Under the pieces are notes generated by a model. The model had not been told where the DNA came from, ran no database searches, and saw only the letters and a program-made list of their open reading frames with translations. Below, in pieces: positions 1-64,000 of a stretch of DNA of 64,000 nucleotides. How positions within the stretch are numbered: position 1 is the stretch's first letter; the number at the start of each line of letters is the position of its first letter. Origin of the DNA: a virus; the IMG/VR virus record IMGVR_UViG_3300010388_000228, positions 34,183 to 98,182 of that record; one strand, written 5' to 3'. The translations under genes and the position numbers were made by a program.

Positions 1-359
1 TTTTTATTATCACTACCCTCTTTCTTTTTAAATCCAATCCACTTATGAAAATAGATTGTATTATTATCGTAACTACACATACATAGCAACAACCATACTA
101 ATTTAGGATGGTGTTGTAATAAAAACCAATCCTTGTTATAATAATCATTTACTGTACATACAAAATGTTCTTGTATTTTACGCGATTGTCCTTCGACATT
201 ACTAATAAATCGATTTAAAATAAAGAAATCGCCTTTAAGTGATTTTTTATTTTCGTCGCTAAGTGCATCCCACAAGTATCGCATATTAGTGTCAACTGCT
301 TCTAATTTTTCACTTAACTTAATTTCGCTTTGAATTTCAGGTTGTAATTCTTCTTTCAT
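1..359 (-). CDS. Partial gene, possible gp62-like clamp-loader small subunit
   Basis: The reading frame is open from an ATG at 359 to the left edge, giving the first 119 residues. An AAGGAAG ribosome binding site lies inside the end of the upstream oxygenase gene, 2 nt away, so the two are probably translated together. The visible part is mostly helical, with FILNRFIS at about residue 49 and an HPKLVWLLLCMC stretch, then a lysine-rich patch (FKKKEG). T4-like gp62 proteins have an INR-S motif, a VN(E/D) stretch and a basic W-containing patch in a similar order. That resemblance, plus the position beside replication genes, is the only basis for the suggestion. The protein could equally be an unrelated phage protein; the rest of the gene is outside the window. 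Confidence 0.45.
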   Translation of the reverse strand, partial: MKEELQPEIQSEIKLSEKLEAVDTNMRYLWDALSDENKKSLKGDFFILNRFISNVEGQSRKIQEHFVCTVNDYYNKDWFLLQHHPKLVWLLLCMCSYDNNTIYFHKWIGFKKKEGSDNK

Positions 360-361
360 TT

Positions 362-988
362 TTATTCTTCCTTAGGTACAATTGATGCTTCAAATGATAC
401 AACAGTTCTATTGCCAATGCCCGACCATGGATTTACCGTATGCGATAAACAGCTAGGAAACAGAACATATGTTCCAGGAGTTGCATCAGTTTGCCATGTG
501 TCTTGCATTATAAATCTGGATATATCCTTAGTTTGTGGTAATTTTAATACAAACTTTCCATCGGATGGATTACTTGTTGTATCTAACTCAGGTACACTAA
601 TGTATATGTTTCCGCTAATGTTACTGCCTAAATGACTATGCAATGTTTGATAACTTCCTGATGTTTGGCGTGTAGTCCATACATTAGTAACTACCGGCTT
701 GCAAATTTTAAGATCTGACGAACCTGAATGTTCTGATATAATATCTATATAATCTTGTGAAATCTTTGTTAACCATTGCGTAAGCCATAGTACATTTAAT
801 TCAATTCGTGATGGTTGAATTTGAATATGTTGGCCGCCTCGTACATTTACAAATGGATTATTAGTTTCATTTAAATCGATACGACTATGCAAGTCCTCAA
901 CTAAATTAAATAGTTTACTAAATTCAACAGGCGGAACTTGATCCGCCGCAACAATAGTTGGCGTAAAATATGCTACTTTATATGCCAT
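362..988 (-). CDS. 2OG-Fe(II) oxygenase-like protein (TIGR02466 type)
   Basis: 208 aa. The C-terminal half has the pattern of the phage TIGR02466/PF13759 family: an LHSHLGSNISGNIYIS strand with candidate iron-binding histidines, then LFPSCLSHTV carrying the distal histidine, then an arginine in RTVVSFEA that would hold 2-oxoglutarate. Such enzymes usually hydroxylate a small molecule or a protein side chain using Fe(II), O2 and 2-oxoglutarate; the substrate here is unknown. The start is chosen from AGGAGAT before ATG. It lies far from the halogenase island but has the same fold type as the island proteins at 30638 and 32167, so it is one of several related copies in this phage. It sits between a conserved unknown and a clamp-loader-like gene. 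Confidence 0.75.
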   Translation of the reverse strand: MAYKVAYFTPTIVAADQVPPVEFSKLFNLVEDLHSRIDLNETNNPFVNVRGGQHIQIQPSRIELNVLWLTQWLTKISQDYIDIISEHSGSSDLKICKPVVTNVWTTRQTSGSYQTLHSHLGSNISGNIYISVPELDTTSNPSDGKFVLKLPQTKDISRFIMQDTWQTDATPGTYVLFPSCLSHTVNPWSGIGNRTVVSFEASIVPKEE

Positions 989-996
989 AATATCTC

Positions 997-1503
997 CTAT
1001 AACAGTTTATCTAAATGTATCATCTCACTATGCCTTGATACTTCTTTTACAAAGAATGCACACTCAGGCTGGTTTGAGATTTGTAACGGTGTTGTTAGTA
1101 AATGCCCAACTTTTATTTTAGGAAAATACCATTTAATATCATTATAAAAATTTACTATCTCAATTGGGCTAAATTCAATTCTAAAGTCAGAGATTGGGTT
1201 AAACACAAGTGCGCTAAACCCTCGATCGTTTAAGCTAGTTAATGGTAATATTTCAATGTTAGTTGCACTACTACTATCACCTACTGCTATGCACCAATCT
1301 ATTGGCATCATGATTTCTTTACCTCCAATTTTTAAAACAATTGCAGGTGCGTTAAATGATTCTAAATATATTAGTGGCATAAAATAGAAATCTGGATCTT
1401 GCGGATTACTATTATCTAAGACACTAAATTTCATATTCTCATCAACTTCGTCTGGTAAATTATTCAACGAAAATGATTCGTTTGATGTTGTTAAAATTTG
1501 CAT
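997..1503 (-). CDS. Conserved-looking hypothetical protein downstream of uvsW
   Basis: 168 aa, not recognised. Predicted mostly beta with an acidic start, a central PIDWCIAVGD segment, and a C-terminal part with IKWYFPKIKVGHLL. No signal peptide or membrane helix is apparent. The start codon follows the uvsW stop codon by one base (TAATATG), and a GGA just upstream can serve as ribosome binding site, so it is probably translated with uvsW. Its place in the recombination and replication cluster suggests a role there, but nothing in the sequence shows which. Confidence 0.7.
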   Translation of the reverse strand: MQILTTSNESFSLNNLPDEVDENMKFSVLDNSNPQDPDFYFMPLIYLESFNAPAIVLKIGGKEIMMPIDWCIAVGDSSSATNIEILPLTSLNDRGFSALVFNPISDFRIEFSPIEIVNFYNDIKWYFPKIKVGHLLTTPLQISNQPECAFFVKEVSRHSEMIHLDKLL

Positions 1504-1504
1504 A

Positions 1505-2968
1505 TTATTTCCAGTCTATTTTATTAATGTCGAATTCGTATTTTGCATCTTTATAAAATTTCTTTCGTTCTGCAAGATGTCGTTTAGCATACTTACACGT
1601 ACTTGTTACATCGTAAATTTGTACAAAATCTTTATCATGGGCTTTTCTAATACCTCTACCGATACTTTGAATTACTCGTGTAAAACTTTTACCTGCTTCA
1701 ATTAGTACTAAGTTAAAGATACGTGGAATGTTAATACCTACAGCTGCTACACCGTATGTAGCTACAATAATTTTATTTGATGATGTTTTAATTTCGTCGT
1801 ATTCTGTTTTTCTATCTTTTGTTTTTACACTGCCTGATACAAAAACTGCATCTGGAATGTTTTCAAGTATTATATTACCGCTTTCTATACGTCCTACTAA
1901 TACTAATGTGTTACCAGTTTCTGCAATTATTTTAATTTGTTCACTAATGTATCTCATTCGATCTTCATTAGTAACTTGATACTTTAATTCGTCAGTATAC
2001 GATCTAAATGACGGTAAGTCAATCAGTTGTAACACCTTAACATGACACGCAGATAACACACCTGCATCTTGTAATTCATGTGCTTTAATACCGCCTACTA
2101 CTGGTCCAATGCTTGCAAATATTTGTTCGTATTCGAACTTTTCTTTAGGAACTGTTCCTGTTAATCCCCAACGAATTGGTGCATTACATAAGTTATGTGT
2201 AAGTAGATTTTTTAATACATCGGCTTTTGCCATATGTACTTCGTCAACAATTACTGCGCTTACGCCGTCTAAAAATTCTGCTAATGTTACAATATCATGT
2301 TCTGAGTTTTTACTTTTCTTATCTAATATATTAAGGCTTTGCCACGTACATATTGTATGTGTTTTGTTTAAGTCCTTGCGGTCACCGTAATACATACCGA
2401 CATCTAAATCAACATTTACAAAGTCTTCATGTGTTTGTTCTACTAAACTTTTGTTTGGTACAATAACTATAGTACGTCCTTGCGACTCACAGATATGTGC
2501 TAGTGTAGCAGTTGTAATCGTTTTACCTGCACCGGTTGCAATCTCCTGTAATGCTTGTGGTTGTGTTAAAAACTTATTAATAGCGTCTACTTGGTAATCA
2601 CGTAACATAATCGGCTTACCTGCATCATTGTGGCCTTCTGGCCACACTTTACCTAAGTCTGCCCAATATGTTTCTGTTACTGGTGTAAATGCTAAGTTAA
2701 ATGGTTTACGTAAATCTTCAATATCATCAATAGCTACACCCATCTTATTAAGGATTGCAAGTATTGATTCTAAGTTGTTTAAGTATCCAGTTCCACCTAT
2801 GCCAAATAAGCTAACAGTACCGTCCCATCTACCTAATTTAAATGCAGGCTGATATCTAGCATATGGTACTTCATATTTAAATGCACTTGCTAATTTCTTT
2901 CTTGCATCTAACGGTAGATGCTCAAATTTGATGTTAACTTCGTCTTTTATTACTAATTTGACTCCCAT
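1505..2968 (-). CDS. uvsW: UvsW-type SF2 DNA/RNA helicase
   Basis: 487 aa, close to the usual UvsW length. UvsW remodels branched DNA (fork regression, Holliday junction migration, R-loop unwinding) and helps shift T4 from origin-dependent to recombination-dependent replication. The N-terminal 100 residues include an RYQPAFKLGRWDG segment typical of the UvsW DNA-binding part. Walker A is GAGKT at 146-150, the DEVH box is at 242-245, SF2 motif III is LTGT, and motif VI is QSIGRGIRKAH near the C terminus. The ATG follows GAGGAAT and lies inside the 3' end of the upstream gene, a 16-nt overlap. Co-transcription with uvsY and uvsX fits their joint role in recombination. Confidence 0.95.
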   Translation of the reverse strand: MGVKLVIKDEVNIKFEHLPLDARKKLASAFKYEVPYARYQPAFKLGRWDGTVSLFGIGGTGYLNNLESILAILNKMGVAIDDIEDLRKPFNLAFTPVTETYWADLGKVWPEGHNDAGKPIMLRDYQVDAINKFLTQPQALQEIATGAGKTITTATLAHICESQGRTIVIVPNKSLVEQTHEDFVNVDLDVGMYYGDRKDLNKTHTICTWQSLNILDKKSKNSEHDIVTLAEFLDGVSAVIVDEVHMAKADVLKNLLTHNLCNAPIRWGLTGTVPKEKFEYEQIFASIGPVVGGIKAHELQDAGVLSACHVKVLQLIDLPSFRSYTDELKYQVTNEDRMRYISEQIKIIAETGNTLVLVGRIESGNIILENIPDAVFVSGSVKTKDRKTEYDEIKTSSNKIIVATYGVAAVGINIPRIFNLVLIEAGKSFTRVIQSIGRGIRKAHDKDFVQIYDVTSTCKYAKRHLAERKKFYKDAKYEFDINKIDWK

Positions 2969-4179
2969 TTATTCCTCGTTTCTATAATTGGTTCTACTGG
3001 TACATGCGATATAACTAAGTCACATCGATTAGCATATACTGCAGTTTTACTATGGCGTAATGTATTTTTAATACACAGCACACTCATTGGTTGCCATTTT
3101 TCTTTAAGAAAGAATTTAGGTAGTTTACCACCTAACACTGCTGCAACCTGCGTATCGTTGTTCAACACACTATTATACTGCCTTTTTCCAATTGCGTCAT
3201 TAAATATCTTTCCATCAGGTGTGTTATCTAATCTAAAATGGAATCCAATGTTATCAGTAATACCGTTTGATGTTAACGCATGTGCTAATTCGTTAAATTG
3301 TGTTATTGTAATAAGATCAGTTGATTGTTCGAACACTACTAGTAGTGGAAATCGTTTTAATTCAATTAATGATTTAATAACATCGTTAATTGAATACGCA
3401 TTACTATTAACCCATATTTTAGTTTTTTCACGATTTGCAATATTCTTTGTTAATTCATACTCGGTTTGAAAATCGTCAATTTTTGTTGTGTATTGATATC
3501 TCAATCTGCGATCATTTATAATTGCAGGCGGTAAGTTAGATATATCGCCAAGATCAGATGCAATACAATCTTGAAATCTTGGGTAAGGCATTTTATTAAG
3601 GTTGTACATATCTTCAATATCTGATTTGTCCCATAACTTAATAGTAGTATAGTAGTCTCGTAATGTTGTTTCAATTTCAAAGTTATACGGAGTTAATTTT
3701 TCAATAATTGCTACTAAGTTTTCTTCAGTAAAATCTGCATAGTATAACGAACCGGATTTTACTTGCCATAAGATTTCAGCAAGCGGTTTTAACTCATTAC
3801 GGATTATAGAAGAAAATGTAAAGTCAATTGCAATTACACCTGTATAGTTTTCCTTTAATAAGTGAATATTAATTTGATTAGAGCCTGCTGGAATATGATA
3901 TATCTTTTTTATATCAGGTAATACACGGAAGTCTTTTTTCCACAGCGGATCGTTAATATACTCTGCATAGTCCGAGTTAGCTAACAGCATAAACGGCGCA
4001 TACAGTTGATTGCTTAATATTTGAAGTAACAAATTACTTTGTTTTTCGGTAATGTAAGTATCGGTTTGCATTGCATTGTGTAAACTTTGCAATGTGCGAG
4101 TGTCTCTTGATGAGAAAGGAAGGGTAGTTGTCATTGCTTCTAAAAATACAAAATGAAGCAAACTATCAATTGTTTTCAT
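2953..4179 (-). CDS. Hypothetical protein between uvsY and uvsW
   Basis: 408 aa, not recognised. It seems soluble, with a mixed alpha/beta composition. The N-terminal third is helical and mentions no known motif; the middle has DYYTTIKLWDKSDIEDMYNLNKMPYPRF; the C-terminal part has a parallel-sheet look (FPLLVVFEQ, then a GFHFRL strand) and ends with basic RHSKTAVYANRCDLVISH. No Walker A motif was found. It overlaps uvsW by 16 nt, which implies coupled translation, and it is separated from uvsY by a hairpin. Start chosen at an ATG preceded by AGGTG. A role in recombination is inferred from place only. Confidence 0.7.
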   Translation of the reverse strand: MKTIDSLLHFVFLEAMTTTLPFSSRDTRTLQSLHNAMQTDTYITEKQSNLLLQILSNQLYAPFMLLANSDYAEYINDPLWKKDFRVLPDIKKIYHIPAGSNQINIHLLKENYTGVIAIDFTFSSIIRNELKPLAEILWQVKSGSLYYADFTEENLVAIIEKLTPYNFEIETTLRDYYTTIKLWDKSDIEDMYNLNKMPYPRFQDCIASDLGDISNLPPAIINDRRLRYQYTTKIDDFQTEYELTKNIANREKTKIWVNSNAYSINDVIKSLIELKRFPLLVVFEQSTDLITITQFNELAHALTSNGITDNIGFHFRLDNTPDGKIFNDAIGKRQYNSVLNNDTQVAAVLGGKLPKFFLKEKWQPMSVLCIKNTLRHSKTAVYANRCDLVISHVPVEPIIETRNKWESN

Positions 4180-4201
4180 GTGTTATACACCTATAAAAGT
4201 A

Positions 4202-4218
4202 ACGGGCACTAAGCCCGT
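4202..4218 (-). terminator. Short GC-rich hairpin after uvsY
   Basis: On the minus strand ACGGGC pairs with GCCCGT over a 5-nt loop and is followed by TTACTTTTAT. It lies between the uvsY stop and the next start. The stem is only 6 bp and the T tract is interrupted, so it may be a weak terminator or an attenuator that lowers expression of the uvsW part of the operon. Confidence 0.5.
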
Positions 4219-4226
4219 CATAATAA

Positions 4227-4682
4227 TTAAAGAGTTGCGTCTTCCATGCCTGCACATCTTAATCGTATAATGTTGCTTAATGCATACGATTTTTGATCTA
4301 AGGCTTTTGTAATACCCAACCATTGATTTCTCAGTAACGCAAATTCATTTATAATCTTTTCATATTCGATTACTTCGTCTTCACCTTCTACATATTTTTC
4401 ACAGTCGCGACTACTTAATGCTCTTGCGTATGTTTCTAAATACTTTCTAAAGTGATAACTCTTTAATCTTTTAAATTCAATGTTAAGGAACTCTAGGATA
4501 GCTTCAATTTCTTGAAGCTGTCCATATCTGTGTTCTACAATGCCTGGCATTGCAGCAGATGCTTTTTCTACGTTCCCTGCTATTTTACATTCTTTTTTGG
4601 CATCTGTCAACTCTGCTTCAAAGTGCAGAATACCATCAGGCAATCTTGTAATATCTCTAGTAATTGTAGAATACCAACTCAT
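4227..4682 (-). CDS. uvsY: UvsY recombination mediator
   Basis: 151 aa. UvsY loads UvsX recombinase onto gp32-coated single-stranded DNA. The protein is almost all helix. The segment running through the PGIVEHRYGQLQEIEAIL helix, LNIEFKRLKS, YARALSSRD and the C-terminal RLRCAGMEDATL closely follows the UvsY proteins of cyanophage relatives of T4 as I remember them. The start ATG shares its A with the stop of the upstream small gene (TAATG), with GGAG just before it. The presence of uvsX, gp32 and uvsW nearby completes the T4-type strand-exchange set. Confidence 0.9.
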   Translation of the reverse strand: MSWYSTITRDITRLPDGILHFEAELTDAKKECKIAGNVEKASAAMPGIVEHRYGQLQEIEAILEFLNIEFKRLKSYHFRKYLETYARALSSRDCEKYVEGEDEVIEYEKIINEFALLRNQWLGITKALDQKSYALSNIIRLRCAGMEDATL

Positions 4683-4915
4683 TAGAACTCCAGTTCGTCG
4701 TAGCCGTCGTCTTCGTCTTCATTATCTTCAAGATAATAATTAATTGCTTGATCTAATGTAGGGTCAATGCCAGTTGCACCTAAAAAGGTACGATCAGTAG
4801 CACCAAAGTCTGCAAGCAATTCAATAAATCTTTCAGCAGCAATTTCTGCTTGCTTTTTATCAATATAATCTGCAAACAATAACCATACATCAGCAATTTG
4901 TGTTTCATTCAACAT
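4682..4915 (-). CDS. Small acidic protein between uvsX and uvsY
   Basis: 77 aa from the ATG at 4915, which overlaps the end of uvsX by 11 nt. A longer frame back to 4996 exists, but its extra part is hydrophobic nonsense read from inside uvsX. The protein has one helical domain (residues 1-55) and a strongly acidic C-terminal tail (NEDEDDGYDELEF). Acidic tails of this kind occur on proteins that contact single-stranded-DNA-binding or recombinase proteins, but no function is claimed. The stop overlaps the uvsY start, so it is part of a uvsX, small gene, uvsY translational chain. Confidence 0.7.
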   Translation of the reverse strand: MLNETQIADVWLLFADYIDKKQAEIAAERFIELLADFGATDRTFLGATGIDPTLDQAINYYLEDNEDEDDGYDELEF

Positions 4916-5993
4916 CGTCATTCTCCATAACGTAATCATTGAGTTCATCTGTATCATCAATATCAGAAGATAATACAGGCATATCAGTAAATTCATTCAT
5001 TGCTCTTAGTAGAGCATCGTTTGCATTACTTTCCCACTCTTTACGGTATTGTTTAATTTCAGTACCATCAGTAGCCACGTATTTAAGTCTATTACCATCT
5101 TTTGATAGAATACCTTTTTTCTCAAATAAGTCAACTAATCCGCTAAATGGATTCATACCTGTAGTATACGGAATTTTAATTTGCAACGACTCAAATGGTT
5201 TAGCATAACGTGTTTTCATAATTTTACATGAGGCACGAATACCGTTAACTTCGCTAACTTTGTTACCATCTAGATCTTCTTTTAGTTTAAGTTTTTTCAT
5301 TGCAACTACAATACTAGATGCATAGATAAACCCTTGACCGCCTGAAATTTTGTCATCTGGATCAAACATATCTTGTGATGCATAACTATGGTTAGTACAT
5401 ACTAGTCCTACATTATGACTACCAAACATATTAACACAGTTACGAACAAGTGCTGTAAGTGCTTTAGGTTTACGACCCATATCACCTTTTAAATCACCTG
5501 CTTCGAATTGATTAATGTCTGTTGGAGTTAATAACATACCTAGTGAATCTACTACAAATAAGACTTTTGGTTTGTCTTCCATAGCTTTATATTCTTTCAT
5601 AAACTCACTGATAGTTTTAGCTACGTCATCAATCATAGCCATGTTAAGTTTAAGAAGTTTTTCTTCACTTGTGTCTACACCTAATGCGTGTAGCCAAGCT
5701 TCGTCTAATGCGTTTTCAGAATCGATCAGTACTACATAGATGTTCTGTTCTTGCGCGTGTTTAATGATGTTACCTGAACAAATATAACTTTTACCTGCAC
5801 CTGATTCTCCTGCAAACACAGTTACTTTGCCTAATGGTATACCTTTGTTGAAATCTGAACTAATAAGGTAGTTAAGTGCATAGTTGCCTGTACTAACCCA
5901 ATCTGTAGGATCGTTAAAGCCTACACCTAGGCCATCAATGCTTTTTGTTAGAGTTTTTCGAAATTTTGTTAAATCAAAGGGACGAGTAGCCAT
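4905..5993 (-). CDS. uvsX: UvsX RecA-like recombinase
   Basis: 362 aa. UvsX forms filaments on single-stranded DNA and carries out strand exchange. Walker A is GESGAGKS at 62-69; Walker B lies in VLFVVDSLGML; the DNA-binding loop region includes KISGGQGFIYASSIVV; the C terminus is acidic (DIDDTDELNDY), as is usual for RecA-like proteins. The start ATG shares its A with the stop of the homing-endonuclease gene (TAATG), and the uvsX ribosome binding site (GGAG) is inside the last codons of that gene. Translation of uvsX therefore depends on the endonuclease gene's 3' end. Confidence 0.96.
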   Translation of the reverse strand: MATRPFDLTKFRKTLTKSIDGLGVGFNDPTDWVSTGNYALNYLISSDFNKGIPLGKVTVFAGESGAGKSYICSGNIIKHAQEQNIYVVLIDSENALDEAWLHALGVDTSEEKLLKLNMAMIDDVAKTISEFMKEYKAMEDKPKVLFVVDSLGMLLTPTDINQFEAGDLKGDMGRKPKALTALVRNCVNMFGSHNVGLVCTNHSYASQDMFDPDDKISGGQGFIYASSIVVAMKKLKLKEDLDGNKVSEVNGIRASCKIMKTRYAKPFESLQIKIPYTTGMNPFSGLVDLFEKKGILSKDGNRLKYVATDGTEIKQYRKEWESNANDALLRAMNEFTDMPVLSSDIDDTDELNDYVMENDDVE

Positions 5994-6736
5994 TAGTTAT
6001 CTCCGTGTGTTAGTTTTCTATTTTCTTTTTTGTTATGTTTGCCAAACCGATCTTTACGTTCTTCTGCTGTCATTTTAGATATTTGTTCTTTCTTTATATT
6101 ACTCATTTTTTTACATATTTCTGCATTATGAGTATACTCTAATTTTGCTTGAGATTCTCTCATTTTTTGTTTAGTTTCATCAGTATGCTTCATACCGATA
6201 TGACCATTAGATTTACCTTTTTTTGCTAAAGAAATTGCCAATTTTCTCTCTTCAGACATAGGGCCTCTAAGTTTTCCACTTAATGATGCTTTTATTTTTT
6301 GACGCTGTTCGTTGGTAAATCCTCGGCGTTTAGCAGATGCACTCATTTTCTTAATAGTTTCAACCGAATGACGCTTATTGAGCATTCCGGTAATACCTTG
6401 TTTAATATTCTCTCTCATTTTTTTTCGAGTTGATGGTCCTGGATTTATTAATCCATCGCCGCCATCTGTTAAATTGTGTAATATTCCAGTACCAATATCC
6501 TTTCTACCATAAAACGATATTAACTCTATTTCTAATGAAATTGCTGCTGACTCGAATAAATTTTCTTTTATGAATTTAATTTTTGATTTATCTTTTGGAA
6601 CGCCGATTCTACCATGCGTCTCAAACGCTCGATTTTTTTTACCTTTACCGATATAATACGGGGTATTATCAGATTTTCTTAAATAACTGTAAACATAAAA
6701 AATAGGGGTATTATTATCAAAGGGTTTTGTTGCCAT
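5993..6736 (-). CDS. GIY-YIG homing endonuclease with NUMOD3 repeats, directly upstream of uvsX
   Basis: 247 aa from the ATG at 6736, which has AGGAG 9 nt before it (a longer frame starts at 6766 without such a site). The N-terminal domain carries FYVYSYL and [11 protein letters not shown], the two strands of the GIY-YIG nuclease and its arginine, then a glutamate in [10 protein letters not shown] and the NLTDGGDG loop seen in this subfamily. Residues 110 onward hold repeated NUMOD3-type DNA-binding motifs ([44 protein letters not shown]). The first seven residues, MATKPFD, mimic MATRPFD of UvsX. It is probably a free-standing homing endonuclease; whether it cuts near uvsX is unknown. Confidence 0.9.
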
Positions 6737-6755
6737 GAGGATACTCCTAATAATG

Positions 6756-6783
6756 TAGTGTAGCAAGACCCCTTGCTACACTA
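6756..6783 (-). other. Perfect 12-bp hairpin between gp32 and the homing endonuclease
   Basis: TAGTGTAGCAAG pairs perfectly with CTTGCTACACTA around a 4-nt loop. It lies just after the gp32 stop codon and 20 nt before the endonuclease start, with no T run after it. It could stabilise the 3' end of gp32 mRNA, block processing, or reduce read-through into the endonuclease. Confidence 0.7.
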
Positions 6784-6795
6784 ATCACTTGTATA

Positions 6796-7800
6796 TTAAG
6801 CGCCGCGGTTTCTAATTTTTGCTAAGATATCAGCTGCTCTTGAATCACTTGCAGGTGCTGCTTCAGCTACTGCAGGTGGTGGAGTATATGCGTTAACAAT
6901 ACCGGCTGGTTCATCCCATGGCATTTCTTCAGTAGTATGCACTGCAGGTGCAACAACAGGTGCTACCGTAGCAACGGGAGTTGCAACTGATGCAGGTGCG
7001 TCGCTTTCTGAAATACCATATGGTCTAAAGTATTTTCCCCAACGTTCAATGTCGTATGCTTCGCCATTAACTGATGCTTCAAACATTTCCATCATAACTT
7101 TAAGTTCAACTTCGTTTGGTTTTTTAGGTAAGTACTCTGATAAATCAGGTAAACCATATTTGTCAATTGCTGCGCGTTCTTCTTCACCGAGTGGACGTGT
7201 ACGTCTGCTCCATGTAGAAGTAGAGTAATCTGCATAACCGCCTTTTGTACCAACCTTTAAACGGAAATCAAATCCGTTAACGTAGTCTGTAGGTAATTCT
7301 GTAAATTCGTCGTCAAGCAATGCTGCGTGGATTAATTTGTAAATTTGTGGACCAATCACAAATCTACGAATTGGATTTTCAGGTTTTTCTTGTTCGCCAA
7401 GACCGTCTTCAGGAACAAATCCGTGGAAGATATATGATTTCTTTTTCCAGTATTTACGACCCATTTCTTCTAATGAAGGATCTTTAAACCAAGGACGCAC
7501 TTCTGAAAGAATTGGACATACTGAACCGTCGTTGTACATTTCAACGCATGGTACATTTACTACTACTGGTTTGCTATCGGTACGACCTTTGATACCTGCG
7601 AAAGGTAATTTGATTACAGAACGTTCAGCCCAGAAAAAAGTATTGTTTGGGTTGCCGTCTGGTAAGAATCTAAAAACTGCTTCACCACCGTTTTTAATAG
7701 TCCAGAAAGGATAAATTGATTTATCACCGCCTGTGTTGCTATCTGTACTACGTGTTTCTGCCGCTTTTAATTTTGCTCTGATTTCTGCTAATGTTGCCAT
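6796..7800 (-). CDS. 32: gp32 single-stranded DNA-binding protein
   Basis: 334 aa from the ATG at 7800 with AGGA upstream (a frame from 7833 has no ribosome binding site). gp32 coats single-stranded DNA in replication and recombination and contacts UvsX, UvsY and the helicase loader. The N-terminal basic helix (LAEIRAKLKAAETR) matches the cooperative B domain. The core has the IYPFWTIKNGGEAVFRFLPDG start of the OB fold, aromatic DNA-binding residues and C/H residues (VPCVEMYNDGSVCPI, YIFHGFV) that may hold zinc. The C-terminal third is Ala/Pro/Val-rich, with EEMPWDEPAG as the only acidic protein-contact segment, less acidic than in T4. The leader has a hairpin and a late promoter box. Confidence 0.93.
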   Translation of the reverse strand: MATLAEIRAKLKAAETRSTDSNTGGDKSIYPFWTIKNGGEAVFRFLPDGNPNNTFFWAERSVIKLPFAGIKGRTDSKPVVVNVPCVEMYNDGSVCPILSEVRPWFKDPSLEEMGRKYWKKKSYIFHGFVPEDGLGEQEKPENPIRRFVIGPQIYKLIHAALLDDEFTELPTDYVNGFDFRLKVGTKGGYADYSTSTWSRRTRPLGEEERAAIDKYGLPDLSEYLPKKPNEVELKVMMEMFEASVNGEAYDIERWGKYFRPYGISESDAPASVATPVATVAPVVAPAVHTTEEMPWDEPAGIVNAYTPPPAVAEAAPASDSRAADILAKIRNRGA

Positions 7801-7828
7801 ATTATAATTTCCTATTGTGTTTTGAGTT

Positions 7829-7853
7829 AACACACAGATTTTACTCTGTGTGT
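7829..7853 (-). promoter_or_regulatory. Hairpin in the gp32 mRNA leader
   Basis: A perfect 9-bp inverted repeat (AACACACAG / CTGTGTGTT, 7-nt loop) sits 28 nt upstream of the gp32 start codon. T4 gp32 represses its own translation by binding a structured leader (a pseudoknot and adjacent A/U-rich RNA). The placement here is similar and the leader between stem and start is A/U-rich. The autoregulatory role is an inference. Confidence 0.55.
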
Positions 7854-7949
7854 TATATAGCCTAAGTGTTTTATTACTAATATTTTTTTGTTTTATACTA
7901 ATATATAAGTTGCCTTACTTTTAAAGTATGTGCATATTATATACTCTAT

Positions 7950-7957
7950 TATTTATA
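7950..7957 (-). promoter_or_regulatory. T4-type late promoter box upstream of gp32
   Basis: The minus strand reads TATAAATA, an exact match to the T4 late consensus, about 150 nt before gp32. The 192-nt gap between the upstream gene and gp32 (7801-7992) is the longest non-coding gap in the left half and also holds two hairpins. Confidence 0.65.
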
Positions 7958-7962
7958 TGAGC

Positions 7963-7980
7963 AAGTGAAATCTTTCACTT
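7963..7980. other. 8-bp hairpin after the PG-binding protein gene
   Basis: AAGTGAAA and TTTCACTT form a perfect stem with a 2-nt spacer, 12 nt past the stop of the gene at 7993. On the plus strand it is followed by a T-rich stretch; on the minus strand it is not. It may end or process the upstream transcript just before the late promoter box. Confidence 0.4.
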
Positions 7981-7992
7981 TTTCAATTTATT

Positions 7993-9069
7993 TTACCATT
8001 TTGCTAATTGTATAATTCTAGCTAAACTATCTTCTTGACCGAATGTAACCGATTCACGCATACCTTGGAAATTAACACCTAGCGGTCCCTGCGCAGTTGA
8101 TGCAGTAGATGGCGGAGTTGCAGGTATTGCAGCATTTGCCGCTTGCGCTACATTGCGTGTAAGCGTATCAGGGCTGTTAAGGTTAGATTGTCCTTGTGCA
8201 ACCGCTTGTTGTGATGCTGCAGTCTTTTGTGATTGTTGACCATGGTACATGTTGATCGCATGCTGCTCATCTGATGGAAGATTTACATACGCTGCGTTTG
8301 CTGCAAGATTTGCATCGGTTTGAGCGTTACCTGATGATACAGTACCGTCGGGATTAACATATCCTGCAGTACCGGGTGCTGCTTTTTGAGCTGCTGCCGG
8401 GTGTGCTGCTGCCGGGTGTGCTGCTGCCGGGTGTGCTGCTGCCGGATGTGCTGCTGCCGGATGTGCTGCTGCAGCTGGTTTATTCCCAGCCATTTGGAAT
8501 CCAGCAGGTGGTTGAATGCCAGCTCTTGCTAGAGCCTGCATTGTTTGCGCACCAATTAATCCGTCAGTTGCTAATGGTTTACCGAATTGATCTTTATTCA
8601 CTTTTTGAAATGCAATGATTTCGTCACGTGTAGTTGGCCATTTTCCGGGAGGAGTAGCTGTTGTTGGTTTTGCGCTTGTACCTTGTTGGGTCGGCTGAGT
8701 AGTTTGACCGGATGCTTTTTTTGCATCTAACTCCTGTTGAGCGTAACTTACATGTTGATGTTTGTGCGGTGTAACAGGTTGTTGCTGAGTTTGCTGATTA
8801 GCAACAGGTTGTTGCTGAGTTTGCTGATTAGCAACAGGTTGTTGAGCAGTAGGTTCTAACTGTTGAAAAAATGCATTAGGATCAGTAAGTACACCTGAGT
8901 TATCAGCATTTTTATTAGCAGCTGCAGTAGCAGCTGCAGCTGCTTCGCCTTGTTTTCGAGTAGCAATACGCTGCTTTGCAGCATCCATCGAAGCATCTTC
9001 GTAAATTGCTAATTTTTCTGTTAATTGTTTAACTCTAAATAAGAGCGCATTTTCTGTAATTTTTATCAT
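7993..9069 (-). CDS. Low-complexity protein with peptidoglycan-binding-like domain
   Basis: 358 aa. Residues 1-45 form a helix; then come Gln/Pro-rich repeats (QQPVANQQT, two and a half copies) and, at about 145-190, a PG_binding_1-like segment (EIIAFQKVN, TDGLIGAQTMQALARAG). Next are five copies of AAAHP and an Ala/Gln-rich stretch. The last 20 residues, with ESVTFGQEDSLARI, nearly repeat the C terminus of the next gene upstream. Such domains in phages usually occur on cell-wall-degrading virion or lysis proteins, but no catalytic domain is visible here. The start follows GGAGATAAG and almost touches the upstream gene. It may be a virion or capsid-core protein; this is an inference from the neighbours. 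Confidence 0.75.
   Translation of the reverse strand: MIKITENALLFRVKQLTEKLAIYEDASMDAAKQRIATRKQGEAAAAATAAANKNADNSGVLTDPNAFFQQLEPTAQQPVANQQTQQQPVANQQTQQQPVTPHKHQHVSYAQQELDAKKASGQTTQPTQQGTSAKPTTATPPGKWPTTRDEIIAFQKVNKDQFGKPLATDGLIGAQTMQALARAGIQPPAGFQMAGNKPAAAAHPAAAHPAAAHPAAAHPAAAHPAAAQKAAPGTAGYVNPDGTVSSGNAQTDANLAANAAYVNLPSDEQHAINMYHGQQSQKTAASQQAVAQGQSNLNSPDTLTRNVAQAANAAIPATPPSTASTAQGPLGVNFQGMRESVTFGQEDSLARIIQLAKW
8390..8475. repeat. 15-bp tandem repeat coding AAAHP
   Basis: About five copies of GTGCTGCTGCCGGGT with single-base variants (GGGT or GGAT). The unit keeps the reading frame, so copy number can change without breaking the gene at 7993-9069. Confidence 0.9.
8773..8844. repeat. 30-bp tandem repeat, 2.4 copies
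   Basis: Units begin at 8773, 8803 and 8833 (each starts AACAGGTTGTTG). The first two are identical, and the third stops after 12 bases. They encode the Gln-rich QQPVANQQTQ repeats and stay in frame. Confidence 0.9.
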
Positions 9070-9070
9070 C

Positions 9071-9829
9071 TTATCTCCATTGGGCTATTTGCAGTATTCT
9101 AGCTAAACTATCTTCTTGTTTAAAGGTAACACTTTCTGAAATGGTTGCAGTTGGATCTTCAAAAATTCCTGGTTCAGGCATATTTGCAGTAGGATCCCTG
9201 TATTCATCACCTTGTGGATTATCAGGAGCAAATTGTTGATACTGTGCGTTATCAGCACCATTAGATTTCATAAATTCTTCCCAATCTAAAATTTGTTGTG
9301 TTTGAGGACCTAAAATACCGTCAGCTTTGATGTTGTAACCTTTTGCTCTCAATTCATATTGTAATTTTTGAATAGCCGGATCAAACTTAGCCCCAGGTTT
9401 TTTTGGTATGCCAGCCGGATGCTGAGGTGTTGGTTTAGATGCAGCACCATGTTGAGGCGCACCATACGCAGGAGCTTTATCTAAATCACTTAGATCTCCT
9501 ACTTTATCTTCTGGAGGTATAAACGATCCAGGATGGTCTTGTGCAAAACTAGTATCCGACACATTAAACTGGTGCGGGTCTACAGGCGGTGCTTCATATG
9601 GTTTAGGTTGTGCATTTAACAAATTAGTTGCTAAGTCGGGTGCATCGCCTGCGCCTGTTGACGCTAATGGTCCTTTTTTCATTCTTTCTTTTGTAGCTTG
9701 TATGCTGCGAGTCTGATCATCAAACGGACTAACACCGTGTACATTCCAATCAGCTTCATTAATAATTTGGATTAATTCTCTTAAAGAACTAACGGAATTT
9801 TGAAGCGCGGTTTCTAAAATTTCTTTCAT
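9071..9829 (-). CDS. Peptidoglycan-binding-domain protein, paralogue of the next gene
   Basis: 252 aa. A helical N terminus is followed by a Pro-rich linker (APQHGAASKPTPQHPAGIPKK) and, at about 150-190, a clear PG_binding_1 motif (AIQKLQYELRAKGY, KADGILGPQTQQIL). The C terminus carries ESVTFKQEDSLARI, shared with the neighbour at 7993. The two genes look like a duplicated pair, with the tail and PG-binding segment kept and the linkers diverged. The start codon, preceded by GAGGAAT, lies 41 nt inside the end of the large upstream gene. Role unknown; a structural or cell-wall-contacting protein is likely. Confidence 0.75.
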   Translation of the reverse strand: MKEILETALQNSVSSLRELIQIINEADWNVHGVSPFDDQTRSIQATKERMKKGPLASTGAGDAPDLATNLLNAQPKPYEAPPVDPHQFNVSDTSFAQDHPGSFIPPEDKVGDLSDLDKAPAYGAPQHGAASKPTPQHPAGIPKKPGAKFDPAIQKLQYELRAKGYNIKADGILGPQTQQILDWEEFMKSNGADNAQYQQFAPDNPQGDEYRDPTANMPEPGIFEDPTATISESVTFKQEDSLARILQIAQWR

Positions 9830-12128
9830 AATTATTCCTCATTGTTTTACGAATTTTTTGTTTGTCTAAACTATCATATCGACGGCGACCGCCAAATCCT
9901 TGTAATTCTCTCATTAACAACTCAATACTCTGGCCATCGTCATTATTATGATCAGTATGGCTAACTCCTGCTAATCGTAATACATCGTTTTGTTCTTGAT
10001 CGGCTGAGCTAGGGTCTAATTTGCTAACTTTATCTAATATATACTTTACATCGTCTTCTGTTGCGTCGTTGCCATACTCGCCGTCTTTAAAACTTTTAAT
10101 AATTTTAATTTTAACTCTAGCACCGCCAATTGTGAAGTTTTCTTCTTCTTTATTCCAAAATCCTTCAATTGAATTTAGAATTCGTTGTTTAACAGGTAAG
10201 TTTTCCTCTTCTGGTTCACCTCCGGCATCATCCATATCACATTCGCCAAATCCAGCTTCGCATGGTGTCATTCCGCTTTCTCTAATAAGATCGCGCATAG
10301 TCATACCTTCAGCAATCGGTGTATCTAAGTTAGCACCGGCAGCTTTAGCTTTAATAAGTTTAGCTTTGATTTTTGATTTTTTAGAATTAGCTCCTTCTTG
10401 AATCGGAGCTGCTGGAGGAACTTCACCTTCTGCACCTGGAGCTGCTGGAGGAACTTCACCTTCTGCACCCGGAGCTGCTGGAGGAACTTCACCGCCCTCT
10501 GGAGGAACTTCACCGCCCTCTGGAGGCATTCCGCCTAAATCTGGAGGCATTCCGCCACCGCCAAGTGCAGGCATGCCGCCGCCTAAATCTTCAGGAGGAG
10601 CGCCTGGATCTGCAGCCGGTGCAGGTGGAGGAGTTGATCCGTCGGCCATTGGTGGTAAATCAGTGCCGCCTAACTGGTCATCACCAAATTTTAATTCTCT
10701 TGCAACATCTGCATCTTTTCGTGTAATATATGCTTGCAATAATGCTCGTATATCTAAGTTTTCATCAACCTCAAGATCTTCGAGTTCATCAAAAAATGCA
10801 GGATCGTCAATTAACCCTCTTAACTCTGTCTTAAGAGTATCTAGATCTGGTCCTTGTTTAAGTTCATTTTGTAATTTATCATTTAATTTCTTAATGGCAG
10901 CAGTTCTTGCGTTTTTGTTGCTACTAAATATTTCATTTTCATCTTCCATCATAATGTGATGAATAAAAGATTCAAACGTTTCTTCTGGATCAAAACTTTC
11001 GTTCTTATGGCTCTTATAGCCTTTGTTTTTCATTGAGTGTGCTAATGCCCAAGGGTTATCAATTTCCTTGTGGTTCTTCATTGCTTTAACAGTACCTTCC
11101 CAACCTTTAGGAGCTTTTTCACCTAAGAAGTAATCTGAAGATAATTCACATACAGGCAATTCGCTTTCGTCTACAATGTTATATAAGAACGGAAATACTG
11201 ATTTCATATCTTCATTAAACGTGCGTACTGTTAATCGATCAATCCAGTCATTCATAACTGTTTCTGGAATTACTTTTTCTTCTTGCGTAGTAAATGATTC
11301 TGCAAATTGTTGATAATATGCAGGACGTTGTAAGCTGTTAATTTCTTTTTTTACTAATTCAATGCGGTCAATTACGCGTGATGTAACATCTCCCATTGCT
11401 TCTGATATTTGTGATTGACGATTAACGTAACCTTTAAATTTACGTAAACTTGCTAATTCTTCACTAAGTTTAGTAATGTGTTTACCAATATCGTCATACG
11501 GAATTCCACCGTGTTTAATATGTTCTGCTAGTGCGCGAGCACCTTGTAAATGCTTATACGGATATTTAAATCGTTCACCATCTGCATTTTCTATGTATAT
11601 GCATTCAATATGCATAGTACGTCCAGCAGCTAACTCTGGGTTAATAGGTTGATTATGTTTAACTATTAATCGAGCTTCACCTAAGTCTTGGTAGCTCATT
11701 CTAGAAGTACCAAACATTTTACTTTCCATCATTGTTTGTTCCTTGGGTTTTGCTTGAAACTGATAGTCTCGTTTGTCTAAGTTGCTCTTTCCGATGTTTT
11801 GTACATCAAAGTTTAATAAGCGATTTTTAGCAAATTTTCTAAATGATCTTATAAATTTAAATGCATTGTGGTGTGTAGTATTTGACTTATCGTCTACTAG
11901 GTCTCCACTAACTTGCACTACAACTCCGTCATCCAAATCTAAAGTAATAGTAATAGTCCCTAATGGCTCTCCGTCTTCAATGTATTCAAACTCAAAGAAC
12001 CGTGCTTTTGGAATATCAACTTTTTTACTCAATACTTCTGCATTTTCGTCGCCCATTTTAATGTTTGAGAAACGTGTTTCTATTTTGCCATAAAGGTCTT
12101 TAGCAATTTTATCTAAATTATTGTCCAT
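9789..12128 (-). CDS. Large virion-type protein with Pro/Gly-rich linker
   Basis: 779 aa from ATG 12128 (the frame is open to 12215, but that part overlaps terminase and has no start signal). Residues 1-270 are mixed alpha/beta and include KMFGTSRMSYQDLGEARLIV and HLQGARALAEHIKHGG, stretches I associate with a conserved cyanophage virion-type protein. A central NPWALAHSMKNKGYKSHK motif is followed by coiled, acidic helices. A Pro/Gly-rich linker (PPEGGEV and PPAAPGAEGEV repeats) leads to a C-terminal domain with CEAGFGECDMDD and basic RRRYDSLDKQKIRKTMRNN. Position between terminase and the capsid or wall-binding genes supports a structural role. A late promoter box ends 4 nt before the ATG and no Shine-Dalgarno sequence is seen. 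Confidence 0.7.
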   Translation of the reverse strand: MDNNLDKIAKDLYGKIETRFSNIKMGDENAEVLSKKVDIPKARFFEFEYIEDGEPLGTITITLDLDDGVVVQVSGDLVDDKSNTTHHNAFKFIRSFRKFAKNRLLNFDVQNIGKSNLDKRDYQFQAKPKEQTMMESKMFGTSRMSYQDLGEARLIVKHNQPINPELAAGRTMHIECIYIENADGERFKYPYKHLQGARALAEHIKHGGIPYDDIGKHITKLSEELASLRKFKGYVNRQSQISEAMGDVTSRVIDRIELVKKEINSLQRPAYYQQFAESFTTQEEKVIPETVMNDWIDRLTVRTFNEDMKSVFPFLYNIVDESELPVCELSSDYFLGEKAPKGWEGTVKAMKNHKEIDNPWALAHSMKNKGYKSHKNESFDPEETFESFIHHIMMEDENEIFSSNKNARTAAIKKLNDKLQNELKQGPDLDTLKTELRGLIDDPAFFDELEDLEVDENLDIRALLQAYITRKDADVARELKFGDDQLGGTDLPPMADGSTPPPAPAADPGAPPEDLGGGMPALGGGGMPPDLGGMPPEGGEVPPEGGEVPPAAPGAEGEVPPAAPGAEGEVPPAAPIQEGANSKKSKIKAKLIKAKAAGANLDTPIAEGMTMRDLIRESGMTPCEAGFGECDMDDAGGEPEEENLPVKQRILNSIEGFWNKEEENFTIGGARVKIKIIKSFKDGEYGNDATEDDVKYILDKVSKLDPSSADQEQNDVLRLAGVSHTDHNNDDGQSIELLMRELQGFGGRRRYDSLDKQKIRKTMRNNYERNFRNRASKFR
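10400..10530. repeat. 33-bp repeats coding PPAAPGAEGEV
   Basis: Three near-identical units with the core GGAGCTGCTGGAGGAACTTC, then two shorter units (GGAACTTCACCGCCCTCTGG). All are in frame within the gene at 9789-12128 and make a flexible linker of variable length. Confidence 0.85.
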
Positions 12129-12132
12129 ATTA

Positions 12133-12140
12133 TATTTATC
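12133..12140 (-). promoter_or_regulatory. Late promoter box abutting a start codon
   Basis: The minus strand reads GATAAATA, then TAAT, then the ATG at 12128. It overlaps the stop of the terminase gene. By the T4 spacing, transcription would start at or within a base or two of the ATG, giving a leaderless message. Confidence 0.5.
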
Positions 12141-13731
12141 ACATATTAGAGGAAACAAATATTGGTAGAGGTGCTTCCCAGTCCTCAAATCGCTCTTCAA
12201 TCCGCATTCTTTCAAATACCAAAGGATCCCACTCTGCTAGTATGTCAATCATTCTTACTATTAATAGTAATGCTGCTACTAAATCGTCGTGTTGTCCCGG
12301 TTTACCTTTAAAACTAATGCCATGTGCGATAAAAGATTTTAGTTCGGTTATTAAAGGTTTACTGTTAATTACCATCTTATCTTCTTCAACAAAATATTTT
12401 AATTTTGAACATGCAGCAATTTTATTATTAAAGGTTGTATTAAATCCTTTGCGGAATTTGCGAACATGCCCCTTTCTGCCCGGCTCGCTTACAAATAATC
12501 CCGGAAATGTTTCTTCTCCTAAGTTGTCAATTACTACTAGTGCGCTTTCACCTACCGTATTGTTTTCTACTGACCAGTATACTGAGTTGTATTGGTCGGC
12601 GCCAATCTCATCTTGTATATATAATAGTACATCTCTAAATAACTTTACCTGTCCTTGGATTGGAGTAATGTTATGATGCCATTCTGCTACTTGTACCATT
12701 GACGGTAATTCAAATACTGATATTGCAGAATAGTCCCCGCCTGTACCTAAACTTGGATCCAATGCTACTAAATATAAATTACCAGCAGTTGGTGCTTTAT
12801 ACCATCTAACTTGTCCCATTTTCATTATTGGCTCTTTACCGTATAGTTCAACTAATTTTAAACTGTTAATAAGAGTTTCGTCGTATACTAAGAATTCGCA
12901 GCCGTATTCACGTCTAAACTTTTCTTCACCAATACGACCTAATTCGTCTTTCTTCCATTCTTCATCGCGATCTGGGTGATCCCACCAGTCAGAACGAAAT
13001 CCAGAGAATCCGTTAATTCCGATCCTATCTGCTTTCTCATTACCAAATTCATCAAAACATTGTTGGCTTTCTTTCCATATAGTAGCAAATTGATCTTCGT
13101 CACTATTTGGTGTAGAAGTAATAATACAACGTCCACCAGTTGCTAGTGTAGGTGAAATAGAAGTCCAAAACTCTTCAGCAATGTTAGGTTGTAAGAACGC
13201 AAACTCATCGCAATACAGTAACGAAATAGACATACCTCGTCCTGTTGTACCTGTTGTAGTTTGACTTACAATACGTGAACCGTTATCGAACTCCATAGAC
13301 CCTTTGTTATAACTAATAACACCAGCACGTAAAAAGTCTGGACAAAGTTCATATCCATAACGTATACGTTGCATAATCTCTTGAGCACCTGTATATTTGT
13401 GCGCTGCAATTAGAATAGTTTGGTCCGGGTGAAACATTGCATACCATAATAAGTATGCAGATGCACACGTAGTTTTACCACTTTGTCGTGGTAACATGTT
13501 AATATTAAAACGATGTGCGTGATAACAATTTAACAAATTAACCTGATAATCAAACGGCTGGAATAATAACTTTCCTTTTACTGAGTGTTGAATATGAAAA
13601 AAGTATCTTGAAAAATATAAATACCCATCAGTTGGATCGGCACACATTCGTAAATCAGTAATCTGTTGTTCTTCAAATCGTTCAGTTTTATGAGCTTTTT
13701 TAGTTAAAACACCATCTAAACTTTTAGCCAT
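12139..13731 (-). CDS. 17: Terminase large subunit gp17
   Basis: 530 aa from the ATG at 13731 with AAAGGAT upstream. gp17 is the ATP-driven packaging motor and nuclease that cuts concatemers. Walker A is PRQSGKTT at 81-88 and Walker B is LLYCDE at 171-176, followed by the coupling motif TSTPNS at about 206-211. The RNase H-like nuclease starts with VALDPSLGTGGDYSAI at about 322-336 (first metal-binding Asp at 325) and ends with the HDD of KPGQHDDLVAALLL near the C terminus. A rho-independent terminator lies just upstream, so this gene probably has its own promoter; GTAAATAC after the terminator is a weak candidate. Confidence 0.96.
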   Translation of the reverse strand: MAKSLDGVLTKKAHKTERFEEQQITDLRMCADPTDGYLYFSRYFFHIQHSVKGKLLFQPFDYQVNLLNCYHAHRFNINMLPRQSGKTTCASAYLLWYAMFHPDQTILIAAHKYTGAQEIMQRIRYGYELCPDFLRAGVISYNKGSMEFDNGSRIVSQTTTGTTGRGMSISLLYCDEFAFLQPNIAEEFWTSISPTLATGGRCIITSTPNSDEDQFATIWKESQQCFDEFGNEKADRIGINGFSGFRSDWWDHPDRDEEWKKDELGRIGEEKFRREYGCEFLVYDETLINSLKLVELYGKEPIMKMGQVRWYKAPTAGNLYLVALDPSLGTGGDYSAISVFELPSMVQVAEWHHNITPIQGQVKLFRDVLLYIQDEIGADQYNSVYWSVENNTVGESALVVIDNLGEETFPGLFVSEPGRKGHVRKFRKGFNTTFNNKIAACSKLKYFVEEDKMVINSKPLITELKSFIAHGISFKGKPGQHDDLVAALLLIVRMIDILAEWDPLVFERMRIEERFEDWEAPLPIFVSSNM

Positions 13732-13768
13732 ATAATATCCTTTATCTGTCTTATTGTATTTACAAAAA

Positions 13769-13791
13769 AAAGCGGACATAATGTCCGCTTT
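13769..13791 (-). terminator. Rho-independent terminator before the terminase gene
   Basis: On the minus strand a 10-bp stem (AAAGCGGACA / TGTCCGCTTT, 3-nt loop TTA) is followed by a run of eight T. It starts 5 nt after the stop of the small gene at 13796 and separates it from terminase. Confidence 0.9.
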
Positions 13792-13795
13792 GTGA

Positions 13796-13996
13796 TTATC
13801 TTGGAGGATTATCTGTTAGTTCGATTGTGCAGTGTTTACCTTTTCTAGCTTGTAATTTCTTTTCTTTTTCAGCTTTATGAATAGCAGCATCTAACTCAGG
13901 AGACCCGTCTACACCGCCTGGATATATTCTCCACGGAAATTCATGATTGTAATTAAAAATTGCAACATTAATAATTGGATCATAATCAGGATCCAT
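13796..13996 (-). CDS. Small hypothetical protein, possibly the frameshifted end of the upstream gene
   Basis: 66 aa from the ATG at 13996, but this ATG has no ribosome binding site and the frame stays open upstream for about 31 more codons, back to an 11-A run at the end of the gene at 14089. The upstream part reads like protein (SEDRHKAEHDHVYGG, then RGGFTADQAFSKP) and has no other start codon. Either the A run causes a -1 frameshift that fuses the two, or one A is missing in the assembly. The visible protein is basic, with DPIINVAIFNYNHEFPWRIYPGG in two strands and a Lys-rich helix. It is not recognised. Confidence 0.6.
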   Translation of the reverse strand: MDPDYDPIINVAIFNYNHEFPWRIYPGGVDGSPELDAAIHKAEKEKKLQARKGKHCTIELTDNPPR

Positions 13997-14088
13997 GATT
14001 GATCGTGGTTTAGAAAATGCTTGATCTGCTGTAAATCCGCCTCTTCCGCCGTATACATGATCATGTTCGGCTTTATGACGATCCTCAC

Positions 14089-14556
14089 TTATTTTTTTTT
14101 TTGGCTACGTAATTTAACGTTTTCGTATAAATCAGAAAGATTTTGAATTAACGCTTCGTGAACTTGAGGATTGCCGCCGCCATTTACTTTACGTGCTTCT
14201 CTGTCTTTTTTATCGCCTTGATGAATTAATGCATCAATGCCGTACGTTGTTGGACCAACATCACCGTCTACTTCATTTTTATACCCATCACCGATAACAA
14301 TTTCAGCGTCATGATCATGTGGAATGTCTTTTGGTTCTGCATCAGTATCACTGCCAATTCCTTTTAGTACATCAATTAATTCACGAATACCATCTGCACC
14401 TTTGCTATTAATAGTAAGATTCATATTTAATGATTCGTCAGGTGGTTGACTACCATGAATAATAGCTGCAGGCATTTCGCCGCCACATTCTTCAATTGAC
14501 GGGTTGCACCCTTCTTCAATGCTTTTCATTGTTTGCATTAACTGTTTAAAATCCAT
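14089..14556 (-). CDS. Hypothetical protein upstream of the A-rich slippery run
   Basis: 155 aa, not recognised. It starts with a helix that holds two Cys (SIEEGCNPSIEEC), followed by NMNLTINSKGADGIRELIDVLKGI, a short alpha/beta unit, and then a His/Asp-rich stretch (DIPHDHDAEIVIGDG). It ends in QKKK coded by CAA and nine more A. The start ATG shares its A with the stop of the upstream gene (TAATG), so translation is coupled. It lies within the packaging cluster between the two terminase genes and is probably a virion or assembly protein; the true product may continue into the next frame. Confidence 0.65.
   Translation of the reverse strand: MDFKQLMQTMKSIEEGCNPSIEECGGEMPAAIIHGSQPPDESLNMNLTINSKGADGIRELIDVLKGIGSDTDAEPKDIPHDHDAEIVIGDGYKNEVDGDVGPTTYGIDALIHQGDKKDREARKVNGGGNPQVHEALIQNLSDLYENVKLRSQKKK
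14092..14102 (-). other. Run of 11 A: candidate -1 frameshift site
   Basis: The mRNA reads CC, eleven A, TAA GTG AGG. In frame it ends the gene at TAA. A -1 slip gives AAA ATA AGT GAG GAT and opens the frame that runs to 13796. A missing base in the homopolymer would give the same picture. Confidence 0.55.
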
Positions 14557-15179
14557 TAGTTTATTCCTTTAGCAGTCGGTAATGTAACTTTTTTAGATCC
14601 AACTGGACTAGTAGTTCCAATTGTTTTATCATATTTGGCACTTGTTGCTGCTTTTTCAACAGGCGCTTTTTTTGCTAATAGTTGATCATTAACACCCTTA
14701 TACTGTTCACCTTGATGTTTAACTTTGTTAAGTTCTTTTAACAATGACATTACATTTGATTGGCCTGCTAAGTGCTGATTGCTTTCTTTATCGTAATCTT
14801 TACCTAATAATGCGTCACCTGATGTTTCATCAAATTTGTGATTAAGCTCTTCTTCTTCAACTTCTTTAAGATTGCGAACTTTAACACAGCATTCACTTAA
14901 CCCTAATGCATCAGCAGCAAGCTGTCTTACTTGAAAACTAGTTGCAGGGTATGTTAATATAACATCATATGTAGTAACATTGATGTTGTGATGTTCAGGA
15001 AAATCAACTTGTGTTTCTTGAATTGGAGTGCGAGTGCTTTCTGAAAACGATTCAACTGTAAATCTTTCTAATGCACTTTTAAGTTTATTAATATTGTCTT
15101 GTGGATGTTCTCCCACAAGTTTAATTTTAAATTCATAAACTTGTTTTGATTCTAATAAATGTTGTCTAAATGATTTCAT
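14556..15179 (-). CDS. Hypothetical protein in packaging cluster
   Basis: 207 aa, not recognised. Residues 1-95 look like a compact alpha/beta domain: after MKSFRQHLLESK comes a strand (YEFKIKLVG), a helix (NINKLKSALERF), a second strand pair (NVTTYDVILTYPA) and a helix (QVRQLAADALG), in the style of a ferredoxin-like fold. The rest is charged and probably unfolded, with a Lys-rich basic tail (VGSKKVTLPTAKG). The MKSFRQHLLE start resembles short N-terminal helices on many T4-like virion proteins. Start chosen from AAGGAT. Confidence 0.65.
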   Translation of the reverse strand: MKSFRQHLLESKQVYEFKIKLVGEHPQDNINKLKSALERFTVESFSESTRTPIQETQVDFPEHHNINVTTYDVILTYPATSFQVRQLAADALGLSECCVKVRNLKEVEEEELNHKFDETSGDALLGKDYDKESNQHLAGQSNVMSLLKELNKVKHQGEQYKGVNDQLLAKKAPVEKAATSAKYDKTIGTTSPVGSKKVTLPTAKGIN

Positions 15180-15197
15180 AATATATCCTTGATATTA

Positions 15198-15205
15198 TAT
15201 TTATT
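15198..15205 (-). promoter_or_regulatory. Possible late promoter box (AATAAATA)
   Basis: The box overlaps the end of the terminase small-subunit gene, 18 nt before the ATG at 15179, and an AAGGAT ribosome binding site lies between. It differs from the T4 consensus at the first base, which is also variable in cyanophage late promoters. Confidence 0.3.
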
Positions 15206-15680
15206 TCATATTCTTCAATTTTTCGATCAGACTATTACGGTCGGTAACGATAAATCCTTCGCCTGAAATATTAACACCGTTGTCTTCTGGGTGAGCATCG
15301 TTGTCTAATTTTTGTTTCTTAATCTGAAGTTCGATCATTTTAATTTTCTTATCAATTTTTGCCGACTTAGCATCAATTGCGTTCTTAAGCATACTTGCAG
15401 CTACTTCAAATACCCGGCCGCTGTATCGAGCTTCAACATTCATTCCTAAATCCATTAAGTCGTCATACGCATCCGTTGCACGCTGCGCTAATGCATCAAA
15501 CTCTGAATCACTAGCATCGCCTAGCCCTTTTACTTGTGGTAATGCTGCTGATATTTTATCAAATTCAGCCATGTCTCGAAGTAACGGAACTGGTCCAGCC
15601 GGTACTGCAGGCGTAGTATCTTCTTTTATAATTGTTTTACTTTCTGGTAAATTTAGAAGGTCTTCTAATTTGCGGGTCAT
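15201..15680 (-). CDS. 16: Terminase small subunit gp16
   Basis: 159 aa, close to the T4 gp16 length. The small subunit forms a ring that recognises DNA and regulates gp17. The N terminus KLEDLLNLPES is the usual start of this family. The central coiled-coil helices (YDDLMDLGMNVEARYSGRVF, AASMLKNAIDAKSAKIDKKI, KMIELQIKKQKL) follow cyanophage gp16 as I know it, and the C terminus GFIVTDRNSLIEKLKN is the segment that contacts gp17 in relatives. Start from GAGGAT. Three small genes and a terminator separate it from gp17, whereas the two genes are adjacent in T4. Confidence 0.8.
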   Translation of the reverse strand: MTRKLEDLLNLPESKTIIKEDTTPAVPAGPVPLLRDMAEFDKISAALPQVKGLGDASDSEFDALAQRATDAYDDLMDLGMNVEARYSGRVFEVAASMLKNAIDAKSAKIDKKIKMIELQIKKQKLDNDAHPEDNGVNISGEGFIVTDRNSLIEKLKNMK

Positions 15681-15710
15681 GAATTATCCTCATATAGTAT
15701 ACTATTTAAG

Positions 15711-16151
15711 TTATTTGGACCCGTTATGAAAAATATCATTTTCATTTATAACTCTAAATACTAATCCATGTTGTTTACAATAAGCAGTAGCAGCTGCCCA
15801 TTTTGCTTGATTTTTAATAAACTGCGCTTGATTGTATTTGTTTTTACCAACACGTTCTAATATATGTTGACTTGCAGGTTTTATTTCAATTACTTCATTA
15901 TGTATATGATTGTTTTTATCTACGTACTGAATAAAAAAATCTGGCAAATAAATAGTGTTACGATTAGTAAGAGGATCTCGATACGGTATAGTGATTGCTT
16001 CGCTTGCCCATTTGTGAATTGCAGGATTTGTATCACACATACTCATAAAAGTCATTTCCCAAGAACTTCTGTAGAATGGTATTTTTGTCCCTACATATTT
16101 TGCTGGATTTTTAGGTGTAAATTTTCCTTTAGCAAATTTACGACTACTCAT
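15711..16151 (-). CDS. 4: gp4-type head completion protein / TnsA-like nuclease fold
   Basis: 146 aa. T4 gp4 completes the packaged head before neck attachment. The segment KFTPKNPAKYVG, then IPFYRSSWEMTFMSMCD and NPAIHKWASEAITIPYRDPL, then the strand IYLPDFFIQYVD and VIEIKP, closely follows T4 gp4 (KNPxKYxG, YRSxWE, W.SE...IPY, IEIKP). The E of the YRSSWE motif, the D of LPDFF, and E-x-K (IEIKP) form the acid and lysine set of a restriction-like nuclease. The ATG overlaps the upstream stop by 4 nt (ATGA). Confidence 0.88.
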   Translation of the reverse strand: MSSRKFAKGKFTPKNPAKYVGTKIPFYRSSWEMTFMSMCDTNPAIHKWASEAITIPYRDPLTNRNTIYLPDFFIQYVDKNNHIHNEVIEIKPASQHILERVGKNKYNQAQFIKNQAKWAAATAYCKQHGLVFRVINENDIFHNGSK

Positions 16152-16516
16152 ACTAATATGTTTCTCGATTCGTAGTCATTATCAATCTTATTAACTCGAT
16201 ATCCTAATAAACTAGTAGGTGATCTATATGAATTTAATATTTGGGCAACTACTTGATTTAACTGTAATGATGGAAGAGTTTTAAGGGTGTCTAACAATGC
16301 AAATACATCAACTCCGTCGTATCGTGCTTGATTTAATAACACAATTGCAGTTGAACTTGCACTAGCAGTATCAAAATTTCTTTTTTGAAAAAACCCAATA
16401 ACTGCATCAATCTGTTCACACGGAAACGAAACATCGTTAGTATAAAATTTATCAAAAAAATGTTTAATTTCAGTTGATACCGGTTCAGTATATGGAGATG
16501 GTAAATTTATATTCAT
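16148..16516 (-). CDS. Conserved hypothetical virion-assembly protein
   Basis: 122 aa, not assigned a function. It begins INLPSPYTEPVS, then HFFDKFYTNDVSFPCEQID and a run of helices (VIGFFQKRNFD, STAIVLLNQARYDGV) and ends LGYRVNKIDNDYESRNI. I recall similar proteins next to gp4 in cyanophages, but without a known role. It overlaps both neighbours by 4 nt (ATGA), so the three genes are translated as a unit and may assemble together at the head-tail junction or baseplate. Confidence 0.7.
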   Translation of the reverse strand: MNINLPSPYTEPVSTEIKHFFDKFYTNDVSFPCEQIDAVIGFFQKRNFDTASASSTAIVLLNQARYDGVDVFALLDTLKTLPSLQLNQVVAQILNSYRSPTSLLGYRVNKIDNDYESRNILV

Positions 16517-17661
16517 CTAGTTTGTCCGTTTTGTCCATAGTTAGGAGTTGTAGTTAGTCCAGTTTGTGTTGCAATTGTACCAGTAGCAGTAGCTTTAGCA
16601 TTTCCTACATTAGTACTTATTTGTGTTGCAGTTGTGCCAGTAGCAGTTGTGCCAGTAGCAGTTGTGCCAGTAGCAGCGGTGCCATTACCTGTTGGAATAG
16701 ATGCACCGAGTTTGTTTGCAGATGTAGAACTAGTACCTGCTGCACCAATCGTTGATGAAAGAGATGCTAACCCATTGCCAGTCGGTAACGCAATGCCAAG
16801 TTTGTTTGCAACTGATGCTAGAAGAGCCGATTGTTGTGCAGCTACAGTAGTTGAGTTAGCTGTACCTAATATCGGTTGCGGAAATGATGGATATGTGCTA
16901 GTATTTGACATCGGTGTTCCGGGTTGCAACGGTGACGGATAATAATCATAATGTGATATACCAAATCCTTCCATGTTACCGTCAGTAACATACCCAGTAC
17001 CGTACGAAACTGCTTCATATGCAAGTGTCATATCAAACGCGTGTGAATCACCTGAATGGTATGCTAAGTTGCCTCCGCCCCAGTGGGTAATAAGAGGGTT
17101 AATAAGTTTATAACTAACAAACTCATGTCTTGCCATTTGATAAATTGTTATATAATTAAAAAATGGTTTAGATCGCCCAATAAATCCGTAAGGATTTTTT
17201 ATGTACGACGATGGTAGTGTTGCTGTCTTATTATATGCACCTTTAGCAGATGAAACTGTTGGATCGTTATAAAAATACTTATAATATGTTTGCCATAATT
17301 GATTTACGAGTCCCATATTATCATCATGAAACGATAATTTAACATCAGTATATTTGTGCTGATATTGGACAACTCGTTTTCTATTATATTGATTTAACGT
17401 TTCGGCAGATACAGTGTATGTAGGTAAGTCAATATTTTTAACTAATAAGTTAATCTCATTTTTAAGAGTTTCTAACATCTTAGCTTCAATTGTACTTGGT
17501 TTAATACCTTGCCAGTTAATATTAAATGCAACATGAAATAAAAATTTATCTTTAGGTAATAATCGAAATTGATCGGTTACAAAAGTTTGAGACGCGTGCT
17601 GGCGGCATCGAAGGTTTTCGACAGGGTCAGCTACTAAAAATTCGTTTTGTGCAAATGCCAT
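16513..17661 (-). CDS. Tail-tube-like baseplate or tube protein with variable C-terminal repeats
   Basis: 382 aa. Residues 1-245 look like the tube superfamily that includes gp19, gp48 and gp54: a long strand-turn-strand with KDKFLFHVAFNI, a KLSFHDDNMGLVNQLWQTYYKYFY segment, then ITIYQMARHEFVSYKLINPLITHW and MTLAYEAVSYGTG. The KL-F-DD and YEAV-Y-G motifs are typical. The last 130 residues are Ser/Thr/Ala-rich low complexity with TGTTA repeats and look unstructured. It is probably the tube-starting or tube-capping protein. A late promoter box ends 5 nt before the ATG. Confidence 0.7.
   Translation of the reverse strand: MAFAQNEFLVADPVENLRCRQHASQTFVTDQFRLLPKDKFLFHVAFNINWQGIKPSTIEAKMLETLKNEINLLVKNIDLPTYTVSAETLNQYNRKRVVQYQHKYTDVKLSFHDDNMGLVNQLWQTYYKYFYNDPTVSSAKGAYNKTATLPSSYIKNPYGFIGRSKPFFNYITIYQMARHEFVSYKLINPLITHWGGGNLAYHSGDSHAFDMTLAYEAVSYGTGYVTDGNMEGFGISHYDYYPSPLQPGTPMSNTSTYPSFPQPILGTANSTTVAAQQSALLASVANKLGIALPTGNGLASLSSTIGAAGTSSTSANKLGASIPTGNGTAATGTTATGTTATGTTATQISTNVGNAKATATGTIATQTGLTTTPNYGQNGQTR
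16631..16678. repeat. 15-bp tandem repeat coding TATGT
   Basis: Three copies of GTTGTGCCAGTAGCA, plus a related fourth with one change, within the low-complexity tail of the tube-like gene. Being a multiple of 3 bases, length changes keep the frame. Confidence 0.85.
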
Positions 17662-17666
17662 ATATA

Positions 17667-17674
17667 TATTTATC
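17667..17674 (-). promoter_or_regulatory. Late promoter box close to the tube-like gene
   Basis: The minus strand reads GATAAATA, then TATAT, then ATG at 17661. AAGGGA precedes the box, but is too far (about 13 nt) for a normal Shine-Dalgarno. The arrangement repeats that at 12133. Confidence 0.55.
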
Positions 17675-17699
17675 CCTTAAAACTCGCAGAAATCAAAAA

Positions 17700-17720
17700 A
17701 AAGCCCGCAATGCGGGCTTT
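17700..17720 (-). terminator. Rho-independent terminator after gp19
   Basis: On the minus strand a 9-bp stem (AAAGCCCGC / GCGGGCTTT, loop ATT) is followed by at least eight T. It lies 22 nt past the gp19 stop and ends the sheath and tube transcript. Confidence 0.92.
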
Positions 17721-17742
17721 AATTGTTTTACTTAAATTGGTA

Positions 17743-18399
17743 TTATGAACCAACAACTGTACTAAAATCAGCCATAGTTGATCTAGTAGTGTCTTCGTAT
17801 CCAATACCAGCACTTTCTCCGCCAACAACTTGTACGCAGTTATCAGGTTGAATTGAAAGATCAATTGTCATAAACCCAGCATCAGCGTATGTTAATGCGT
17901 TGTAAGTTGATGAAACTAAGTAACAACCGTAGCACATCCATGTTTCTAATATCGATGAACTGTCATCAAACGACTTGTTGTTTGCACCGTCTAGCATTTC
18001 AACTTTCATTTTAAACTTATATGAACCTGCAGCAGCAGCTGAACTTTGTTCAAAGAAGTCAAATTGTTTCTGATTTTGCTCACCGACAAGTTGATTTACA
18101 ACGTTAGTTTGATCATCACGTATTTTAACACTAATTGCTCCCCATTTAGGTTTCCCTGCATAGTGAATAATACTGTTATATACGTCAATTGTTTTATCAT
18201 CAAATGTTAGCGTAGGTCTAGAAGCTTCTGATACTTGACGAGTTAATTCAGTAAGTTTACCAGTACTAGATTCAGCACCAAAGCCTTCAAATGTTATTCT
18301 AAAACGATATTTTAATTTAGGCATTAACAACGAAGAGTTGCCAAGATCGCCCATTTCAGTTGGTACTGACATATTAATTAATGATGAAATTGCAGCCAT
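17743..18399 (-). CDS. 19: Tail tube protein gp19
   Basis: 218 aa. gp19 builds the inner tube of the contractile tail. The order of strands matches T4-like tube proteins: LKYRFRITFEGFG, then TRQVSEASRPTLTFDDKTIDVYNS, GKPKWGAISVKIRDD, then FKMKVEMLDG and TWMCYGCYLVSSTYNALTYAD, ending with DLSIQPDNCVQV. The start follows AGGAG, and the gene begins one base after the sheath stop. The strong terminator after it closes the sheath and tube unit. Confidence 0.93.
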   Translation of the reverse strand: MAAISSLINMSVPTEMGDLGNSSLLMPKLKYRFRITFEGFGAESSTGKLTELTRQVSEASRPTLTFDDKTIDVYNSIIHYAGKPKWGAISVKIRDDQTNVVNQLVGEQNQKQFDFFEQSSAAAAGSYKFKMKVEMLDGANNKSFDDSSSILETWMCYGCYLVSSTYNALTYADAGFMTIDLSIQPDNCVQVVGGESAGIGYEDTTRSTMADFSTVVGS

Positions 18400-18400
18400 T

Positions 18401-21400
18401 TTATTTTGCTCCTAATGTTTTAACTTCGCCGGTGTTTAATAAACGCAACGGGATGTAAATAAATTCTACAGCTTTAGTTGGTTCAATTGCAACATCTAAA
18501 TATACTTCACTGTTATCTATTCTTGCAGGTGTATTATTGGTAGTATCACATACTACTACAAAATCGTATAATGCACGTTGGCCTACAAGCTCCATTAACA
18601 TGTTTTCAGCAGCATGTTTAATTTGACTACGTGTAGCGGTATCGTTTGGTTGGAACAAATACGGTCTTGCAAGTTTTGCAAACTGTCTACGTAATTGAAT
18701 AACTAAACGAGCAACGTTAATGCGATCTAATGAACTAGAAACTGATGAACGAGTGTATTGTCCAAAGTTAACAATTCCTGATCCAATAATTGTAGCAATT
18801 GCATTAACTTTAATTTTTGCTAATGTATCACGTTGTCCAGGATTTAACGATACTGTTACAAACTCACCTGATGTATTAACATATCCTACAGATGATGCAT
18901 TGTTAATAACACCTCTTGAAGTTCCAGCTGGAGCAAACCAAGGATGACTTGCAGCATCGCTTAATGCAATAGTGCGAAGCATCATAGTACTTGGAGGAAT
19001 AACAATGTTATTTCCGCTGTTGTCACTTGATAATCCCCATGGATAAAAGAATGCTAAGTATGGATCAGATGTAGTTAAACCGTTGTCATTATCTTCAATA
19101 GCACCTTTAATGTTTGAACCCCAATTTTCTAATGAGGTTGCATCTGGTGTTAATCTTGCAGGAGTATCAGCTACAACAAACGCAGTAATGCCGTTGTCAT
19201 AATTTAAAATTTTCATTTCGCCAACAAGTTCAGGATATCCAGGACATGCAATCAAATTAAATTCTCTAACTTCTGTTTCACGAATTTGAAGATTTGAATT
19301 AACAACTGCTTGCAATGCCTGAACGACTACCCCGCGTTGTGCTAAACGACCAAATGCGCCTGCACCATTTGACAAGTTAGCAGCAGCAGTTACCCAACGA
19401 TGTGGATGATAATATGCCATTGATTCGTCGCTAAATCTTAAGTTAAGATTGTTCAAATTAACATAATTTTTATGTAATTTTTTAACATTGTTTCCACTTC
19501 TACGCAAGTTCCATAACATCATGCCTTCTGGATATAACGCAGGATCCGGAGCATCAAAGTCTACAAAGTCAGCTGCATCAAGTTCTGCTTGTGAGTATTC
19601 ATCAAGTGTACCACCTAACAACGAAATAATTGAAGCAGCTTCACTGTCGGTACCACTAGTACTCCATCTTGCGTCAGCAAAGATAATACCTTCACTAGTA
19701 ACTTGGTCAGTAATGTCAACTCTTTCCCATTTTTTATCAAAGTTAATATATTTGTATAATGATGGGTAATTTTCAGTATCCGAAGTATCAATCCACAAAT
19801 CACCTTCTTTTAAATCAGAAACACCATCGTTTTGTGTAGTTGGTTTAGAAGCAGAAACAATTGGTCCAAGTGGATCAGTTGCGCCGCGATTATTACCGTG
19901 ATCTACGTTACGATATGCTCTCCATTTATGATTACTGTTAACCATAATGTCAATTTCGTCAACACTTGGGTTATACCATAACAAGCCATCATCTGCTGCA
20001 CCGGTTACTTCGGTTTCGCTTGGAGTAATAAATGAATGAATTCTATCATTTGTATATTCAGTCCATAATGTTGCAATGTAATGTGTAGTAAGAGGGTTTG
20101 GAGGAGTTGATGTATCATAAGTATCTGCAATTAAATAATTTGCATTATGATAGAAATTATCAGTTTTAGATGGATCAAACAATTTAGTTAACGGTTGTCC
20201 AATTAAATCTACAAACTCAATATCGCCGCCGCGTGCGTGTGAAATTACAATTCTGTTTCCAGTACGTGATGCATGAACCGATGTACCGTTTCTGCTGTTA
20301 ATTGCAGTTAAGATACTTTGAATAACTTCATCAATTTTTTGTGAGTCAGGAGTTGACGGTGGAAACGTAGGAATATCAAAAGAGATCGGTGCAGTTACTG
20401 ATAACGCAGCTGCTCCAGCAACACTTTCTTGAAGTGAAAATGTATACGTGCCAGATGCAAACGTATCAGTTTTAATTACTGCAGAAGTGATTGAAGTAGC
20501 AATTACATCTTTACGACGATATACTTTAAATGTTGCATAAGTAGTAGCTGATTCTGAATCGTTATATTTAACGTATACTGTATTTCCAGCTAACCCAATA
20601 CCGCCACCTGTTGGATCTAATGCAGCTAAAGCAGATGAACCGTTTGGATACAACGGAGCTGATTTAGTAACCCAAGAAGCTGACGCAGTTTCGTATTTTT
20701 GAACTACCCAATTTGCACCATTGTTTACAGAGTTTGTTTTAATCCATAGCGACCCTGTTGGTACTCCAATAAAGGTATCTGGATTTTCTTTACGTTTGTA
20801 AGTTGGTACATGCGTAGACGACGAAATTGTCAATTTTGGTGCAATATAATTTGTTTGAGTAGTTGGAATCGAAATTCCAAGTTTTGTTGTAGTTTGTGCA
20901 AGAGAATTAGCAAAGTCTACATCAATACCTGTCGAATAAATTACTAATGCGTTGTTAACTACTGCAGCAGAAATACCAACCATTGAATCGTCTGTTGAAT
21001 CATTGATTAGATTTACTAATCCTTCATTCACATCATCACTTACTAATGCAGTAAATCCTGTAAATACCACACCATTAATAGTTAATGAATCTGCACTATT
21101 TGTACCAGACGGTGCATCATACCACACAGTAGTTGATGGTACAGTAGAACCTTGTACAGTAGGGATACTTCCTTTCCATTCAGGTGATCCAACTAATACC
21201 CAATTACTAGTAACTGGTGATTTATACCAAAGTGAAATAAGACTAGTTACTGCAGTGATTGCGTATGACCCAACTACTCCATAACTTGACAGTGGTGCAA
21301 AAGAGGGATCTACTAATGTTACGTCAGTAATTATAGACGGTGTAATACTTTTAAATTTTTGGCCTTGTGCTGTACTTGCAGATGCTGAATCCCATTCAGA

Positions 21401-21850
21401 AATACCCCAATGTGAAGCAATAGTGTTTAACCAAAAGGTGTTGTTTGCAGGTTTACCTGCAGGTTCTGTAGAAAGAGGTTTTAGTTGATCTAAATCAACA
21501 TCTGCACGTAGTACATAAGCAGCACTGCTTACTCCTAAGAAACTATATGCAGCATGTAAACCATATTCATTTTGTTCACCAGCATTAACTGGAGTGTTAC
21601 TCGCATCGGTTTTAAACACTGGTTGACCGAATGTGTCTGTTAATTCTTTTTGGCTAGTAATTTTAAATACTTGGCCATATTTGCTAGATGTTTTTAATGT
21701 CCCTGGAGCAATTCCAGTTTTAGAGCCATTTAATTTGTTCGCAGCAGTAGCGATAAAAATTAATGGTACTGTACCAGGAGCCGATGAAGTGTAGAAACTA
21801 TCGTCCGTTACCGATACACTTACGCCTGGTGAACTAAGTTGTTGAGCCAT
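18401..21850 (-). CDS. 18: Tail sheath protein gp18
   Basis: 1149 aa, much longer than T4 gp18 (about 660). The contractile sheath surrounds the tube. The N terminus SSPGVSVSVTDDSFYTS is typical. The C-terminal domain, with GINAF-type strands (NAIATIIGSGIVNFGQYTR), SLDRINVARLVIQLRRQFAK and the PTKAVEFIYIPLRLLNTGE end, matches sheath proteins. The extra length lies in the central part (about 130-800), with Ser/Thr-rich Ig-like strands (TASASTAQG, WVLVG, DLWIDTSDTENYPSLYKYI), which probably form surface domains. A consensus TATAAATA box and TGGAG precede it. Confidence 0.94.
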   Translation of the reverse strand: MAQQLSSPGVSVSVTDDSFYTSSAPGTVPLIFIATAANKLNGSKTGIAPGTLKTSSKYGQVFKITSQKELTDTFGQPVFKTDASNTPVNAGEQNEYGLHAAYSFLGVSSAAYVLRADVDLDQLKPLSTEPAGKPANNTFWLNTIASHWGISEWDSASASTAQGQKFKSITPSIITDVTLVDPSFAPLSSYGVVGSYAITAVTSLISLWYKSPVTSNWVLVGSPEWKGSIPTVQGSTVPSTTVWYDAPSGTNSADSLTINGVVFTGFTALVSDDVNEGLVNLINDSTDDSMVGISAAVVNNALVIYSTGIDVDFANSLAQTTTKLGISIPTTQTNYIAPKLTISSSTHVPTYKRKENPDTFIGVPTGSLWIKTNSVNNGANWVVQKYETASASWVTKSAPLYPNGSSALAALDPTGGGIGLAGNTVYVKYNDSESATTYATFKVYRRKDVIATSITSAVIKTDTFASGTYTFSLQESVAGAAALSVTAPISFDIPTFPPSTPDSQKIDEVIQSILTAINSRNGTSVHASRTGNRIVISHARGGDIEFVDLIGQPLTKLFDPSKTDNFYHNANYLIADTYDTSTPPNPLTTHYIATLWTEYTNDRIHSFITPSETEVTGAADDGLLWYNPSVDEIDIMVNSNHKWRAYRNVDHGNNRGATDPLGPIVSASKPTTQNDGVSDLKEGDLWIDTSDTENYPSLYKYINFDKKWERVDITDQVTSEGIIFADARWSTSGTDSEAASIISLLGGTLDEYSQAELDAADFVDFDAPDPALYPEGMMLWNLRRSGNNVKKLHKNYVNLNNLNLRFSDESMAYYHPHRWVTAAANLSNGAGAFGRLAQRGVVVQALQAVVNSNLQIRETEVREFNLIACPGYPELVGEMKILNYDNGITAFVVADTPARLTPDATSLENWGSNIKGAIEDNDNGLTTSDPYLAFFYPWGLSSDNSGNNIVIPPSTMMLRTIALSDAASHPWFAPAGTSRGVINNASSVGYVNTSGEFVTVSLNPGQRDTLAKIKVNAIATIIGSGIVNFGQYTRSSVSSSLDRINVARLVIQLRRQFAKLARPYLFQPNDTATRSQIKHAAENMLMELVGQRALYDFVVVCDTTNNTPARIDNSEVYLDVAIEPTKAVEFIYIPLRLLNTGEVKTLGAK

Positions 21851-21882
21851 ATTATAATCTCCATATATACAAGTTCTAACTG

Positions 21883-21890
21883 TATTTATA
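21883..21890 (-). promoter_or_regulatory. Late promoter box before the sheath gene
   Basis: The minus strand reads TATAAATA, an exact late consensus, 32 nt before the sheath ATG, with a GGAG ribosome binding site between. Confidence 0.75.
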
Positions 21891-21911
21891 GGAAATTGTC
21901 AAATTATGGCC

Positions 21912-22529
21912 TTATATATTAACTATTTCTGTTACTTTTGAATATAACGATTCAAGTGTACCGTTGTTATCAATTGTATGATCTACTACTAAACCATACC
22001 ATGCCCACTCACTCTCGTGTATTCCAAACTCTTTTAACATTAAGATATCTTCTATGTTGTTAGCTAATGCACCGGTAACATATTGATGCCATTCTGGGTT
22101 AGGCCCGCGTTTTACACGAAGCATTATACCACCTAATTTTTTAATAGTTTCAAACTCATTTGGAAATCTGCAATCACTTATAACAACATTAGTACCTACA
22201 TTTCTTAACTTATTTTCTAAACTAGCAATCCATATATCGTCATGAAAACTTCTTCTACATACTTCTGTACCCCATTGCTGCAATACATACCGAGGAGTTA
22301 AGTTTGGGATATTTAACTTATCTGCCCACCATTGATCAACTTGTTCACGCCATTCCCTAGACTCTTTAGTTTGTCCTTCAAGCATTGATCTATCCCATCC
22401 AAATACTGCAGCAACTGCATCTTTTAATGTGCCTGCAAAACTTTCACGTTTAAAGTTATGTTCATTTACTAAGTAATCTGCGATAGTATCTTTGCCTTCG
22501 CCTATATTTCCTACAATACCGATTATCAT
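21912..22529 (-). CDS. 1: Deoxynucleoside monophosphate kinase gp1
   Basis: 205 aa. T4 gp1 phosphorylates dGMP, dTMP and 5-hydroxymethyl-dCMP, supplying nucleotides. The P-loop is GNIGEGKDT at 7-15, followed by DYLVNEHNFKRESFAGTLKD, a pattern of this family (fold similar to dNMP kinases). LQQWGTEVCRRSFHDDIW and VVISDCRFPNEFETIK are also typical, as is the RVKRG motif. Start from AGGAGA. It is the only metabolic gene on the minus strand in the middle of structural genes, as in several cyanophages. Confidence 0.9.
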   Translation of the reverse strand: MIIGIVGNIGEGKDTIADYLVNEHNFKRESFAGTLKDAVAAVFGWDRSMLEGQTKESREWREQVDQWWADKLNIPNLTPRYVLQQWGTEVCRRSFHDDIWIASLENKLRNVGTNVVISDCRFPNEFETIKKLGGIMLRVKRGPNPEWHQYVTGALANNIEDILMLKEFGIHESEWAWYGLVVDHTIDNNGTLESLYSKVTEIVNI

Positions 22530-22579
22530 ATTATTCTCCTAAAATTGTATTATACACTAATTTTAGAAAAATGTCAATA

Positions 22580-23350
22580 CTAACCTATGATAAACGAATA
22601 GCCAGTTCCTCCGGAAATTTGTGTTTCAAGTTCTTTGTCAAGTGCAACTAATTCTTCTTTACCTGCAGTTTTTAAATCGTTGCCATTAAGTGTAATGCCG
22701 CCGCCTGGTCCTGCAATAGTCGAAAACAAACTACGTGCTTCTCCTAACATAATTTTACAAGTAGCTAGTGTATAATCACGTAACCACTGTTTAGCATATA
22801 TATCAGATAACAACACAAAATCAGGTCGAAAGTTATGTGACTTAATTAAAATCTGTTCACCTTGTGCAAACGGACGTTGTAAAATTGTTAGTACGTGACT
22901 AGTTGGTTTCCATTTAAATTCGATATAACTACCAAACATCTTACCGACTAATTTTTGATATCCTGAAAATAATTCATATGTAGCAAGTCCGCCCATCATA
23001 CTTCCACTCATCATGTATGTGTTAGTATATGCTAAGTTAAATGGTTCAAATAATGTACCACCTGCTCCTATTCCAGAACGTGAGCCAATTGCACGTCTAA
23101 AAACACTTTGTACTTCAATAATTTCATCAGGCAACCGGTAATCGTTTTGATCTTGTACTAGTTCTAAAAAGCTATAGCTTTCTTCTACTGAATTTGGACT
23201 ACGTTGTCTAAAGCGGTTTAATGCTCTGTCCAATGCAGTTTCGTAATGAATAGGATCTAAATCTAGATCAATCATCTGATCACCAAGCATAGCTTTAACG
23301 TAATCAAATACTTTGTTTCTTTCTATCAATGATGTTGTTTCGTCAGACAT
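22580..23350 (-). CDS. Neck-region virion structural protein
   Basis: 256 aa from the ATG at 23350 with AGGAGAAC upstream (the open frame reaches 23395 but that part is promoter). Start of protein: LIERNKVFDYVKAMLGDQMIDLDLDP and HYETALDRALNRFRQRSPN, then a Gly/Met-rich loop (MMSGSMMGG), then ILIKSHNFRPD and YAKQWLRDYTLATCKIMLGEARSLFS. It ends GTGYSFIIG. Cyanophage genomes carry very similar proteins annotated as virion structural. It does not resemble T4 gp14. It shares a divergent promoter with the next plus-strand gene, which suggests equal timing. Confidence 0.75.
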   Translation of the reverse strand: MSDETTSLIERNKVFDYVKAMLGDQMIDLDLDPIHYETALDRALNRFRQRSPNSVEESYSFLELVQDQNDYRLPDEIIEVQSVFRRAIGSRSGIGAGGTLFEPFNLAYTNTYMMSGSMMGGLATYELFSGYQKLVGKMFGSYIEFKWKPTSHVLTILQRPFAQGEQILIKSHNFRPDFVLLSDIYAKQWLRDYTLATCKIMLGEARSLFSTIAGPGGGITLNGNDLKTAGKEELVALDKELETQISGGTGYSFIIG

Positions 23351-23365
23351 AATAGTTCTCCTACT

Positions 23366-23387
23366 ATATTTATCGTAAGATAAATAT
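23366..23387. promoter_or_regulatory. Palindrome of two back-to-back late promoters
   Basis: ATATTTATC, GTAA, GATAAATAT: an exact palindrome apart from the 4-nt centre. Read on the minus strand it is GATAAATA, 16 nt from the ATG at 23350; read on the plus strand it is GATAAATA, 25 nt from the ATG at 23412. Both genes are structural, so both would be driven late. Confidence 0.75.
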
Positions 23388-23411
23388 GATAACACCCAAG
23401 GAGAACACTAA

Positions 23412-24845
23412 ATGCCTAGACTTTCACTTTATCATCCTGAGAAAGGCAACAACTACAGATTTATCGATCGCCAAATATCACGGATGTTTCAAGTCGGATG
23501 CACTGACGTACATTTGCATAAGTACCTTGGTCCTAAGATACAAGAAGAAGGAACTGCCGATCAACCAGTCTATCAAAATATTTCTGAAATTAATATACAA
23601 GATCTATTATTTTTAGAAAACCGAGATCGCAAATACGAATCAGAAGTATATCGTCTTAGAGGCCATTATCAAGTTCAAAATCTTGATTTTAATTTAAGTC
23701 AATTTGGTTTATTCATTGACAACGATACTGTAATTATGACAGTACATATTAATGATTTTATCGAAGCAATTGGCCGTAAGCCACTAGACGGTGATGTAAT
23801 CGAATTGCCTCACTTACGTGATGATTTTTCATTAAATGATTATGATGTTAGTGTTCCTCGATTTTTTGTTGTTGAAGATGTTGGTCGTGCTAGTGAAGGT
23901 TACAGCGCAACATGGTATCCTCATTTATACAGATTAAAACTTAAAAAAATCGCAGACAGCCAACAATATTCTGACATTCTTGATCAACCAGCAAGTGAAG
24001 ACTCTCCATTTGCACTACGTGATTTATTAAGTACTCGCAAACGAGAATTAGAAATAAACGATGCAATCGTTGCGCAAGCAGAAAGCGATGCACCAATGTG
24101 CGGTTATGAAACTCGACAATTTTATACATTAGCAATTGATCCTACTACCGGTAGAACAGATCTAATTACAGTCGATTCTGATGTTTATACTGCAAATTAC
24201 CAAAGCCAACTCATAAATGGTGAATCTAATATTAACGCAAGCAGCCTTAATGCAGTACCGTTAAGAACAGGTTATACTGGATATTTAGTAGGTGACGGTT
24301 ATCCGTTTAACGGGTACGTATTTGGACAAGGAATTGAGTTTCCAGTAAACGTTGCAAAAGATGACTTCTTCTTAAGACTTGATTTTGTTCCAAATCGATT
24401 ATTTAGATACGACGGCCGCAAATGGCACAAGGTAGAAGACGCTATTAGAACAACACTAACTAATACCGATACTCGATTTACTAGACGAGTTAGCTTTATT
24501 AACAATAGTAACTTTACTTACAACGACGAAGTTGCAACTGATTATGTTAGAGTTAGTAATGAATTTACTGTAATTGATACCGACATTAACTTTAGTATAA
24601 CTGCACCGTATATTGTACTTACATACGAAACTAACAGATTAGAATTTGTTATTGCTGATTTTGATAATTTATTAGAAGAATATGATGTTAACGGTATTAG
24701 TAAAATTAGAGTTAACTTACCAATAGTTGATAATTCTCAAGTTAAAATACCATATACAGGTGTATGGAGAATTAGCTTATTTACATATAGAGAAGCTCAA
24801 AGACAAGGTATTTCAAAAGTACTTAAACCCCGTGCTGATTTTTAA
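23412..24845 (+). CDS. Virion structural protein (neck/tail connector type)
   Basis: 477 aa with AAGGAG before the ATG. The N terminus (LSLYHPEKGNNYRFIDRQI, MFQVGCTDVHLHKYLGP) and the IQDLLFLENRDRKYE and LNFNLSQFGLF-like segments follow a large cyanophage structural protein encoded next to gp15 and the terminase cluster. The protein is beta-rich, without membrane parts. It begins the plus-strand block and shares a promoter with the minus-strand neck gene. Exact role is unknown; connector or neck is inferred from neighbours. Confidence 0.75.
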   Translation: MPRLSLYHPEKGNNYRFIDRQISRMFQVGCTDVHLHKYLGPKIQEEGTADQPVYQNISEINIQDLLFLENRDRKYESEVYRLRGHYQVQNLDFNLSQFGLFIDNDTVIMTVHINDFIEAIGRKPLDGDVIELPHLRDDFSLNDYDVSVPRFFVVEDVGRASEGYSATWYPHLYRLKLKKIADSQQYSDILDQPASEDSPFALRDLLSTRKRELEINDAIVAQAESDAPMCGYETRQFYTLAIDPTTGRTDLITVDSDVYTANYQSQLINGESNINASSLNAVPLRTGYTGYLVGDGYPFNGYVFGQGIEFPVNVAKDDFFLRLDFVPNRLFRYDGRKWHKVEDAIRTTLTNTDTRFTRRVSFINNSNFTYNDEVATDYVRVSNEFTVIDTDINFSITAPYIVLTYETNRLEFVIADFDNLLEEYDVNGISKIRVNLPIVDNSQVKIPYTGVWRISLFTYREAQRQGISKVLKPRADF

Positions 24846-24889
24846 TCTCATAAGAAGTGCAGTACTAAATATTGATATAGGAGAAAGTA

Positions 24890-26383
24890 ATGCAACATTT
24901 TTATGACGGTGCTATACGCAAGTATATTACCCAAACAATTAGACTCTTTAGTGAGTTTTCAGTTCGATATGGTGATGGATCTTTGCATCGAGTACCAGTA
25001 GCATACGGTGATGCAGATAGACAGGCAGTAAATATCGTTCGTCAAAACTCAGAAAACGCCCTTAACTCAGTTCCAAAAATAAGTGTATATATTCATACCT
25101 TAGAGTTAGATAAAGATCGATTATCTGATTCATCGTTTGTAAGTAAAGTAGCAGTACGTGAGCGTGATGTACAACCAGATGCATCTGGTAACCTTAAGTA
25201 TACTTCTAATCGAGGAAGAAACTATACTATTGAACGGTTAATGCCAACTCCGTTTAAACTAACATTAAAAGTTGATATATGGACTGCAAATACTGATCAA
25301 AAATTACAGTTAATGGAGCAAATCTTAATGTTGTTTAATCCTAGTTTAGATATTCAGACATCTGACAACTATCTAGATTGGACTAGTTTATCTGTAATTT
25401 ATCTTGAAGGTATTAATTGGACAAGTAAAGCAATTCCTGTCGGTACTGACACTCCTATCGACATTGCAACATTAACGTTTTCTACACCAATATGGATTAG
25501 TCCTCCTGCTAAAGTTAAACAGCTTGGTGTAATTACAAAAATTATTACTGGTATATTTGACGGTAATACTACATTAAGTGAACCAATTTTTGGTTCAGAT
25601 TATTTAGATCCGTTATCAAAATTTACCGATGCAAGTGCAGCACTGTTAACTACTGTGCTTACTATTGTTGAAGATTTTTCAATTGAAGTATCTGATAATC
25701 AAGTAGTATTATTAGATTCGCATTATCACATACCATACGAAGAATCACAGTACGAAACTCCTGAAAGAAACGGGTTAGAAGTGAGTTGGGTTGAAATACT
25801 TGAAAAATATCCTAAAAAATTTATACCTGGTTTTAGCAGAATAATTGTAACGCAATTAGGCGGAATTGAAATTGTAGGTACATTAACAGCAAATCCATTG
25901 AATGAAGCAATAATGGACGTAGTATGGGATGCGGATACTCTAAATCGAAACACGTTAATTGATAGTCAAGGTTATTTAGATTCCGATGTTAATTATTTTA
26001 ATTTGTCAACATGTCTTCGTGCATCGCCTGGAACATTTAATGCAATTATTAACCCGTACACCTTTAATCCGTACGAACAAGGCGAACTTTTAGTTCCAGG
26101 TATTCGATATTTAATTATTGAAGATATTGGTTCTGATATTAATGAAAACGGCGCACTTGCATGGAAAGCAACAAATAATGATGATTTAATTGCACACGCT
26201 AATGATATTATTGAGTGGACCGGTGAGAAATGGAATGTTATTTTTGATTCTCAAACCGAAACTGATACTATTATTTGGCAAACTAACTTAACAGGTGGTA
26301 TTCAGTTTATGTGGAACGGTGTTGTGTGGACTAAAAGTTTTGAAGGGTTTTACAGGACAGGAAAATGGCGATTGGAGTTTTAA
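24890..26383 (+). CDS. 15: gp15 tail sheath stabilizer and completion protein
   Basis: 497 aa, longer than T4 gp15. gp15 caps the finished tail and joins it to the head. The start FYDGAIRKYITQTIRLFSEF and the motifs VRYGDGSLHRVPVAYG, PTPFKLTLKVDIWTANTDQ, LQLMEQILMLFNPSLDIQTS and FSTPIWISPPAKVK are those of T4-like gp15. The C-terminal half carries extra domains, including WEIL-type strands and NIVWD-like turns. Start from AGGAGAAAG. The 3' end overlaps the Nudix gene by 19 nt, so the latter is a late addition to a structural operon. Confidence 0.9.
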   Translation: MQHFYDGAIRKYITQTIRLFSEFSVRYGDGSLHRVPVAYGDADRQAVNIVRQNSENALNSVPKISVYIHTLELDKDRLSDSSFVSKVAVRERDVQPDASGNLKYTSNRGRNYTIERLMPTPFKLTLKVDIWTANTDQKLQLMEQILMLFNPSLDIQTSDNYLDWTSLSVIYLEGINWTSKAIPVGTDTPIDIATLTFSTPIWISPPAKVKQLGVITKIITGIFDGNTTLSEPIFGSDYLDPLSKFTDASAALLTTVLTIVEDFSIEVSDNQVVLLDSHYHIPYEESQYETPERNGLEVSWVEILEKYPKKFIPGFSRIIVTQLGGIEIVGTLTANPLNEAIMDVVWDADTLNRNTLIDSQGYLDSDVNYFNLSTCLRASPGTFNAIINPYTFNPYEQGELLVPGIRYLIIEDIGSDINENGALAWKATNNDDLIAHANDIIEWTGEKWNVIFDSQTETDTIIWQTNLTGGIQFMWNGVVWTKSFEGFYRTGKWRLEF

Positions 26384-26814
26384 AAGATCAAATTATATGT
26401 AGCGGTGCATTAATCTATTCACAAGCTACACATAGATTCTTACTAATTCAAAAGTCGTCTGGCAAGCATCAAGGTACATGGGGACTAGTAGGTGGAACTA
26501 ATTTAGTTAATGAAAATCCATGGCAAGGGTTAGTTAGAGAAATAGAAGAAGAGATTGGGTTTCTTCCAGACATTAAAAAAACACTACCGTTAGAAAAATT
26601 TGTATCTAACGATAGTGTCTTTAATTTTCATACATATTTTTGTTTAGTTAACAACGAATTTGTGCCAACATTAAGCGATGAACATATTGCCTGGGGTTGG
26701 TTTGATATAACTGTGTTACCTAAACCAATTCATCGTGGCTTAAATCTTAGCTTGCGTAACAAAGTTATTCAAACTAAGATTCAAACATTAATCGATATTA
26801 TTGACTCTTTATAA
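26365..26814 (+). CDS. Nudix hydrolase
   Basis: 149 aa. The Nudix box is complete: G-x5-E-x7-REIEEEIGF in GGTNLVNENPWQG... The family hydrolyses nucleoside diphosphate-linked compounds (nucleotide sugars, oxidised nucleotides, ADP-ribose derivatives), with Mg2+ bound by the glutamates. The substrate is not evident; nucleotide sugars would fit the nearby glycosyltransferase. AGGACAGG before the ATG lies inside gp15. Its 3' end overlaps that of the opposing halogenase by 17 nt, under a hairpin. Confidence 0.9.
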   Translation: MAIGVLKDQIICSGALIYSQATHRFLLIQKSSGKHQGTWGLVGGTNLVNENPWQGLVREIEEEIGFLPDIKKTLPLEKFVSNDSVFNFHTYFCLVNNEFVPTLSDEHIAWGWFDITVLPKPIHRGLNLSLRNKVIQTKIQTLIDIIDSL

Positions 26815-28288
26815 CAGAGTCAATCCACTGTTTATGATCTACAGATTGCTGCTCGATATATTTTTTAAGTTCTTTAATTTGTTGCGATGCACTAGCAGCA
26901 TGATCGTATAGCCATCTAGATTTTAAAAAGTTTTCTAAATTATCAGTATTTTTAAATAATCCATACCCATATGCAATGCAATTAAAATCTGCAGACTCAA
27001 ACATGTCTGCAGCAGTTTTATTAAAATTGTAAATAGTTAACGGAGTACTATCAATTAAGGTTATTATATCTTTAATTTCGTCTGGAGTATTATCAGTTAA
27101 ATATTGCCAAAATGAAGAATCTGTTCGGCCAGTATTATAAAAAAATCGTATATATTTAAACGTATTTTTATATATTGTAGTCATTACTGTGTTATAATGA
27201 TTTATTATTTGAGTAGATGTAATACCGTCAAACACCTTTGTAATTAAATCTATTTGTGTAAATGCATGATGTATGTTAGTTGCTTCGAGAGGTTCAACAA
27301 ACCCACTCGACAATCCAATTGCAACACAATTGCCTACCCAATGCTCTGCATTATATCCGCTCTTAAATTTAATAATACGATCAGACGTTAAATTAACATT
27401 GTATTTTTCTTTTAACCATTTATCAAATTCAAATCGAGCCTCGTCATCTGTTGTAAATTTACTGCTATATACATACCCAGTACCATGTCGATTTGATAAC
27501 GGCACATCAAGAATCCACCCATTTTTAGTTGCCTCTGCAGTCGTATATGGCGGGATATAATCAAAATCCTTAAACAGAGGAAACGGTATTGCTCTATCGG
27601 TTGGTAACTGATCAGATAAATCAACCCAATCAACTGCTAAGTGTTTAAACAACACTTGGTCTAACCCGGATGCATCTATAAATAAGTCAGCTGAATATTC
27701 TTGCCTATTTGCTAATTTGATAGAGGTAATAGATCTATTAGTAACATGTACATCGGTGACATTTCCGTCGATAATTGTAATTTTATCTTGAAATACAAAT
27801 TCGACATATTTACTAAGAAGACTTGCATCTACATGTAATGCATGTCGATATGATAAATTGTCAGTTGACGGTAATACGTTATTATTAAAATAAAATTTAC
27901 CATAGGTATAACCAGAATCGTATTGGTTATGTAAAATATCAAATGCGTCTACTGCATTAAAATCAACAAGTACCGGATTAACTAATGATAACGATTCGTT
28001 ATGTGGAAAACTGTGAAACCATTCGCTACCGTCGTGTGTCCAATTTTTAAACTTTAAACCAAGTTTAATCGTTGCATTACAATTTCGAATTAAATCAATT
28101 GTAGAAATACCCACTGTTTTTAAATAATTGTCAAATAGTGGCGTTAGACTCTCGCCTACGCCAATACCAGGTTTACTATGGTCGTATAGCATAGTAACAT
28201 CAGCACGATCTCCCCAGTAAGATTTGAAATAGCTAGCAGCCATAGCACCGGCTGTTCCGCCACCGACTACAATAATTTTAAATGTCAT
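26798..28288 (-). CDS. Flavin-dependent (tryptophan-type) halogenase 1
   Basis: 496 aa. These enzymes use FADH2, O2 and halide to make hypohalous acid, which a conserved lysine passes to an aromatic substrate. The GGGTAG nucleotide-binding loop is at 9-14, GIGVGES at 41-47, and the catalytic lysine lies in NATIKLGLKF (K75). The W-x-W-x-I-P element is changed: W258 is followed by ILDVP, so the second Trp is Leu and Ile is Val. GFVEPLEATNIHH marks the Trp-halogenase C-terminal motif. GAGGAGG precedes the ATG and the start overlaps the oxygenase stop by 11 nt. It may act on an unusual substrate or be an oxidase. No flavin reductase gene is nearby. Confidence 0.88.
   Translation of the reverse strand: MTFKIIVVGGGTAGAMAASYFKSYWGDRADVTMLYDHSKPGIGVGESLTPLFDNYLKTVGISTIDLIRNCNATIKLGLKFKNWTHDGSEWFHSFPHNESLSLVNPVLVDFNAVDAFDILHNQYDSGYTYGKFYFNNNVLPSTDNLSYRHALHVDASLLSKYVEFVFQDKITIIDGNVTDVHVTNRSITSIKLANRQEYSADLFIDASGLDQVLFKHLAVDWVDLSDQLPTDRAIPFPLFKDFDYIPPYTTAEATKNGWILDVPLSNRHGTGYVYSSKFTTDDEARFEFDKWLKEKYNVNLTSDRIIKFKSGYNAEHWVGNCVAIGLSSGFVEPLEATNIHHAFTQIDLITKVFDGITSTQIINHYNTVMTTIYKNTFKYIRFFYNTGRTDSSFWQYLTDNTPDEIKDIITLIDSTPLTIYNFNKTAADMFESADFNCIAYGYGLFKNTDNLENFLKSRWLYDHAASASQQIKELKKYIEQQSVDHKQWIDSVIKSQ
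26801..26823. terminator. Convergent hairpin across two stop codons
   Basis: TTGACTCT and AGAGTCAA form an 8-bp stem with a 7-nt loop over the ends of the Nudix and halogenase genes, which overlap by 17 nt. It may act as a two-way terminator or stop read-through between them, although T runs are missing. Confidence 0.55.
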
Positions 28289-28910
28289 AGTTATCCTCCT
28301 CTATAGTGTATGTAAAGTTTATAATCACTCGTCTATCAACATCATTAGGTGTTGCACTTGCATGATAATGTTCACCGTTAAAACCTAATAGTCTATTTCG
28401 ACGCGGGGCTACCTTATGAAGTATAGTTTCGTTACCTAAAAAATTTTCTTTAAAATAACTAAAACTTGCATCTGCAAAGTCTTCATATTTTGACTTATCT
28501 AAATTAAAATCATACTTTTCATTATAAATTACAGTCGGTGAATCTGAATCAATCAGATATAAAATACCTACTTGATGCGGATCTGGCATATCGATATGAG
28601 GATCATTAACATATTGGCCTGTTGTTCTTGGTTGTAATACTATTCGAACTCGAATTATTTCTTTTACAGTATGTCCGAGTTTATCAATTAAGTCAAGAAG
28701 TATAGGCTGTAACATTTCACCTATTTGATTATGTGGTTGACTGTTAGTAATTGGATAGTGTGTAAAATTAAACGGGTGCGGATTTGTGCTATTGAGTTTA
28801 TCAAAAGAATACGTAATTGGGCTATAATGCCATGGAAAATCATAATCTAAAATTTTTCTTTCTAGCAATGCAATTATTGCAGGTGATACCGCATTATCGA
28901 TTATTTTCAT
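28278..28910 (-). CDS. Prolyl-4-hydroxylase-like 2OG-Fe(II) oxygenase
   Basis: 210 aa. The double-stranded beta-helix core is visible: RVRIVLQPRTTGQ strand, then PHIDMPDPHQ with the H-x-D iron motif, LYLIDSDSPT, LGFNGEHYHAS with the distal His, and RRVIINFTY with the arginine that binds 2-oxoglutarate. These enzymes hydroxylate peptide or protein side chains or small molecules. The gene lies between the 21-codon leader frame and halogenase 1 (11-nt overlap), and its ATG overlaps the stop of that leader (ATGA), so translation is coupled. Substrate unknown. Confidence 0.85.
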   Translation of the reverse strand: MKIIDNAVSPAIIALLERKILDYDFPWHYSPITYSFDKLNSTNPHPFNFTHYPITNSQPHNQIGEMLQPILLDLIDKLGHTVKEIIRVRIVLQPRTTGQYVNDPHIDMPDPHQVGILYLIDSDSPTVIYNEKYDFNLDKSKYEDFADASFSYFKENFLGNETILHKVAPRRNRLLGFNGEHYHASATPNDVDRRVIINFTYTIEEDNYDI

Positions 28911-28972
28911 AGAGTTGCTAACCTCACAAGTCCTGCAATGCTATTTGGTAGATTTACGTTGTAATTTAACAT
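28907..28972 (-). CDS. 21-residue coupled leader or precursor peptide
   Basis: A short frame with sequence MLNYNVNLPN, then SIAGLVRLATL. It has an ideal ribosome binding site (AGGAG, 7 nt before ATG) and its TGA overlaps the ATG of the 2OG oxygenase. This is too well placed to be chance. It could be a regulatory leader, a substrate peptide tailored by the neighbouring oxygenase and halogenases, or simply a coupling device. It has one Tyr (residue 4), no Trp, Cys or His. It is too short for most gene callers. Confidence 0.6.
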   Translation of the reverse strand: MLNYNVNLPNSIAGLVRLATL

Positions 28973-28990
28973 ATAGTGTCTCCTTTTTTT

Positions 28991-29033
28991 ACTTATCAGA
29001 ATACTATGTTTGTGAAAATCAATTCTGATAAGT
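28991..29033. promoter_or_regulatory. 12-bp inverted repeat between divergent operons
   Basis: ACTTATCAGAAT and ATTCTGATAAGT are separated by 19 nt, in an 86-nt gap between the leader frame and halogenase 2. It could be an operator for a repressor that controls both directions. Only weak -35/-10-like boxes are seen. The same arms also form a hairpin at the 5' end of either transcript. Confidence 0.55.
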
Positions 29034-29058
29034 AACTTCATATTAAAAAGGAATAACT

Positions 29059-30645
29059 ATGCCTAAAAAAATTGAAAAAGTAGTGATTGTAGGTGGTGGA
29101 TCAGCTGGATGGATGAGTGCTGCTACATTGATTAATTTTTTTCCTAATAAACAAATTGTTGTTGTTGAAAGTCCAGATGTTCCTGCAGTAGGAGTCGGTG
29201 AAAGTACACTTGGTGGGATACGACACTGGATGTATGCGTTAGGAATTAATGAAAAAGACTTCATGCAGTATACAAATGCATCTTATAAAATGAGTATTAA
29301 GTTTACTGATTTTTATAATAAAGATGCTGGTTCGTTTCATTACCCATTCGGAAGTCCGAGATTATTTGATACTGAAACCGGATTAGCGGAATGGCAAGCA
29401 AAAAAAGCGTTGTATCCCGATACGCCAGTTGATGATTATTGTAGAAATTATTATTCAACAATGCCGTTAATCGAAAACAACAAATTTAGCAATAACGATA
29501 ATGGTGAATTTGATACTTTTAGACCTGATCTAGATGTTGCGTATCATTTTGAAGCATCGTTATTTGCTAGTTGGTTACGTGACAAATATTGTATTCCCCG
29601 TGGAGTAATTCATATTTTAGAAAACGTATCTAACATTACTACATCAGACATTGGAATAGAAAGTTTAACATTAGCTAACGGTGATACTGTTATTGCCGAT
29701 TTGTTTGTTGATTGTACTGGATGGAAAAGTATGTTGCTAGGGGATGCGCTTGATGAACCGTTTACTTCATACGAAGATATCCTTCCAAATAACCGAGCAT
29801 GGGCAGTTCAAGTACCATATACTAATAAAGAACTCGAATTAGAACCGTATACTAACTGTACTGCAATCGGACATGGTTGGGTGTGGAATATTCCACTATG
29901 GAGTCGATTAGGAACTGGCTATGTTTATAGCGATAAATTTATAACTCCGGAAGATGCACTACAAGAGTTTAAAGATTATTTAAATTCAAATAAAATGACA
30001 GTTTATAATCCTACCCGTACTGATGCGTTAGAGTTTAAAGATATATCAATGCGTATCGGTATTCACGAACGTACCTGGGTTAAAAACGTAGTTGCAATTG
30101 GGTTATCTGCAGGCTTTATTGAACCACTTGAAAGTAACGGGTTGTTTACTGTTCACGAGTTTTTGTTATCGCTTGTTGCAGTGCTTCAACGTGAGTACAT
30201 TAATCAATGGGATCGCGATACTTATAACACTGCAACTTTAGAAATATTTAATAATTTATCAGAATTTGTAGCGTTACACTATGCGTTAAGTGTTCGAGAT
30301 GATACTAATTATTGGCATGAAATGTCTAATAAAACATTTAGCCCTAATATGATAAAAAAGATTCCAACCCTAACTAAGGGGTTTAATGACCTAGTTAATA
30401 AAAAAATGTTTGAATTTGATCACAATCCAGTAGGCGGAATGCACTGCGTTGCTACTGGTATGAATTTTTTAGTACTAAGTAAGATTAATTTATTGTTTGC
30501 TGACCATGTTAATGGAGTAGATGTTAAAGAACGAGTAGATGCGTTTATTAACAGTCGATCAATACTTCAAGAAAAATGGCGTAAGGCTGCAGATAATTCA
30601 AAATTGTTAGTTGACTATTTAAAAGAGAATATACATAATGATTGA
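29059..30645 (+). CDS. Flavin-dependent halogenase 2 (canonical motifs)
   Basis: 528 aa, a normal length for the family. GGGSAG is at 12-17, the GVGEST loop follows, and the catalytic lysine is K77 in NASYKMSIKF. The W-x-W-x-I-P motif is intact at 274-279 (WVWNIP), and GFIEPLES follows. Such motifs are found in PrnA, and in the cyanophage enzyme VirX1, which prefers iodide. Substrate unknown. An AAGGAAT lies just before the start. It leads a plus-strand operon of seven genes. A flavin reductase, needed to supply FADH2, is not in the window, so a host enzyme may serve. Confidence 0.93.
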   Translation: MPKKIEKVVIVGGGSAGWMSAATLINFFPNKQIVVVESPDVPAVGVGESTLGGIRHWMYALGINEKDFMQYTNASYKMSIKFTDFYNKDAGSFHYPFGSPRLFDTETGLAEWQAKKALYPDTPVDDYCRNYYSTMPLIENNKFSNNDNGEFDTFRPDLDVAYHFEASLFASWLRDKYCIPRGVIHILENVSNITTSDIGIESLTLANGDTVIADLFVDCTGWKSMLLGDALDEPFTSYEDILPNNRAWAVQVPYTNKELELEPYTNCTAIGHGWVWNIPLWSRLGTGYVYSDKFITPEDALQEFKDYLNSNKMTVYNPTRTDALEFKDISMRIGIHERTWVKNVVAIGLSAGFIEPLESNGLFTVHEFLLSLVAVLQREYINQWDRDTYNTATLEIFNNLSEFVALHYALSVRDDTNYWHEMSNKTFSPNMIKKIPTLTKGFNDLVNKKMFEFDHNPVGGMHCVATGMNFLVLSKINLLFADHVNGVDVKERVDAFINSRSILQEKWRKAADNSKLLVDYLKENIHND

Positions 30646-31243
30646 TATACATCCGTTATTTTCAACTCCTGTATTCATAAGTACACCTGATGAGGAGGCA
30701 ACTCCTCATCATAACGTATTAGAATATTGTAAAACTTTAAAATACAATTTAAATATAGGTCAAAATTGGGCAAGTGAAGACACTGATATTTTGTCAAACC
30801 CGGTATTTAAAGAAATTCGAGTCTTAATACAACATGCAATAGACCAATATACAAAGAACATAATGATGTGGGACAACACTGAGTTTTATATTACACAATC
30901 GTGGATTAATGTTACTCCTAAAGATACAGAACACCATGTACATTATCATAATAATAGTATTATTAGTGGCACGTTTTACCTTCAAACAGTTAGTAACGAC
31001 TATATTATGTTTCGACATGATAAAAAGTCAATAATTGAATTTGATAGAAGTTCATTTAACATTTGGAATTCCGATACATGGAAACTTAATGTTTCAACTA
31101 ATGCTATTGCAATTTTCCCATCGTCAATATATCACAATGTTGAAAAACATGATGAAAATATTGACAGAGTTAGTATCGCATTTAATGTGTTCTTTCGAGG
31201 TGAAGTTGGTAGCAAAGAAAAATTAACATACTTAAAATTATAA
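30638..31243 (+). CDS. 2OG-Fe(II) oxygenase-like protein (TIGR02466 type)
   Basis: 201 aa. The start IHPLFSTPVFIS is the family's usual P-L-F-x-T-P opening. The iron segment is EHHVHYHNNSIISGTFYLQ, then IFPSSIYHNVEKH with the distal His and RVSIAFNVFFRG with the Arg. It overlaps halogenase 2 by 8 nt. Similar proteins at 32167 and 362 share this layout. A partner of the halogenase is likely because the two are coupled, but the substrate is not known. Confidence 0.85.
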   Translation: MIDIHPLFSTPVFISTPDEEATPHHNVLEYCKTLKYNLNIGQNWASEDTDILSNPVFKEIRVLIQHAIDQYTKNIMMWDNTEFYITQSWINVTPKDTEHHVHYHNNSIISGTFYLQTVSNDYIMFRHDKKSIIEFDRSSFNIWNSDTWKLNVSTNAIAIFPSSIYHNVEKHDENIDRVSIAFNVFFRGEVGSKEKLTYLKL

Positions 31244-31246
31244 CAT

Positions 31247-32170
31247 ATGAATACAGCATTTATTATTAACGGAGGCGCTGGTCGTGTGCTATGCGCAATT
31301 CCTGCATTAGAAATTTACGAAGCAAGTTATCCCAATGACGATTTTATTATTGTTGTCGAATACTGGATTGATTTATTTAAAGGGCATCCAACATTATATA
31401 AACGATGTTTTGATGCTGCTCATAAAAATTTGTTTGAAGATAAAATTAAAAGTCGACAGATAGTAGCACCTGAACCATATCAACTGTGGGAATATTATAA
31501 TCAAAAAGCGTCAATTGCACAAGGATTTGATATTGCAATAAATCATAGCGGACTACGCCCAATTCATCGGCCGTCAATTTATTTGTCTAACGCCGAACGG
31601 AACGGAGGAGTTGCATCAGTTAACGCTATTAGAAAGGAACATAATAAAAAAATTATCGTTTTCCAACCGTTCGGAAGAGGTTCTGCATTTCATAACAATG
31701 AAATAGTAGACGATGTATTTGGAAAATCATTTTTTATTAGCGATGTTATTAATATTATTAAGAATTTACAAGCAAAATATACGATTTTATTAATGTCCGA
31801 ATCTACTATAGAATTTGATAAATTAGACAAAAGTGTACAAGTTGCACAAATACCAAATTTATCAGTTCGACAATGGATGGCAATCATTAATGCTTCGGAT
31901 TATTTTTTAGGGTGTGATAGTTTAGGACAGCATATTGCATATTCATTAAATAAGCCAGCTACTGTGGTGTTAGGTAGTACATTTAAAGAAAATGTATCAT
32001 ATCCAAATGTTGACAATTTTAACATAGTTGATGTTGGTGAAGATAAAAAAGAGTATTCACCGTTGCGCGTATGCTATGATACCGCAATTGATATTAACAA
32101 TGAAAATTTAATGAGATTAAATCAGCATCATATTTCTGATATTATTACATTAATTGAAAACGCAATATGA
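31247..32170 (+). CDS. Family 9 glycosyltransferase-like protein (heptosyltransferase type)
   Basis: 307 aa. The two-domain GT-B pattern is visible: a GGAGRVLCAIPALE N-terminal loop, then IIVFQPFGRG at the linker, then the C-terminal ASDYFLGCDSLGQHIAYSLNKPATVVLGS, the nucleotide-sugar site. GT9 enzymes usually add heptose to lipopolysaccharide; in phages they may modify other acceptors such as proteins, glycans or DNA. No clear ribosome binding site is present, and it starts 3 nt after the oxygenase stop, so re-initiation is probable. It overlaps the next gene by 4 nt (ATGA). Confidence 0.75.
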   Translation: MNTAFIINGGAGRVLCAIPALEIYEASYPNDDFIIVVEYWIDLFKGHPTLYKRCFDAAHKNLFEDKIKSRQIVAPEPYQLWEYYNQKASIAQGFDIAINHSGLRPIHRPSIYLSNAERNGGVASVNAIRKEHNKKIIVFQPFGRGSAFHNNEIVDDVFGKSFFISDVINIIKNLQAKYTILLMSESTIEFDKLDKSVQVAQIPNLSVRQWMAIINASDYFLGCDSLGQHIAYSLNKPATVVLGSTFKENVSYPNVDNFNIVDVGEDKKEYSPLRVCYDTAIDINNENLMRLNQHHISDIITLIENAI

Positions 32171-32772
32171 CGCCTGAATTACTTCCGTTATTTCCAACTG
32201 CTATCTATAAACATAAAATTCGATCGTTATTAGATACTGAATTATTAGCAGTTAACACTGCTCCTATGATTGCACAAGGTCTCGGAAATCATAGTTCAGT
32301 TAACACATATATTTTAGAGTTAGAAGAGTTATTGGAATTAAAAAATGAAATATTACATAATATTAACGTATATTTCTGTGATGTATTACACTTCACAAAC
32401 GAAGTTTATATAACAAATTCGTGGATTAATATTACTGATTCAAACGAAATGCATATGGGTCACACTCATACTAATAGCATCATTTCAGGAGTGTATTATA
32501 TAGATGTAGATAATAGCCAACCAATGATTTCTTTTAATCGGATTGCTCCTCCATTTTTATTAAACATGTTACCGACTGAATTTAATATATTTAATTCAAT
32601 CGAATGGGACGTTCCTGTTGAAAATAACAGCATTGTGTTATTTCCGTCATCATGCTATCATTATGTTAAACGAAATGAATCAGCAAATAAAAGAATTAGC
32701 ATTGCATTTAACACATTTATTAGAGGGCAGCTTGGAACTAAATTTTCAGGTGCCGATTTAGATTTAAGGTAA
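32167..32772 (+). CDS. 2OG-Fe(II) oxygenase-like protein, paralogue
   Basis: 201 aa, exactly the length of the island copy at 30638. P-L-F-x-T-A opening (ELLPLFPTAIYKH), then WINITDSNEMHMGHTHTNSIISGVYYI with the iron histidines, LFPSSCYHYVKR with the distal His, and RISIAFNTFIRG with the Arg. The two copies are clearly duplicated yet distant, so different substrates or positions are plausible. The start overlaps the glycosyltransferase stop. Confidence 0.83.
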   Translation: MTPELLPLFPTAIYKHKIRSLLDTELLAVNTAPMIAQGLGNHSSVNTYILELEELLELKNEILHNINVYFCDVLHFTNEVYITNSWINITDSNEMHMGHTHTNSIISGVYYIDVDNSQPMISFNRIAPPFLLNMLPTEFNIFNSIEWDVPVENNSIVLFPSSCYHYVKRNESANKRISIAFNTFIRGQLGTKFSGADLDLR

Positions 32773-32777
32773 AAACT

Positions 32778-34571
32778 ATGAATAAAAAACCAATTTGGAT
32801 TGCCGGAGTTGCTAGAGGTCATAATGCCGGCGTATGCTTGTTAAAAGATGGAGAAATTGTATTTTCAATTGAAGAAGAACGATTGTCAAGAGTTAAATAT
32901 GACGGCGGACCATTTGCCAGCATTCTTAAAATATTAGAGTATACCGATAGACTTGACTTTTTAGTATTTTCTCATACTACTCCCCTACACACTGCAGGAA
33001 CTATTGAGTTTTCCGGTGATAATATATATGTTGGATTTGCTAGAAAATTAGGGTTAATTTCAAAAGATCTAGGTTACGGTATGCAACATCCTCAAGTTAT
33101 TGATCTTAGCCACTTACACCATAAAATGCATGCAGCATGTGCATTTTATAGATCAGGTTGGGATGATGCAGTTGCATTAGTTGTTGATGGTGCTGGAACA
33201 TATTGTCCAACAAGTATTGATGATCAAGAATTAACATCTTGGGAAGTTGAATCAATCTACACCTGCGAGTATCCTGCAAGTTTTAAAACGTTATATAAAC
33301 ACCTTGGGTTGCCTAACAGCGTTAGAACACACATTGAACCTGCTGTCGCTAGTCAGTTTTTTGATGAAGACGGCACGCATGAATCTGTGTTTTCAGACAG
33401 AGCAGGAATCGTAAAAGTATACGAAGCAGTAACTAAATATTGCGGATTTCAGGAAATTGATGCAGGAAAAACCATGGGGTTATTCCCGTACGGAAAAGAA
33501 AATTTAAATATTCCTCCGTTATTTGAACAGTACGGAGATCTATATCTTTCAAACAGAAATTTTGTTATTCCCACTTACCCTGCAGGTGCAAAATTAAACA
33601 ATCATTTATTTCCGTTTTTAGATACAAATAATTATGATGATCTAACCCTAGAACAAAATAGACGTGACCTTGCGTATGCAGTACAACTGCAATCTCAAGA
33701 GCAGGTTGTTAAATTAATTAAAAAAGCAGTTACAATGTCTGGAAAGAATAAGGTAGTTATTAGTGGCGGGTATGGGTTAAACTGCGTTGCAAACTACTAT
33801 TATTTAAGCCAGCTACAAAACGAAGGTATCGAATTATATATTGAACCAATAAGTAACGATGCAGGTACTGCAATAGGAGCTGCATTGTATTTTTGGCATA
33901 TGTATACTAACAATACAACTATCCGCACGTATAATTCAGTTTACTTAGGACCGCTATTAAATTATTCGATTGATAACATACTGTCAATTGTATCAACTAC
34001 TAGTGTTGATATTACTGATGCTACTTACGCTGATATTGTTGATTTAATAATTAAAAAGAACATTGTTACTATTTTTCAAGGACGGTCGGAAAATGGGCCA
34101 CGTGCATTGGGTAATCGATCAGTTTTGTTTGATCCTAGATTTGTAGACGGTAAGGACTTTGTTAATTCAGTAAAACATCGTGAATATTTTAGACCGTTTG
34201 CTGGTACAATTTTAGAAGAACATGTGCATGAATGGTTTGATCTCAGAGGAATGAAAAATAGTCCGCATATGATGTATGCAGTAAATTGCCAACCAGGTGT
34301 TGAACATCAAATACCAAGCATTATTCATGTTGACGGTACTTGCAGAATTCAAACAGTTACCGAAGAACAGAATTTTCATTATTATAATTTGATAAAAGAA
34401 TTTTATAATCAAACAAGTGTTCCGGTATTATTTAATACAAGCTTCAACTTAGGTGGTGAACCGTTAGTTGAAACATTAGAAGATGCAATTTGGACTTTAC
34501 AAAATTCAGATATTGAATACTTGTATTTGCCAGAATTTAATAAATTAATTACTATACCAAATAAGGAGTAA
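32778..34571 (+). CDS. NodU/TobZ-type O-carbamoyltransferase
   Basis: 597 aa, a full-length family member. These enzymes use carbamoyl phosphate and ATP to form carbamoyl-AMP, which is transferred to a hydroxyl of a sugar or other product. The Kae1-like N-terminal domain has HNAGVCLLKDG, EEERLSRVKYDGG, a metal site in DLSHLHHKMHAACAF and VVDGAG, and GGYGLNCVAN. The C-terminal domain starts at about 430 with GRSENGPRALGNRSVLFDPR, REYFRPFA, HVDGTCRIQTV and PVLFNTSFN. AAGG precedes the ATG. It is rare in phages, and points to a hydroxylated or glycosylated acceptor made by its neighbours. Confidence 0.92.
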   Translation: MNKKPIWIAGVARGHNAGVCLLKDGEIVFSIEEERLSRVKYDGGPFASILKILEYTDRLDFLVFSHTTPLHTAGTIEFSGDNIYVGFARKLGLISKDLGYGMQHPQVIDLSHLHHKMHAACAFYRSGWDDAVALVVDGAGTYCPTSIDDQELTSWEVESIYTCEYPASFKTLYKHLGLPNSVRTHIEPAVASQFFDEDGTHESVFSDRAGIVKVYEAVTKYCGFQEIDAGKTMGLFPYGKENLNIPPLFEQYGDLYLSNRNFVIPTYPAGAKLNNHLFPFLDTNNYDDLTLEQNRRDLAYAVQLQSQEQVVKLIKKAVTMSGKNKVVISGGYGLNCVANYYYLSQLQNEGIELYIEPISNDAGTAIGAALYFWHMYTNNTTIRTYNSVYLGPLLNYSIDNILSIVSTTSVDITDATYADIVDLIIKKNIVTIFQGRSENGPRALGNRSVLFDPRFVDGKDFVNSVKHREYFRPFAGTILEEHVHEWFDLRGMKNSPHMMYAVNCQPGVEHQIPSIIHVDGTCRIQTVTEEQNFHYYNLIKEFYNQTSVPVLFNTSFNLGGEPLVETLEDAIWTLQNSDIEYLYLPEFNKLITIPNKE

Positions 34572-34572
34572 T

Positions 34573-35307
34573 ATGTCAGTTACTACACCACCATGGTTAT
34601 CATGGAACTTTTTAGAATTTAAAAGCGAGCCGGCAATTAGCCCATTTGCTCCTGAATATCATTACATATTTGCCGAAAATAAAATTGTTAATGTTGATTT
34701 TAAAAAAATTGCATCTATAATTTTAGAAAAAGAAAAAACAATAATTGAATCCACTTCCCCAACATCAGATGCTTATACAGGGTTAGGTGATGATAGTTTA
34801 ACATCAAGATGGAAATCATTTAACGTGTTTGCATGGTCTGAACCGGAAATAGAAAAACTTAAATCGCAGATATATTTACGATATTTAGAATTTTTGAAAG
34901 CATATAATGTGCCTAGATCTAATGTTAAAATTCAATGTTGGGCAAATGTATTAAGAGAAGGCGGAGAAATAAATCCACATATACATTCGACAGGTAAATG
35001 GGCATATTTAGGCGGCCATGTAACTGTTCAGTGCGAAGACACGTATACAGTTTATATTAATCCAATTAATCAAATAAACGATCCAGAAACATATAATAGC
35101 CGTAACGAAGTTGGAAAAATTACATTTTTTCAACATAACATTCCTCATTTTACTACACCACATTATAGTACAACTGGTTTAGAAAGAATTACTATCGCGT
35201 TTGACCTATCAATGGAAGAATTTGTTAACTCGTTTGATCATAATGCACATCCTGAATGGAATAATTATGTAGTGTTTGACGATCCTAATTTAGAGAAAGT
35301 GGCATGA
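34573..35307 (+). CDS. Probable 2OG-Fe(II) oxygenase-like protein, divergent
   Basis: 244 aa. It has a longer N terminus than the others (SVTTPPWLSWNFLEFKSEP). The likely iron motif is EINPHIHSTGKWAYLGGHV in a strand after QCWANVLREGG, and a distal His may be in FFQHNIPHFTTPH, with an Arg in ERITIAFDL. The W-A-N-x-L-x-x-G-G opening before the HxH motif is typical of the wider family. AAGGAG stands before the ATG. It overlaps halogenase 3 by 4 nt. Activity is less certain than for the other copies. Confidence 0.65.
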   Translation: MSVTTPPWLSWNFLEFKSEPAISPFAPEYHYIFAENKIVNVDFKKIASIILEKEKTIIESTSPTSDAYTGLGDDSLTSRWKSFNVFAWSEPEIEKLKSQIYLRYLEFLKAYNVPRSNVKIQCWANVLREGGEINPHIHSTGKWAYLGGHVTVQCEDTYTVYINPINQINDPETYNSRNEVGKITFFQHNIPHFTTPHYSTTGLERITIAFDLSMEEFVNSFDHNAHPEWNNYVVFDDPNLEKVA

Positions 35308-36473
35308 AAATAGCAGTTATCGGAGTAGGTACTGCAGGTATAACATCATTATGTCATGCATTAAGATGGTTAACAACTGACGAAACTACAATTACGTCAA
35401 TTTATGACCCATCTGTTAAAATACTTGAAATCGGTGAATCAATGGATCCTGGGTTTCCTACTGTATTATTTGAAGGTACTGGGTTTACATTAGTAGAAGA
35501 TGCAAATAAATTAGATGCTACTATGAAATTAGGCGTAACTTGGAAAGGTTGGAGAGATCAAGAATTTACCTCGTTAATGCATCCTCCGTCATATGCGATG
35601 CATTTTAATAATGGAAAGTTAAAGGATTATTGTTTTAGTAAATTTGAAGAACTTTGGGATACTTATTTTAATATTATTGAAGGGGCAGTTACTACTTTAG
35701 AAAATAAAGATTCGCACGTAGTAGTTGTTGTAAACGAATCTGAGTATACATTTGATTATGTAATAGATTGTCGTGGCACTCCTACCGATTTTTCAGAATA
35801 TGTTATAGTTAATAATCCGGTTAATCATTGCCTTGTGCATTCTGTAGATAAACCAGGAGACTGGAATACAACTATTCATCAAGCGCATACTAATGGTTGG
35901 ATGTTTGGTATCCCGTTATCTTCTCGCCAAGGATGGGGGTATCTATATAATGATAATATAACATTAAGAGACGATGCAGTAAAAGAGTTAGAGGAGCTAT
36001 TTAACACAACTGAGTTAAATTTAAAAGAATTTAAATTCACTAGTTATTATGCTAAAAAGTTTTTTGATGGACGAATTATAAAAAATGGGAACGCTGCTAT
36101 GTTTTTTGAACCAATGGAGGCATTATCTGGTTATTTCTATAGTACAGTGTTACGTAATTTAGTTGATTACATATACGGTGAATGTTCAGTCAATGACGTA
36201 AATAGCCGATTAACAGATGCTGCTCAAGATATTGAAAATTTTATCAATTATGCATATCACGGCGGTTCAACATTTAACAGTCCGTTTTGGAATAATACAG
36301 TTATTCAAACATCTAAAAAATTACAAAATGATTCTAGATGGCAAATAACTTTATCTGAAATAAAATCATGTATACACAACGGTAAAATTATACACGAACG
36401 TTCTATTGCAAGATGGTACATTCGGCATTGGATTAATTGGGATAAGAATTTAGGTTATAATTATTTTACTTAA
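35304..36473 (+). CDS. Flavin-dependent halogenase-like protein 3, shortened
   Basis: 389 aa, over 100 residues shorter than the other two. GVGTAG at 7-12 binds FAD, EIGES follows and K75 in LDATMKLGVTW is the catalytic lysine position. The W-x-W-x-I-P element reads W199 MFGIP, so the second Trp is Phe. FFEPMEAL matches the C-terminal motif. The missing parts are mainly in the substrate-binding region between the two motifs. It could act on a bulky substrate such as a protein or be a partner subunit. It is the last gene of the operon, before a terminator. Confidence 0.82.
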   Translation: MKIAVIGVGTAGITSLCHALRWLTTDETTITSIYDPSVKILEIGESMDPGFPTVLFEGTGFTLVEDANKLDATMKLGVTWKGWRDQEFTSLMHPPSYAMHFNNGKLKDYCFSKFEELWDTYFNIIEGAVTTLENKDSHVVVVVNESEYTFDYVIDCRGTPTDFSEYVIVNNPVNHCLVHSVDKPGDWNTTIHQAHTNGWMFGIPLSSRQGWGYLYNDNITLRDDAVKELEELFNTTELNLKEFKFTSYYAKKFFDGRIIKNGNAAMFFEPMEALSGYFYSTVLRNLVDYIYGECSVNDVNSRLTDAAQDIENFINYAYHGGSTFNSPFWNNTVIQTSKKLQNDSRWQITLSEIKSCIHNGKIIHERSIARWYIRHWINWDKNLGYNYFT

Positions 36474-36474
36474 T

Positions 36475-36504
36475 AAAAAACGGAAGCACATGCTTCCGTT
36501 TTTT
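36475..36504. terminator. Bidirectional rho-independent terminator
   Basis: Six A, then CGGAAGCA and TGCTTCCG around 2 nt, then six T. It works in both directions: it ends the halogenase operon on the plus strand and the tail-fibre chaperone on the minus strand. Confidence 0.95.
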
Positions 36505-36514
36505 ATACTTAACA

Positions 36515-37024
36515 TTATAAAGGATTAGCAGGTGGCAGTGACCATTTCCCCACTTTTGATAAAAGTGTTGGCGGTGTTGGCCACGGGATATCTTTTCTTA
36601 ATTTTATATTTTCAAAGTCTATCGTGTCGGTCATTTCTCGTAATGCAGTGCGATACTCTGCCCACGCTGCTTTTTCTTCTACAGTTAATGGAGCATCATT
36701 AAGTTGTGTCCAATCGCAAGACATAAAGTAATATTCTCTAGGACTAAGTATCCATCTTCTAACTTTTTCCTCAATGGATAACTCAGATATATCCCATAGT
36801 TGCTCAATTGTACCGTCGGAGTTTTTAACAATTTCTCCCCGTGTACAATTTATATCTTCTATATTATCTATAATAGGTAAGTCATAGTTTAAAACTACTG
36901 CAAGATTGTGAGCTAATAAATCCGATTCTAAAAACTCAGTAGTATCTAATATACCAACAACGTTTTCCCACAGTATCGGATAATCAATTGGATCGCCATT
37001 TTCGTCAATTTTAATATATATCAT
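36515..37024 (-). CDS. Tail fibre assembly chaperone (Phage_tail_APC type)
   Basis: 169 aa. The C-terminal half has RRWILSPREYYFMSCDWTQLNDAPL, then EEKAAWAEYRTALREM and PWPTPP, the recognised pattern of phage tail-assembly chaperones (PF16778) with SCDWTQ and a YRxxLR helix. These proteins help fibres to fold and are not part of the particle. Upstream is the Gly-rich tip gene. A run of AGGAAAAC lies before the ATG. It lies at the end of the fibre operon, before the bidirectional terminator. Confidence 0.85.
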   Translation of the reverse strand: MIYIKIDENGDPIDYPILWENVVGILDTTEFLESDLLAHNLAVVLNYDLPIIDNIEDINCTRGEIVKNSDGTIEQLWDISELSIEEKVRRWILSPREYYFMSCDWTQLNDAPLTVEEKAAWAEYRTALREMTDTIDFENIKLRKDIPWPTPPTLLSKVGKWSLPPANPL

Positions 37025-37048
37025 ATGTTGTTTTCCTTTAATTATGTA

Positions 37049-38944
37049 TTACATGTCTGATGCATTTGTTGGATAACTGCGGCCGCCTCCCCATATAATA
37101 CGAACACCGCCATATCCGCCCCAGCCACCGCCGGAGCCGGTGCCACCGCCGCCACCCCCGCCACCGTAGTTGCCGCCACATGCAAAACCGTTACCTTGGC
37201 CGTTACTATACGGTTCACCGTTTTTACCGCAAGTACCACCGGATCCGCCTTGTCCTGCGCCGCCACCTGTTCCGTGACCCCCAGGTGATGCCGAACCGCA
37301 TGCACCGTTAGAACCTTGTCCGTAAATTCCAGTGCCGCCACCGCCACCGGTACCGTGAGTTGAACTATGATGTGAAGTTGCGCCACCACCACCACCGTAG
37401 CATCCAACATGCCCAGATGGTCGACTATTACAAGTGTTATTACAATATCCGCCACCGCCACCGCCACCGCCTGCGGTATCCGGATATGCAATCATACCAC
37501 AACTACCGCACCCGGATGTATACGTTCCACTAAGAGTGTAACTTCCTGCACAACAGCCGCAACAGCCACCACACGCAACAAATCCAGGGAAACATGAACA
37601 CCCGCCTTGGGAACCACCCCAACAACCGCCGTTGCCGACGGCAATTGTATAGCTACTACCGGGAGTCACTGGAATACCATTAGCCCAAACTAACCCACCG
37701 CCGGCGCCACCGCAATACGCCCATCCGCTGCAGCCACCACCACCGGCGCCAATTGCAGCAATACTAACAGTCGTTACGCCAGACGGTGCAACCCATGTAT
37801 ACGTAGACGACCCTCCATTTGTATTCGAAGAACTTCCGGAATATAAAACTTGGCCAATCGGCAGCGGAATAACAATATTAACACTAAAAGTCCGATCATA
37901 TGTCACAGTATTAGCAGTTGCGGTAATAGTAAACGAATAGTTAGTAGTAGTTCCGTATCCTGCAGTTGATGTACCAGAAATAACACCAGTTGACGAATTT
38001 AATGTTCCGTTCGATGGCAACGTTCCGCTTACTAACGTATACGTAACTGCTGACATAGACGTTGCATTTAATGTAATCGAATACACTCCGTTAGTTGCAG
38101 TGTAATTCGGTATAGTTGCAGGAGTTACCCATACCGGTCTATAATCTATGTACATTCTAGACGCTGCATGGCTGTCTGAAGTTGGGTTAGGAACGCTAAC
38201 TGTACCAGTAAACGTTGTATTACCAGAAATACTAACAGTAGAATTTGCATCTAATGTTGTAAACTTACCAGTAGATCTAGTAGTACTACCAATTGCCATA
38301 TTGTTAATTGATCCAGTAGTACCTGACGCAATCGAAATAACTCCTGCACCAGTTGTTGAGATGGTTTGATTGTTTGTGCCAGTAGTTGCTGATAATGCTC
38401 CAGTAAATGTTGTATTACCAGAAATACTAACAGTAGAATTTGCATCTAATGTTGTAAACTTACCAGTAGATCTAGTAGTACTACCAATTGCCATATTGTC
38501 AATTGATCCAGTAGTGCCTGACGCAATTGATATAGTTCCAGTTGACGACGTACTAAATGTCTGATTGTTAGTAGTAGTGTTTGCAGTAATTGCACCAGTA
38601 ATGTCAGTTGTAGATGCAACTAATGGTCCACCGGTTTCTGCAAAAACAACATAGTCTGTGCCATCGGATGCAAGTTCTACTGTGCCAAGCGACGGTATAG
38701 TTTGGGTAGCAGCTGTTGAACTTTCAAGACCTTTAAATACACCACTTGGTGTTGAAATAGTAATTACACCAGACGTGCTATTATAAAATCGTTGTGTTGA
38801 TCCATAATGTAATCTCGGATCTGGAAGTATAACAGTGTACGGTGCAGTACCTGCAAATTCAGTAAATAACCCTTGTGCTGGGGTAGTAATCGTTGTCGCG
38901 CTTGTAATTATTCGCGAGACCGATACCGTATTATAACGTGCCAT
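37049..38944 (-). CDS. Tail fibre or tip protein with Cys- and Gly-rich C terminus
   Basis: 631 aa. The N-terminal third has beta repeats (TVSISGNTTFTGA, STTRSTGKFTTLD) in two near-identical copies, then an Ig-like domain (about 275-355; the NGTLNSSTGVISGTS pattern of cadherin-like putative Ig domains). The C-terminal 250 residues are glycine-rich with about 24 Cys (CGGCCGCCAG, CSCFPGFVACGG), ending GGVRIIWGGGRSYP, a C-terminal signature of phage fibre tips. Gly-rich tips in T4-like adhesins such as S16 gp38 form polyglycine II bundles that bind the host. The unusual Cys content is unlike those. No late box is seen upstream; GGAGAT is the ribosome binding site. Confidence 0.8.
   Translation of the reverse strand: MARYNTVSVSRIITSATTITTPAQGLFTEFAGTAPYTVILPDPRLHYGSTQRFYNSTSGVITISTPSGVFKGLESSTAATQTIPSLGTVELASDGTDYVVFAETGGPLVASTTDITGAITANTTTNNQTFSTSSTGTISIASGTTGSIDNMAIGSTTRSTGKFTTLDANSTVSISGNTTFTGALSATTGTNNQTISTTGAGVISIASGTTGSINNMAIGSTTRSTGKFTTLDANSTVSISGNTTFTGTVSVPNPTSDSHAASRMYIDYRPVWVTPATIPNYTATNGVYSITLNATSMSAVTYTLVSGTLPSNGTLNSSTGVISGTSTAGYGTTTNYSFTITATANTVTYDRTFSVNIVIPLPIGQVLYSGSSSNTNGGSSTYTWVAPSGVTTVSIAAIGAGGGGCSGWAYCGGAGGGLVWANGIPVTPGSSYTIAVGNGGCWGGSQGGCSCFPGFVACGGCCGCCAGSYTLSGTYTSGCGSCGMIAYPDTAGGGGGGGGYCNNTCNSRPSGHVGCYGGGGGATSHHSSTHGTGGGGGTGIYGQGSNGACGSASPGGHGTGGGAGQGGSGGTCGKNGEPYSNGQGNGFACGGNYGGGGGGGGTGSGGGWGGYGGVRIIWGGGRSYPTNASDM
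38214..38531. repeat. Two 195-bp direct repeat units in the fibre gene
   Basis: A segment of about 120 bp beginning GTTGTATTACCAGAAATAC appears at 38214 and again at 38409 with only a few changes. It encodes the STTRSTGKFTTLDANS type repeat. Being a multiple of 3 bases, recombination between copies keeps the frame. Confidence 0.9.
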
Positions 38945-38961
38945 AAATATCTCCTTTTAAA

Positions 38962-39282
38962 TTATGATGTAGAGGTTTCAATACCATACACATTAACATT
39001 AACTCCTGTACCGCTGCAATATGCAACTACTTGTAAGCCAGCTCCGCCAACCAATCCAGTTCTTTCAAATACACCGTTACCTACAATAGTAGTATCATAT
39101 TCAATATATTCGCTTACTGCAGGGGTAGCAGCAGATGCAGTTGCTAATCGAATAGTAACTGCACTAGTTGTTGTATTTGTAAATGAAACGTTAAACACTG
39201 TATACGACCCGGTGGGTACAGTATATACAGTTGTTAACGTAGTTGCTGCTAATTGGGTTGTGCCCAATCTTCCTGTTGCCAT
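38962..39282 (-). CDS. Small beta-rich virion protein
   Basis: 106 aa. One compact beta domain: TTVYTVPTGSYTVFNVSFTN, SAVTIRLATASA, SEYIEYDTTI, GVFERTGLVGGAGLQVVAYC. The order of strands resembles that of the gene at 58815 (TVIGLSLTNTSDAIILASIRI), so the two are distant paralogues. Similar small proteins lie beside tail fibres in cyanophages. Start from GGAGAAATAAAC. Role unknown; a fibre-attachment or fibre-associated domain is possible. Confidence 0.7.
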   Translation of the reverse strand: MATGRLGTTQLAATTLTTVYTVPTGSYTVFNVSFTNTTTSAVTIRLATASAATPAVSEYIEYDTTIVGNGVFERTGLVGGAGLQVVAYCSGTGVNVNVYGIETSTS

Positions 39283-39297
39283 GTTTATTTCTCCGTA

Positions 39298-42200
39298 TTA
39301 TCGTTGATTAAAGAACATAAGAGCTACTGGAGCTCCATCAATTCCACCTGTAAAATTCATTTTTGAAGTTACGTTTATTGCAGTACCATTAATATTTGTA
39401 ATTGTATTACCTGAAATATATATTTGGCCAGCTGTGATTGTATTTACGTTCAATGAACTTGAACCACCACCAATTTGTGATGTAATAAACGCCTTAATTG
39501 CTTTTTGTGTTGGTACTATATTATCACTGTTTGCTGTAAAATATGGATCTGTACTAAATTGAGTAATAGTTGCACTACCAATTCCTAACACAACTGATCC
39601 TAACGTTAAACTTTGTAATCCAGATAAGTTAAATGCATCTGCGTTTAATGTTGCAGTACCGGTTGATTGTTGAACACCAAATAAGTTACCTACGTTAAAG
39701 TTACCATCTTGGTCAGTACTTGTAAAGAATACACGTCCACCGCCAGTTGATAATTCCTGGCTAGCTTGTATAGCCTTTGTTGGATCAACATTTGGATAGT
39801 TAGTTGATGTTTGATTTCCAGTACCAATGTATAAAAAGTCATGGCCGGTTAATCGTACTTGACTATATTCTAAATTAGTAGTAATCAACGTTCCGTGCTT
39901 TGGAGCATCTAATGTTGACAGCGCAGGACTGATTTGTAAAGTAGCAGTATAGTTACCTGGTATTCCTAAAATATTAGAAACCGAAACAAGTTTATACCAT
40001 CTATCGTTACCAGTAATTGTACTAAACACAACGTTTGACCCCGGTGTCGGCATTTGATACAACGACGATACATTTATGTATGTACCAGGTTGATATAAGT
40101 CAGCATATCCATCACCTGAAATACTTGCTGTAGCTGTAGTATTTGCAGTACCTCTATTACCAAAGCTTGGATTACCTAATGCACCGTTACCAATGCGTGC
40201 TGCAACTGGAACAGTGTTAACATGATTTGGATCAATTACAGTAACAATTGGACTTGCAAAGTACGTCATTCCTGTTATTGCTGCAGTTGAAAGTGCAATT
40301 GCACTACCGCCCGCAGTTAATGATATTGAAAATTCAGTAGATGTAATACTGCCAGAAACTACATAGTAGTATTTATCAGTAATAATACCGCCTGTACTTA
40401 CACCATTAAAAATAATCGGTTGATTTGCTATTAAATTGTTAGTAGTGTCGCAAGTAATAACATTAGTTGTAACTGTAGTTGAAATAACATTTCCTCTTGG
40501 GAATCCGCTACCAGGTTCAATCATTCTAATTTCAGACACTGCGTTATCTTTTATTTGCACACGACCTAATGGCGTTGCACCAGTTTTAATGCTTGCACCA
40601 GTTGTTCCACTAGTACTTGATACTGCCGACCACACTGGAGTTGCGCCTAACGTTTCATTAATTGGGTTTCCAAACGCAATTGCAGTCCAATTACTCGATA
40701 CTGACATTGCATGAATTGCCCAATTAATACCGTCCCAACTAGTAGCACATGCATCCGTGCCTGCTGCAATTGCAAAAAATAAGCCTTGTCCATATGCAAC
40801 TTTAGTCCAAGTTACAGTACTTGGTAGACCAGCAGTTGTTGATTGGAACCACGATGTGCCAACATTATAACTATACGCAATTGTACCGTTTGCAGCTAAT
40901 GCAACAAATCGACCATTACCGTATGCAATGCTTGCCCAAGTAGTTGATATTGGTAAATTACCACCTGCTGTCCATGCTACTGCATTAACTGTAGTTGTAG
41001 TAATATTCCCCGATGCCGGAATTGCAACAAATCGACCATTACCGTATGCAACTGCAGCGTATGTAACCGCTCCAGTGATGTTACCAGATCTATTAATCCA
41101 CGATGCTGTAGTTGCGTTACCTGTCATTGATGCAGCTGACGGTGTAGTTGTGGTACCGCCTACAGCTACATAAATGTTATTTCCGTATGCTAACCCTTTT
41201 AAATCACTAGTTGGTAATACAGTTGTAGTAGGTGACCAAGTGCTTGATAAAGTAGTTGGTAAATTGTATGCACTTGCGGTACTGCTACTTGATATTGCAA
41301 CAAATGCTGATTGTGCATCTATTACTTGTATAACCGGTGTAAACTTGTATCCATCACCGGGAGATACAATTGTAAAGCCACTTACACCATTATTGGTTAA
41401 ATTAGCAGTTACGGCTGCTAACGTTGCAATGTATGTTAGTGATACAGATCCGTTTGTGCCAGTTCCTGATGTAAATACAGGACCAGTTAGCCCACCAATT
41501 GAAAATGTGCCAGCAGTAGTTGCTAAGTAATAATGCACAATTCCAGACACATCCGCGTAAGAATAATTTGTGCCTATTACTGCAGAACCACCACTGGTCC
41601 ATTGAGTTGCAGTAACTGGTGGTTCTATAGAAACTGTCGGAATTGCAAAATAGTTTGAACCCCATGTTAGCGCAGTTATACTAGATAGCTGGCTTGTATA
41701 TACCGAAATAGTTGCACCATTATAATAGCCGCCGCCTTGAATTTCTAATGTTACTGTAGTAATAGTACCATTTAAGACTGTACAAGTGGCAACTGCACCA
41801 ACACCGCCCGAAATTGCATTAAACACAATCGTCGGTGGAGTCAAATAATTGTATCCACCATTTACAATAGTTATATTAACAATTTGTCCTGCACTTGTAC
41901 CAGTTCCAATTGTTGCAGTTAGCACTGCACCTCCGCCTCCTAATCCTCCAACGACTGCCGATGCAGTAGCACCAGTACCACCGCCGTATACTACGTTTGA
42001 CCATGTTGTACTTGACGGCATTGCACCACCAGGCGCCCATGTTTTTCCATCAATACACGCTGATGTAGAAGTAGAGCCAGATGCTAACGCAACAAAATGC
42101 CCGTCGCCGTAACCAATGGCACTCCATGTTGCAGTAGTTGATAACACATTTGCAGTTGCAGTAAACCCTGGATTAGTATATGTAATTTGTGGTTCAATAA

Positions 42201-45200
42201 TATACGCCGATGTTAAATCAGGTATGTTATTAATCGGATATCCTGGAACTACATGATCCCATCCTGCTGCATATACTGGAACACTGATTGTACCAGTAAG
42301 CGTAGTAGTAGATACTGCTTGACTTACAGTAACAGTCCAAGTTGAACCTGCACCGCTACCGCTAACGTTGGCAGTAATATACGTGTTATTAGCAACTCCG
42401 GTGCCGGTTATTAATTGTCCAACAGTAACAGTACCTGAACTAACAGTTCCAATCGTTAACGTAGTACCTAAAATCGATGATGCTGCCATAACTGATGGTG
42501 TTGCACTAACTGCTGTTAACGATGTTACATTACCGCCACTTGTAGTTGATACTGAAAACTGTGTTGCAGTAAGGTTAGTTGCACTAACATAATATAGTGT
42601 AGTTGGTAATAATCCAGATACATCTGTACTAATATAAATTGGCATAGTTGCATATAAGGTAGCTGTGCTCGAAACTGTAAAGACAGTAGTTGAACTTTGT
42701 GTAATCGTTAACGGAATAAACGACGGTTTATATATTAATGCAACTTTTGTACCATTATTATATTTGAATATGTTTGCATATTGCCCAACTCCGGTACCTC
42801 CTAGCAGCTGTATACGCATATTTGTGTATGCAGTGCTTAGTGCAGTATCAGTATTTGCAATTGTTATTTGCCCAATGCCGCCATCTTGTCCAGTATTTGA
42901 ATTTGTAATATAAGAACTTCCGCCAACACCTAACCCGTCTTCTAGATCAACCAGTCGAGATTCGAATACTGCAGCATCACGCAACTCATCACCAATTGCA
43001 GTAGCATTATAACCCGAACCATTAATTAATGGCAGTGCGTTAGTGTACGCACTGCCGGCGTTTGCATATTCAAGTCGTAAAATTTGATTATAACTATCAG
43101 TTACTACATTAGTAACCCACGCTTCATTTGATTGGTTATTTAATGTTGAATACCCCGGAGCTTCAAACGAATCAATTCCTTCTGCAATAACACCATACAC
43201 ACCATACGAACTGTTACCGTTAGTAGCTCGCATGCGACCGCCTAATTCTGCTAAGTATCCAGCATAACCGTAATATGAGAATACTGATACACATTCTGTT
43301 AGTGCGTTAGAACCAGTACACCATACACCGATACCATCACTTAATACTTGTGTAAAGTCGTTAGCAAGAATAGAACGGTTACCTCCGCCATGAATTGCGC
43401 CGTCAATTTTTAAACCAACACACCCACTACCAAAGTTAGTAACGTTTTGAACATAGCAGCTTCTTACGTTTGCCCAGGTATCTTGATCGTTTGGTCCAAA
43501 TCCTGGATCTAAACTAACATATGCACCTGCAGTTGGTCGACGTGTACCGTATGCATTTGGCAATCCTAAACTACCACTTAACCCATTTAATGTCATATTA
43601 CGCATACCTGTTCCGTTTCGTACATGGAACATGTCTGTGCTAGTTGCACCACTTTGTGCTGACAAATATACTTGTGCATATCGCATTGTTTTATAGTTAC
43701 CGGTCCATGTTAAGTCATGAATTAATGCGTTAACATATAATGTAGCATCTCGAACTGCTCTATCAAACAAATAAGAATAGTTAACAGTACATGTGCCAGT
43801 TGCAGTTGTTAACACTACTGGAGTTTGTGTACCAGTGCCTGCCTGAGTTGCAGAAATAGTAAATGACGATGCGTCAGGTACAGTTAACACAAAATATGTA
43901 ACATTTTCAGTAATTCCGCCAAATGTAGTACCTTTAAATATAACCGGATCACCTACTGATAACTGATGTGCAAATGGTGTTGTGATTAGATTAGTTACAA
44001 TGGTAGTATTAGTAACAGTACCACCAAATACAGTTGCAACAAATGCAGCAGCTTCAGTTGCAATAAACGGAATGTTTGCACGTATATTTTCAACCCCGTT
44101 TATGGTTGCAAGTGTATTATTATACGTCATTGTTCCGTTAACTGCTTTTGTATTCAAACCGTGTAATGTTTCAACCCCAATTGTTGCTCCGGCAGTTAAA
44201 CTTGATACTGTGTTAGTAATTGCAAAGCTAACGCCGCTGTTAAATGAGCTAGTAACAGTAATATTGTTACTATCGATAATAGAATTAACCCAATATTGAT
44301 TCCCGTTTACTAACCCGCCGGCAGCATTAAATGTTACATTCATAGACCCTGATCCAGAAGTAATTGACACTACTGAACCACCTAATGTTTTGCTAAGTTT
44401 AATAGTGCTGCCTGTTGCAGTGTGAACATAATACACTTGTGTTGGCACTACTGTACCAAATGTTAATCCAGTAAAGTAAACTGGCATACCAACTTCAATT
44501 TGTAAACTACTAACTGTTGCCGATAATGTAATATTATTAGTGCTCGATGTAGTAGTAGTAGCAGTTGTAGTAATGTTATTAGGTAAATTGCTAAACACAA
44601 TTGGCATATTTACAGTTACATTAGTAGTGGTGTTTATTGTAATTGCGTTAGATGATGTAGTAACTGCAGTAATTGGAATAAGTTCGTTTGTTCCAGTGAT
44701 TACTGTAGTTACACCAAGTCCGCCGTATAATCCGTAAACAGTAACAGTTGATGAACCAAATACAGTTGCAGTAATTGGTAAAACTGGCCCATCAAATGTT
44801 TGACTAATTGTAATCTGTGTAGTATTTACAATCCCTACTACATAATAGGTACCTGCAAGTACATCACCGATATCATTAGTAAATGTAATTGATAATCCTG
44901 GTACAACGCCTGCAGTTGACCCTAATGTAATATAATTAGTTCCAGTAGTAACTTTATTTGCAGCAGTTGTTAACGTGCTAACCTGTTGGCTATAATTTAA
45001 CAACCAACTAGATCCACTACCTGATATAATTTGAGTACCACTAACAATGCCAGTGCCTGATAATTGCATACCTACTGATATAGTTCCACTTACTACTGAG
45101 TTTATAGTTAATAATGTTCCATTGATTGAGCCGTTAAATACTGCAGAGATAGTAGGCCTACCTTGAATGTTTGCAATCATGTCATCAAGTGTAGTTTGTA

Positions 45201-48200
45201 CCTGTGCAATACTTCCACTTGCTGCAATTTGTTTAGCTTTATAACCTATAAATCCAATCACACCGTGTACAGAATCTGCAAATTTTGCTTTTAAATTAAT
45301 AATCGATGTAATTAATCTGTTGTATGCACGACCGTTAATGATTGAATAGAAGTTACTTCCGAGTAATATATCATAGCTTAATGCAGTAACAATATATCCA
45401 GCATCGCGATTTGTTAATGGCAAATCTGGACTTTCAAAGTGGAAGAATTTAACTACCCACGCTTGTGCATCATCTTGTATTTCAGTAGCACGAGATTGAA
45501 TTGCGTTAAATGCAGTTTGTCTTTCAATACTAGTTAATGCGTATGCACCTGATATTACCGGAGTGATAATAGTCGTTGCAACCATGTTAGTTGCAGCAGT
45601 AACCGTTTGACTTGTACTAATAGTCCACGTGGTACCACTGCCTGCAGTAATATAAGTACCAGGAAGAACACCTGCAGTTGCCGTCATTGTGCCAGATGCA
45701 GTTGTTAACACTGGACTTGTAGTAGTTCCAAAATTGTATAAAGAAACTGTACTTCCGACAATTGTATTAATAATATAGGTAGTTGTAGTAAGTCCACCAA
45801 ATGGTGCTTGTGTACCATATCCGTACGTTGTGCTAAATGTAATTGCCATACCTGCATTTAACCCAGCAGTTGATGCTAAAGTTACAACATTTGTAGTAGC
45901 AGTTGTACCAGTTACAGTAGTAGTTAACGTTGCTCCAGTAACTGCTTGTCCAATTGCTAGTGTACCACTAGCAACTGCTGAAACCGTTAAGGTTGTTCCG
46001 GCAATTGTACCAGTTGCATACGCAACAGTTTCGTTTTGGAATCCATTGTTAATCCAGTATACAATATCATCAATACGTGATTGTGCAAATGCAGCAGCTT
46101 GAACTGAACCTGCAGTGCCTGATACTGATTGTGTAGTAGTATTACCAGCCGATGCAGATACTGCCGATTTTTGTATAATTTGACTAATAATAGTTGATAA
46201 CCTAGATAATGCAGCCAACACACCTGGCAAATAATTTGTAGTAATCATTGGATTATTTAAACTATAATACGCTCGCGCTGCAATCAATGTTTGATCATTA
46301 ACTCCGTAAGTTAAATCGTATTGTAATGCATCTAGAATATTACTTAAATCGCGACTAGTTTCAGCTTTAAATGTAGTACTGTACGAAGACCACGTTGGAT
46401 TTGTTAACGTAACATCTAAATAACTAACAATTTCATCGTTAATAAATTGATAATTATTAACAATCTGTGTAATTGCATCACTATATCCCGCTAACCATGT
46501 AGTGTTATAACCGGGCAACACTGGCATAGAAAATGCAGGTGCTTGTGTAAGACCGTTACTTAACATATTTCTAATAATTGAAGTATTATCAACTACCTCA
46601 TTTACTGCTAATAATGAACCTAAATCACCAGTTGATGGTTGAGTTGTTGTATCAGTCGATGCTTGTGCTGCAATCAAATAACTAATATAATTTATAGCAT
46701 GTTTAGTAGCTGGTAATTCTAGGCTACTAACTAATACTTGTGCAGATGAGTTATATCGAAAATATGCACGAGCTGAAATCATACTATAATACGTTGAATC
46801 TAATAACATATCATACGATAATGCATCAATAATAGTTCCAGCATCGCGATACGTTAATGACGGACTAATATTTAAAGTTGGATATGTATATGCTATCCAA
46901 TTCATAATTGAAGTCTGTAGTTCAGATTTTTTTGTTTGAATGTTAGTAAATGCTAATCTAACATCAGATTTAACCCACGTTGAACACGGTTGAATTGTAG
47001 TATTTGCAGTTCCATTATTAATCCAATCAATAATATCCTGAATGCGATCTTGAGCAAAAACACCAGCATATGCAGAACCAGGTGTGCCTAAAACAACTTG
47101 TGATGCAGTATAACCACTAGATTTAGTCCATCCTGCAGTATTAGCAACAATAATGTTATCAATAATATCTTTAAGACGAGTCATTACTGCAATTGTTGCA
47201 GTTAAATTTGTACCGGACACTTGTAATACGCCTAACGTATAATAACTATCGCCGTTTTTAAGACTTTGAGTATTGCCACCGTAAGTCATGTCGTAAATTA
47301 TTGCGTCTAATGCATATCCCACGTCACGCATTGCTTGACCTTTTTGGGTAGAATTTAATGCTGACCAACTAAATCCACCTGTTGTAAGATTAGTTAAAAA
47401 TCCGCCAATTTCTGTCTGAATAAATGCACGATTTTGAACAATTTGAGCAACACCGTCGCCATAGCCTGCACTATTTCCTGTAGTATTCCCAGTACATGCA
47501 TATGCAGTATGGGTTAATGCTGAAGAATTATATCCAGTCGGAGTTGATAATGTATATGTACCAGTATTTGGTGCAGTAACCGTCTCTGCAGTTAGTGTAA
47601 TAGTAGTAGTACCTGCACCCGGAAGCGATGCTAATCCGTTTGTTAACACTGTTTGTATAGTAGCAGTGTTAGTAATAATTGACTGAGTAGCAGTGGAGTA
47701 GGTAGGCGAACCTAAATACTGTTGTAATTCTGTATTTCCGGTACTTGTAGATACAGGAATGTTTGCCACTATTCCTGGAATTATTGATTGAATTCGTTTA
47801 ATAGCTGAAATAGTTTTAGGTCTATCGTTTACTAATAATGGACGGGCAGGTGCTGCTTGAATAATTGTACTCCGTAATTCATCACCTTGTATTGAAGTAT
47901 CAAGCGGAATTACAATAGGTGAAAACTCGTTGTATGTACCTGTTTTAACATAAATTGACGTATGTGGTCTATCTAGTTGTGGAATATTTGCATACGTTCC
48001 TGCCGACAACGCACCAATGACAATGCCTAATAAATCTTGTGCAATTGTTAAGGTGTTTGCTTCTGAAGTATAATTATTGTTAATTTGTTGTTTGGCTCTA
48101 AATGCAGACGCAACACCGTTTAACAATTGATAATTTGTTGCAGGTGCAACATTTCCGATAATTGCCGGTAACAATGCATCTTGTAAATAATTTAAACTTG

Positions 48201-50364
48201 CAATAAACTGGGTGATTTGATATAGTGTATTAGTGGTAATAAAGCTAGTAACTGTAGCAAAAAATGCTTGTGTTGAAACAGTAGTTTTATAATTACCGCC
48301 ATGTGTTAAATCAAATATAATTGATTCAATAATAGTTCCAGCATCTCTCTCTGCTTTATTAGGAGCATAAACAAATGTAGCAGACATTGCAGTACTGCTT
48401 GAAGATAACGTAAATACAACTCCGTTGTGGGTTGCACTAATTGTAAATGTATTTGAATTTACAATTGTTTTTACATAATAAGTTACACCAGGTACAACGC
48501 CGCCGGTTGTTCCTGTAAATTTAATTGGCATTCCTACATTCATTGATGCAGTTGAGGTAGTAGTAAATACATTACCGGTAGACGATGCCGACGAAATTGC
48601 GTAAGTGTAAGTATTAATAATAAAATTATCAACTTCTTTCATCATAAACGCTTTGTTTATTCTTAATAACGCACCGGCATTAGTGTTTAAATAGCCTTCT
48701 TCAACTTGTCGGCATGCAAATAAAACAGACGCCCATGGTTTATCAATTGTTAAACCTTGACTTAGCCCAATTGAATCAACTCCATGAGGAGCAACATATA
48801 CTACATTGTTAAGAATTCCGTAATATGACCACGAAGGTACTTCGTTTTTAACTTGTAATAATTGTCCTTCTGTTCCAATTGGCAGTCGTTGTGCACCGGT
48901 TGCACCGTAATACACAATATCACCTTGTGTAGTTAACACTGCACTATCAGCACCACTTGCTAACATATTCCAATATGTTGCAGAGGTGTCAGCAAACGGG
49001 TTATTAGTTGATGTTCCAATATGCGCACTGATACAAATATACGAACTTACACCGTAATAAACTACATCACCTTCTAAATAAGTTACACCATCAACCCATG
49101 TTACTGAGTTGCCAACAAATGTAAACGTTGATATTGCACCACTTGATACACCAGTTATTGTAATAGTAATATCATTTGCAGGACTAACGCCGCCGGCTAA
49201 TGTTCCTGAAATTTTAATAATGTCGTTAACTGCATAATTACTACCTGCAGATCCTGGATGAATTATCACAGTATACGCAGTGTTGTTTGTAGTAACATTA
49301 AACGTTGCACCGGATCCGGAACTAGCAACATTAGTCGAAGCAACATTTGTGTATGGAACATTGATAGTATTTTGTCTTATACCAGAATTTAATCTTGACC
49401 AATATAATGTGTTTGGCGGTGTATGTCCAACGCTATCACTTGTTGCAGTATAAGTAAACCCGCCTACTCTTACTACATTACCAATTCTGTAGTTAGTAGC
49501 ATCATCCCAGTCTCCGACAAAATTTAAACCAGTAGTAAACGTTTTCCAATATGCAGTTGCAGTACTTGGTGTTTGACCAGTATGATTTAAAATACAAGTG
49601 TATGAATACCCGCCGTAAGTTACAATATCGCCAATTTGATAAATTGTAGAATTACTCCACGAATCTTCAAATTCAAATCCATTAACAAAAATACTAAATT
49701 TTAATGTATCAATAGTTGTACCGGTAGACGTATGCTGTGTTGTACAAATCCATAAATCTGCACCAAATTTTACAACATCATTTAATTTATATCGTACACT
49801 GCTCCCGCTCCAACCGCCTAGAAATGTAATGCCTGAGTTAAATGTATCCCAATCACTAATATTTGATTCTAAACCTTGTGAAGTTAAACTAGCCGATACG
49901 TGTGCATGTTTACAAACATAACTAATGCCCCCGTAATATACTAAATCATTAACTTTATATCGTGTACTAACTGCCCATTGCCCAGACCATTCTAAATTTG
50001 ATGCAAACTCGTCCCAATCGGATTGATTAAGTTCCAATCCGTTATACGACGGTGACACAAATGTAGACGAAGTATGCGATGTTTTACAAACATATACCGT
50101 GCCGCCCCACTTAACCATATCACCTACATTATAATATGTAGATGCGGTCCAATCATTCCGCCATTTGGTTCCGTCTGCTATCAAATTCCATTTTGAAAGG
50201 GTAGCATTAAGATCTGTTACAAATGCCGCAGCCGATGTATGTTGTTTAATACAAATATACGTTTTGCCACTTACTGTTACTACATCATCGACAAGATATG
50301 CCGTATCTGTGGTCCAATTACCTTGGTACACAAACTTAATTCTACCTAGTTTAAATTCTGCCAT
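39298..50364 (-). CDS. Giant tail or fibre protein with CBM-like modules (3688 aa)
   Basis: The largest gene in the window. Residues 1-470 hold seven tandem modules of the form W-x(5)-Y-x(3)-D-x-V-x(2)-G-x(2)-Y-x-C-x(3)-H, resembling CBM5/12 chitin-binding units. A short linker leads to VVYVAPHGVDS (about 525) and a long beta-rich region with repeated RDAG-(Y/T)I(V/I)-DALSYD segments. A beta-helix with FHVRNGTGMRNMTL is at about 2240, followed by SYYGYAGYLAELGGRMR. At 2750-3240 are repeats like WTxIAYGNGRFVAL with BNR/Asp-box character. The last 150 residues (FTSTDQDGNFNVGNLFGV) match the paralogue at 50407. Cell-surface binding is inferred. Promoter: two late boxes. Confidence 0.85.
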   Translation of the reverse strand: MAEFKLGRIKFVYQGNWTTDTAYLVDDVVTVSGKTYICIKQHTSAAAFVTDLNATLSKWNLIADGTKWRNDWTASTYYNVGDMVKWGGTVYVCKTSHTSSTFVSPSYNGLELNQSDWDEFASNLEWSGQWAVSTRYKVNDLVYYGGISYVCKHAHVSASLTSQGLESNISDWDTFNSGITFLGGWSGSSVRYKLNDVVKFGADLWICTTQHTSTGTTIDTLKFSIFVNGFEFEDSWSNSTIYQIGDIVTYGGYSYTCILNHTGQTPSTATAYWKTFTTGLNFVGDWDDATNYRIGNVVRVGGFTYTATSDSVGHTPPNTLYWSRLNSGIRQNTINVPYTNVASTNVASSGSGATFNVTTNNTAYTVIIHPGSAGSNYAVNDIIKISGTLAGGVSPANDITITITGVSSGAISTFTFVGNSVTWVDGVTYLEGDVVYYGVSSYICISAHIGTSTNNPFADTSATYWNMLASGADSAVLTTQGDIVYYGATGAQRLPIGTEGQLLQVKNEVPSWSYYGILNNVVYVAPHGVDSIGLSQGLTIDKPWASVLFACRQVEEGYLNTNAGALLRINKAFMMKEVDNFIINTYTYAISSASSTGNVFTTTSTASMNVGMPIKFTGTTGGVVPGVTYYVKTIVNSNTFTISATHNGVVFTLSSSSTAMSATFVYAPNKAERDAGTIIESIIFDLTHGGNYKTTVSTQAFFATVTSFITTNTLYQITQFIASLNYLQDALLPAIIGNVAPATNYQLLNGVASAFRAKQQINNNYTSEANTLTIAQDLLGIVIGALSAGTYANIPQLDRPHTSIYVKTGTYNEFSPIVIPLDTSIQGDELRSTIIQAAPARPLLVNDRPKTISAIKRIQSIIPGIVANIPVSTSTGNTELQQYLGSPTYSTATQSIITNTATIQTVLTNGLASLPGAGTTTITLTAETVTAPNTGTYTLSTPTGYNSSALTHTAYACTGNTTGNSAGYGDGVAQIVQNRAFIQTEIGGFLTNLTTGGFSWSALNSTQKGQAMRDVGYALDAIIYDMTYGGNTQSLKNGDSYYTLGVLQVSGTNLTATIAVMTRLKDIIDNIIVANTAGWTKSSGYTASQVVLGTPGSAYAGVFAQDRIQDIIDWINNGTANTTIQPCSTWVKSDVRLAFTNIQTKKSELQTSIMNWIAYTYPTLNISPSLTYRDAGTIIDALSYDMLLDSTYYSMISARAYFRYNSSAQVLVSSLELPATKHAINYISYLIAAQASTDTTTQPSTGDLGSLLAVNEVVDNTSIIRNMLSNGLTQAPAFSMPVLPGYNTTWLAGYSDAITQIVNNYQFINDEIVSYLDVTLTNPTWSSYSTTFKAETSRDLSNILDALQYDLTYGVNDQTLIAARAYYSLNNPMITTNYLPGVLAALSRLSTIISQIIQKSAVSASAGNTTTQSVSGTAGSVQAAAFAQSRIDDIVYWINNGFQNETVAYATGTIAGTTLTVSAVASGTLAIGQAVTGATLTTTVTGTTATTNVVTLASTAGLNAGMAITFSTTYGYGTQAPFGGLTTTTYIINTIVGSTVSLYNFGTTTSPVLTTASGTMTATAGVLPGTYITAGSGTTWTISTSQTVTAATNMVATTIITPVISGAYALTSIERQTAFNAIQSRATEIQDDAQAWVVKFFHFESPDLPLTNRDAGYIVTALSYDILLGSNFYSIINGRAYNRLITSIINLKAKFADSVHGVIGFIGYKAKQIAASGSIAQVQTTLDDMIANIQGRPTISAVFNGSINGTLLTINSVVSGTISVGMQLSGTGIVSGTQIISGSGSSWLLNYSQQVSTLTTAANKVTTGTNYITLGSTAGVVPGLSITFTNDIGDVLAGTYYVVGIVNTTQITISQTFDGPVLPITATVFGSSTVTVYGLYGGLGVTTVITGTNELIPITAVTTSSNAITINTTTNVTVNMPIVFSNLPNNITTTATTTTSSTNNITLSATVSSLQIEVGMPVYFTGLTFGTVVPTQVYYVHTATGSTIKLSKTLGGSVVSITSGSGSMNVTFNAAGGLVNGNQYWVNSIIDSNNITVTSSFNSGVSFAITNTVSSLTAGATIGVETLHGLNTKAVNGTMTYNNTLATINGVENIRANIPFIATEAAAFVATVFGGTVTNTTIVTNLITTPFAHQLSVGDPVIFKGTTFGGITENVTYFVLTVPDASSFTISATQAGTGTQTPVVLTTATGTCTVNYSYLFDRAVRDATLYVNALIHDLTWTGNYKTMRYAQVYLSAQSGATSTDMFHVRNGTGMRNMTLNGLSGSLGLPNAYGTRRPTAGAYVSLDPGFGPNDQDTWANVRSCYVQNVTNFGSGCVGLKIDGAIHGGGNRSILANDFTQVLSDGIGVWCTGSNALTECVSVFSYYGYAGYLAELGGRMRATNGNSSYGVYGVIAEGIDSFEAPGYSTLNNQSNEAWVTNVVTDSYNQILRLEYANAGSAYTNALPLINGSGYNATAIGDELRDAAVFESRLVDLEDGLGVGGSSYITNSNTGQDGGIGQITIANTDTALSTAYTNMRIQLLGGTGVGQYANIFKYNNGTKVALIYKPSFIPLTITQSSTTVFTVSSTATLYATMPIYISTDVSGLLPTTLYYVSATNLTATQFSVSTTSGGNVTSLTAVSATPSVMAASSILGTTLTIGTVSSGTVTVGQLITGTGVANNTYITANVSGSGAGSTWTVTVSQAVSTTTLTGTISVPVYAAGWDHVVPGYPINNIPDLTSAYIIEPQITYTNPGFTATANVLSTTATWSAIGYGDGHFVALASGSTSTSACIDGKTWAPGGAMPSSTTWSNVVYGGGTGATASAVVGGLGGGGAVLTATIGTGTSAGQIVNITIVNGGYNYLTPPTIVFNAISGGVGAVATCTVLNGTITTVTLEIQGGGYYNGATISVYTSQLSSITALTWGSNYFAIPTVSIEPPVTATQWTSGGSAVIGTNYSYADVSGIVHYYLATTAGTFSIGGLTGPVFTSGTGTNGSVSLTYIATLAAVTANLTNNGVSGFTIVSPGDGYKFTPVIQVIDAQSAFVAISSSSTASAYNLPTTLSSTWSPTTTVLPTSDLKGLAYGNNIYVAVGGTTTTPSAASMTGNATTASWINRSGNITGAVTYAAVAYGNGRFVAIPASGNITTTTVNAVAWTAGGNLPISTTWASIAYGNGRFVALAANGTIAYSYNVGTSWFQSTTAGLPSTVTWTKVAYGQGLFFAIAAGTDACATSWDGINWAIHAMSVSSNWTAIAFGNPINETLGATPVWSAVSSTSGTTGASIKTGATPLGRVQIKDNAVSEIRMIEPGSGFPRGNVISTTVTTNVITCDTTNNLIANQPIIFNGVSTGGIITDKYYYVVSGSITSTEFSISLTAGGSAIALSTAAITGMTYFASPIVTVIDPNHVNTVPVAARIGNGALGNPSFGNRGTANTTATASISGDGYADLYQPGTYINVSSLYQMPTPGSNVVFSTITGNDRWYKLVSVSNILGIPGNYTATLQISPALSTLDAPKHGTLITTNLEYSQVRLTGHDFLYIGTGNQTSTNYPNVDPTKAIQASQELSTGGGRVFFTSTDQDGNFNVGNLFGVQQSTGTATLNADAFNLSGLQSLTLGSVVLGIGSATITQFSTDPYFTANSDNIVPTQKAIKAFITSQIGGGSSSLNVNTITAGQIYISGNTITNINGTAINVTSKMNFTGGIDGAPVALMFFNQR

Positions 50365-50385
50365 ATTTTTTAATTCCTCTGATAG

Positions 50386-50408
50386 TATTTATCTTTTCAA
50401 TATTTATC
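50386..50408 (-). promoter_or_regulatory. Tandem late promoter boxes for the 3688-aa gene
   Basis: Two GATAAATA boxes on the minus strand, at 50386-50393 and 50401-50408, 15 bp apart. The second overlaps the end of the preceding gene. The nearer box is 22 nt upstream of the ATG. Confidence 0.65.
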
Positions 50409-53400
50409 AAATTCCATTTCCGCGATTCTTACCACCGCCGATAAAGAATTGTAATGCTGCAAAATCACCGTCAACTCCTGCGCCGGATATATAGGCATTA
50501 CTTATATTAATAACTGATCCTAATTGACCGTTTGGAACTGAAGAACGTATACGATCAGCACCACCTACCATAACTGTACCTGCAGTTAGTTGGCCAGTAA
50601 ACGTATTAGCACCACCTTGACTTAACCTACTTGTTAAGTACGATTTAATAGCACGTTGCGTTGAAATAACATAATCTGAACTAGCAGTAAACGTGGGATC
50701 GGTACTAAATTGTGTAATAATAACACTAGAACTACCTACTGCTATACCACCTAAACTTAATGCATCTAGTCCCTCTAAGCCAAACTGAGTAGCACTTAAT
50801 GTAATAGTACCAGTTGATTGTTGAACACCAAATAAGTTACCTACAGTAAAGTTACCATCTTGGTCAGTACTTGTAAAGAATACGCGTCCTTGATTTAACT
50901 CAACAGTAATATTTTGTATTTTCGTTGAATTTGCATCCACATACGGATAGTTAGTCTCCTCTCGATTTCCTGAACCAATTGATAAAAAGTCATGATTAGT
51001 TAATCGGCACTGACTATACAATTGTCGTATACTAACTAAGGTACCGTCTTCGGGACTGTTTGAAACAGTAATAGTTGGAGATATTTGAATATTTGCTTCA
51101 ATAAATGGCGCAGTTGATCCGTATACAATGTCTGCACTAGTAACTTTATACACCTGTGTATCATTTGCGATTGTTAAGTTACTACCAACTGCCGGAACAT
51201 TATTTAAATTATTTACGATTAATTTATACCCGCTTTGATACGAATCCGAATAGCCGTTACCAGTAATAGTAATAACTGTAGATGATGTATTATATCCAGT
51301 TCCTCTATTAATAATTGTCGGATTTGCTAGTGTACCGTTTCCTAATCTCGGTACTAAACTTACCGAAATTGCTAAATTATGATCAGTAACCTCAACTGTA
51401 GGAATAGTATCATAATTTGCACCTGGTTCCCACAAAACAAATGTAGTTACTACGCCAGACTCAATCTTTACACGACCTTGTGTTCTTGATCCAGATTTAA
51501 TAATGCTTCCGATATTTCCTGTTCCTAACGTCGGAAACACTCCTATATGATTAACATCAAATCCAAATCCAATTGCAGTGTATCCACTGTTAAAAATAGA
51601 TTTTGTATTCCAAAATAAACCACTATCGCTAATAAAGCACGCACCTGATATATCTGAAATTGTTACAAATGAGCCTTGTCCGTATGCAATATCCGTACCA
51701 CTAACATGTGTTGACGAGGCAAACCAATGAATACTATCAAAGCTGTATGATGCGTACACCGATGATTGATTTTGAATTGCCACAAATCGATTATTACCGT
51801 ATGTTATCGCAGAAAATGCACCGGATGTAAACGTATATGTTAAACCAGTAGGAGTACCACTAGTAGTACTAATTGCAGTACCGCCTTTTGACGCCGATAA
51901 TGTAAACTGGGTAGTGCCATTAGTTGCAATAATATAGTATGTAGTAGGATCATCATATCCGGCAATTGCACCTGTTCCTGCTTTTGTTCCAGATATAGTT
52001 ACTGTTTGATTTACTTCTAACAGCACACTAGTTGCTGTGCATGAAAATTGCCCTGCCGACCCTGTAATTTGAACCGATGATAACAAATTAGAATTTAATG
52101 TAGTTTGTGATGATTGCCAAGTTGTTCCGTCATAACTCCACGCAACATCACCGGATTGTGATACTGCCGCAAATACTCCAGATCCGTACGACAACCCAAT
52201 CCATGTAGATACGATAGTCGGCAATGTCGATGCAGTCCACGTTTTTCCATAGTTAGTTGAATATGCAGCATTTGTTCCGGAATTTACAATTGCAACAAAA
52301 ACACCATTTCCGTATGATACATAACTCCATGGCTGCGAACTTGGAAGATTAGATACTCGCCATCCTGCACCATTTGAACTTGAATACGCCATTGATGCAC
52401 TGTTAGTTGCAATTGCTACCCAATATTTGTTGCCGTAAGTTATGCTTGTCCAATTTAATGAAAGAGGTAATGTCATTGATGTCCAGTTAGTTCCGTCAAT
52501 CGAGTATGAACCTGTTTGACCACTACTAGGCATTGCTATAAATACGCTATTTCCGTATGCGATAGCTGTCCATTGCACACCTGCTGCTAATGATACTACT
52601 GATATAGCACTATCTTGTGTAAACGGGGGTTTTGAAAATGTAGTTCTAGGTTCAATTGTATATTTACTAGTGTTATCAAGCGTGTTAACTGGTAATAACC
52701 CTGGTGTAATATTATCCCATCCAACTGCACCAAGTTTCATGTTTCCAATTGCAGATGATAGTGTAATTGCACTACCTGTTGCAGTTGTACCTAGTGTAAT
52801 ATTATTACTGTCAATTGTTAGTACATAATAGTTAGTACTACCTGATACTCCACCAAATAATGACGAAGTAAATGTTGCATTCATTATTCCTATTCCATTA
52901 GATACTGTTGTTTTTTCTCCAGTACTAGATATTGTCATTAACCCAGTTCCGCCAATTAGTACTTTTGGAGAAGGGCATGTTTTTGCTAACATTTTTCCTT
53001 GAGCAGAGGTTAATAACATCACGGATCCGCCAGCAACGTGACTTATAGTAAACGTATATTCGTCATTTATAATTTGAATAAAATATGTAGTTTCAGCAAC
53101 AATACCGCCAAAGGTTAACCCAATAAACTTAACAGGTTGATTCTGTACAAACCCAACTGTAGATTCAACAGTTATTAAATTTGATGAAAATTGGGTCATT
53201 GTTGCTTGTACAGTTATAATACCGGCAGTAATATTAAATGTGCTGTTGTTTATAATTTTACTAATATAATATTTCGTGTCAATACTAATGTTTGGGTCAA
53301 AACTAGTGCCGCTAAAAACTATTGGATTTAACGGTATTAACTGATTAGTAGATCCAACTGTTATTGCAGAGGTGCTAGTTGCAGTTGCAGTATCAGATAC

Positions 53401-56400
53401 AGTAGTTGATGAAATTGTAAAATTATTCAAGTCAATAATATCGCTAACGTAGTATTCAGCACCTAATGTAATACCGCCTAACGATAGTCCAGTAAACGAT
53501 ATTGGTTCGTTAATTAACATATTACCAGTTGAACTAGCAGTTAAGTAGTTGTAATAATTTGGATAATTTAACTGCATGTTTCCAATTTCAGATGTAAGCT
53601 GCCAAGTATCGCCGCCTAACTCATTAGAAATTTGAATAGTAATATCGTCTATAATATTAATAATATAATATGTATAATTAGTAGTAATTGTACTAAAGGT
53701 AGCACCGGCAAATGAAATAGGCATATTAATATGTAACGAAGCCGTACTAGTCACAGTAAGCGTGTTCACTGTTCCGCCAGTTGCACTAGTGAATTGCATC
53801 GATGACGTAGACGTTTCTGATATAATGCTAGTATAATATGTTGGCATTATTTGTACCAATTGGCCAACATATAATTGGCTTAAATCATCAGTACCACTAA
53901 TTGTTAATAAATTAGTACCACTAGCTGTAGAAACGATAGTTAACAAATCAAATGATTCTCTTAATATTTGAACAGTTTTATCGATCGGATTAAATGATGA
54001 TATATACCCATATTGGCCGGCACCAGAACCAGTCTCTACCACTAATCGCATACCTACGTAGTTGTTTGTTCCGCTATCAGATTCTGCAATTTGTGCATAA
54101 TACTGATTTCCATATTGTAAATTATTTGATGCAGTTATGTATCCTTTACCACCAGTTACTCCATTTAAGTCAGTAACAATTCTACCTTGAAAAACCGATT
54201 TAGATCTAATTTCATTTCCTAAAAATACAGCGCCTGTGCCGGCACCAACTACTTGAAAGTTTGCGTATGCAGTGTATTTTTGCGTAATTGAATCAAGATA
54301 GAAATTTGGAGTAAACGTTGAATTTGAAATTTCAACCTGCGCACCATAAACTACAGAATACGTGTCAGCCACTGGTGCAGTTTTTCCAGTCGGATAAAAT
54401 CTAAATTGTAATGTATCATTAATACCTGCAGGATCGTTAACTGCAACCCAAATCCTATACCATTTAGGAATTAACGTTTTTTGTACACCGTAATTAGATG
54501 GTAAAAATCCTCCATTAGCTGCATAAGGTGTAGCTGTCTTTGATACAACATTATAGCTAATTCCACTTGTTCTTGTACTTGAACCTAGGAAGACACCTTC
54601 TAAATTAAAAGATGTTGATGATCCGCCATATACATACAAGCTCAATGTGTAATTTTGATCGCTGTTATCTGGCACTACTCCTACAGACGAGAATGTAGCA
54701 ATACTACCTACTACACCATCACCGCCATACGATAACGATACGCTACCGTTTGTACTCGATCCACTAGTAAACGTTGGACCAAACGTAGAGAATGTACCGT
54801 CACTTGTTGCTAGATAATATCTAGTAATACCAGATAAACTAGTATATGAGTAATAATTTCCGGTAGTTGCTACACCACCGCTTGACCATAATAGTGTTGT
54901 AATTGAGTTAATTGTAATAGATAAATCGTTAATTCCAGTAATCCCACCTAACTTAATACCTGTAATAAGAATTTGGTCACCAACTGCATAAACATTTCCA
55001 GGATTATTAATTACTAATTGGTATGCAGATGTTGATACAGTAACATCAAATGTACCGTTTACACCGAGCCCAATTAAGTTTGATCCGGCGATATTAGAAT
55101 ATAAGTTTCCTGCCGGATTAATATTTACATTTTGGTAAACATATGATGACCCTGGATTATTGCTAGTACCACGTACCCCCCACGCTTCAGTATACCCAGT
55201 AGGAGCAACGTTGTTTTTAGTAAATGTTACTAATCCGTCAGTAAGCCACGATGATAAAAAATTATTACTATGTTTTAATAAATTAGTAGTAGGAGTATAA
55301 TAGGCCGATCCGGCATTTCCAAATTCTAATTTTAAAAGTTGAGCAATCGATGTAAATGAACTTTTTACAGTAGCTTGAACTTGAGTAGATTTGTTAAACA
55401 CAGTACCAGTAATTGGCGTTTCATTTAAGTCATAGCCTTCACTAACAGCACCAAATACCCCATATGAACTATTGCCATTTGTAGATCGTATTCTTCCGCC
55501 TGCTTCTGAAAAATGCCCAATATATGAATAATACGAGAATACAGATACACATTCGGTAATAGCGCCTGAACCAGTGCACCATACCCCAACCCCGTCACTA
55601 ATTACTTGTGTGTAATCATTGTGCAACATAGATTTACTGCCGCCGTTATGTAAACTACCATCAATTTTAGTACCAGTACACCCTACACCAAAATTAGTAA
55701 TATTTTGCATATATGGCGATCTACGAATAATCCACACTGTACTGTCATCAGGACCGTTGCCGGGATCTAAACTTGTATATGAACCACCAGTAGGTCGTGC
55801 AAGTCCCCATTCATCAGGAACAGTTAACGTTCCTTTTAACCCAAACATTGTAAAATTACGCATTGTAGTGCCATTACGCATATAAAACATATCAGATAAA
55901 CAATCACCTGCATATATTAACATGTCGCCTACACCAGTAGTTAAGTTAACTATCTGGCCAACTGCAGTAAACGATGCTAAAATAGAACTAGCAGTTGCAG
56001 TATTTGAAATTGTAATAGTTGCAATGCTGTTAATTGATTGATCAAATGCTAACACGGTCGTACCGTCCGGAATCCCATTGCCGATAATAGTTGCACCTAC
56101 TGTTAAATTACTAATTTTTGACACGTTTGAAATAATATCACTATCAATAGTTGTAGATCCTACAAAGGTAATAGTTGGTGATGACTGTATTTGGAATGTA
56201 GTTGCAGTAATTGACGAGTTAACAACATAATAGTTTTTTCCTGAATCTACTCCGCCAAACGTTGAGGGTGCATTGTTTTTATACGGGGAAATAAACTGTA
56301 ATCTCATGTTATCAGTTAACCCAGTAGTGTCAGTAACAGTTACTGTGTTAGTAATTGCCGATGTTGATTTACAAAATAATTCAAGACTTATTGCAGGCTG

Positions 56401-58419
56401 AATTGCAACACTTCTTAATTCGTCACCAACTACTGAAAGATTTTCTGGTACAATTATAGGTAACAATTCGTTATATGTACCAGTTTTAATATATAAAATT
56501 GCAGTTAACCCAGTATTGTCACTAGGTACAAATTTAGTTGATTGTAACGATAACGCAGTAGTAACAATATTCATTAAACTAGTTGCTTCTGCAGATGATA
56601 ATGATTCGATATTAGGCACACTAACTCGAGATACTACTAGATCATCTGGAATATCATTTAACACTTGATAGTTTAATAATGGATTAGTATCTGTTAATAC
56701 ATTATTCATTAAACTTAATAATTGTGTTAGTGCAGGAACAAAGTATTCTATTGATGCTTCGACTAAACTGTTAACTAATATATCAGTTGTACCGTAATAA
56801 AATAACCGTTTAGTTGCTGCAACAGTTTGACTGTTGCCACCACGTTGCATGTCATATAGGACCGAGTCAATAAAATAGCCTGCATCACGTTGTGCGTATG
56901 TATGATCCCATAATGATGTAGGACTAAATGGTGCAATGCTATTAGACATTTGGTATAACATCCATTGATACATTTCAGAGATTAACCATCCTTTATTCAG
57001 TTCTAATGCTAATGTAGCATTTGGAAAATACGTGCCTTTTCTAATAAAATCACAAGAATATCTAATTGTTTTCCATGGTGCTTCTATAGATGTACCATAT
57101 AATGGCGAGTCTATGCCAATGTCATTATCTACATAAAACACAGCCGGGGCTACATTGTAGGTTGACCAAATTGGTAAAGATTGTGAAGTTTGAAATACAT
57201 CGCGAGCATTACCAGCATGAATTGCAGTGTATTTAGAATCATTGTATGTTTCTAAATCACCGTATGAAGTCATTGCATTATTTTTGTTATGTGAAATTAT
57301 TAATGACCAATATACATTATTACTGTCTAAATCCGGACGACGCAATAGTGTCGAAACATGCGATGTAAGACACGTATAAGTACCATTGCCCCATACTGCA
57401 ATATCATTTTTTACATAACTAACACTAGTTGCCCACCGATTTGACCAGTATAACCCCGGAACAATAATCTTCCAATGTATTTCTGATTGGTCAGTAGATG
57501 GGTCAATTGCTGAACTATTTGTAACTGCTTCATATAACGTACCATGGCGCCGAACTACACTTCCGATAGTATATTGAGATGCATTGTTCCATTCATTTTC
57601 AATACTGTAACCTTGATTAAATAATGCCCATTCAGTTGAGCTACTTACTGGGTTGTTATTTAGGTTATTATCAGTTTTACTAATATATGCATTACCACCA
57701 TATATTGCAACATCACCTAAGTTGTATCCGGTCATAGATGTCCATGACGAGTCAAACATCTGTCCTGGTAACCATACGCTCCACTTAGTATCATCAAATA
57801 CACTAGTTGATGTATGATAATTTATACAAATAAAGATACTTGCATCAAGTTTAACTAAATCATTAACTTTATATCGAGTTGCAGTAGTCCAATTAGTTTT
57901 ATATTCAATCCCTTCATAATATGATGTCCAGTGTGAACTATCAATTTCTAACCCATCAGTTATAGTTGCTGCTGATGTATGAGCAGTTAAACATTTATAA
58001 ATTATCCCGCCATATTTAACAAGGTCGTTTTGAATATATCGAGTGTTAGGAGACCAAATTGTATTCCAGTTTGATGATTCTGCGTATACTTCCCAGTTAG
58101 CAGTGTTATTCTGAAATTGAGAACTAGTGTGCGGAATTATACAACGATATGCAGTACCGCCAGCAAGCACAATGTTATCTAAATCGTAGTATGTAGACGT
58201 TACCCACGGTCCTTTCCATGATTTTCCATCTACCGATAAATCCCATTTAGTAGGATCTGCAATGAGATCAGTATGGAATAATGCACTTGACGTATGTCCA
58301 GTTTTACATATGTAAGTTTTACCTTGATGTAGTACTACCGAGTCTTCATCATATCTGACACCAGTTTGCCATTCTCCGACCCATATGTATCGAAATCTAC
58401 TAAGTTTAAATTCTGCCAT
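50407..58419 (-). CDS. Giant tail or fibre protein with CBM-like modules (2670 aa)
   Basis: Shorter paralogue of the next gene: both start MAEFKL and have seven CBM5/12-like modules (residues 1-420), with the same H-T-S endings. It has VFYVDNDIGIDSPL (about 430), the RDAGYFIDSVLYDM segment, a beta-helix with FYMRNGTTMRNFTM at about 846, and SYYSYIGHFSEAGGR. BNR-like repeats (WTAIAYGNSVFIAM, WTSITYGNKYWVAI, WSYVSYGNGVFVAI) occupy about 1960-2270. The C terminus (FTSTDQDGNFTVGNLFGV) is nearly the same as in the paralogue. It is probably a fibre-type virion protein. AGGAAAAAAA serves as ribosome binding site. Confidence 0.85.
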   Translation of the reverse strand: MAEFKLSRFRYIWVGEWQTGVRYDEDSVVLHQGKTYICKTGHTSSALFHTDLIADPTKWDLSVDGKSWKGPWVTSTYYDLDNIVLAGGTAYRCIIPHTSSQFQNNTANWEVYAESSNWNTIWSPNTRYIQNDLVKYGGIIYKCLTAHTSAATITDGLEIDSSHWTSYYEGIEYKTNWTTATRYKVNDLVKLDASIFICINYHTSTSVFDDTKWSVWLPGQMFDSSWTSMTGYNLGDVAIYGGNAYISKTDNNLNNNPVSSSTEWALFNQGYSIENEWNNASQYTIGSVVRRHGTLYEAVTNSSAIDPSTDQSEIHWKIIVPGLYWSNRWATSVSYVKNDIAVWGNGTYTCLTSHVSTLLRRPDLDSNNVYWSLIISHNKNNAMTSYGDLETYNDSKYTAIHAGNARDVFQTSQSLPIWSTYNVAPAVFYVDNDIGIDSPLYGTSIEAPWKTIRYSCDFIRKGTYFPNATLALELNKGWLISEMYQWMLYQMSNSIAPFSPTSLWDHTYAQRDAGYFIDSVLYDMQRGGNSQTVAATKRLFYYGTTDILVNSLVEASIEYFVPALTQLLSLMNNVLTDTNPLLNYQVLNDIPDDLVVSRVSVPNIESLSSAEATSLMNIVTTALSLQSTKFVPSDNTGLTAILYIKTGTYNELLPIIVPENLSVVGDELRSVAIQPAISLELFCKSTSAITNTVTVTDTTGLTDNMRLQFISPYKNNAPSTFGGVDSGKNYYVVNSSITATTFQIQSSPTITFVGSTTIDSDIISNVSKISNLTVGATIIGNGIPDGTTVLAFDQSINSIATITISNTATASSILASFTAVGQIVNLTTGVGDMLIYAGDCLSDMFYMRNGTTMRNFTMFGLKGTLTVPDEWGLARPTGGSYTSLDPGNGPDDSTVWIIRRSPYMQNITNFGVGCTGTKIDGSLHNGGSKSMLHNDYTQVISDGVGVWCTGSGAITECVSVFSYYSYIGHFSEAGGRIRSTNGNSSYGVFGAVSEGYDLNETPITGTVFNKSTQVQATVKSSFTSIAQLLKLEFGNAGSAYYTPTTNLLKHSNNFLSSWLTDGLVTFTKNNVAPTGYTEAWGVRGTSNNPGSSYVYQNVNINPAGNLYSNIAGSNLIGLGVNGTFDVTVSTSAYQLVINNPGNVYAVGDQILITGIKLGGITGINDLSITINSITTLLWSSGGVATTGNYYSYTSLSGITRYYLATSDGTFSTFGPTFTSGSSTNGSVSLSYGGDGVVGSIATFSSVGVVPDNSDQNYTLSLYVYGGSSTSFNLEGVFLGSSTRTSGISYNVVSKTATPYAANGGFLPSNYGVQKTLIPKWYRIWVAVNDPAGINDTLQFRFYPTGKTAPVADTYSVVYGAQVEISNSTFTPNFYLDSITQKYTAYANFQVVGAGTGAVFLGNEIRSKSVFQGRIVTDLNGVTGGKGYITASNNLQYGNQYYAQIAESDSGTNNYVGMRLVVETGSGAGQYGYISSFNPIDKTVQILRESFDLLTIVSTASGTNLLTISGTDDLSQLYVGQLVQIMPTYYTSIISETSTSSMQFTSATGGTVNTLTVTSTASLHINMPISFAGATFSTITTNYTYYIINIIDDITIQISNELGGDTWQLTSEIGNMQLNYPNYYNYLTASSTGNMLINEPISFTGLSLGGITLGAEYYVSDIIDLNNFTISSTTVSDTATATSTSAITVGSTNQLIPLNPIVFSGTSFDPNISIDTKYYISKIINNSTFNITAGIITVQATMTQFSSNLITVESTVGFVQNQPVKFIGLTFGGIVAETTYFIQIINDEYTFTISHVAGGSVMLLTSAQGKMLAKTCPSPKVLIGGTGLMTISSTGEKTTVSNGIGIMNATFTSSLFGGVSGSTNYYVLTIDSNNITLGTTATGSAITLSSAIGNMKLGAVGWDNITPGLLPVNTLDNTSKYTIEPRTTFSKPPFTQDSAISVVSLAAGVQWTAIAYGNSVFIAMPSSGQTGSYSIDGTNWTSMTLPLSLNWTSITYGNKYWVAIATNSASMAYSSSNGAGWRVSNLPSSQPWSYVSYGNGVFVAIVNSGTNAAYSTNYGKTWTASTLPTIVSTWIGLSYGSGVFAAVSQSGDVAWSYDGTTWQSSQTTLNSNLLSSVQITGSAGQFSCTATSVLLEVNQTVTISGTKAGTGAIAGYDDPTTYYIIATNGTTQFTLSASKGGTAISTTSGTPTGLTYTFTSGAFSAITYGNNRFVAIQNQSSVYASYSFDSIHWFASSTHVSGTDIAYGQGSFVTISDISGACFISDSGLFWNTKSIFNSGYTAIGFGFDVNHIGVFPTLGTGNIGSIIKSGSRTQGRVKIESGVVTTFVLWEPGANYDTIPTVEVTDHNLAISVSLVPRLGNGTLANPTIINRGTGYNTSSTVITITGNGYSDSYQSGYKLIVNNLNNVPAVGSNLTIANDTQVYKVTSADIVYGSTAPFIEANIQISPTITVSNSPEDGTLVSIRQLYSQCRLTNHDFLSIGSGNREETNYPYVDANSTKIQNITVELNQGRVFFTSTDQDGNFTVGNLFGVQQSTGTITLSATQFGLEGLDALSLGGIAVGSSSVIITQFSTDPTFTASSDYVISTQRAIKSYLTSRLSQGGANTFTGQLTAGTVMVGGADRIRSSVPNGQLGSVINISNAYISGAGVDGDFAALQFFIGGGKNRGNGI

Positions 58420-58451
58420 TTATTTTTTTCCTGTATTCGTATGATGTTAAA

Positions 58452-58805
58452 TTATGAATAAACGTATGCTTGATTAATACGAACTACAAATTCGCCATTG
58501 TCATTTATGTAATAAAAGCAATTTCTGTTATCCCATCGATATTGGTCAATGAACAAATTAGGATGCGGCCTAGTATGATCAGCTAATCGTCCATCAAAGT
58601 AATCTGCATTATAATCAAAATCATTAAAGTTATCTTCAGGTGGTCCTGGAATGTTTATTGTAATCGTTGCATTATCGGCTGCTAATTGATCAATTTTATC
58701 AAAATAAACTGTACCGTCATCTGCTCTGCGCAATGCATAAAAATATCTAGCATTTGCTCCTAATAAGTCTGCTTGGCTAATTTCACCACCGACGTAATAT
58801 GTCAT
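58452..58805 (-). CDS. Small virion protein
   Basis: 117 aa. Starts TYYVGGEISQADLLGANARYFYALRRADDGTVYFDKID and continues with an acidic, Asn-rich middle (DNFNDFDYNADYFDGRLADH) and ends VVRINQAYVYS. I recall similar small proteins beside the fibre genes of cyanophages, unassigned in function. No membrane or coiled-coil part. It stands between two small genes in the fibre operon, so it is probably a fibre-base or connector protein. Confidence 0.7.
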   Translation of the reverse strand: MTYYVGGEISQADLLGANARYFYALRRADDGTVYFDKIDQLAADNATITINIPGPPEDNFNDFDYNADYFDGRLADHTRPHPNLFIDQYRWDNRNCFYYINDNGEFVVRINQAYVYS

Positions 58806-58814
58806 AATATTCCC

Positions 58815-59147
58815 TTATGTAAGTTCAACATAGCTCATAACGAGATCTATGCTATTATCTAAATTTGATTGCACATATACACTCATAGATTGGCTTAAAA
58901 CTAATTTTTCGCCGCCGTTTACAACTCGTAAACTTTGATGAGATGGTATAATTACATTTTTTATGTAGTATGCTGTGTCTGAGGTTGTAGTATCAAGAAT
59001 TCGAATTGATGCAAGAATGATAGCATCGCTAGTATTTGTTAAACTTAAACCAATTACTGTAACTCTTGTTGACGCACTAGTAGTAAGAATTAACGATTCT
59101 GTAGTGCCAATATTAGCAAAAAGTTTGTTTTTTAAGAGTGTTGCCAT
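58815..59147 (-). CDS. Small beta-rich virion protein, distant paralogue of 38962
   Basis: 110 aa from ATG 59147 with TTGGATA upstream (a longer frame begins 13 codons earlier without such a site). ATLLKNKLFANIGTT, then ASTRVTVIGLSLTNTSDA, then SIRILDTTTSDTAYYIKN and GGEKLVLSQSMSVYVQSN: a single beta-sandwich domain. The small protein at 38962 has the same layout. A palindrome holding a late promoter box lies 67-83 nt upstream. Confidence 0.7.
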   Translation of the reverse strand: MATLLKNKLFANIGTTESLILTTSASTRVTVIGLSLTNTSDAIILASIRILDTTTSDTAYYIKNVIIPSHQSLRVVNGGEKLVLSQSMSVYVQSNLDNSIDLVMSYVELT

Positions 59148-59201
59148 TATATTATCCAAGTGTAAGTTGGTTGATACAATCTGCAAATTTGACCGATACC
59201 C

Positions 59202-59230
59202 AACTAATTGTAGTATTTATACAATTAGTT
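59202..59230. promoter_or_regulatory. Late promoter box inside an 11-bp palindrome
   Basis: AACTAATTGTA and TACAATTAGTT flank 7 nt; the exact late box TATAAATA (minus strand) is at 59214-59221 and spans the loop and arm. Either an operator overlaps the promoter or the hairpin also works as a terminator for the adhesin upstream. Confidence 0.6.
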
Positions 59231-59250
59231 AGGTATGGTTATGAGAATTA

Positions 59251-60975
59251 CTAGTATATGGTTCCCCAAGCGCCCCATCCTATTGAGCCGCCGTACGCGG
59301 TGCCTTTGCTGCCACCACCACCGCCGGCCCATGAGTTAGCACTATATGTAGCGTTTGCGGGATACGAACTAGTGCCGCCGGCACTTCCAGCGGCCCATGT
59401 GCCACCACCACCGCCACTAGCACCATAACTACTGCCGCCTGTTCCGCCACCACCGCCGCTATATCCACTTGCGTTAGTGCCGCCACCGCCTGTTCCTGTT
59501 CCTCTGCCGCCACCACCGCCACCACCGCCACCGCCGCCGCCACCTATGGTACTATAATTATACATGTAACTAGTAGAACTTGAATAATAGCCAAAACCGC
59601 CGTTGCCACCGTTGCCACCGCTAGAAGTTCCAGGAGCTCCGGCTCCTGCTCCGCCTTGTCCGCCACCACCACCACCACCGGCAATTGTCGAATAATTATA
59701 AAAATATACAGTGCTATATATAGTAACGCCTGTACCGCCTGAAAATCCGCCACCACCGCCTGACCCTGTACCGCCGTTAGTTGTTGAGCTGCCAGCTCGA
59801 CCAGCTCCGCCGGTAATACTTCCCCAATTATTCCATGTACATGCTGTAGAAATATCCAGTGCGCTTCCACCGTCACATGGGCCGGTTCCGTACGATGCAG
59901 AGTACACACCATCTGCACCATTTATAGTTGCATAATTATTAACAGTAACAGTTGCGCCATAGCCTATTCCAACACCCAGTGTAAAACATGGTCTTGCTTG
60001 ATAATACACTGACTGATACGCTCCATAAATTGTTGCCGTTATTATTGCATACTGATCGCTTGATCCGGTACCGAATGTTGTAATATTTTGCCTACCACTG
60101 CTGTTAAGTGTGTAATTTATAACAGTCCGCGCCATAATTGCATTACTTAACCCGCTATATGCACTATTTCCTACAGAAGTAGTTACCATAACCCTAAACG
60201 AATACGATGATCCACTAACAATCCCTACTGCTGAAAATGATAGTGGATTTGACCCGCCGTTTACTGTATTACCAGAAGAAAGTTGTTCACACTTAGCAGT
60301 ATAAGATGATACTCCATAATACCCTCCTCCTGCATTGTAAGTAAATGGAATATTATATACTTTGCCAGTTTCTGTAATTGTTCCAATAGTCGGTGCAGGA
60401 GGAAATGTTACATTAAATGCTGGAGACGACGGAGTTTGATACCCATTACTATTGTTTGCTTTTACATATATGTTGTATCCGGTGTTGCCTGTTAACCCGG
60501 TGATAGAAGTTCCAGTATATGACGGAGTAACTGACTTTTGTGTACTATCTGTCCATATTGTGTATGTCATACCGGCTACATATGTCCATGCTATAGTAAC
60601 ACTAGTTTCTGAATTAGAAGAAAGTACTAATCCAGTTGGTGCTGCAGCGTTTGTAAGAACTTGTAGTGCAACTGATGTAGCACTACCAGTTGCGTTAATT
60701 GCTTTAACATAAAATGGATAAGATGTATTTGCAGAAAATCCGTAAGATGAATAATCGATTACTGCATAGCTTATTGTAAACCCTGGATCACTTGACCAAC
60801 TGCCGAGTGTTACATCTGTTTTTGATGCACCGTAAAGTATGTGATATGATGTTATAGTTGCATCGTAACTCCAATTTAAAGTAAAACCGGTAGCAGTATA
60901 GGAGCTTGCAGATAGATTTTTTGGCGGCATTGGTCCGCCGCCGGCGACAAGTAATGTTGATAGCATTCCACTCAT
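59251..60975 (-). CDS. Adhesin with FN3 domains and polyglycine tip
   Basis: 574 aa. Residues 20-290 hold three fibronectin-III-like domains (KNLSASSYTATGFTLNWSY, APTGLVLSSNSETSVTIAWTY, APTIGTITETGKVYNIPFTY), followed by a linker with AIITATIYGAYQSVYYQARP, and a C-terminal 200 residues of Gly-rich repeats (up to nine Gly in a row, separated by short aromatic or Thr stretches), ending GGSIGWGAWGTIY. This layout suggests a host-binding tip with polyglycine II packing, as in S16 gp38, but the FN3 part differs. It starts within the fibre operon from AAGGAAAT. It could be the receptor-binding protein of the long fibre encoded upstream. Confidence 0.8.
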   Translation of the reverse strand: MSGMLSTLLVAGGGPMPPKNLSASSYTATGFTLNWSYDATITSYHILYGASKTDVTLGSWSSDPGFTISYAVIDYSSYGFSANTSYPFYVKAINATGSATSVALQVLTNAAAPTGLVLSSNSETSVTIAWTYVAGMTYTIWTDSTQKSVTPSYTGTSITGLTGNTGYNIYVKANNSNGYQTPSSPAFNVTFPPAPTIGTITETGKVYNIPFTYNAGGGYYGVSSYTAKCEQLSSGNTVNGGSNPLSFSAVGIVSGSSYSFRVMVTTSVGNSAYSGLSNAIMARTVINYTLNSSGRQNITTFGTGSSDQYAIITATIYGAYQSVYYQARPCFTLGVGIGYGATVTVNNYATINGADGVYSASYGTGPCDGGSALDISTACTWNNWGSITGGAGRAGSSTTNGGTGSGGGGGFSGGTGVTIYSTVYFYNYSTIAGGGGGGGQGGAGAGAPGTSSGGNGGNGGFGYYSSSTSYMYNYSTIGGGGGGGGGGGGGRGTGTGGGGTNASGYSGGGGGTGGSSYGASGGGGGTWAAGSAGGTSSYPANATYSANSWAGGGGGSKGTAYGGSIGWGAWGTIY

Positions 60976-60986
60976 ATATTATTTCC

Positions 60987-63900
60987 TTATGATAATCCCG
61001 AACCTGATATAAACCATTTAGTAGCTGTAACTTTAATAACAGTAGCCATACCGTTTGCAGCTAATGATCGTGTTGTAGCCGAATCGCCCGACGGAATCCA
61101 TACTAACGCATCTGACGTAACTTGTATAGTAAGTATACCAGATCCAGAATCGTTAATAAAAGTTAACACTGTTCCTACTGGGAACGATACTGAACTATTT
61201 GCCGGTATTGTGTATGTATGCGCAGTACCTGAACTATGGAACAAATGTTTTCCCGAATCTGATAGTACAATTGGATACGCATTTGGTTGGGCATTTTGAG
61301 GTACTTCTAAGTAACCTACGTTAATTGTTCCAGCCGGTAATGTAGCAGTAGTATTAGCAGTTGATACTAAGGTTGTTGTAAACGACCCTGACGTAGCAAA
61401 TGTTGAGTTAGTTGCGATTGTTAATGTTGAAGCAGATGCCGGTTGAGTTATTGTTATTTTATTAATAGCAGCACTTGCACCTAATGTTATTGGACTGTTA
61501 ATTGACAACGAATTAGTTGTTGTACCAATATTAATTGTAGTAGTTCCGTATGTACCTGACGAACTTTGAGTACCAATGTTAATATTACCAGCAACAACAG
61601 TACCGCCTGATGTTGGAAAACCGCCGTCGATATAAACATGTCCACCAGTTTTAGTGCCCGATGCGCCGTTAGCAATACCGCCTGCTATTTGTATATTACC
61701 GCCATTTGCAGTTGTAGTACCTTGGCTTGTTCCGCCTACAACTGTTATTTTTCCACCAGTTGACGTTGCAGCAGTAACGGTTCCGCCAGTTAATGTTACT
61801 GTACTGCCGGTTGCAGCTGAAGTACCACTTGCGCCTGCATAAATTGAAATGTTACCAGCAGTTCCGGTAGCTAGTGTAGAATTGCCAGAATAAATGTTAA
61901 TATTACCCGTTGCACCAGCAGTAGTTGAACCTGAGTATAAATTAACATTCCCAGTAGTACCTGCAGTTATAGTTGTTCCAGTGTACAACCATAATGCGCC
62001 TGAAGCATACCCAGTTGCTGAGCCGGTTATAACATACGCATCACCCGAAAACTGCGATGAATCACCTGTACCGATTGTCATCGAACCAGATGTACCAGAT
62101 GTAGTAGTCGTGCCTGTTTTAATTGTAACTGTTCCGGAATTTGCAGAAGTTGCATTACCCGAATTGATAGTAACTGTACCAGATGCACCTGCAGAGTTTC
62201 CAGAATTAATAGCAATTAACCCTGTTGTACCACTTGTAGTAGTTGTTCCGGTGTACAACGATAAAGAACCTGAATTTGAAGCTGCTGCAGGTTGTCCGCT
62301 ATACATTGAAATTGCACCACTAGCTCCGCTAGTTGTAGTATTGCCAGTGTATAATGATAATGTTCCAGATACTGCACTTACTGAAGTTCCAGAATAAACA
62401 GATACCGCGCCAGATGCAGCTGCTGAATTACCTGTATATAACTTAGCAGCACCAGTTGTACCGCTAGTAGTAGTTGTTCCGGTGTATATTGAGATTGATC
62501 CTGACACTGCGCTAATTGCAGTTCCCGACGACACGACTACATTACCAGAATCTGCTCCGGCATTTCCTGAGTTAATAGTAACTGTTCCAGAAGTTGATAT
62601 AGATGTACCCGAATTAAATGTAATTGCGCCAGTAGTTCCTGATACTGTAGTTGCTCCAGTAGCAATTGCTATTGCAGTTGTATTTCCGCCAGCTACTGGT
62701 GATGTTGTAAAACCAGTAATACCAGTTAACGATTGTTCTGCACTACTTCTATTAAATGTAATTGATGTAGTACCAATGTAGTGTGCTGGAATATCTGCAG
62801 CTACTAATGATGACCACACAGGTGCAACACCGTTAGTGCCATCGCCTGTTTGATTAAAGAATTTCTTAGTTGTAGTTGTATTTGGACTTACAAATAATGT
62901 AGTATTAGCTGCACTTTGATATGGCATTGATCCAAGTACACCACTTGCAATGCCTGCTGCATAACCAGTTGTATTTTGATTTAATGTCGGAATGTCAGCT
63001 GCAACAATTGCCCTAAACGACGGAATAGCATCTGAACCATTTGGTGCAGCATAAAACGTATTTGCCGTTTTGCTAGTAAACGCATCTTGTTTTCCGTTAA
63101 ATGTGGACCAATCTGTTGACGTTAGCGCACCTCGATTAGTACTACTAGCATTTGGAACATTAAGTGTTATTACACCAGATGAAATTGTCGATAAAAGGTC
63201 TGTTCCAGTGGTTCCAATAGTTAATGCTGACGATACATACGCAGTACCGTCTGCACTTAGTGCACCGCCTGCTCCAAGTTTAACAAACCCTGATGTTCCT
63301 ACGTTAGGAAATTTTAATGAACCGTTTAATGTAGTAGTACTGCTAGATGACCCTACTGCAATAATAGATGCAGCTCCAAACAAATTACCAGTAGTTACAA
63401 CAGTGTTGAATACGTTTGCAGTAGTAACACCAGTTGATGTTGTTAATGTAGCAGTACCAACAGTTGCATTACCATTAATTACTAATATGTTATCTGTGGT
63501 TGTAGAGCCGATTGTTAATGTAGTTGCACTGGCTGCGTTAACACCAATTTTAACAGAAGTTGCAGCTCCAAACAAATTACCAGTAGTTGCAATTGTGTTG
63601 AATACGTTTGCAGTAGTAACACCAGTGGATGTTAAAATCGATGCTGATCCGGCTGACGCGCCATTAATAGTTAACGTGTTATTGTATGATGTTGACCCAA
63701 CAGTAAGAGTAGTTGCAGCACCTGCACTTGTTCCAACATTAACAGCAGTAGCAGCACCAAATAAGTTACCAGTTAATACATTTGTATTGAATACGTTTGC
63801 AGTAGTAACACCGGTTGATGTTAAAATTGATGCTGATCCAGCTGACGCGCCATTAATTACTAATATGTTATCTGTGGTTGTAGAGCCGATTGTTAATGTA

Positions 63901-64000
63901 GTTGCACTGGCTGCGTTAACACCAATTTTAACAGAAGTTGCAGCTCCAAACAAATTACCAGTAGTTGCAATTGTGTTGAATACGTTTGCAGTAGTAACAC
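60987..64000 (-). CDS. Repeat-rich tail fibre, partial at its start
   Basis: At least 1003 aa; the frame is open to the right edge. A possible TTG start at 63953 is not used, since the reading frame continues upstream with the same repeats. The N-terminal visible part is a tandem repeat of 63 residues (TTGNLFGAATSVKIG, then LTIGSTTTDN), then a region of many short (TGTTTTSGTTGAI-type) beta repeats like those of trimeric fibre shafts. The C terminus (LFHSSGTAHTYTIPANSSVSFPVGTVLTF and a Trp strand) resembles a phage fibre knob. It probably forms a long fibre shaft, with the gene at 59251 as tip. Confidence 0.8.
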   Translation of the reverse strand, partial: VTTANVFNTIATTGNLFGAATSVKIGVNAASATTLTIGSTTTDNILVINGASAGSASILTSTGVTTANVFNTNVLTGNLFGAATAVNVGTSAGAATTLTVGSTSYNNTLTINGASAGSASILTSTGVTTANVFNTIATTGNLFGAATSVKIGVNAASATTLTIGSTTTDNILVINGNATVGTATLTTSTGVTTANVFNTVVTTGNLFGAASIIAVGSSSSTTTLNGSLKFPNVGTSGFVKLGAGGALSADGTAYVSSALTIGTTGTDLLSTISSGVITLNVPNASSTNRGALTSTDWSTFNGKQDAFTSKTANTFYAAPNGSDAIPSFRAIVAADIPTLNQNTTGYAAGIASGVLGSMPYQSAANTTLFVSPNTTTTKKFFNQTGDGTNGVAPVWSSLVAADIPAHYIGTTSITFNRSSAEQSLTGITGFTTSPVAGGNTTAIAIATGATTVSGTTGAITFNSGTSISTSGTVTINSGNAGADSGNVVVSSGTAISAVSGSISIYTGTTTTSGTTGAAKLYTGNSAAASGAVSVYSGTSVSAVSGTLSLYTGNTTTSGASGAISMYSGQPAAASNSGSLSLYTGTTTTSGTTGLIAINSGNSAGASGTVTINSGNATSANSGTVTIKTGTTTTSGTSGSMTIGTGDSSQFSGDAYVITGSATGYASGALWLYTGTTITAGTTGNVNLYSGSTTAGATGNINIYSGNSTLATGTAGNISIYAGASGTSAATGSTVTLTGGTVTAATSTGGKITVVGGTSQGTTTANGGNIQIAGGIANGASGTKTGGHVYIDGGFPTSGGTVVAGNINIGTQSSSGTYGTTTINIGTTTNSLSINSPITLGASAAINKITITQPASASTLTIATNSTFATSGSFTTTLVSTANTTATLPAGTINVGYLEVPQNAQPNAYPIVLSDSGKHLFHSSGTAHTYTIPANSSVSFPVGTVLTFINDSGSGILTIQVTSDALVWIPSGDSATTRSLAANGMATVIKVTATKWFISGSGLS
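63473..64000. repeat. 189-bp tandem units in the fibre gene
   Basis: At least three units of 63 codons; the copies at 63473-63622 and 63851-64000 are identical over 150 bp (378 bp apart, two units), and the unit between them has diverged. The array continues beyond the window. Confidence 0.9.

Follow-up and report, generated by a model that had tools for sequence, protein, structure and literature searches.

A viral island of halogenase, 2OG oxygenase, glycosyltransferase and carbamoyltransferase genes may modify the tip of the tail fibre

What is the target of an island of nine tailoring-type enzyme genes in the genome of a virus? This question is raised by a stretch of 64,000 nucleotides, here called the window, from the 98-kb record of a large marine-type phage, jumbo-type and related to PA5oct and Phosso. 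The first-pass annotation of this DNA had left open four options, a peptide, a virion protein, a host surface glycan or a defence-related molecule, and had likened the genes to a natural-product tailoring pathway. Among these options the virion protein is now favoured, whereas the natural-product analogy was not supported.

The nine genes that had been called were all recovered in place, with intact open reading frames and recognizable catalytic motifs. They were assigned from sequence or fold to three halogenases, four oxygenases, one glycosyltransferase and one carbamoyltransferase (Table 1). Inactivating mutations were also looked for, and none of the island proteins looked inactivated. The set is kept in related viruses: it is also present at full length in the loci L015 and L016, with amino-acid identities of 46-76%, and in the comparison of the window with these two loci dN was far below dS for all nine genes, indicating purifying selection. 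The nine-gene island is therefore not a chance assembly.

Table 1. Genes of the island and of its neighbourhood in the window
Feature	Coordinates	Strand	Family, motifs and remarks
Tail sheath stabilizer, island boundary	24890..26383	+	phrog_11196/227
Nudix hydrolase, borders island	26365..26814	+	
Hal1, predicted flavin-dependent halogenase, 496 aa	26798..28288	-	PF04820/phrog_2928; GGGTAG, catalytic-type Lys (ATIKLGLKF), WILDVP, EPLEA
2OG-A, 2OG-Fe(II)-type oxygenase, 210 aa	28278..28910	-	phrog_274; HID...H motif
Hal2, predicted flavin-dependent halogenase, 528 aa	29059..30645	+	PF04820; VirX1-like; WVWNIP, EPLES
2OG-B, 2OG-Fe(II) oxygenase, 201 aa	30638..31243	+	PF13759/phrog_81
GT9-fold glycosyltransferase (GT), 307 aa	31247..32170	+	phrog_8954 / T4-GC 302; GCDSxGQHxAxAL signature
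2OG-C, 2OG-Fe(II) oxygenase, 201 aa	32167..32772	+	PF13759/phrog_81
NodU/TobZ/CmcH-type O-carbamoyltransferase (CT), 597 aa	32778..34571	+	PF02543+PF16861, phrog_1601 / T4-GC 303
2OG-D, 2OG-Fe(II) oxygenase, 244 aa	34573..35307	+	phrog_81
Hal3, predicted flavin-dependent halogenase, 389 aa, shortened mid-protein	35304..36473	+	PF04820/phrog_2928; GVGTAG, ATMKLG, WMFGIP, EPMEA
Tail-fibre assembly chaperone-like protein, 169 aa	36515..37024	-	phrog_4912
Gly-rich tail-fibre tip protein, 631 aa	37049..38944	-	phrog_4474; proposed substrate
Small tail-fibre protein, 106 aa	38962..39282	-	phrog_11338/693
Giant fibre-region protein, 3688 aa, upstream of tip genes	39298..50364	-	

The arrangement in two divergent operons was confirmed; 148 bp lie between them. 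The 4-nt overlaps described for the plus-strand operon were found exactly at two junctions, but not at the remaining ones; along the island, overlaps (negative values) and gaps (positive values) amounted to -11, -8, +3, -4, +5, +1 and -4 nt. Every halogenase gene overlaps a 2OG gene, by 11 nt for Hal1/2OG-A (28278/28288), 8 nt for Hal2/2OG-B (30638/30645) and 4 nt for Hal3/2OG-D (35304/35307). This is true for the window and its near relatives; a general one-to-one pairing of halogenase and 2OG genes was rejected, as it applied to only 83 of 236 halogenase genes.

The putative halogenases matched PF04820 with E-values of 1e-91 (Hal1), 1e-103 (Hal2) and 6e-29 (Hal3) and with scores of 308, 348 and 102 bits, at a curated Pfam cut-off of 21. 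All three contain the Gly motif (GxGxxG), the Lys and the Glu of the EPLES-type motif, while the strict WxWxIP motif is confined to Hal2 and variants of it are found in Hal1 and Hal3. Judged by these sequence features, all three are predicted to be flavin-dependent halogenases. The best PDB match of Hal2 was 6qgm (E=9e-100), and its identity to VirX1 is 35%. Weak family matches were obtained to LodB, GoxB and QhpG, flavoenzymes that act on protein-borne residues.

With regard to the oxygenases, PF13759 was above the cut-off in 2OG-B and 2OG-C and just below it in 2OG-D (26.1 vs 27 bits), which matched phrog_81 with E=3e-20. No Pfam match above the cut-off was obtained for 2OG-A, which was assigned via phrog_274 (E=3e-34) and a relative in S-SSM7. 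Although phrog_274 is named "DNA endonuclease V", this relative, a gene annotated denV, matches PF13640 2OG-FeII_Oxy_3 (E=5e-9), and 2OG-A has the canonical HxD...H pattern; to judge from the sequence, the label is a misnomer. The iron-site pattern is HID...H in 2OG-A and HxH...H in 2OG-B, 2OG-C and 2OG-D, as in the solved relative 2rg4.

The assignment of the glycosyltransferase to GT9 stood at the level of the fold, but not at that of sequence profiles: there was no Pfam GT9 match, and TIGR02201 matched weakly (E=9e-4, 18 bits vs a cut-off of 170). The AlphaFold model had a pLDDT of 94, and its best 30 Foldseek matches in the PDB were all GT9 enzymes (E 8e-11 to 8e-8). The modelled fold is GT-B/GT9, closest to WaaC, WaaF and TibC, at identities of only 10-13%. 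TibC is a heptosyltransferase that modifies an adhesin protein. In the carbamoyltransferase both the N-terminal and the C-terminal domain were found (PF16861, 192 bits; PF02543, 93 bits), and residues H114, H118, D137 and D361 are invariant among five relatives. Both domains are shared with TobZ, NodU and GdmN, and the His, Asp and C-terminal motifs are conserved; in contrast to these enzymes, the window gene sits amid tail fibres and not amid antibiotic genes.

The GT and CT genes were close neighbours in 71 of 80 CT-anchored and 71 of 80 GT-anchored loci, and fibre genes were present in 77 of 80 loci of either set. They thus form a separable core pair that is nearly always found amid fibre genes, and in most loci the pair adjoins relatives of the giant fibre-region protein. 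Among 84,980 species genomes the GT family had 10 matches, all on MAG contigs; a CT gene adjoined all ten and fibre-type genes were present on nine. A cellular origin of the family was therefore rejected, and no bacterial model system was found among these genomes.

The GT9 fold is also that of LPS heptosyltransferases, and heptose-type genes accompanied the GT/CT pair in 21 of 80 GT-anchored loci. It has been suggested that clusters of LPS genes in cyanophages change the surface of the host (PMC3037559; PMC7824862), and the enzymes might likewise remodel a host glycan, LPS or capsule, during infection, e.g. to block superinfection. However, none of the 10 examined loci with both GT and halogenase contained two or more heptose genes. 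Moreover, a glycan offers no aromatic target to aromatic halogenases, and this explanation does not predict the correlation with tip type described below. We consider it quite unlikely.

The placement of the island in the fibre locus represents evidence beyond its enzyme content. The sheath stabilizer lies on one side, and the fibre chaperone and the Gly-rich fibre protein (37049-38944) lie on the other. The Nudix gene followed the sheath stabilizer in 47 of 47 sheath-stabilizer loci of at least 9 kb; it is a lineage marker and probably not a member of the island. The N-terminal part of the Gly-rich protein is variable, and its C-terminal tip (about residues 382-620), rich in Gly, Cys, aromatic residues and His, is strongly conserved. 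The AlphaFold pLDDT of 25-40 was too low for any fold inference, and the protein had no Pfam match, including Gly_rich_2 (PF21722), which the Syn10 tip matches. Like the polyglycine-sandwich adhesin gp38 of phage S16, it is a Gly-rich tip, which in S16 binds the receptor and ends the long tail fibre (PMC6851490). However, strong conservation of the window-type tip contrasts with hypervariable distal loops in S16, and PMC6851490 mentions no modification enzymes. A point against the reading proposed below is that T4-type late promoters were not enriched in the window; sigma-70-like sites occurred at chance level.

Enzyme content was quantified across hundreds of viral contigs. For each query the collection scans gave no more than its nearest relatives, a restriction that inflates clustering. 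Homologs of the window-type tip (61-76% identity over 82 aa) were counted when the locus showed at least 3 kb downstream. A halogenase was present in 21 of these 22 loci and a CT in 19, compared with 0 of 9 for either enzyme at more distant Gly-rich tips (p=5e-7 and 1e-5, respectively). In L512, the sole locus lacking a halogenase, a CT gene and three 2OG genes are visible, all within 3.8 kb. For the Syn10-type Gly-rich tip (PF21722, phrog_863), loci of at least 12 kb contained a halogenase in 59 of 59 cases, a 2OG gene in 57 of 59 and a CT in none. In all 74 Syn10-type loci with both genes, the halogenase was on the same strand, downstream and within 1.5 kb of the tip gene; at 70% identity the tips grouped into 30 clusters and the halogenases into 39. 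A nearby halogenase was also found in 7 of 7 cultured cyanophages with this tip (Syn10, Syn9, S-CREM1, S-SZBM1, S-WAM1, P-TIM40 and P-RSM6). The background rates were 2 of 35 gp13-anchored loci, used as background only because they held too few islands for an association test, and 4 of 39 sheath-stabilizer-anchored loci. Among CT-anchored loci, Gly-rich ORFs occurred in 3 of 7 with a halogenase and in 1 of 67 without (p=0.002). When Gly-rich ORFs were compared with halogenases across all anchor sets together, the odds ratio was about 9, but this value was set aside due to anchor bias. In the tree, Hal1, Hal2 and Hal3 fell into three separate supported clades, whose other members are halogenases that go with the same tip type.

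An association of tip and island need not mean enzyme and substrate, because both may be inherited as one block, and this is the main caveat to a role at the fibre tip. The slot beside the fibre genes could be a mere recombination hotspot for mobile cargo, in which island and tip are co-inherited and have unrelated jobs. Indeed, the slot is hypervariable, the island is absent from many relatives, and the Hal3-2OG-D pair is inverted in L015 and L016. A Gly-rich tip can also do without the island, as within the window's own lineage Gly-rich ORFs are present at 14 of the 35 sheath-stabilizer loci that have no halogenase; and some halogenases, e.g. in S-B64, sit away from fibre genes. Gly-rich segments of halogenase-positive loci were not enriched in Trp or Tyr, and His and Gln were higher, compared with a small, confounded control set. 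Mere cargo would, however, hardly explain that halogenases accompany two unrelated tip families almost without exception and are missing at remote tips, that three halogenase clades all follow tip type, or that all nine genes are kept under purifying selection. We regard the hotspot as rather unlikely.

Similar gene sets are known from cyanophages. The first-pass annotation had described halogenases as known singly there, which is wrong, as Syn10 and Syn9 have two in tandem. The VirX1 locus of Syn10 resembles the window in its VirX1-like halogenase, its Gly-rich fibre-tip genes, three of which lie upstream of the VirX1 gene, and its row of 2OG genes. It differs in that neither GT302 nor CT lies beside VirX1 and in its tip family (phrog_863 vs phrog_4474). 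VirX1 reportedly takes many small molecules in vitro (title of Gkotsi et al. 2019). The combination of enzyme classes has a precedent: for a halogenase/carbamoyltransferase/2OG cluster of S-SSM6a, Iyer et al. 2021 (PMC7824862) put forward a putative pathway to a secondary metabolite or a capsule. It is also visible in S-SSM7, and the window has the same three classes clustered together. In S-SSM6a and S-SSM7, GT302, CT, 2OG oxygenases and halogenase form one cluster that lies between tail-fibre genes and gp13. It contains one halogenase, two CTs and heptose/kinase/isomerase genes, whereas the window has three halogenase genes, all of which overlap a 2OG gene, and no heptose genes were seen in it. 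The window-type Gly-rich tip was not seen in S-SSM6a or S-SSM7, and the window derives from a jumbo-type phage.

As proposed for S-SSM6a, the island could make or tailor a secondary metabolite, halogenated and carbamoylated, that acts on the host or its competitors. The enzyme classes resemble those of antibiotic tailoring, and the substrate range of VirX1 would fit. However, the nine genes include no scaffold synthase, transporter or resistance gene, and a precursor peptide would not fit in, as no gap exceeds 148 bp and the small ORFs found in it resemble noise. In addition, the placement and content of the island track the tip type, and GT and CT genes adjoin fibre genes even without halogenases. 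A metabolite is therefore unlikely, and these results suggest that the enzymes chemically modify the host-contacting part of the virion rather than build a small molecule.

We thus consider it fairly probable that the island is a post-translational modification system of the virion that is directed at the tail-fibre tip. Such a system would act late, on the virion, and the Gly-rich protein would be its substrate, modified while the fibre assembles. The halogenases and the co-encoded 2OG oxygenases may halogenate and hydroxylate conserved side chains of the tip (Trp, Tyr, His and their neighbours). In what may be a further step, the GT9-fold enzyme would attach a sugar, possibly heptose-like by analogy with TibC and WaaC, to a fibre protein, and the carbamoyltransferase would O-carbamoylate the attached sugar. 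Against this reading, no gene of heptose synthesis was seen in the 98-kb record, where relatives of HldE, the kinase, GmhA, the cupin and the epimerase were not found. The likely gain would be a receptor-binding surface that is chemically diversified or toughened. Our literature searches for glycosylated or hydroxylated tail fibres and for halogenated virion proteins gave no reports.

Halogenases and 2OG oxygenases of marine phages have long been catalogued as unexplained auxiliary metabolic genes and taken as enzymes of metabolite or antibiotic synthesis. There is, in our view, about an even chance that halogenase/2OG islands, with or without the GT9-like/CT pair, are widespread viral systems that place halogens, hydroxyls and carbamoyl-sugars on receptor-binding fibre tips, and that the Gly-rich tip is the natural substrate of VirX1. 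This idea is testable with already cultured phages and ordinary proteomics. If it is true, VirX1 would gain a natural substrate, virions would be worth searching for halogenated protein residues, and the halogenases and 2OG oxygenases of marine phages would be genes of adsorption and host range.

The parent IMG/VR virus record comprises 98,182 bp, of which the window covers 64 kb. The terminase and the sheath protein link the virus to jumbo myophages, among them PA5oct, Phosso and Atu_ph07, rather than to a standard cyanophage. Nine island genes are located between the sheath stabilizer and Nudix genes on one side and the tail-fibre genes on the other. The genes for the 2OG-Fe(II)-type oxygenase 2OG-A and the flavin-dependent halogenase Hal1 are oriented leftward, and the genes for Hal2, 2OG-B, a GT9-like glycosyltransferase (GT), 2OG-C, a carbamoyltransferase (CT), 2OG-D and Hal3 follow rightward in this order. 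Every one of the three halogenase genes overlaps a 2OG gene. Two related viral loci (L015 and L016) contain the same nine genes, all of full length and subject to purifying selection, but there the 2OG-D/Hal3 pair has the opposite orientation to that in the window. Outside the island, a homing-endonuclease-like ORF is flanked by genes for a UvsX-like recombinase and an ssDNA-binding protein, and a second Gly-rich stretch occurs in an fn3-domain protein, which is possibly another fibre component.

Features of the window and of compared viral loci (L-numbers)
Feature	Position	Strand	Remark
Phrog_81-type 2OG oxygenase	362-988	-	outside island
Homing-endonuclease-like ORF	5993-6766	-	phrog_314
Sheath stabilizer + Nudix gene	24890-26814		island border
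2OG-A	28278-28910	-	phrog_274 member
Tail-fibre genes	from 36515 on	-	island border
Gly-rich tail-fibre tip	37049-38944	-	
fn3-domain protein	59251-60975	-	
Phrog_81-type 2OG oxygenase	L005:6227-6838	+	outside island
S-SSM7 "denV"	L007:15364-15918		phrog_274 / T4-GC 100
"Ferrochelatase" gene	L011:12126-12707		phrog_2954
Small gene of Syn10	L013:7974-8468		phrog_1787

Hal1, Hal2 and Hal3 have all retained the Gly motif, a Lys of the catalytic type and the Glu. Hal2 has also kept the strict WxWxIP motif, and its nearest solved structure is that of VirX1, a halogenase of cyanophage Syn10. The carbamoyltransferase has retained its two domains together with the conserved His/Asp residues. The glycosyltransferase had no Pfam match, and its high-confidence structure model matches WaaC, WaaF and TibC, the last of which glycosylates an adhesin. 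The halogenases yielded weak family matches to LodB, GoxB and QhpG, which act on protein-borne residues. The likeness to TibC and these family matches are leads rather than tests of a protein substrate. Cyanophage members of the glycosyltransferase family (T4-GC 302; loci L007-L010) have a Pro/Gln-rich C-terminal tail of 60-110 residues, which could be a tether, whereas the window member lacks this tail. The oxygenase 2OG-A was masked by a misnamed family label, "DNA endonuclease V" for phrog_274. The S-SSM7 member of this family gives a 2OG-FeII_Oxy_3 match (E=5e-9), and HxD...H is present in the window member. The name given to phrog_274 / T4-GC 100 therefore seems to be mistaken throughout cyanophage annotation.

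Co-occurrence was counted with HMMs that were built for this analysis and run on contigs drawn from IMG/VR. The GT and CT genes were close neighbours in 71 of the 80 loci collected by CT and in 71 of the 80 collected by GT, and fibre genes were present in 77/80 loci of either set. Heptose-type genes accompanied GT/CT in 21 of the 80 GT-anchored loci, and they do so in P-SSM2 and S-CAM1. Cellular genomes contain almost no members of the GT family; all 10 matches lie on MAG contigs, a CT gene adjoins each of them (10/10), and fibre-type genes also adjoin 9 of the 10. Among the 80 halogenase-anchored loci, 64 contained 2OG genes and 24 contained at least two halogenases. A 193-aa gene labelled ferrochelatase recurs in halogenase/2OG islands and was found in 38/80 halogenase-anchored loci. 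Its protein had no Pfam match and is possibly a further tip-modifying enzyme.

In the tail-fibre tip protein of the window, the N-terminal part varies, and the C-terminal tip, of Gly/Cys/aromatic character, is strongly conserved. The tip segment is rich in Cys (GGCW...ACGGCCGC) in addition to Gly, and carriers share it in conserved form, whereas the loops of phage S16 gp38 are variable. Syn10-type tips, a different Gly-rich family, have conserved His residues instead of this Cys-rich character. With 82 residues of the window tip as the query, a scan yielded 38 loci, and downstream gene content was scored for those close relatives in which 3 kb or more of downstream sequence was visible. In these collection scans, which are biased toward near relatives of each query, a halogenase accompanied 21 of 22 close relatives and CT 19 of 22, and neither gene was found with distant Gly-rich tips (0/9 each). 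When the Syn10-type tip served as the query of an independent scan, all 59 loci of at least 12 kb contained a halogenase, 57 contained 2OG genes and none contained CT. The median gap between tip and halogenase in Syn10-type loci was about 540 bp. With other anchors, the background halogenase content was 2/35 (gp13) and 4/39 (sheath stabilizer). All seven cultured cyanophages with the Syn10-type tip, including Syn10 itself, have a halogenase near it. In Syn10, a small phrog_1787 gene separates the first halogenase from the Gly-rich tip, whereas a tail-fibre chaperone occupies the matching place in the window.

The strongest doubt about a functional link is that tip and island might have been inherited as one block. 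Clustered at 70% identity, the tips of the Syn10-type loci form 30 groups and their halogenases 39. In a 190-row halogenase tree, Hal1, Hal2 and Hal3 fall into three different supported clades, and each clade consists of halogenases from the same tip type, a few unclassed rows aside. Modification of the tip would be the simplest account: the Gly-rich fibre tip would be the substrate of the halogenases and oxygenases, and the GT/CT pair would put a carbamoylated sugar on a fibre protein. Presence, integrity, conservation, position and co-occurrence are established; on this reading, we infer the substrate as well as the presumed residues, products, timing and benefit.

Clusters of this kind have been described before. 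In their passages on these genes, Sullivan et al. 2010 (PMC3037559) listed prnA and a carbamoyltransferase among sporadic cyanophage genes and did not decide what the cyanophage LPS-type clusters do. A halogenase/carbamoyltransferase/2OG cluster in S-SSM6a was described by Iyer et al. 2021 (PMC7824862), who predicted that it yields a secondary metabolite or decorates the capsule, and the carbamoyltransferase of S-SZBM1 was assigned to pyrimidine synthesis (PMC9146016). The passages on these genes in the three papers contain no link between the enzymes and a fibre tip. The window island is therefore a richer variant of an already described kind of cluster, and the new part is its association with the tip, which points to a different function.
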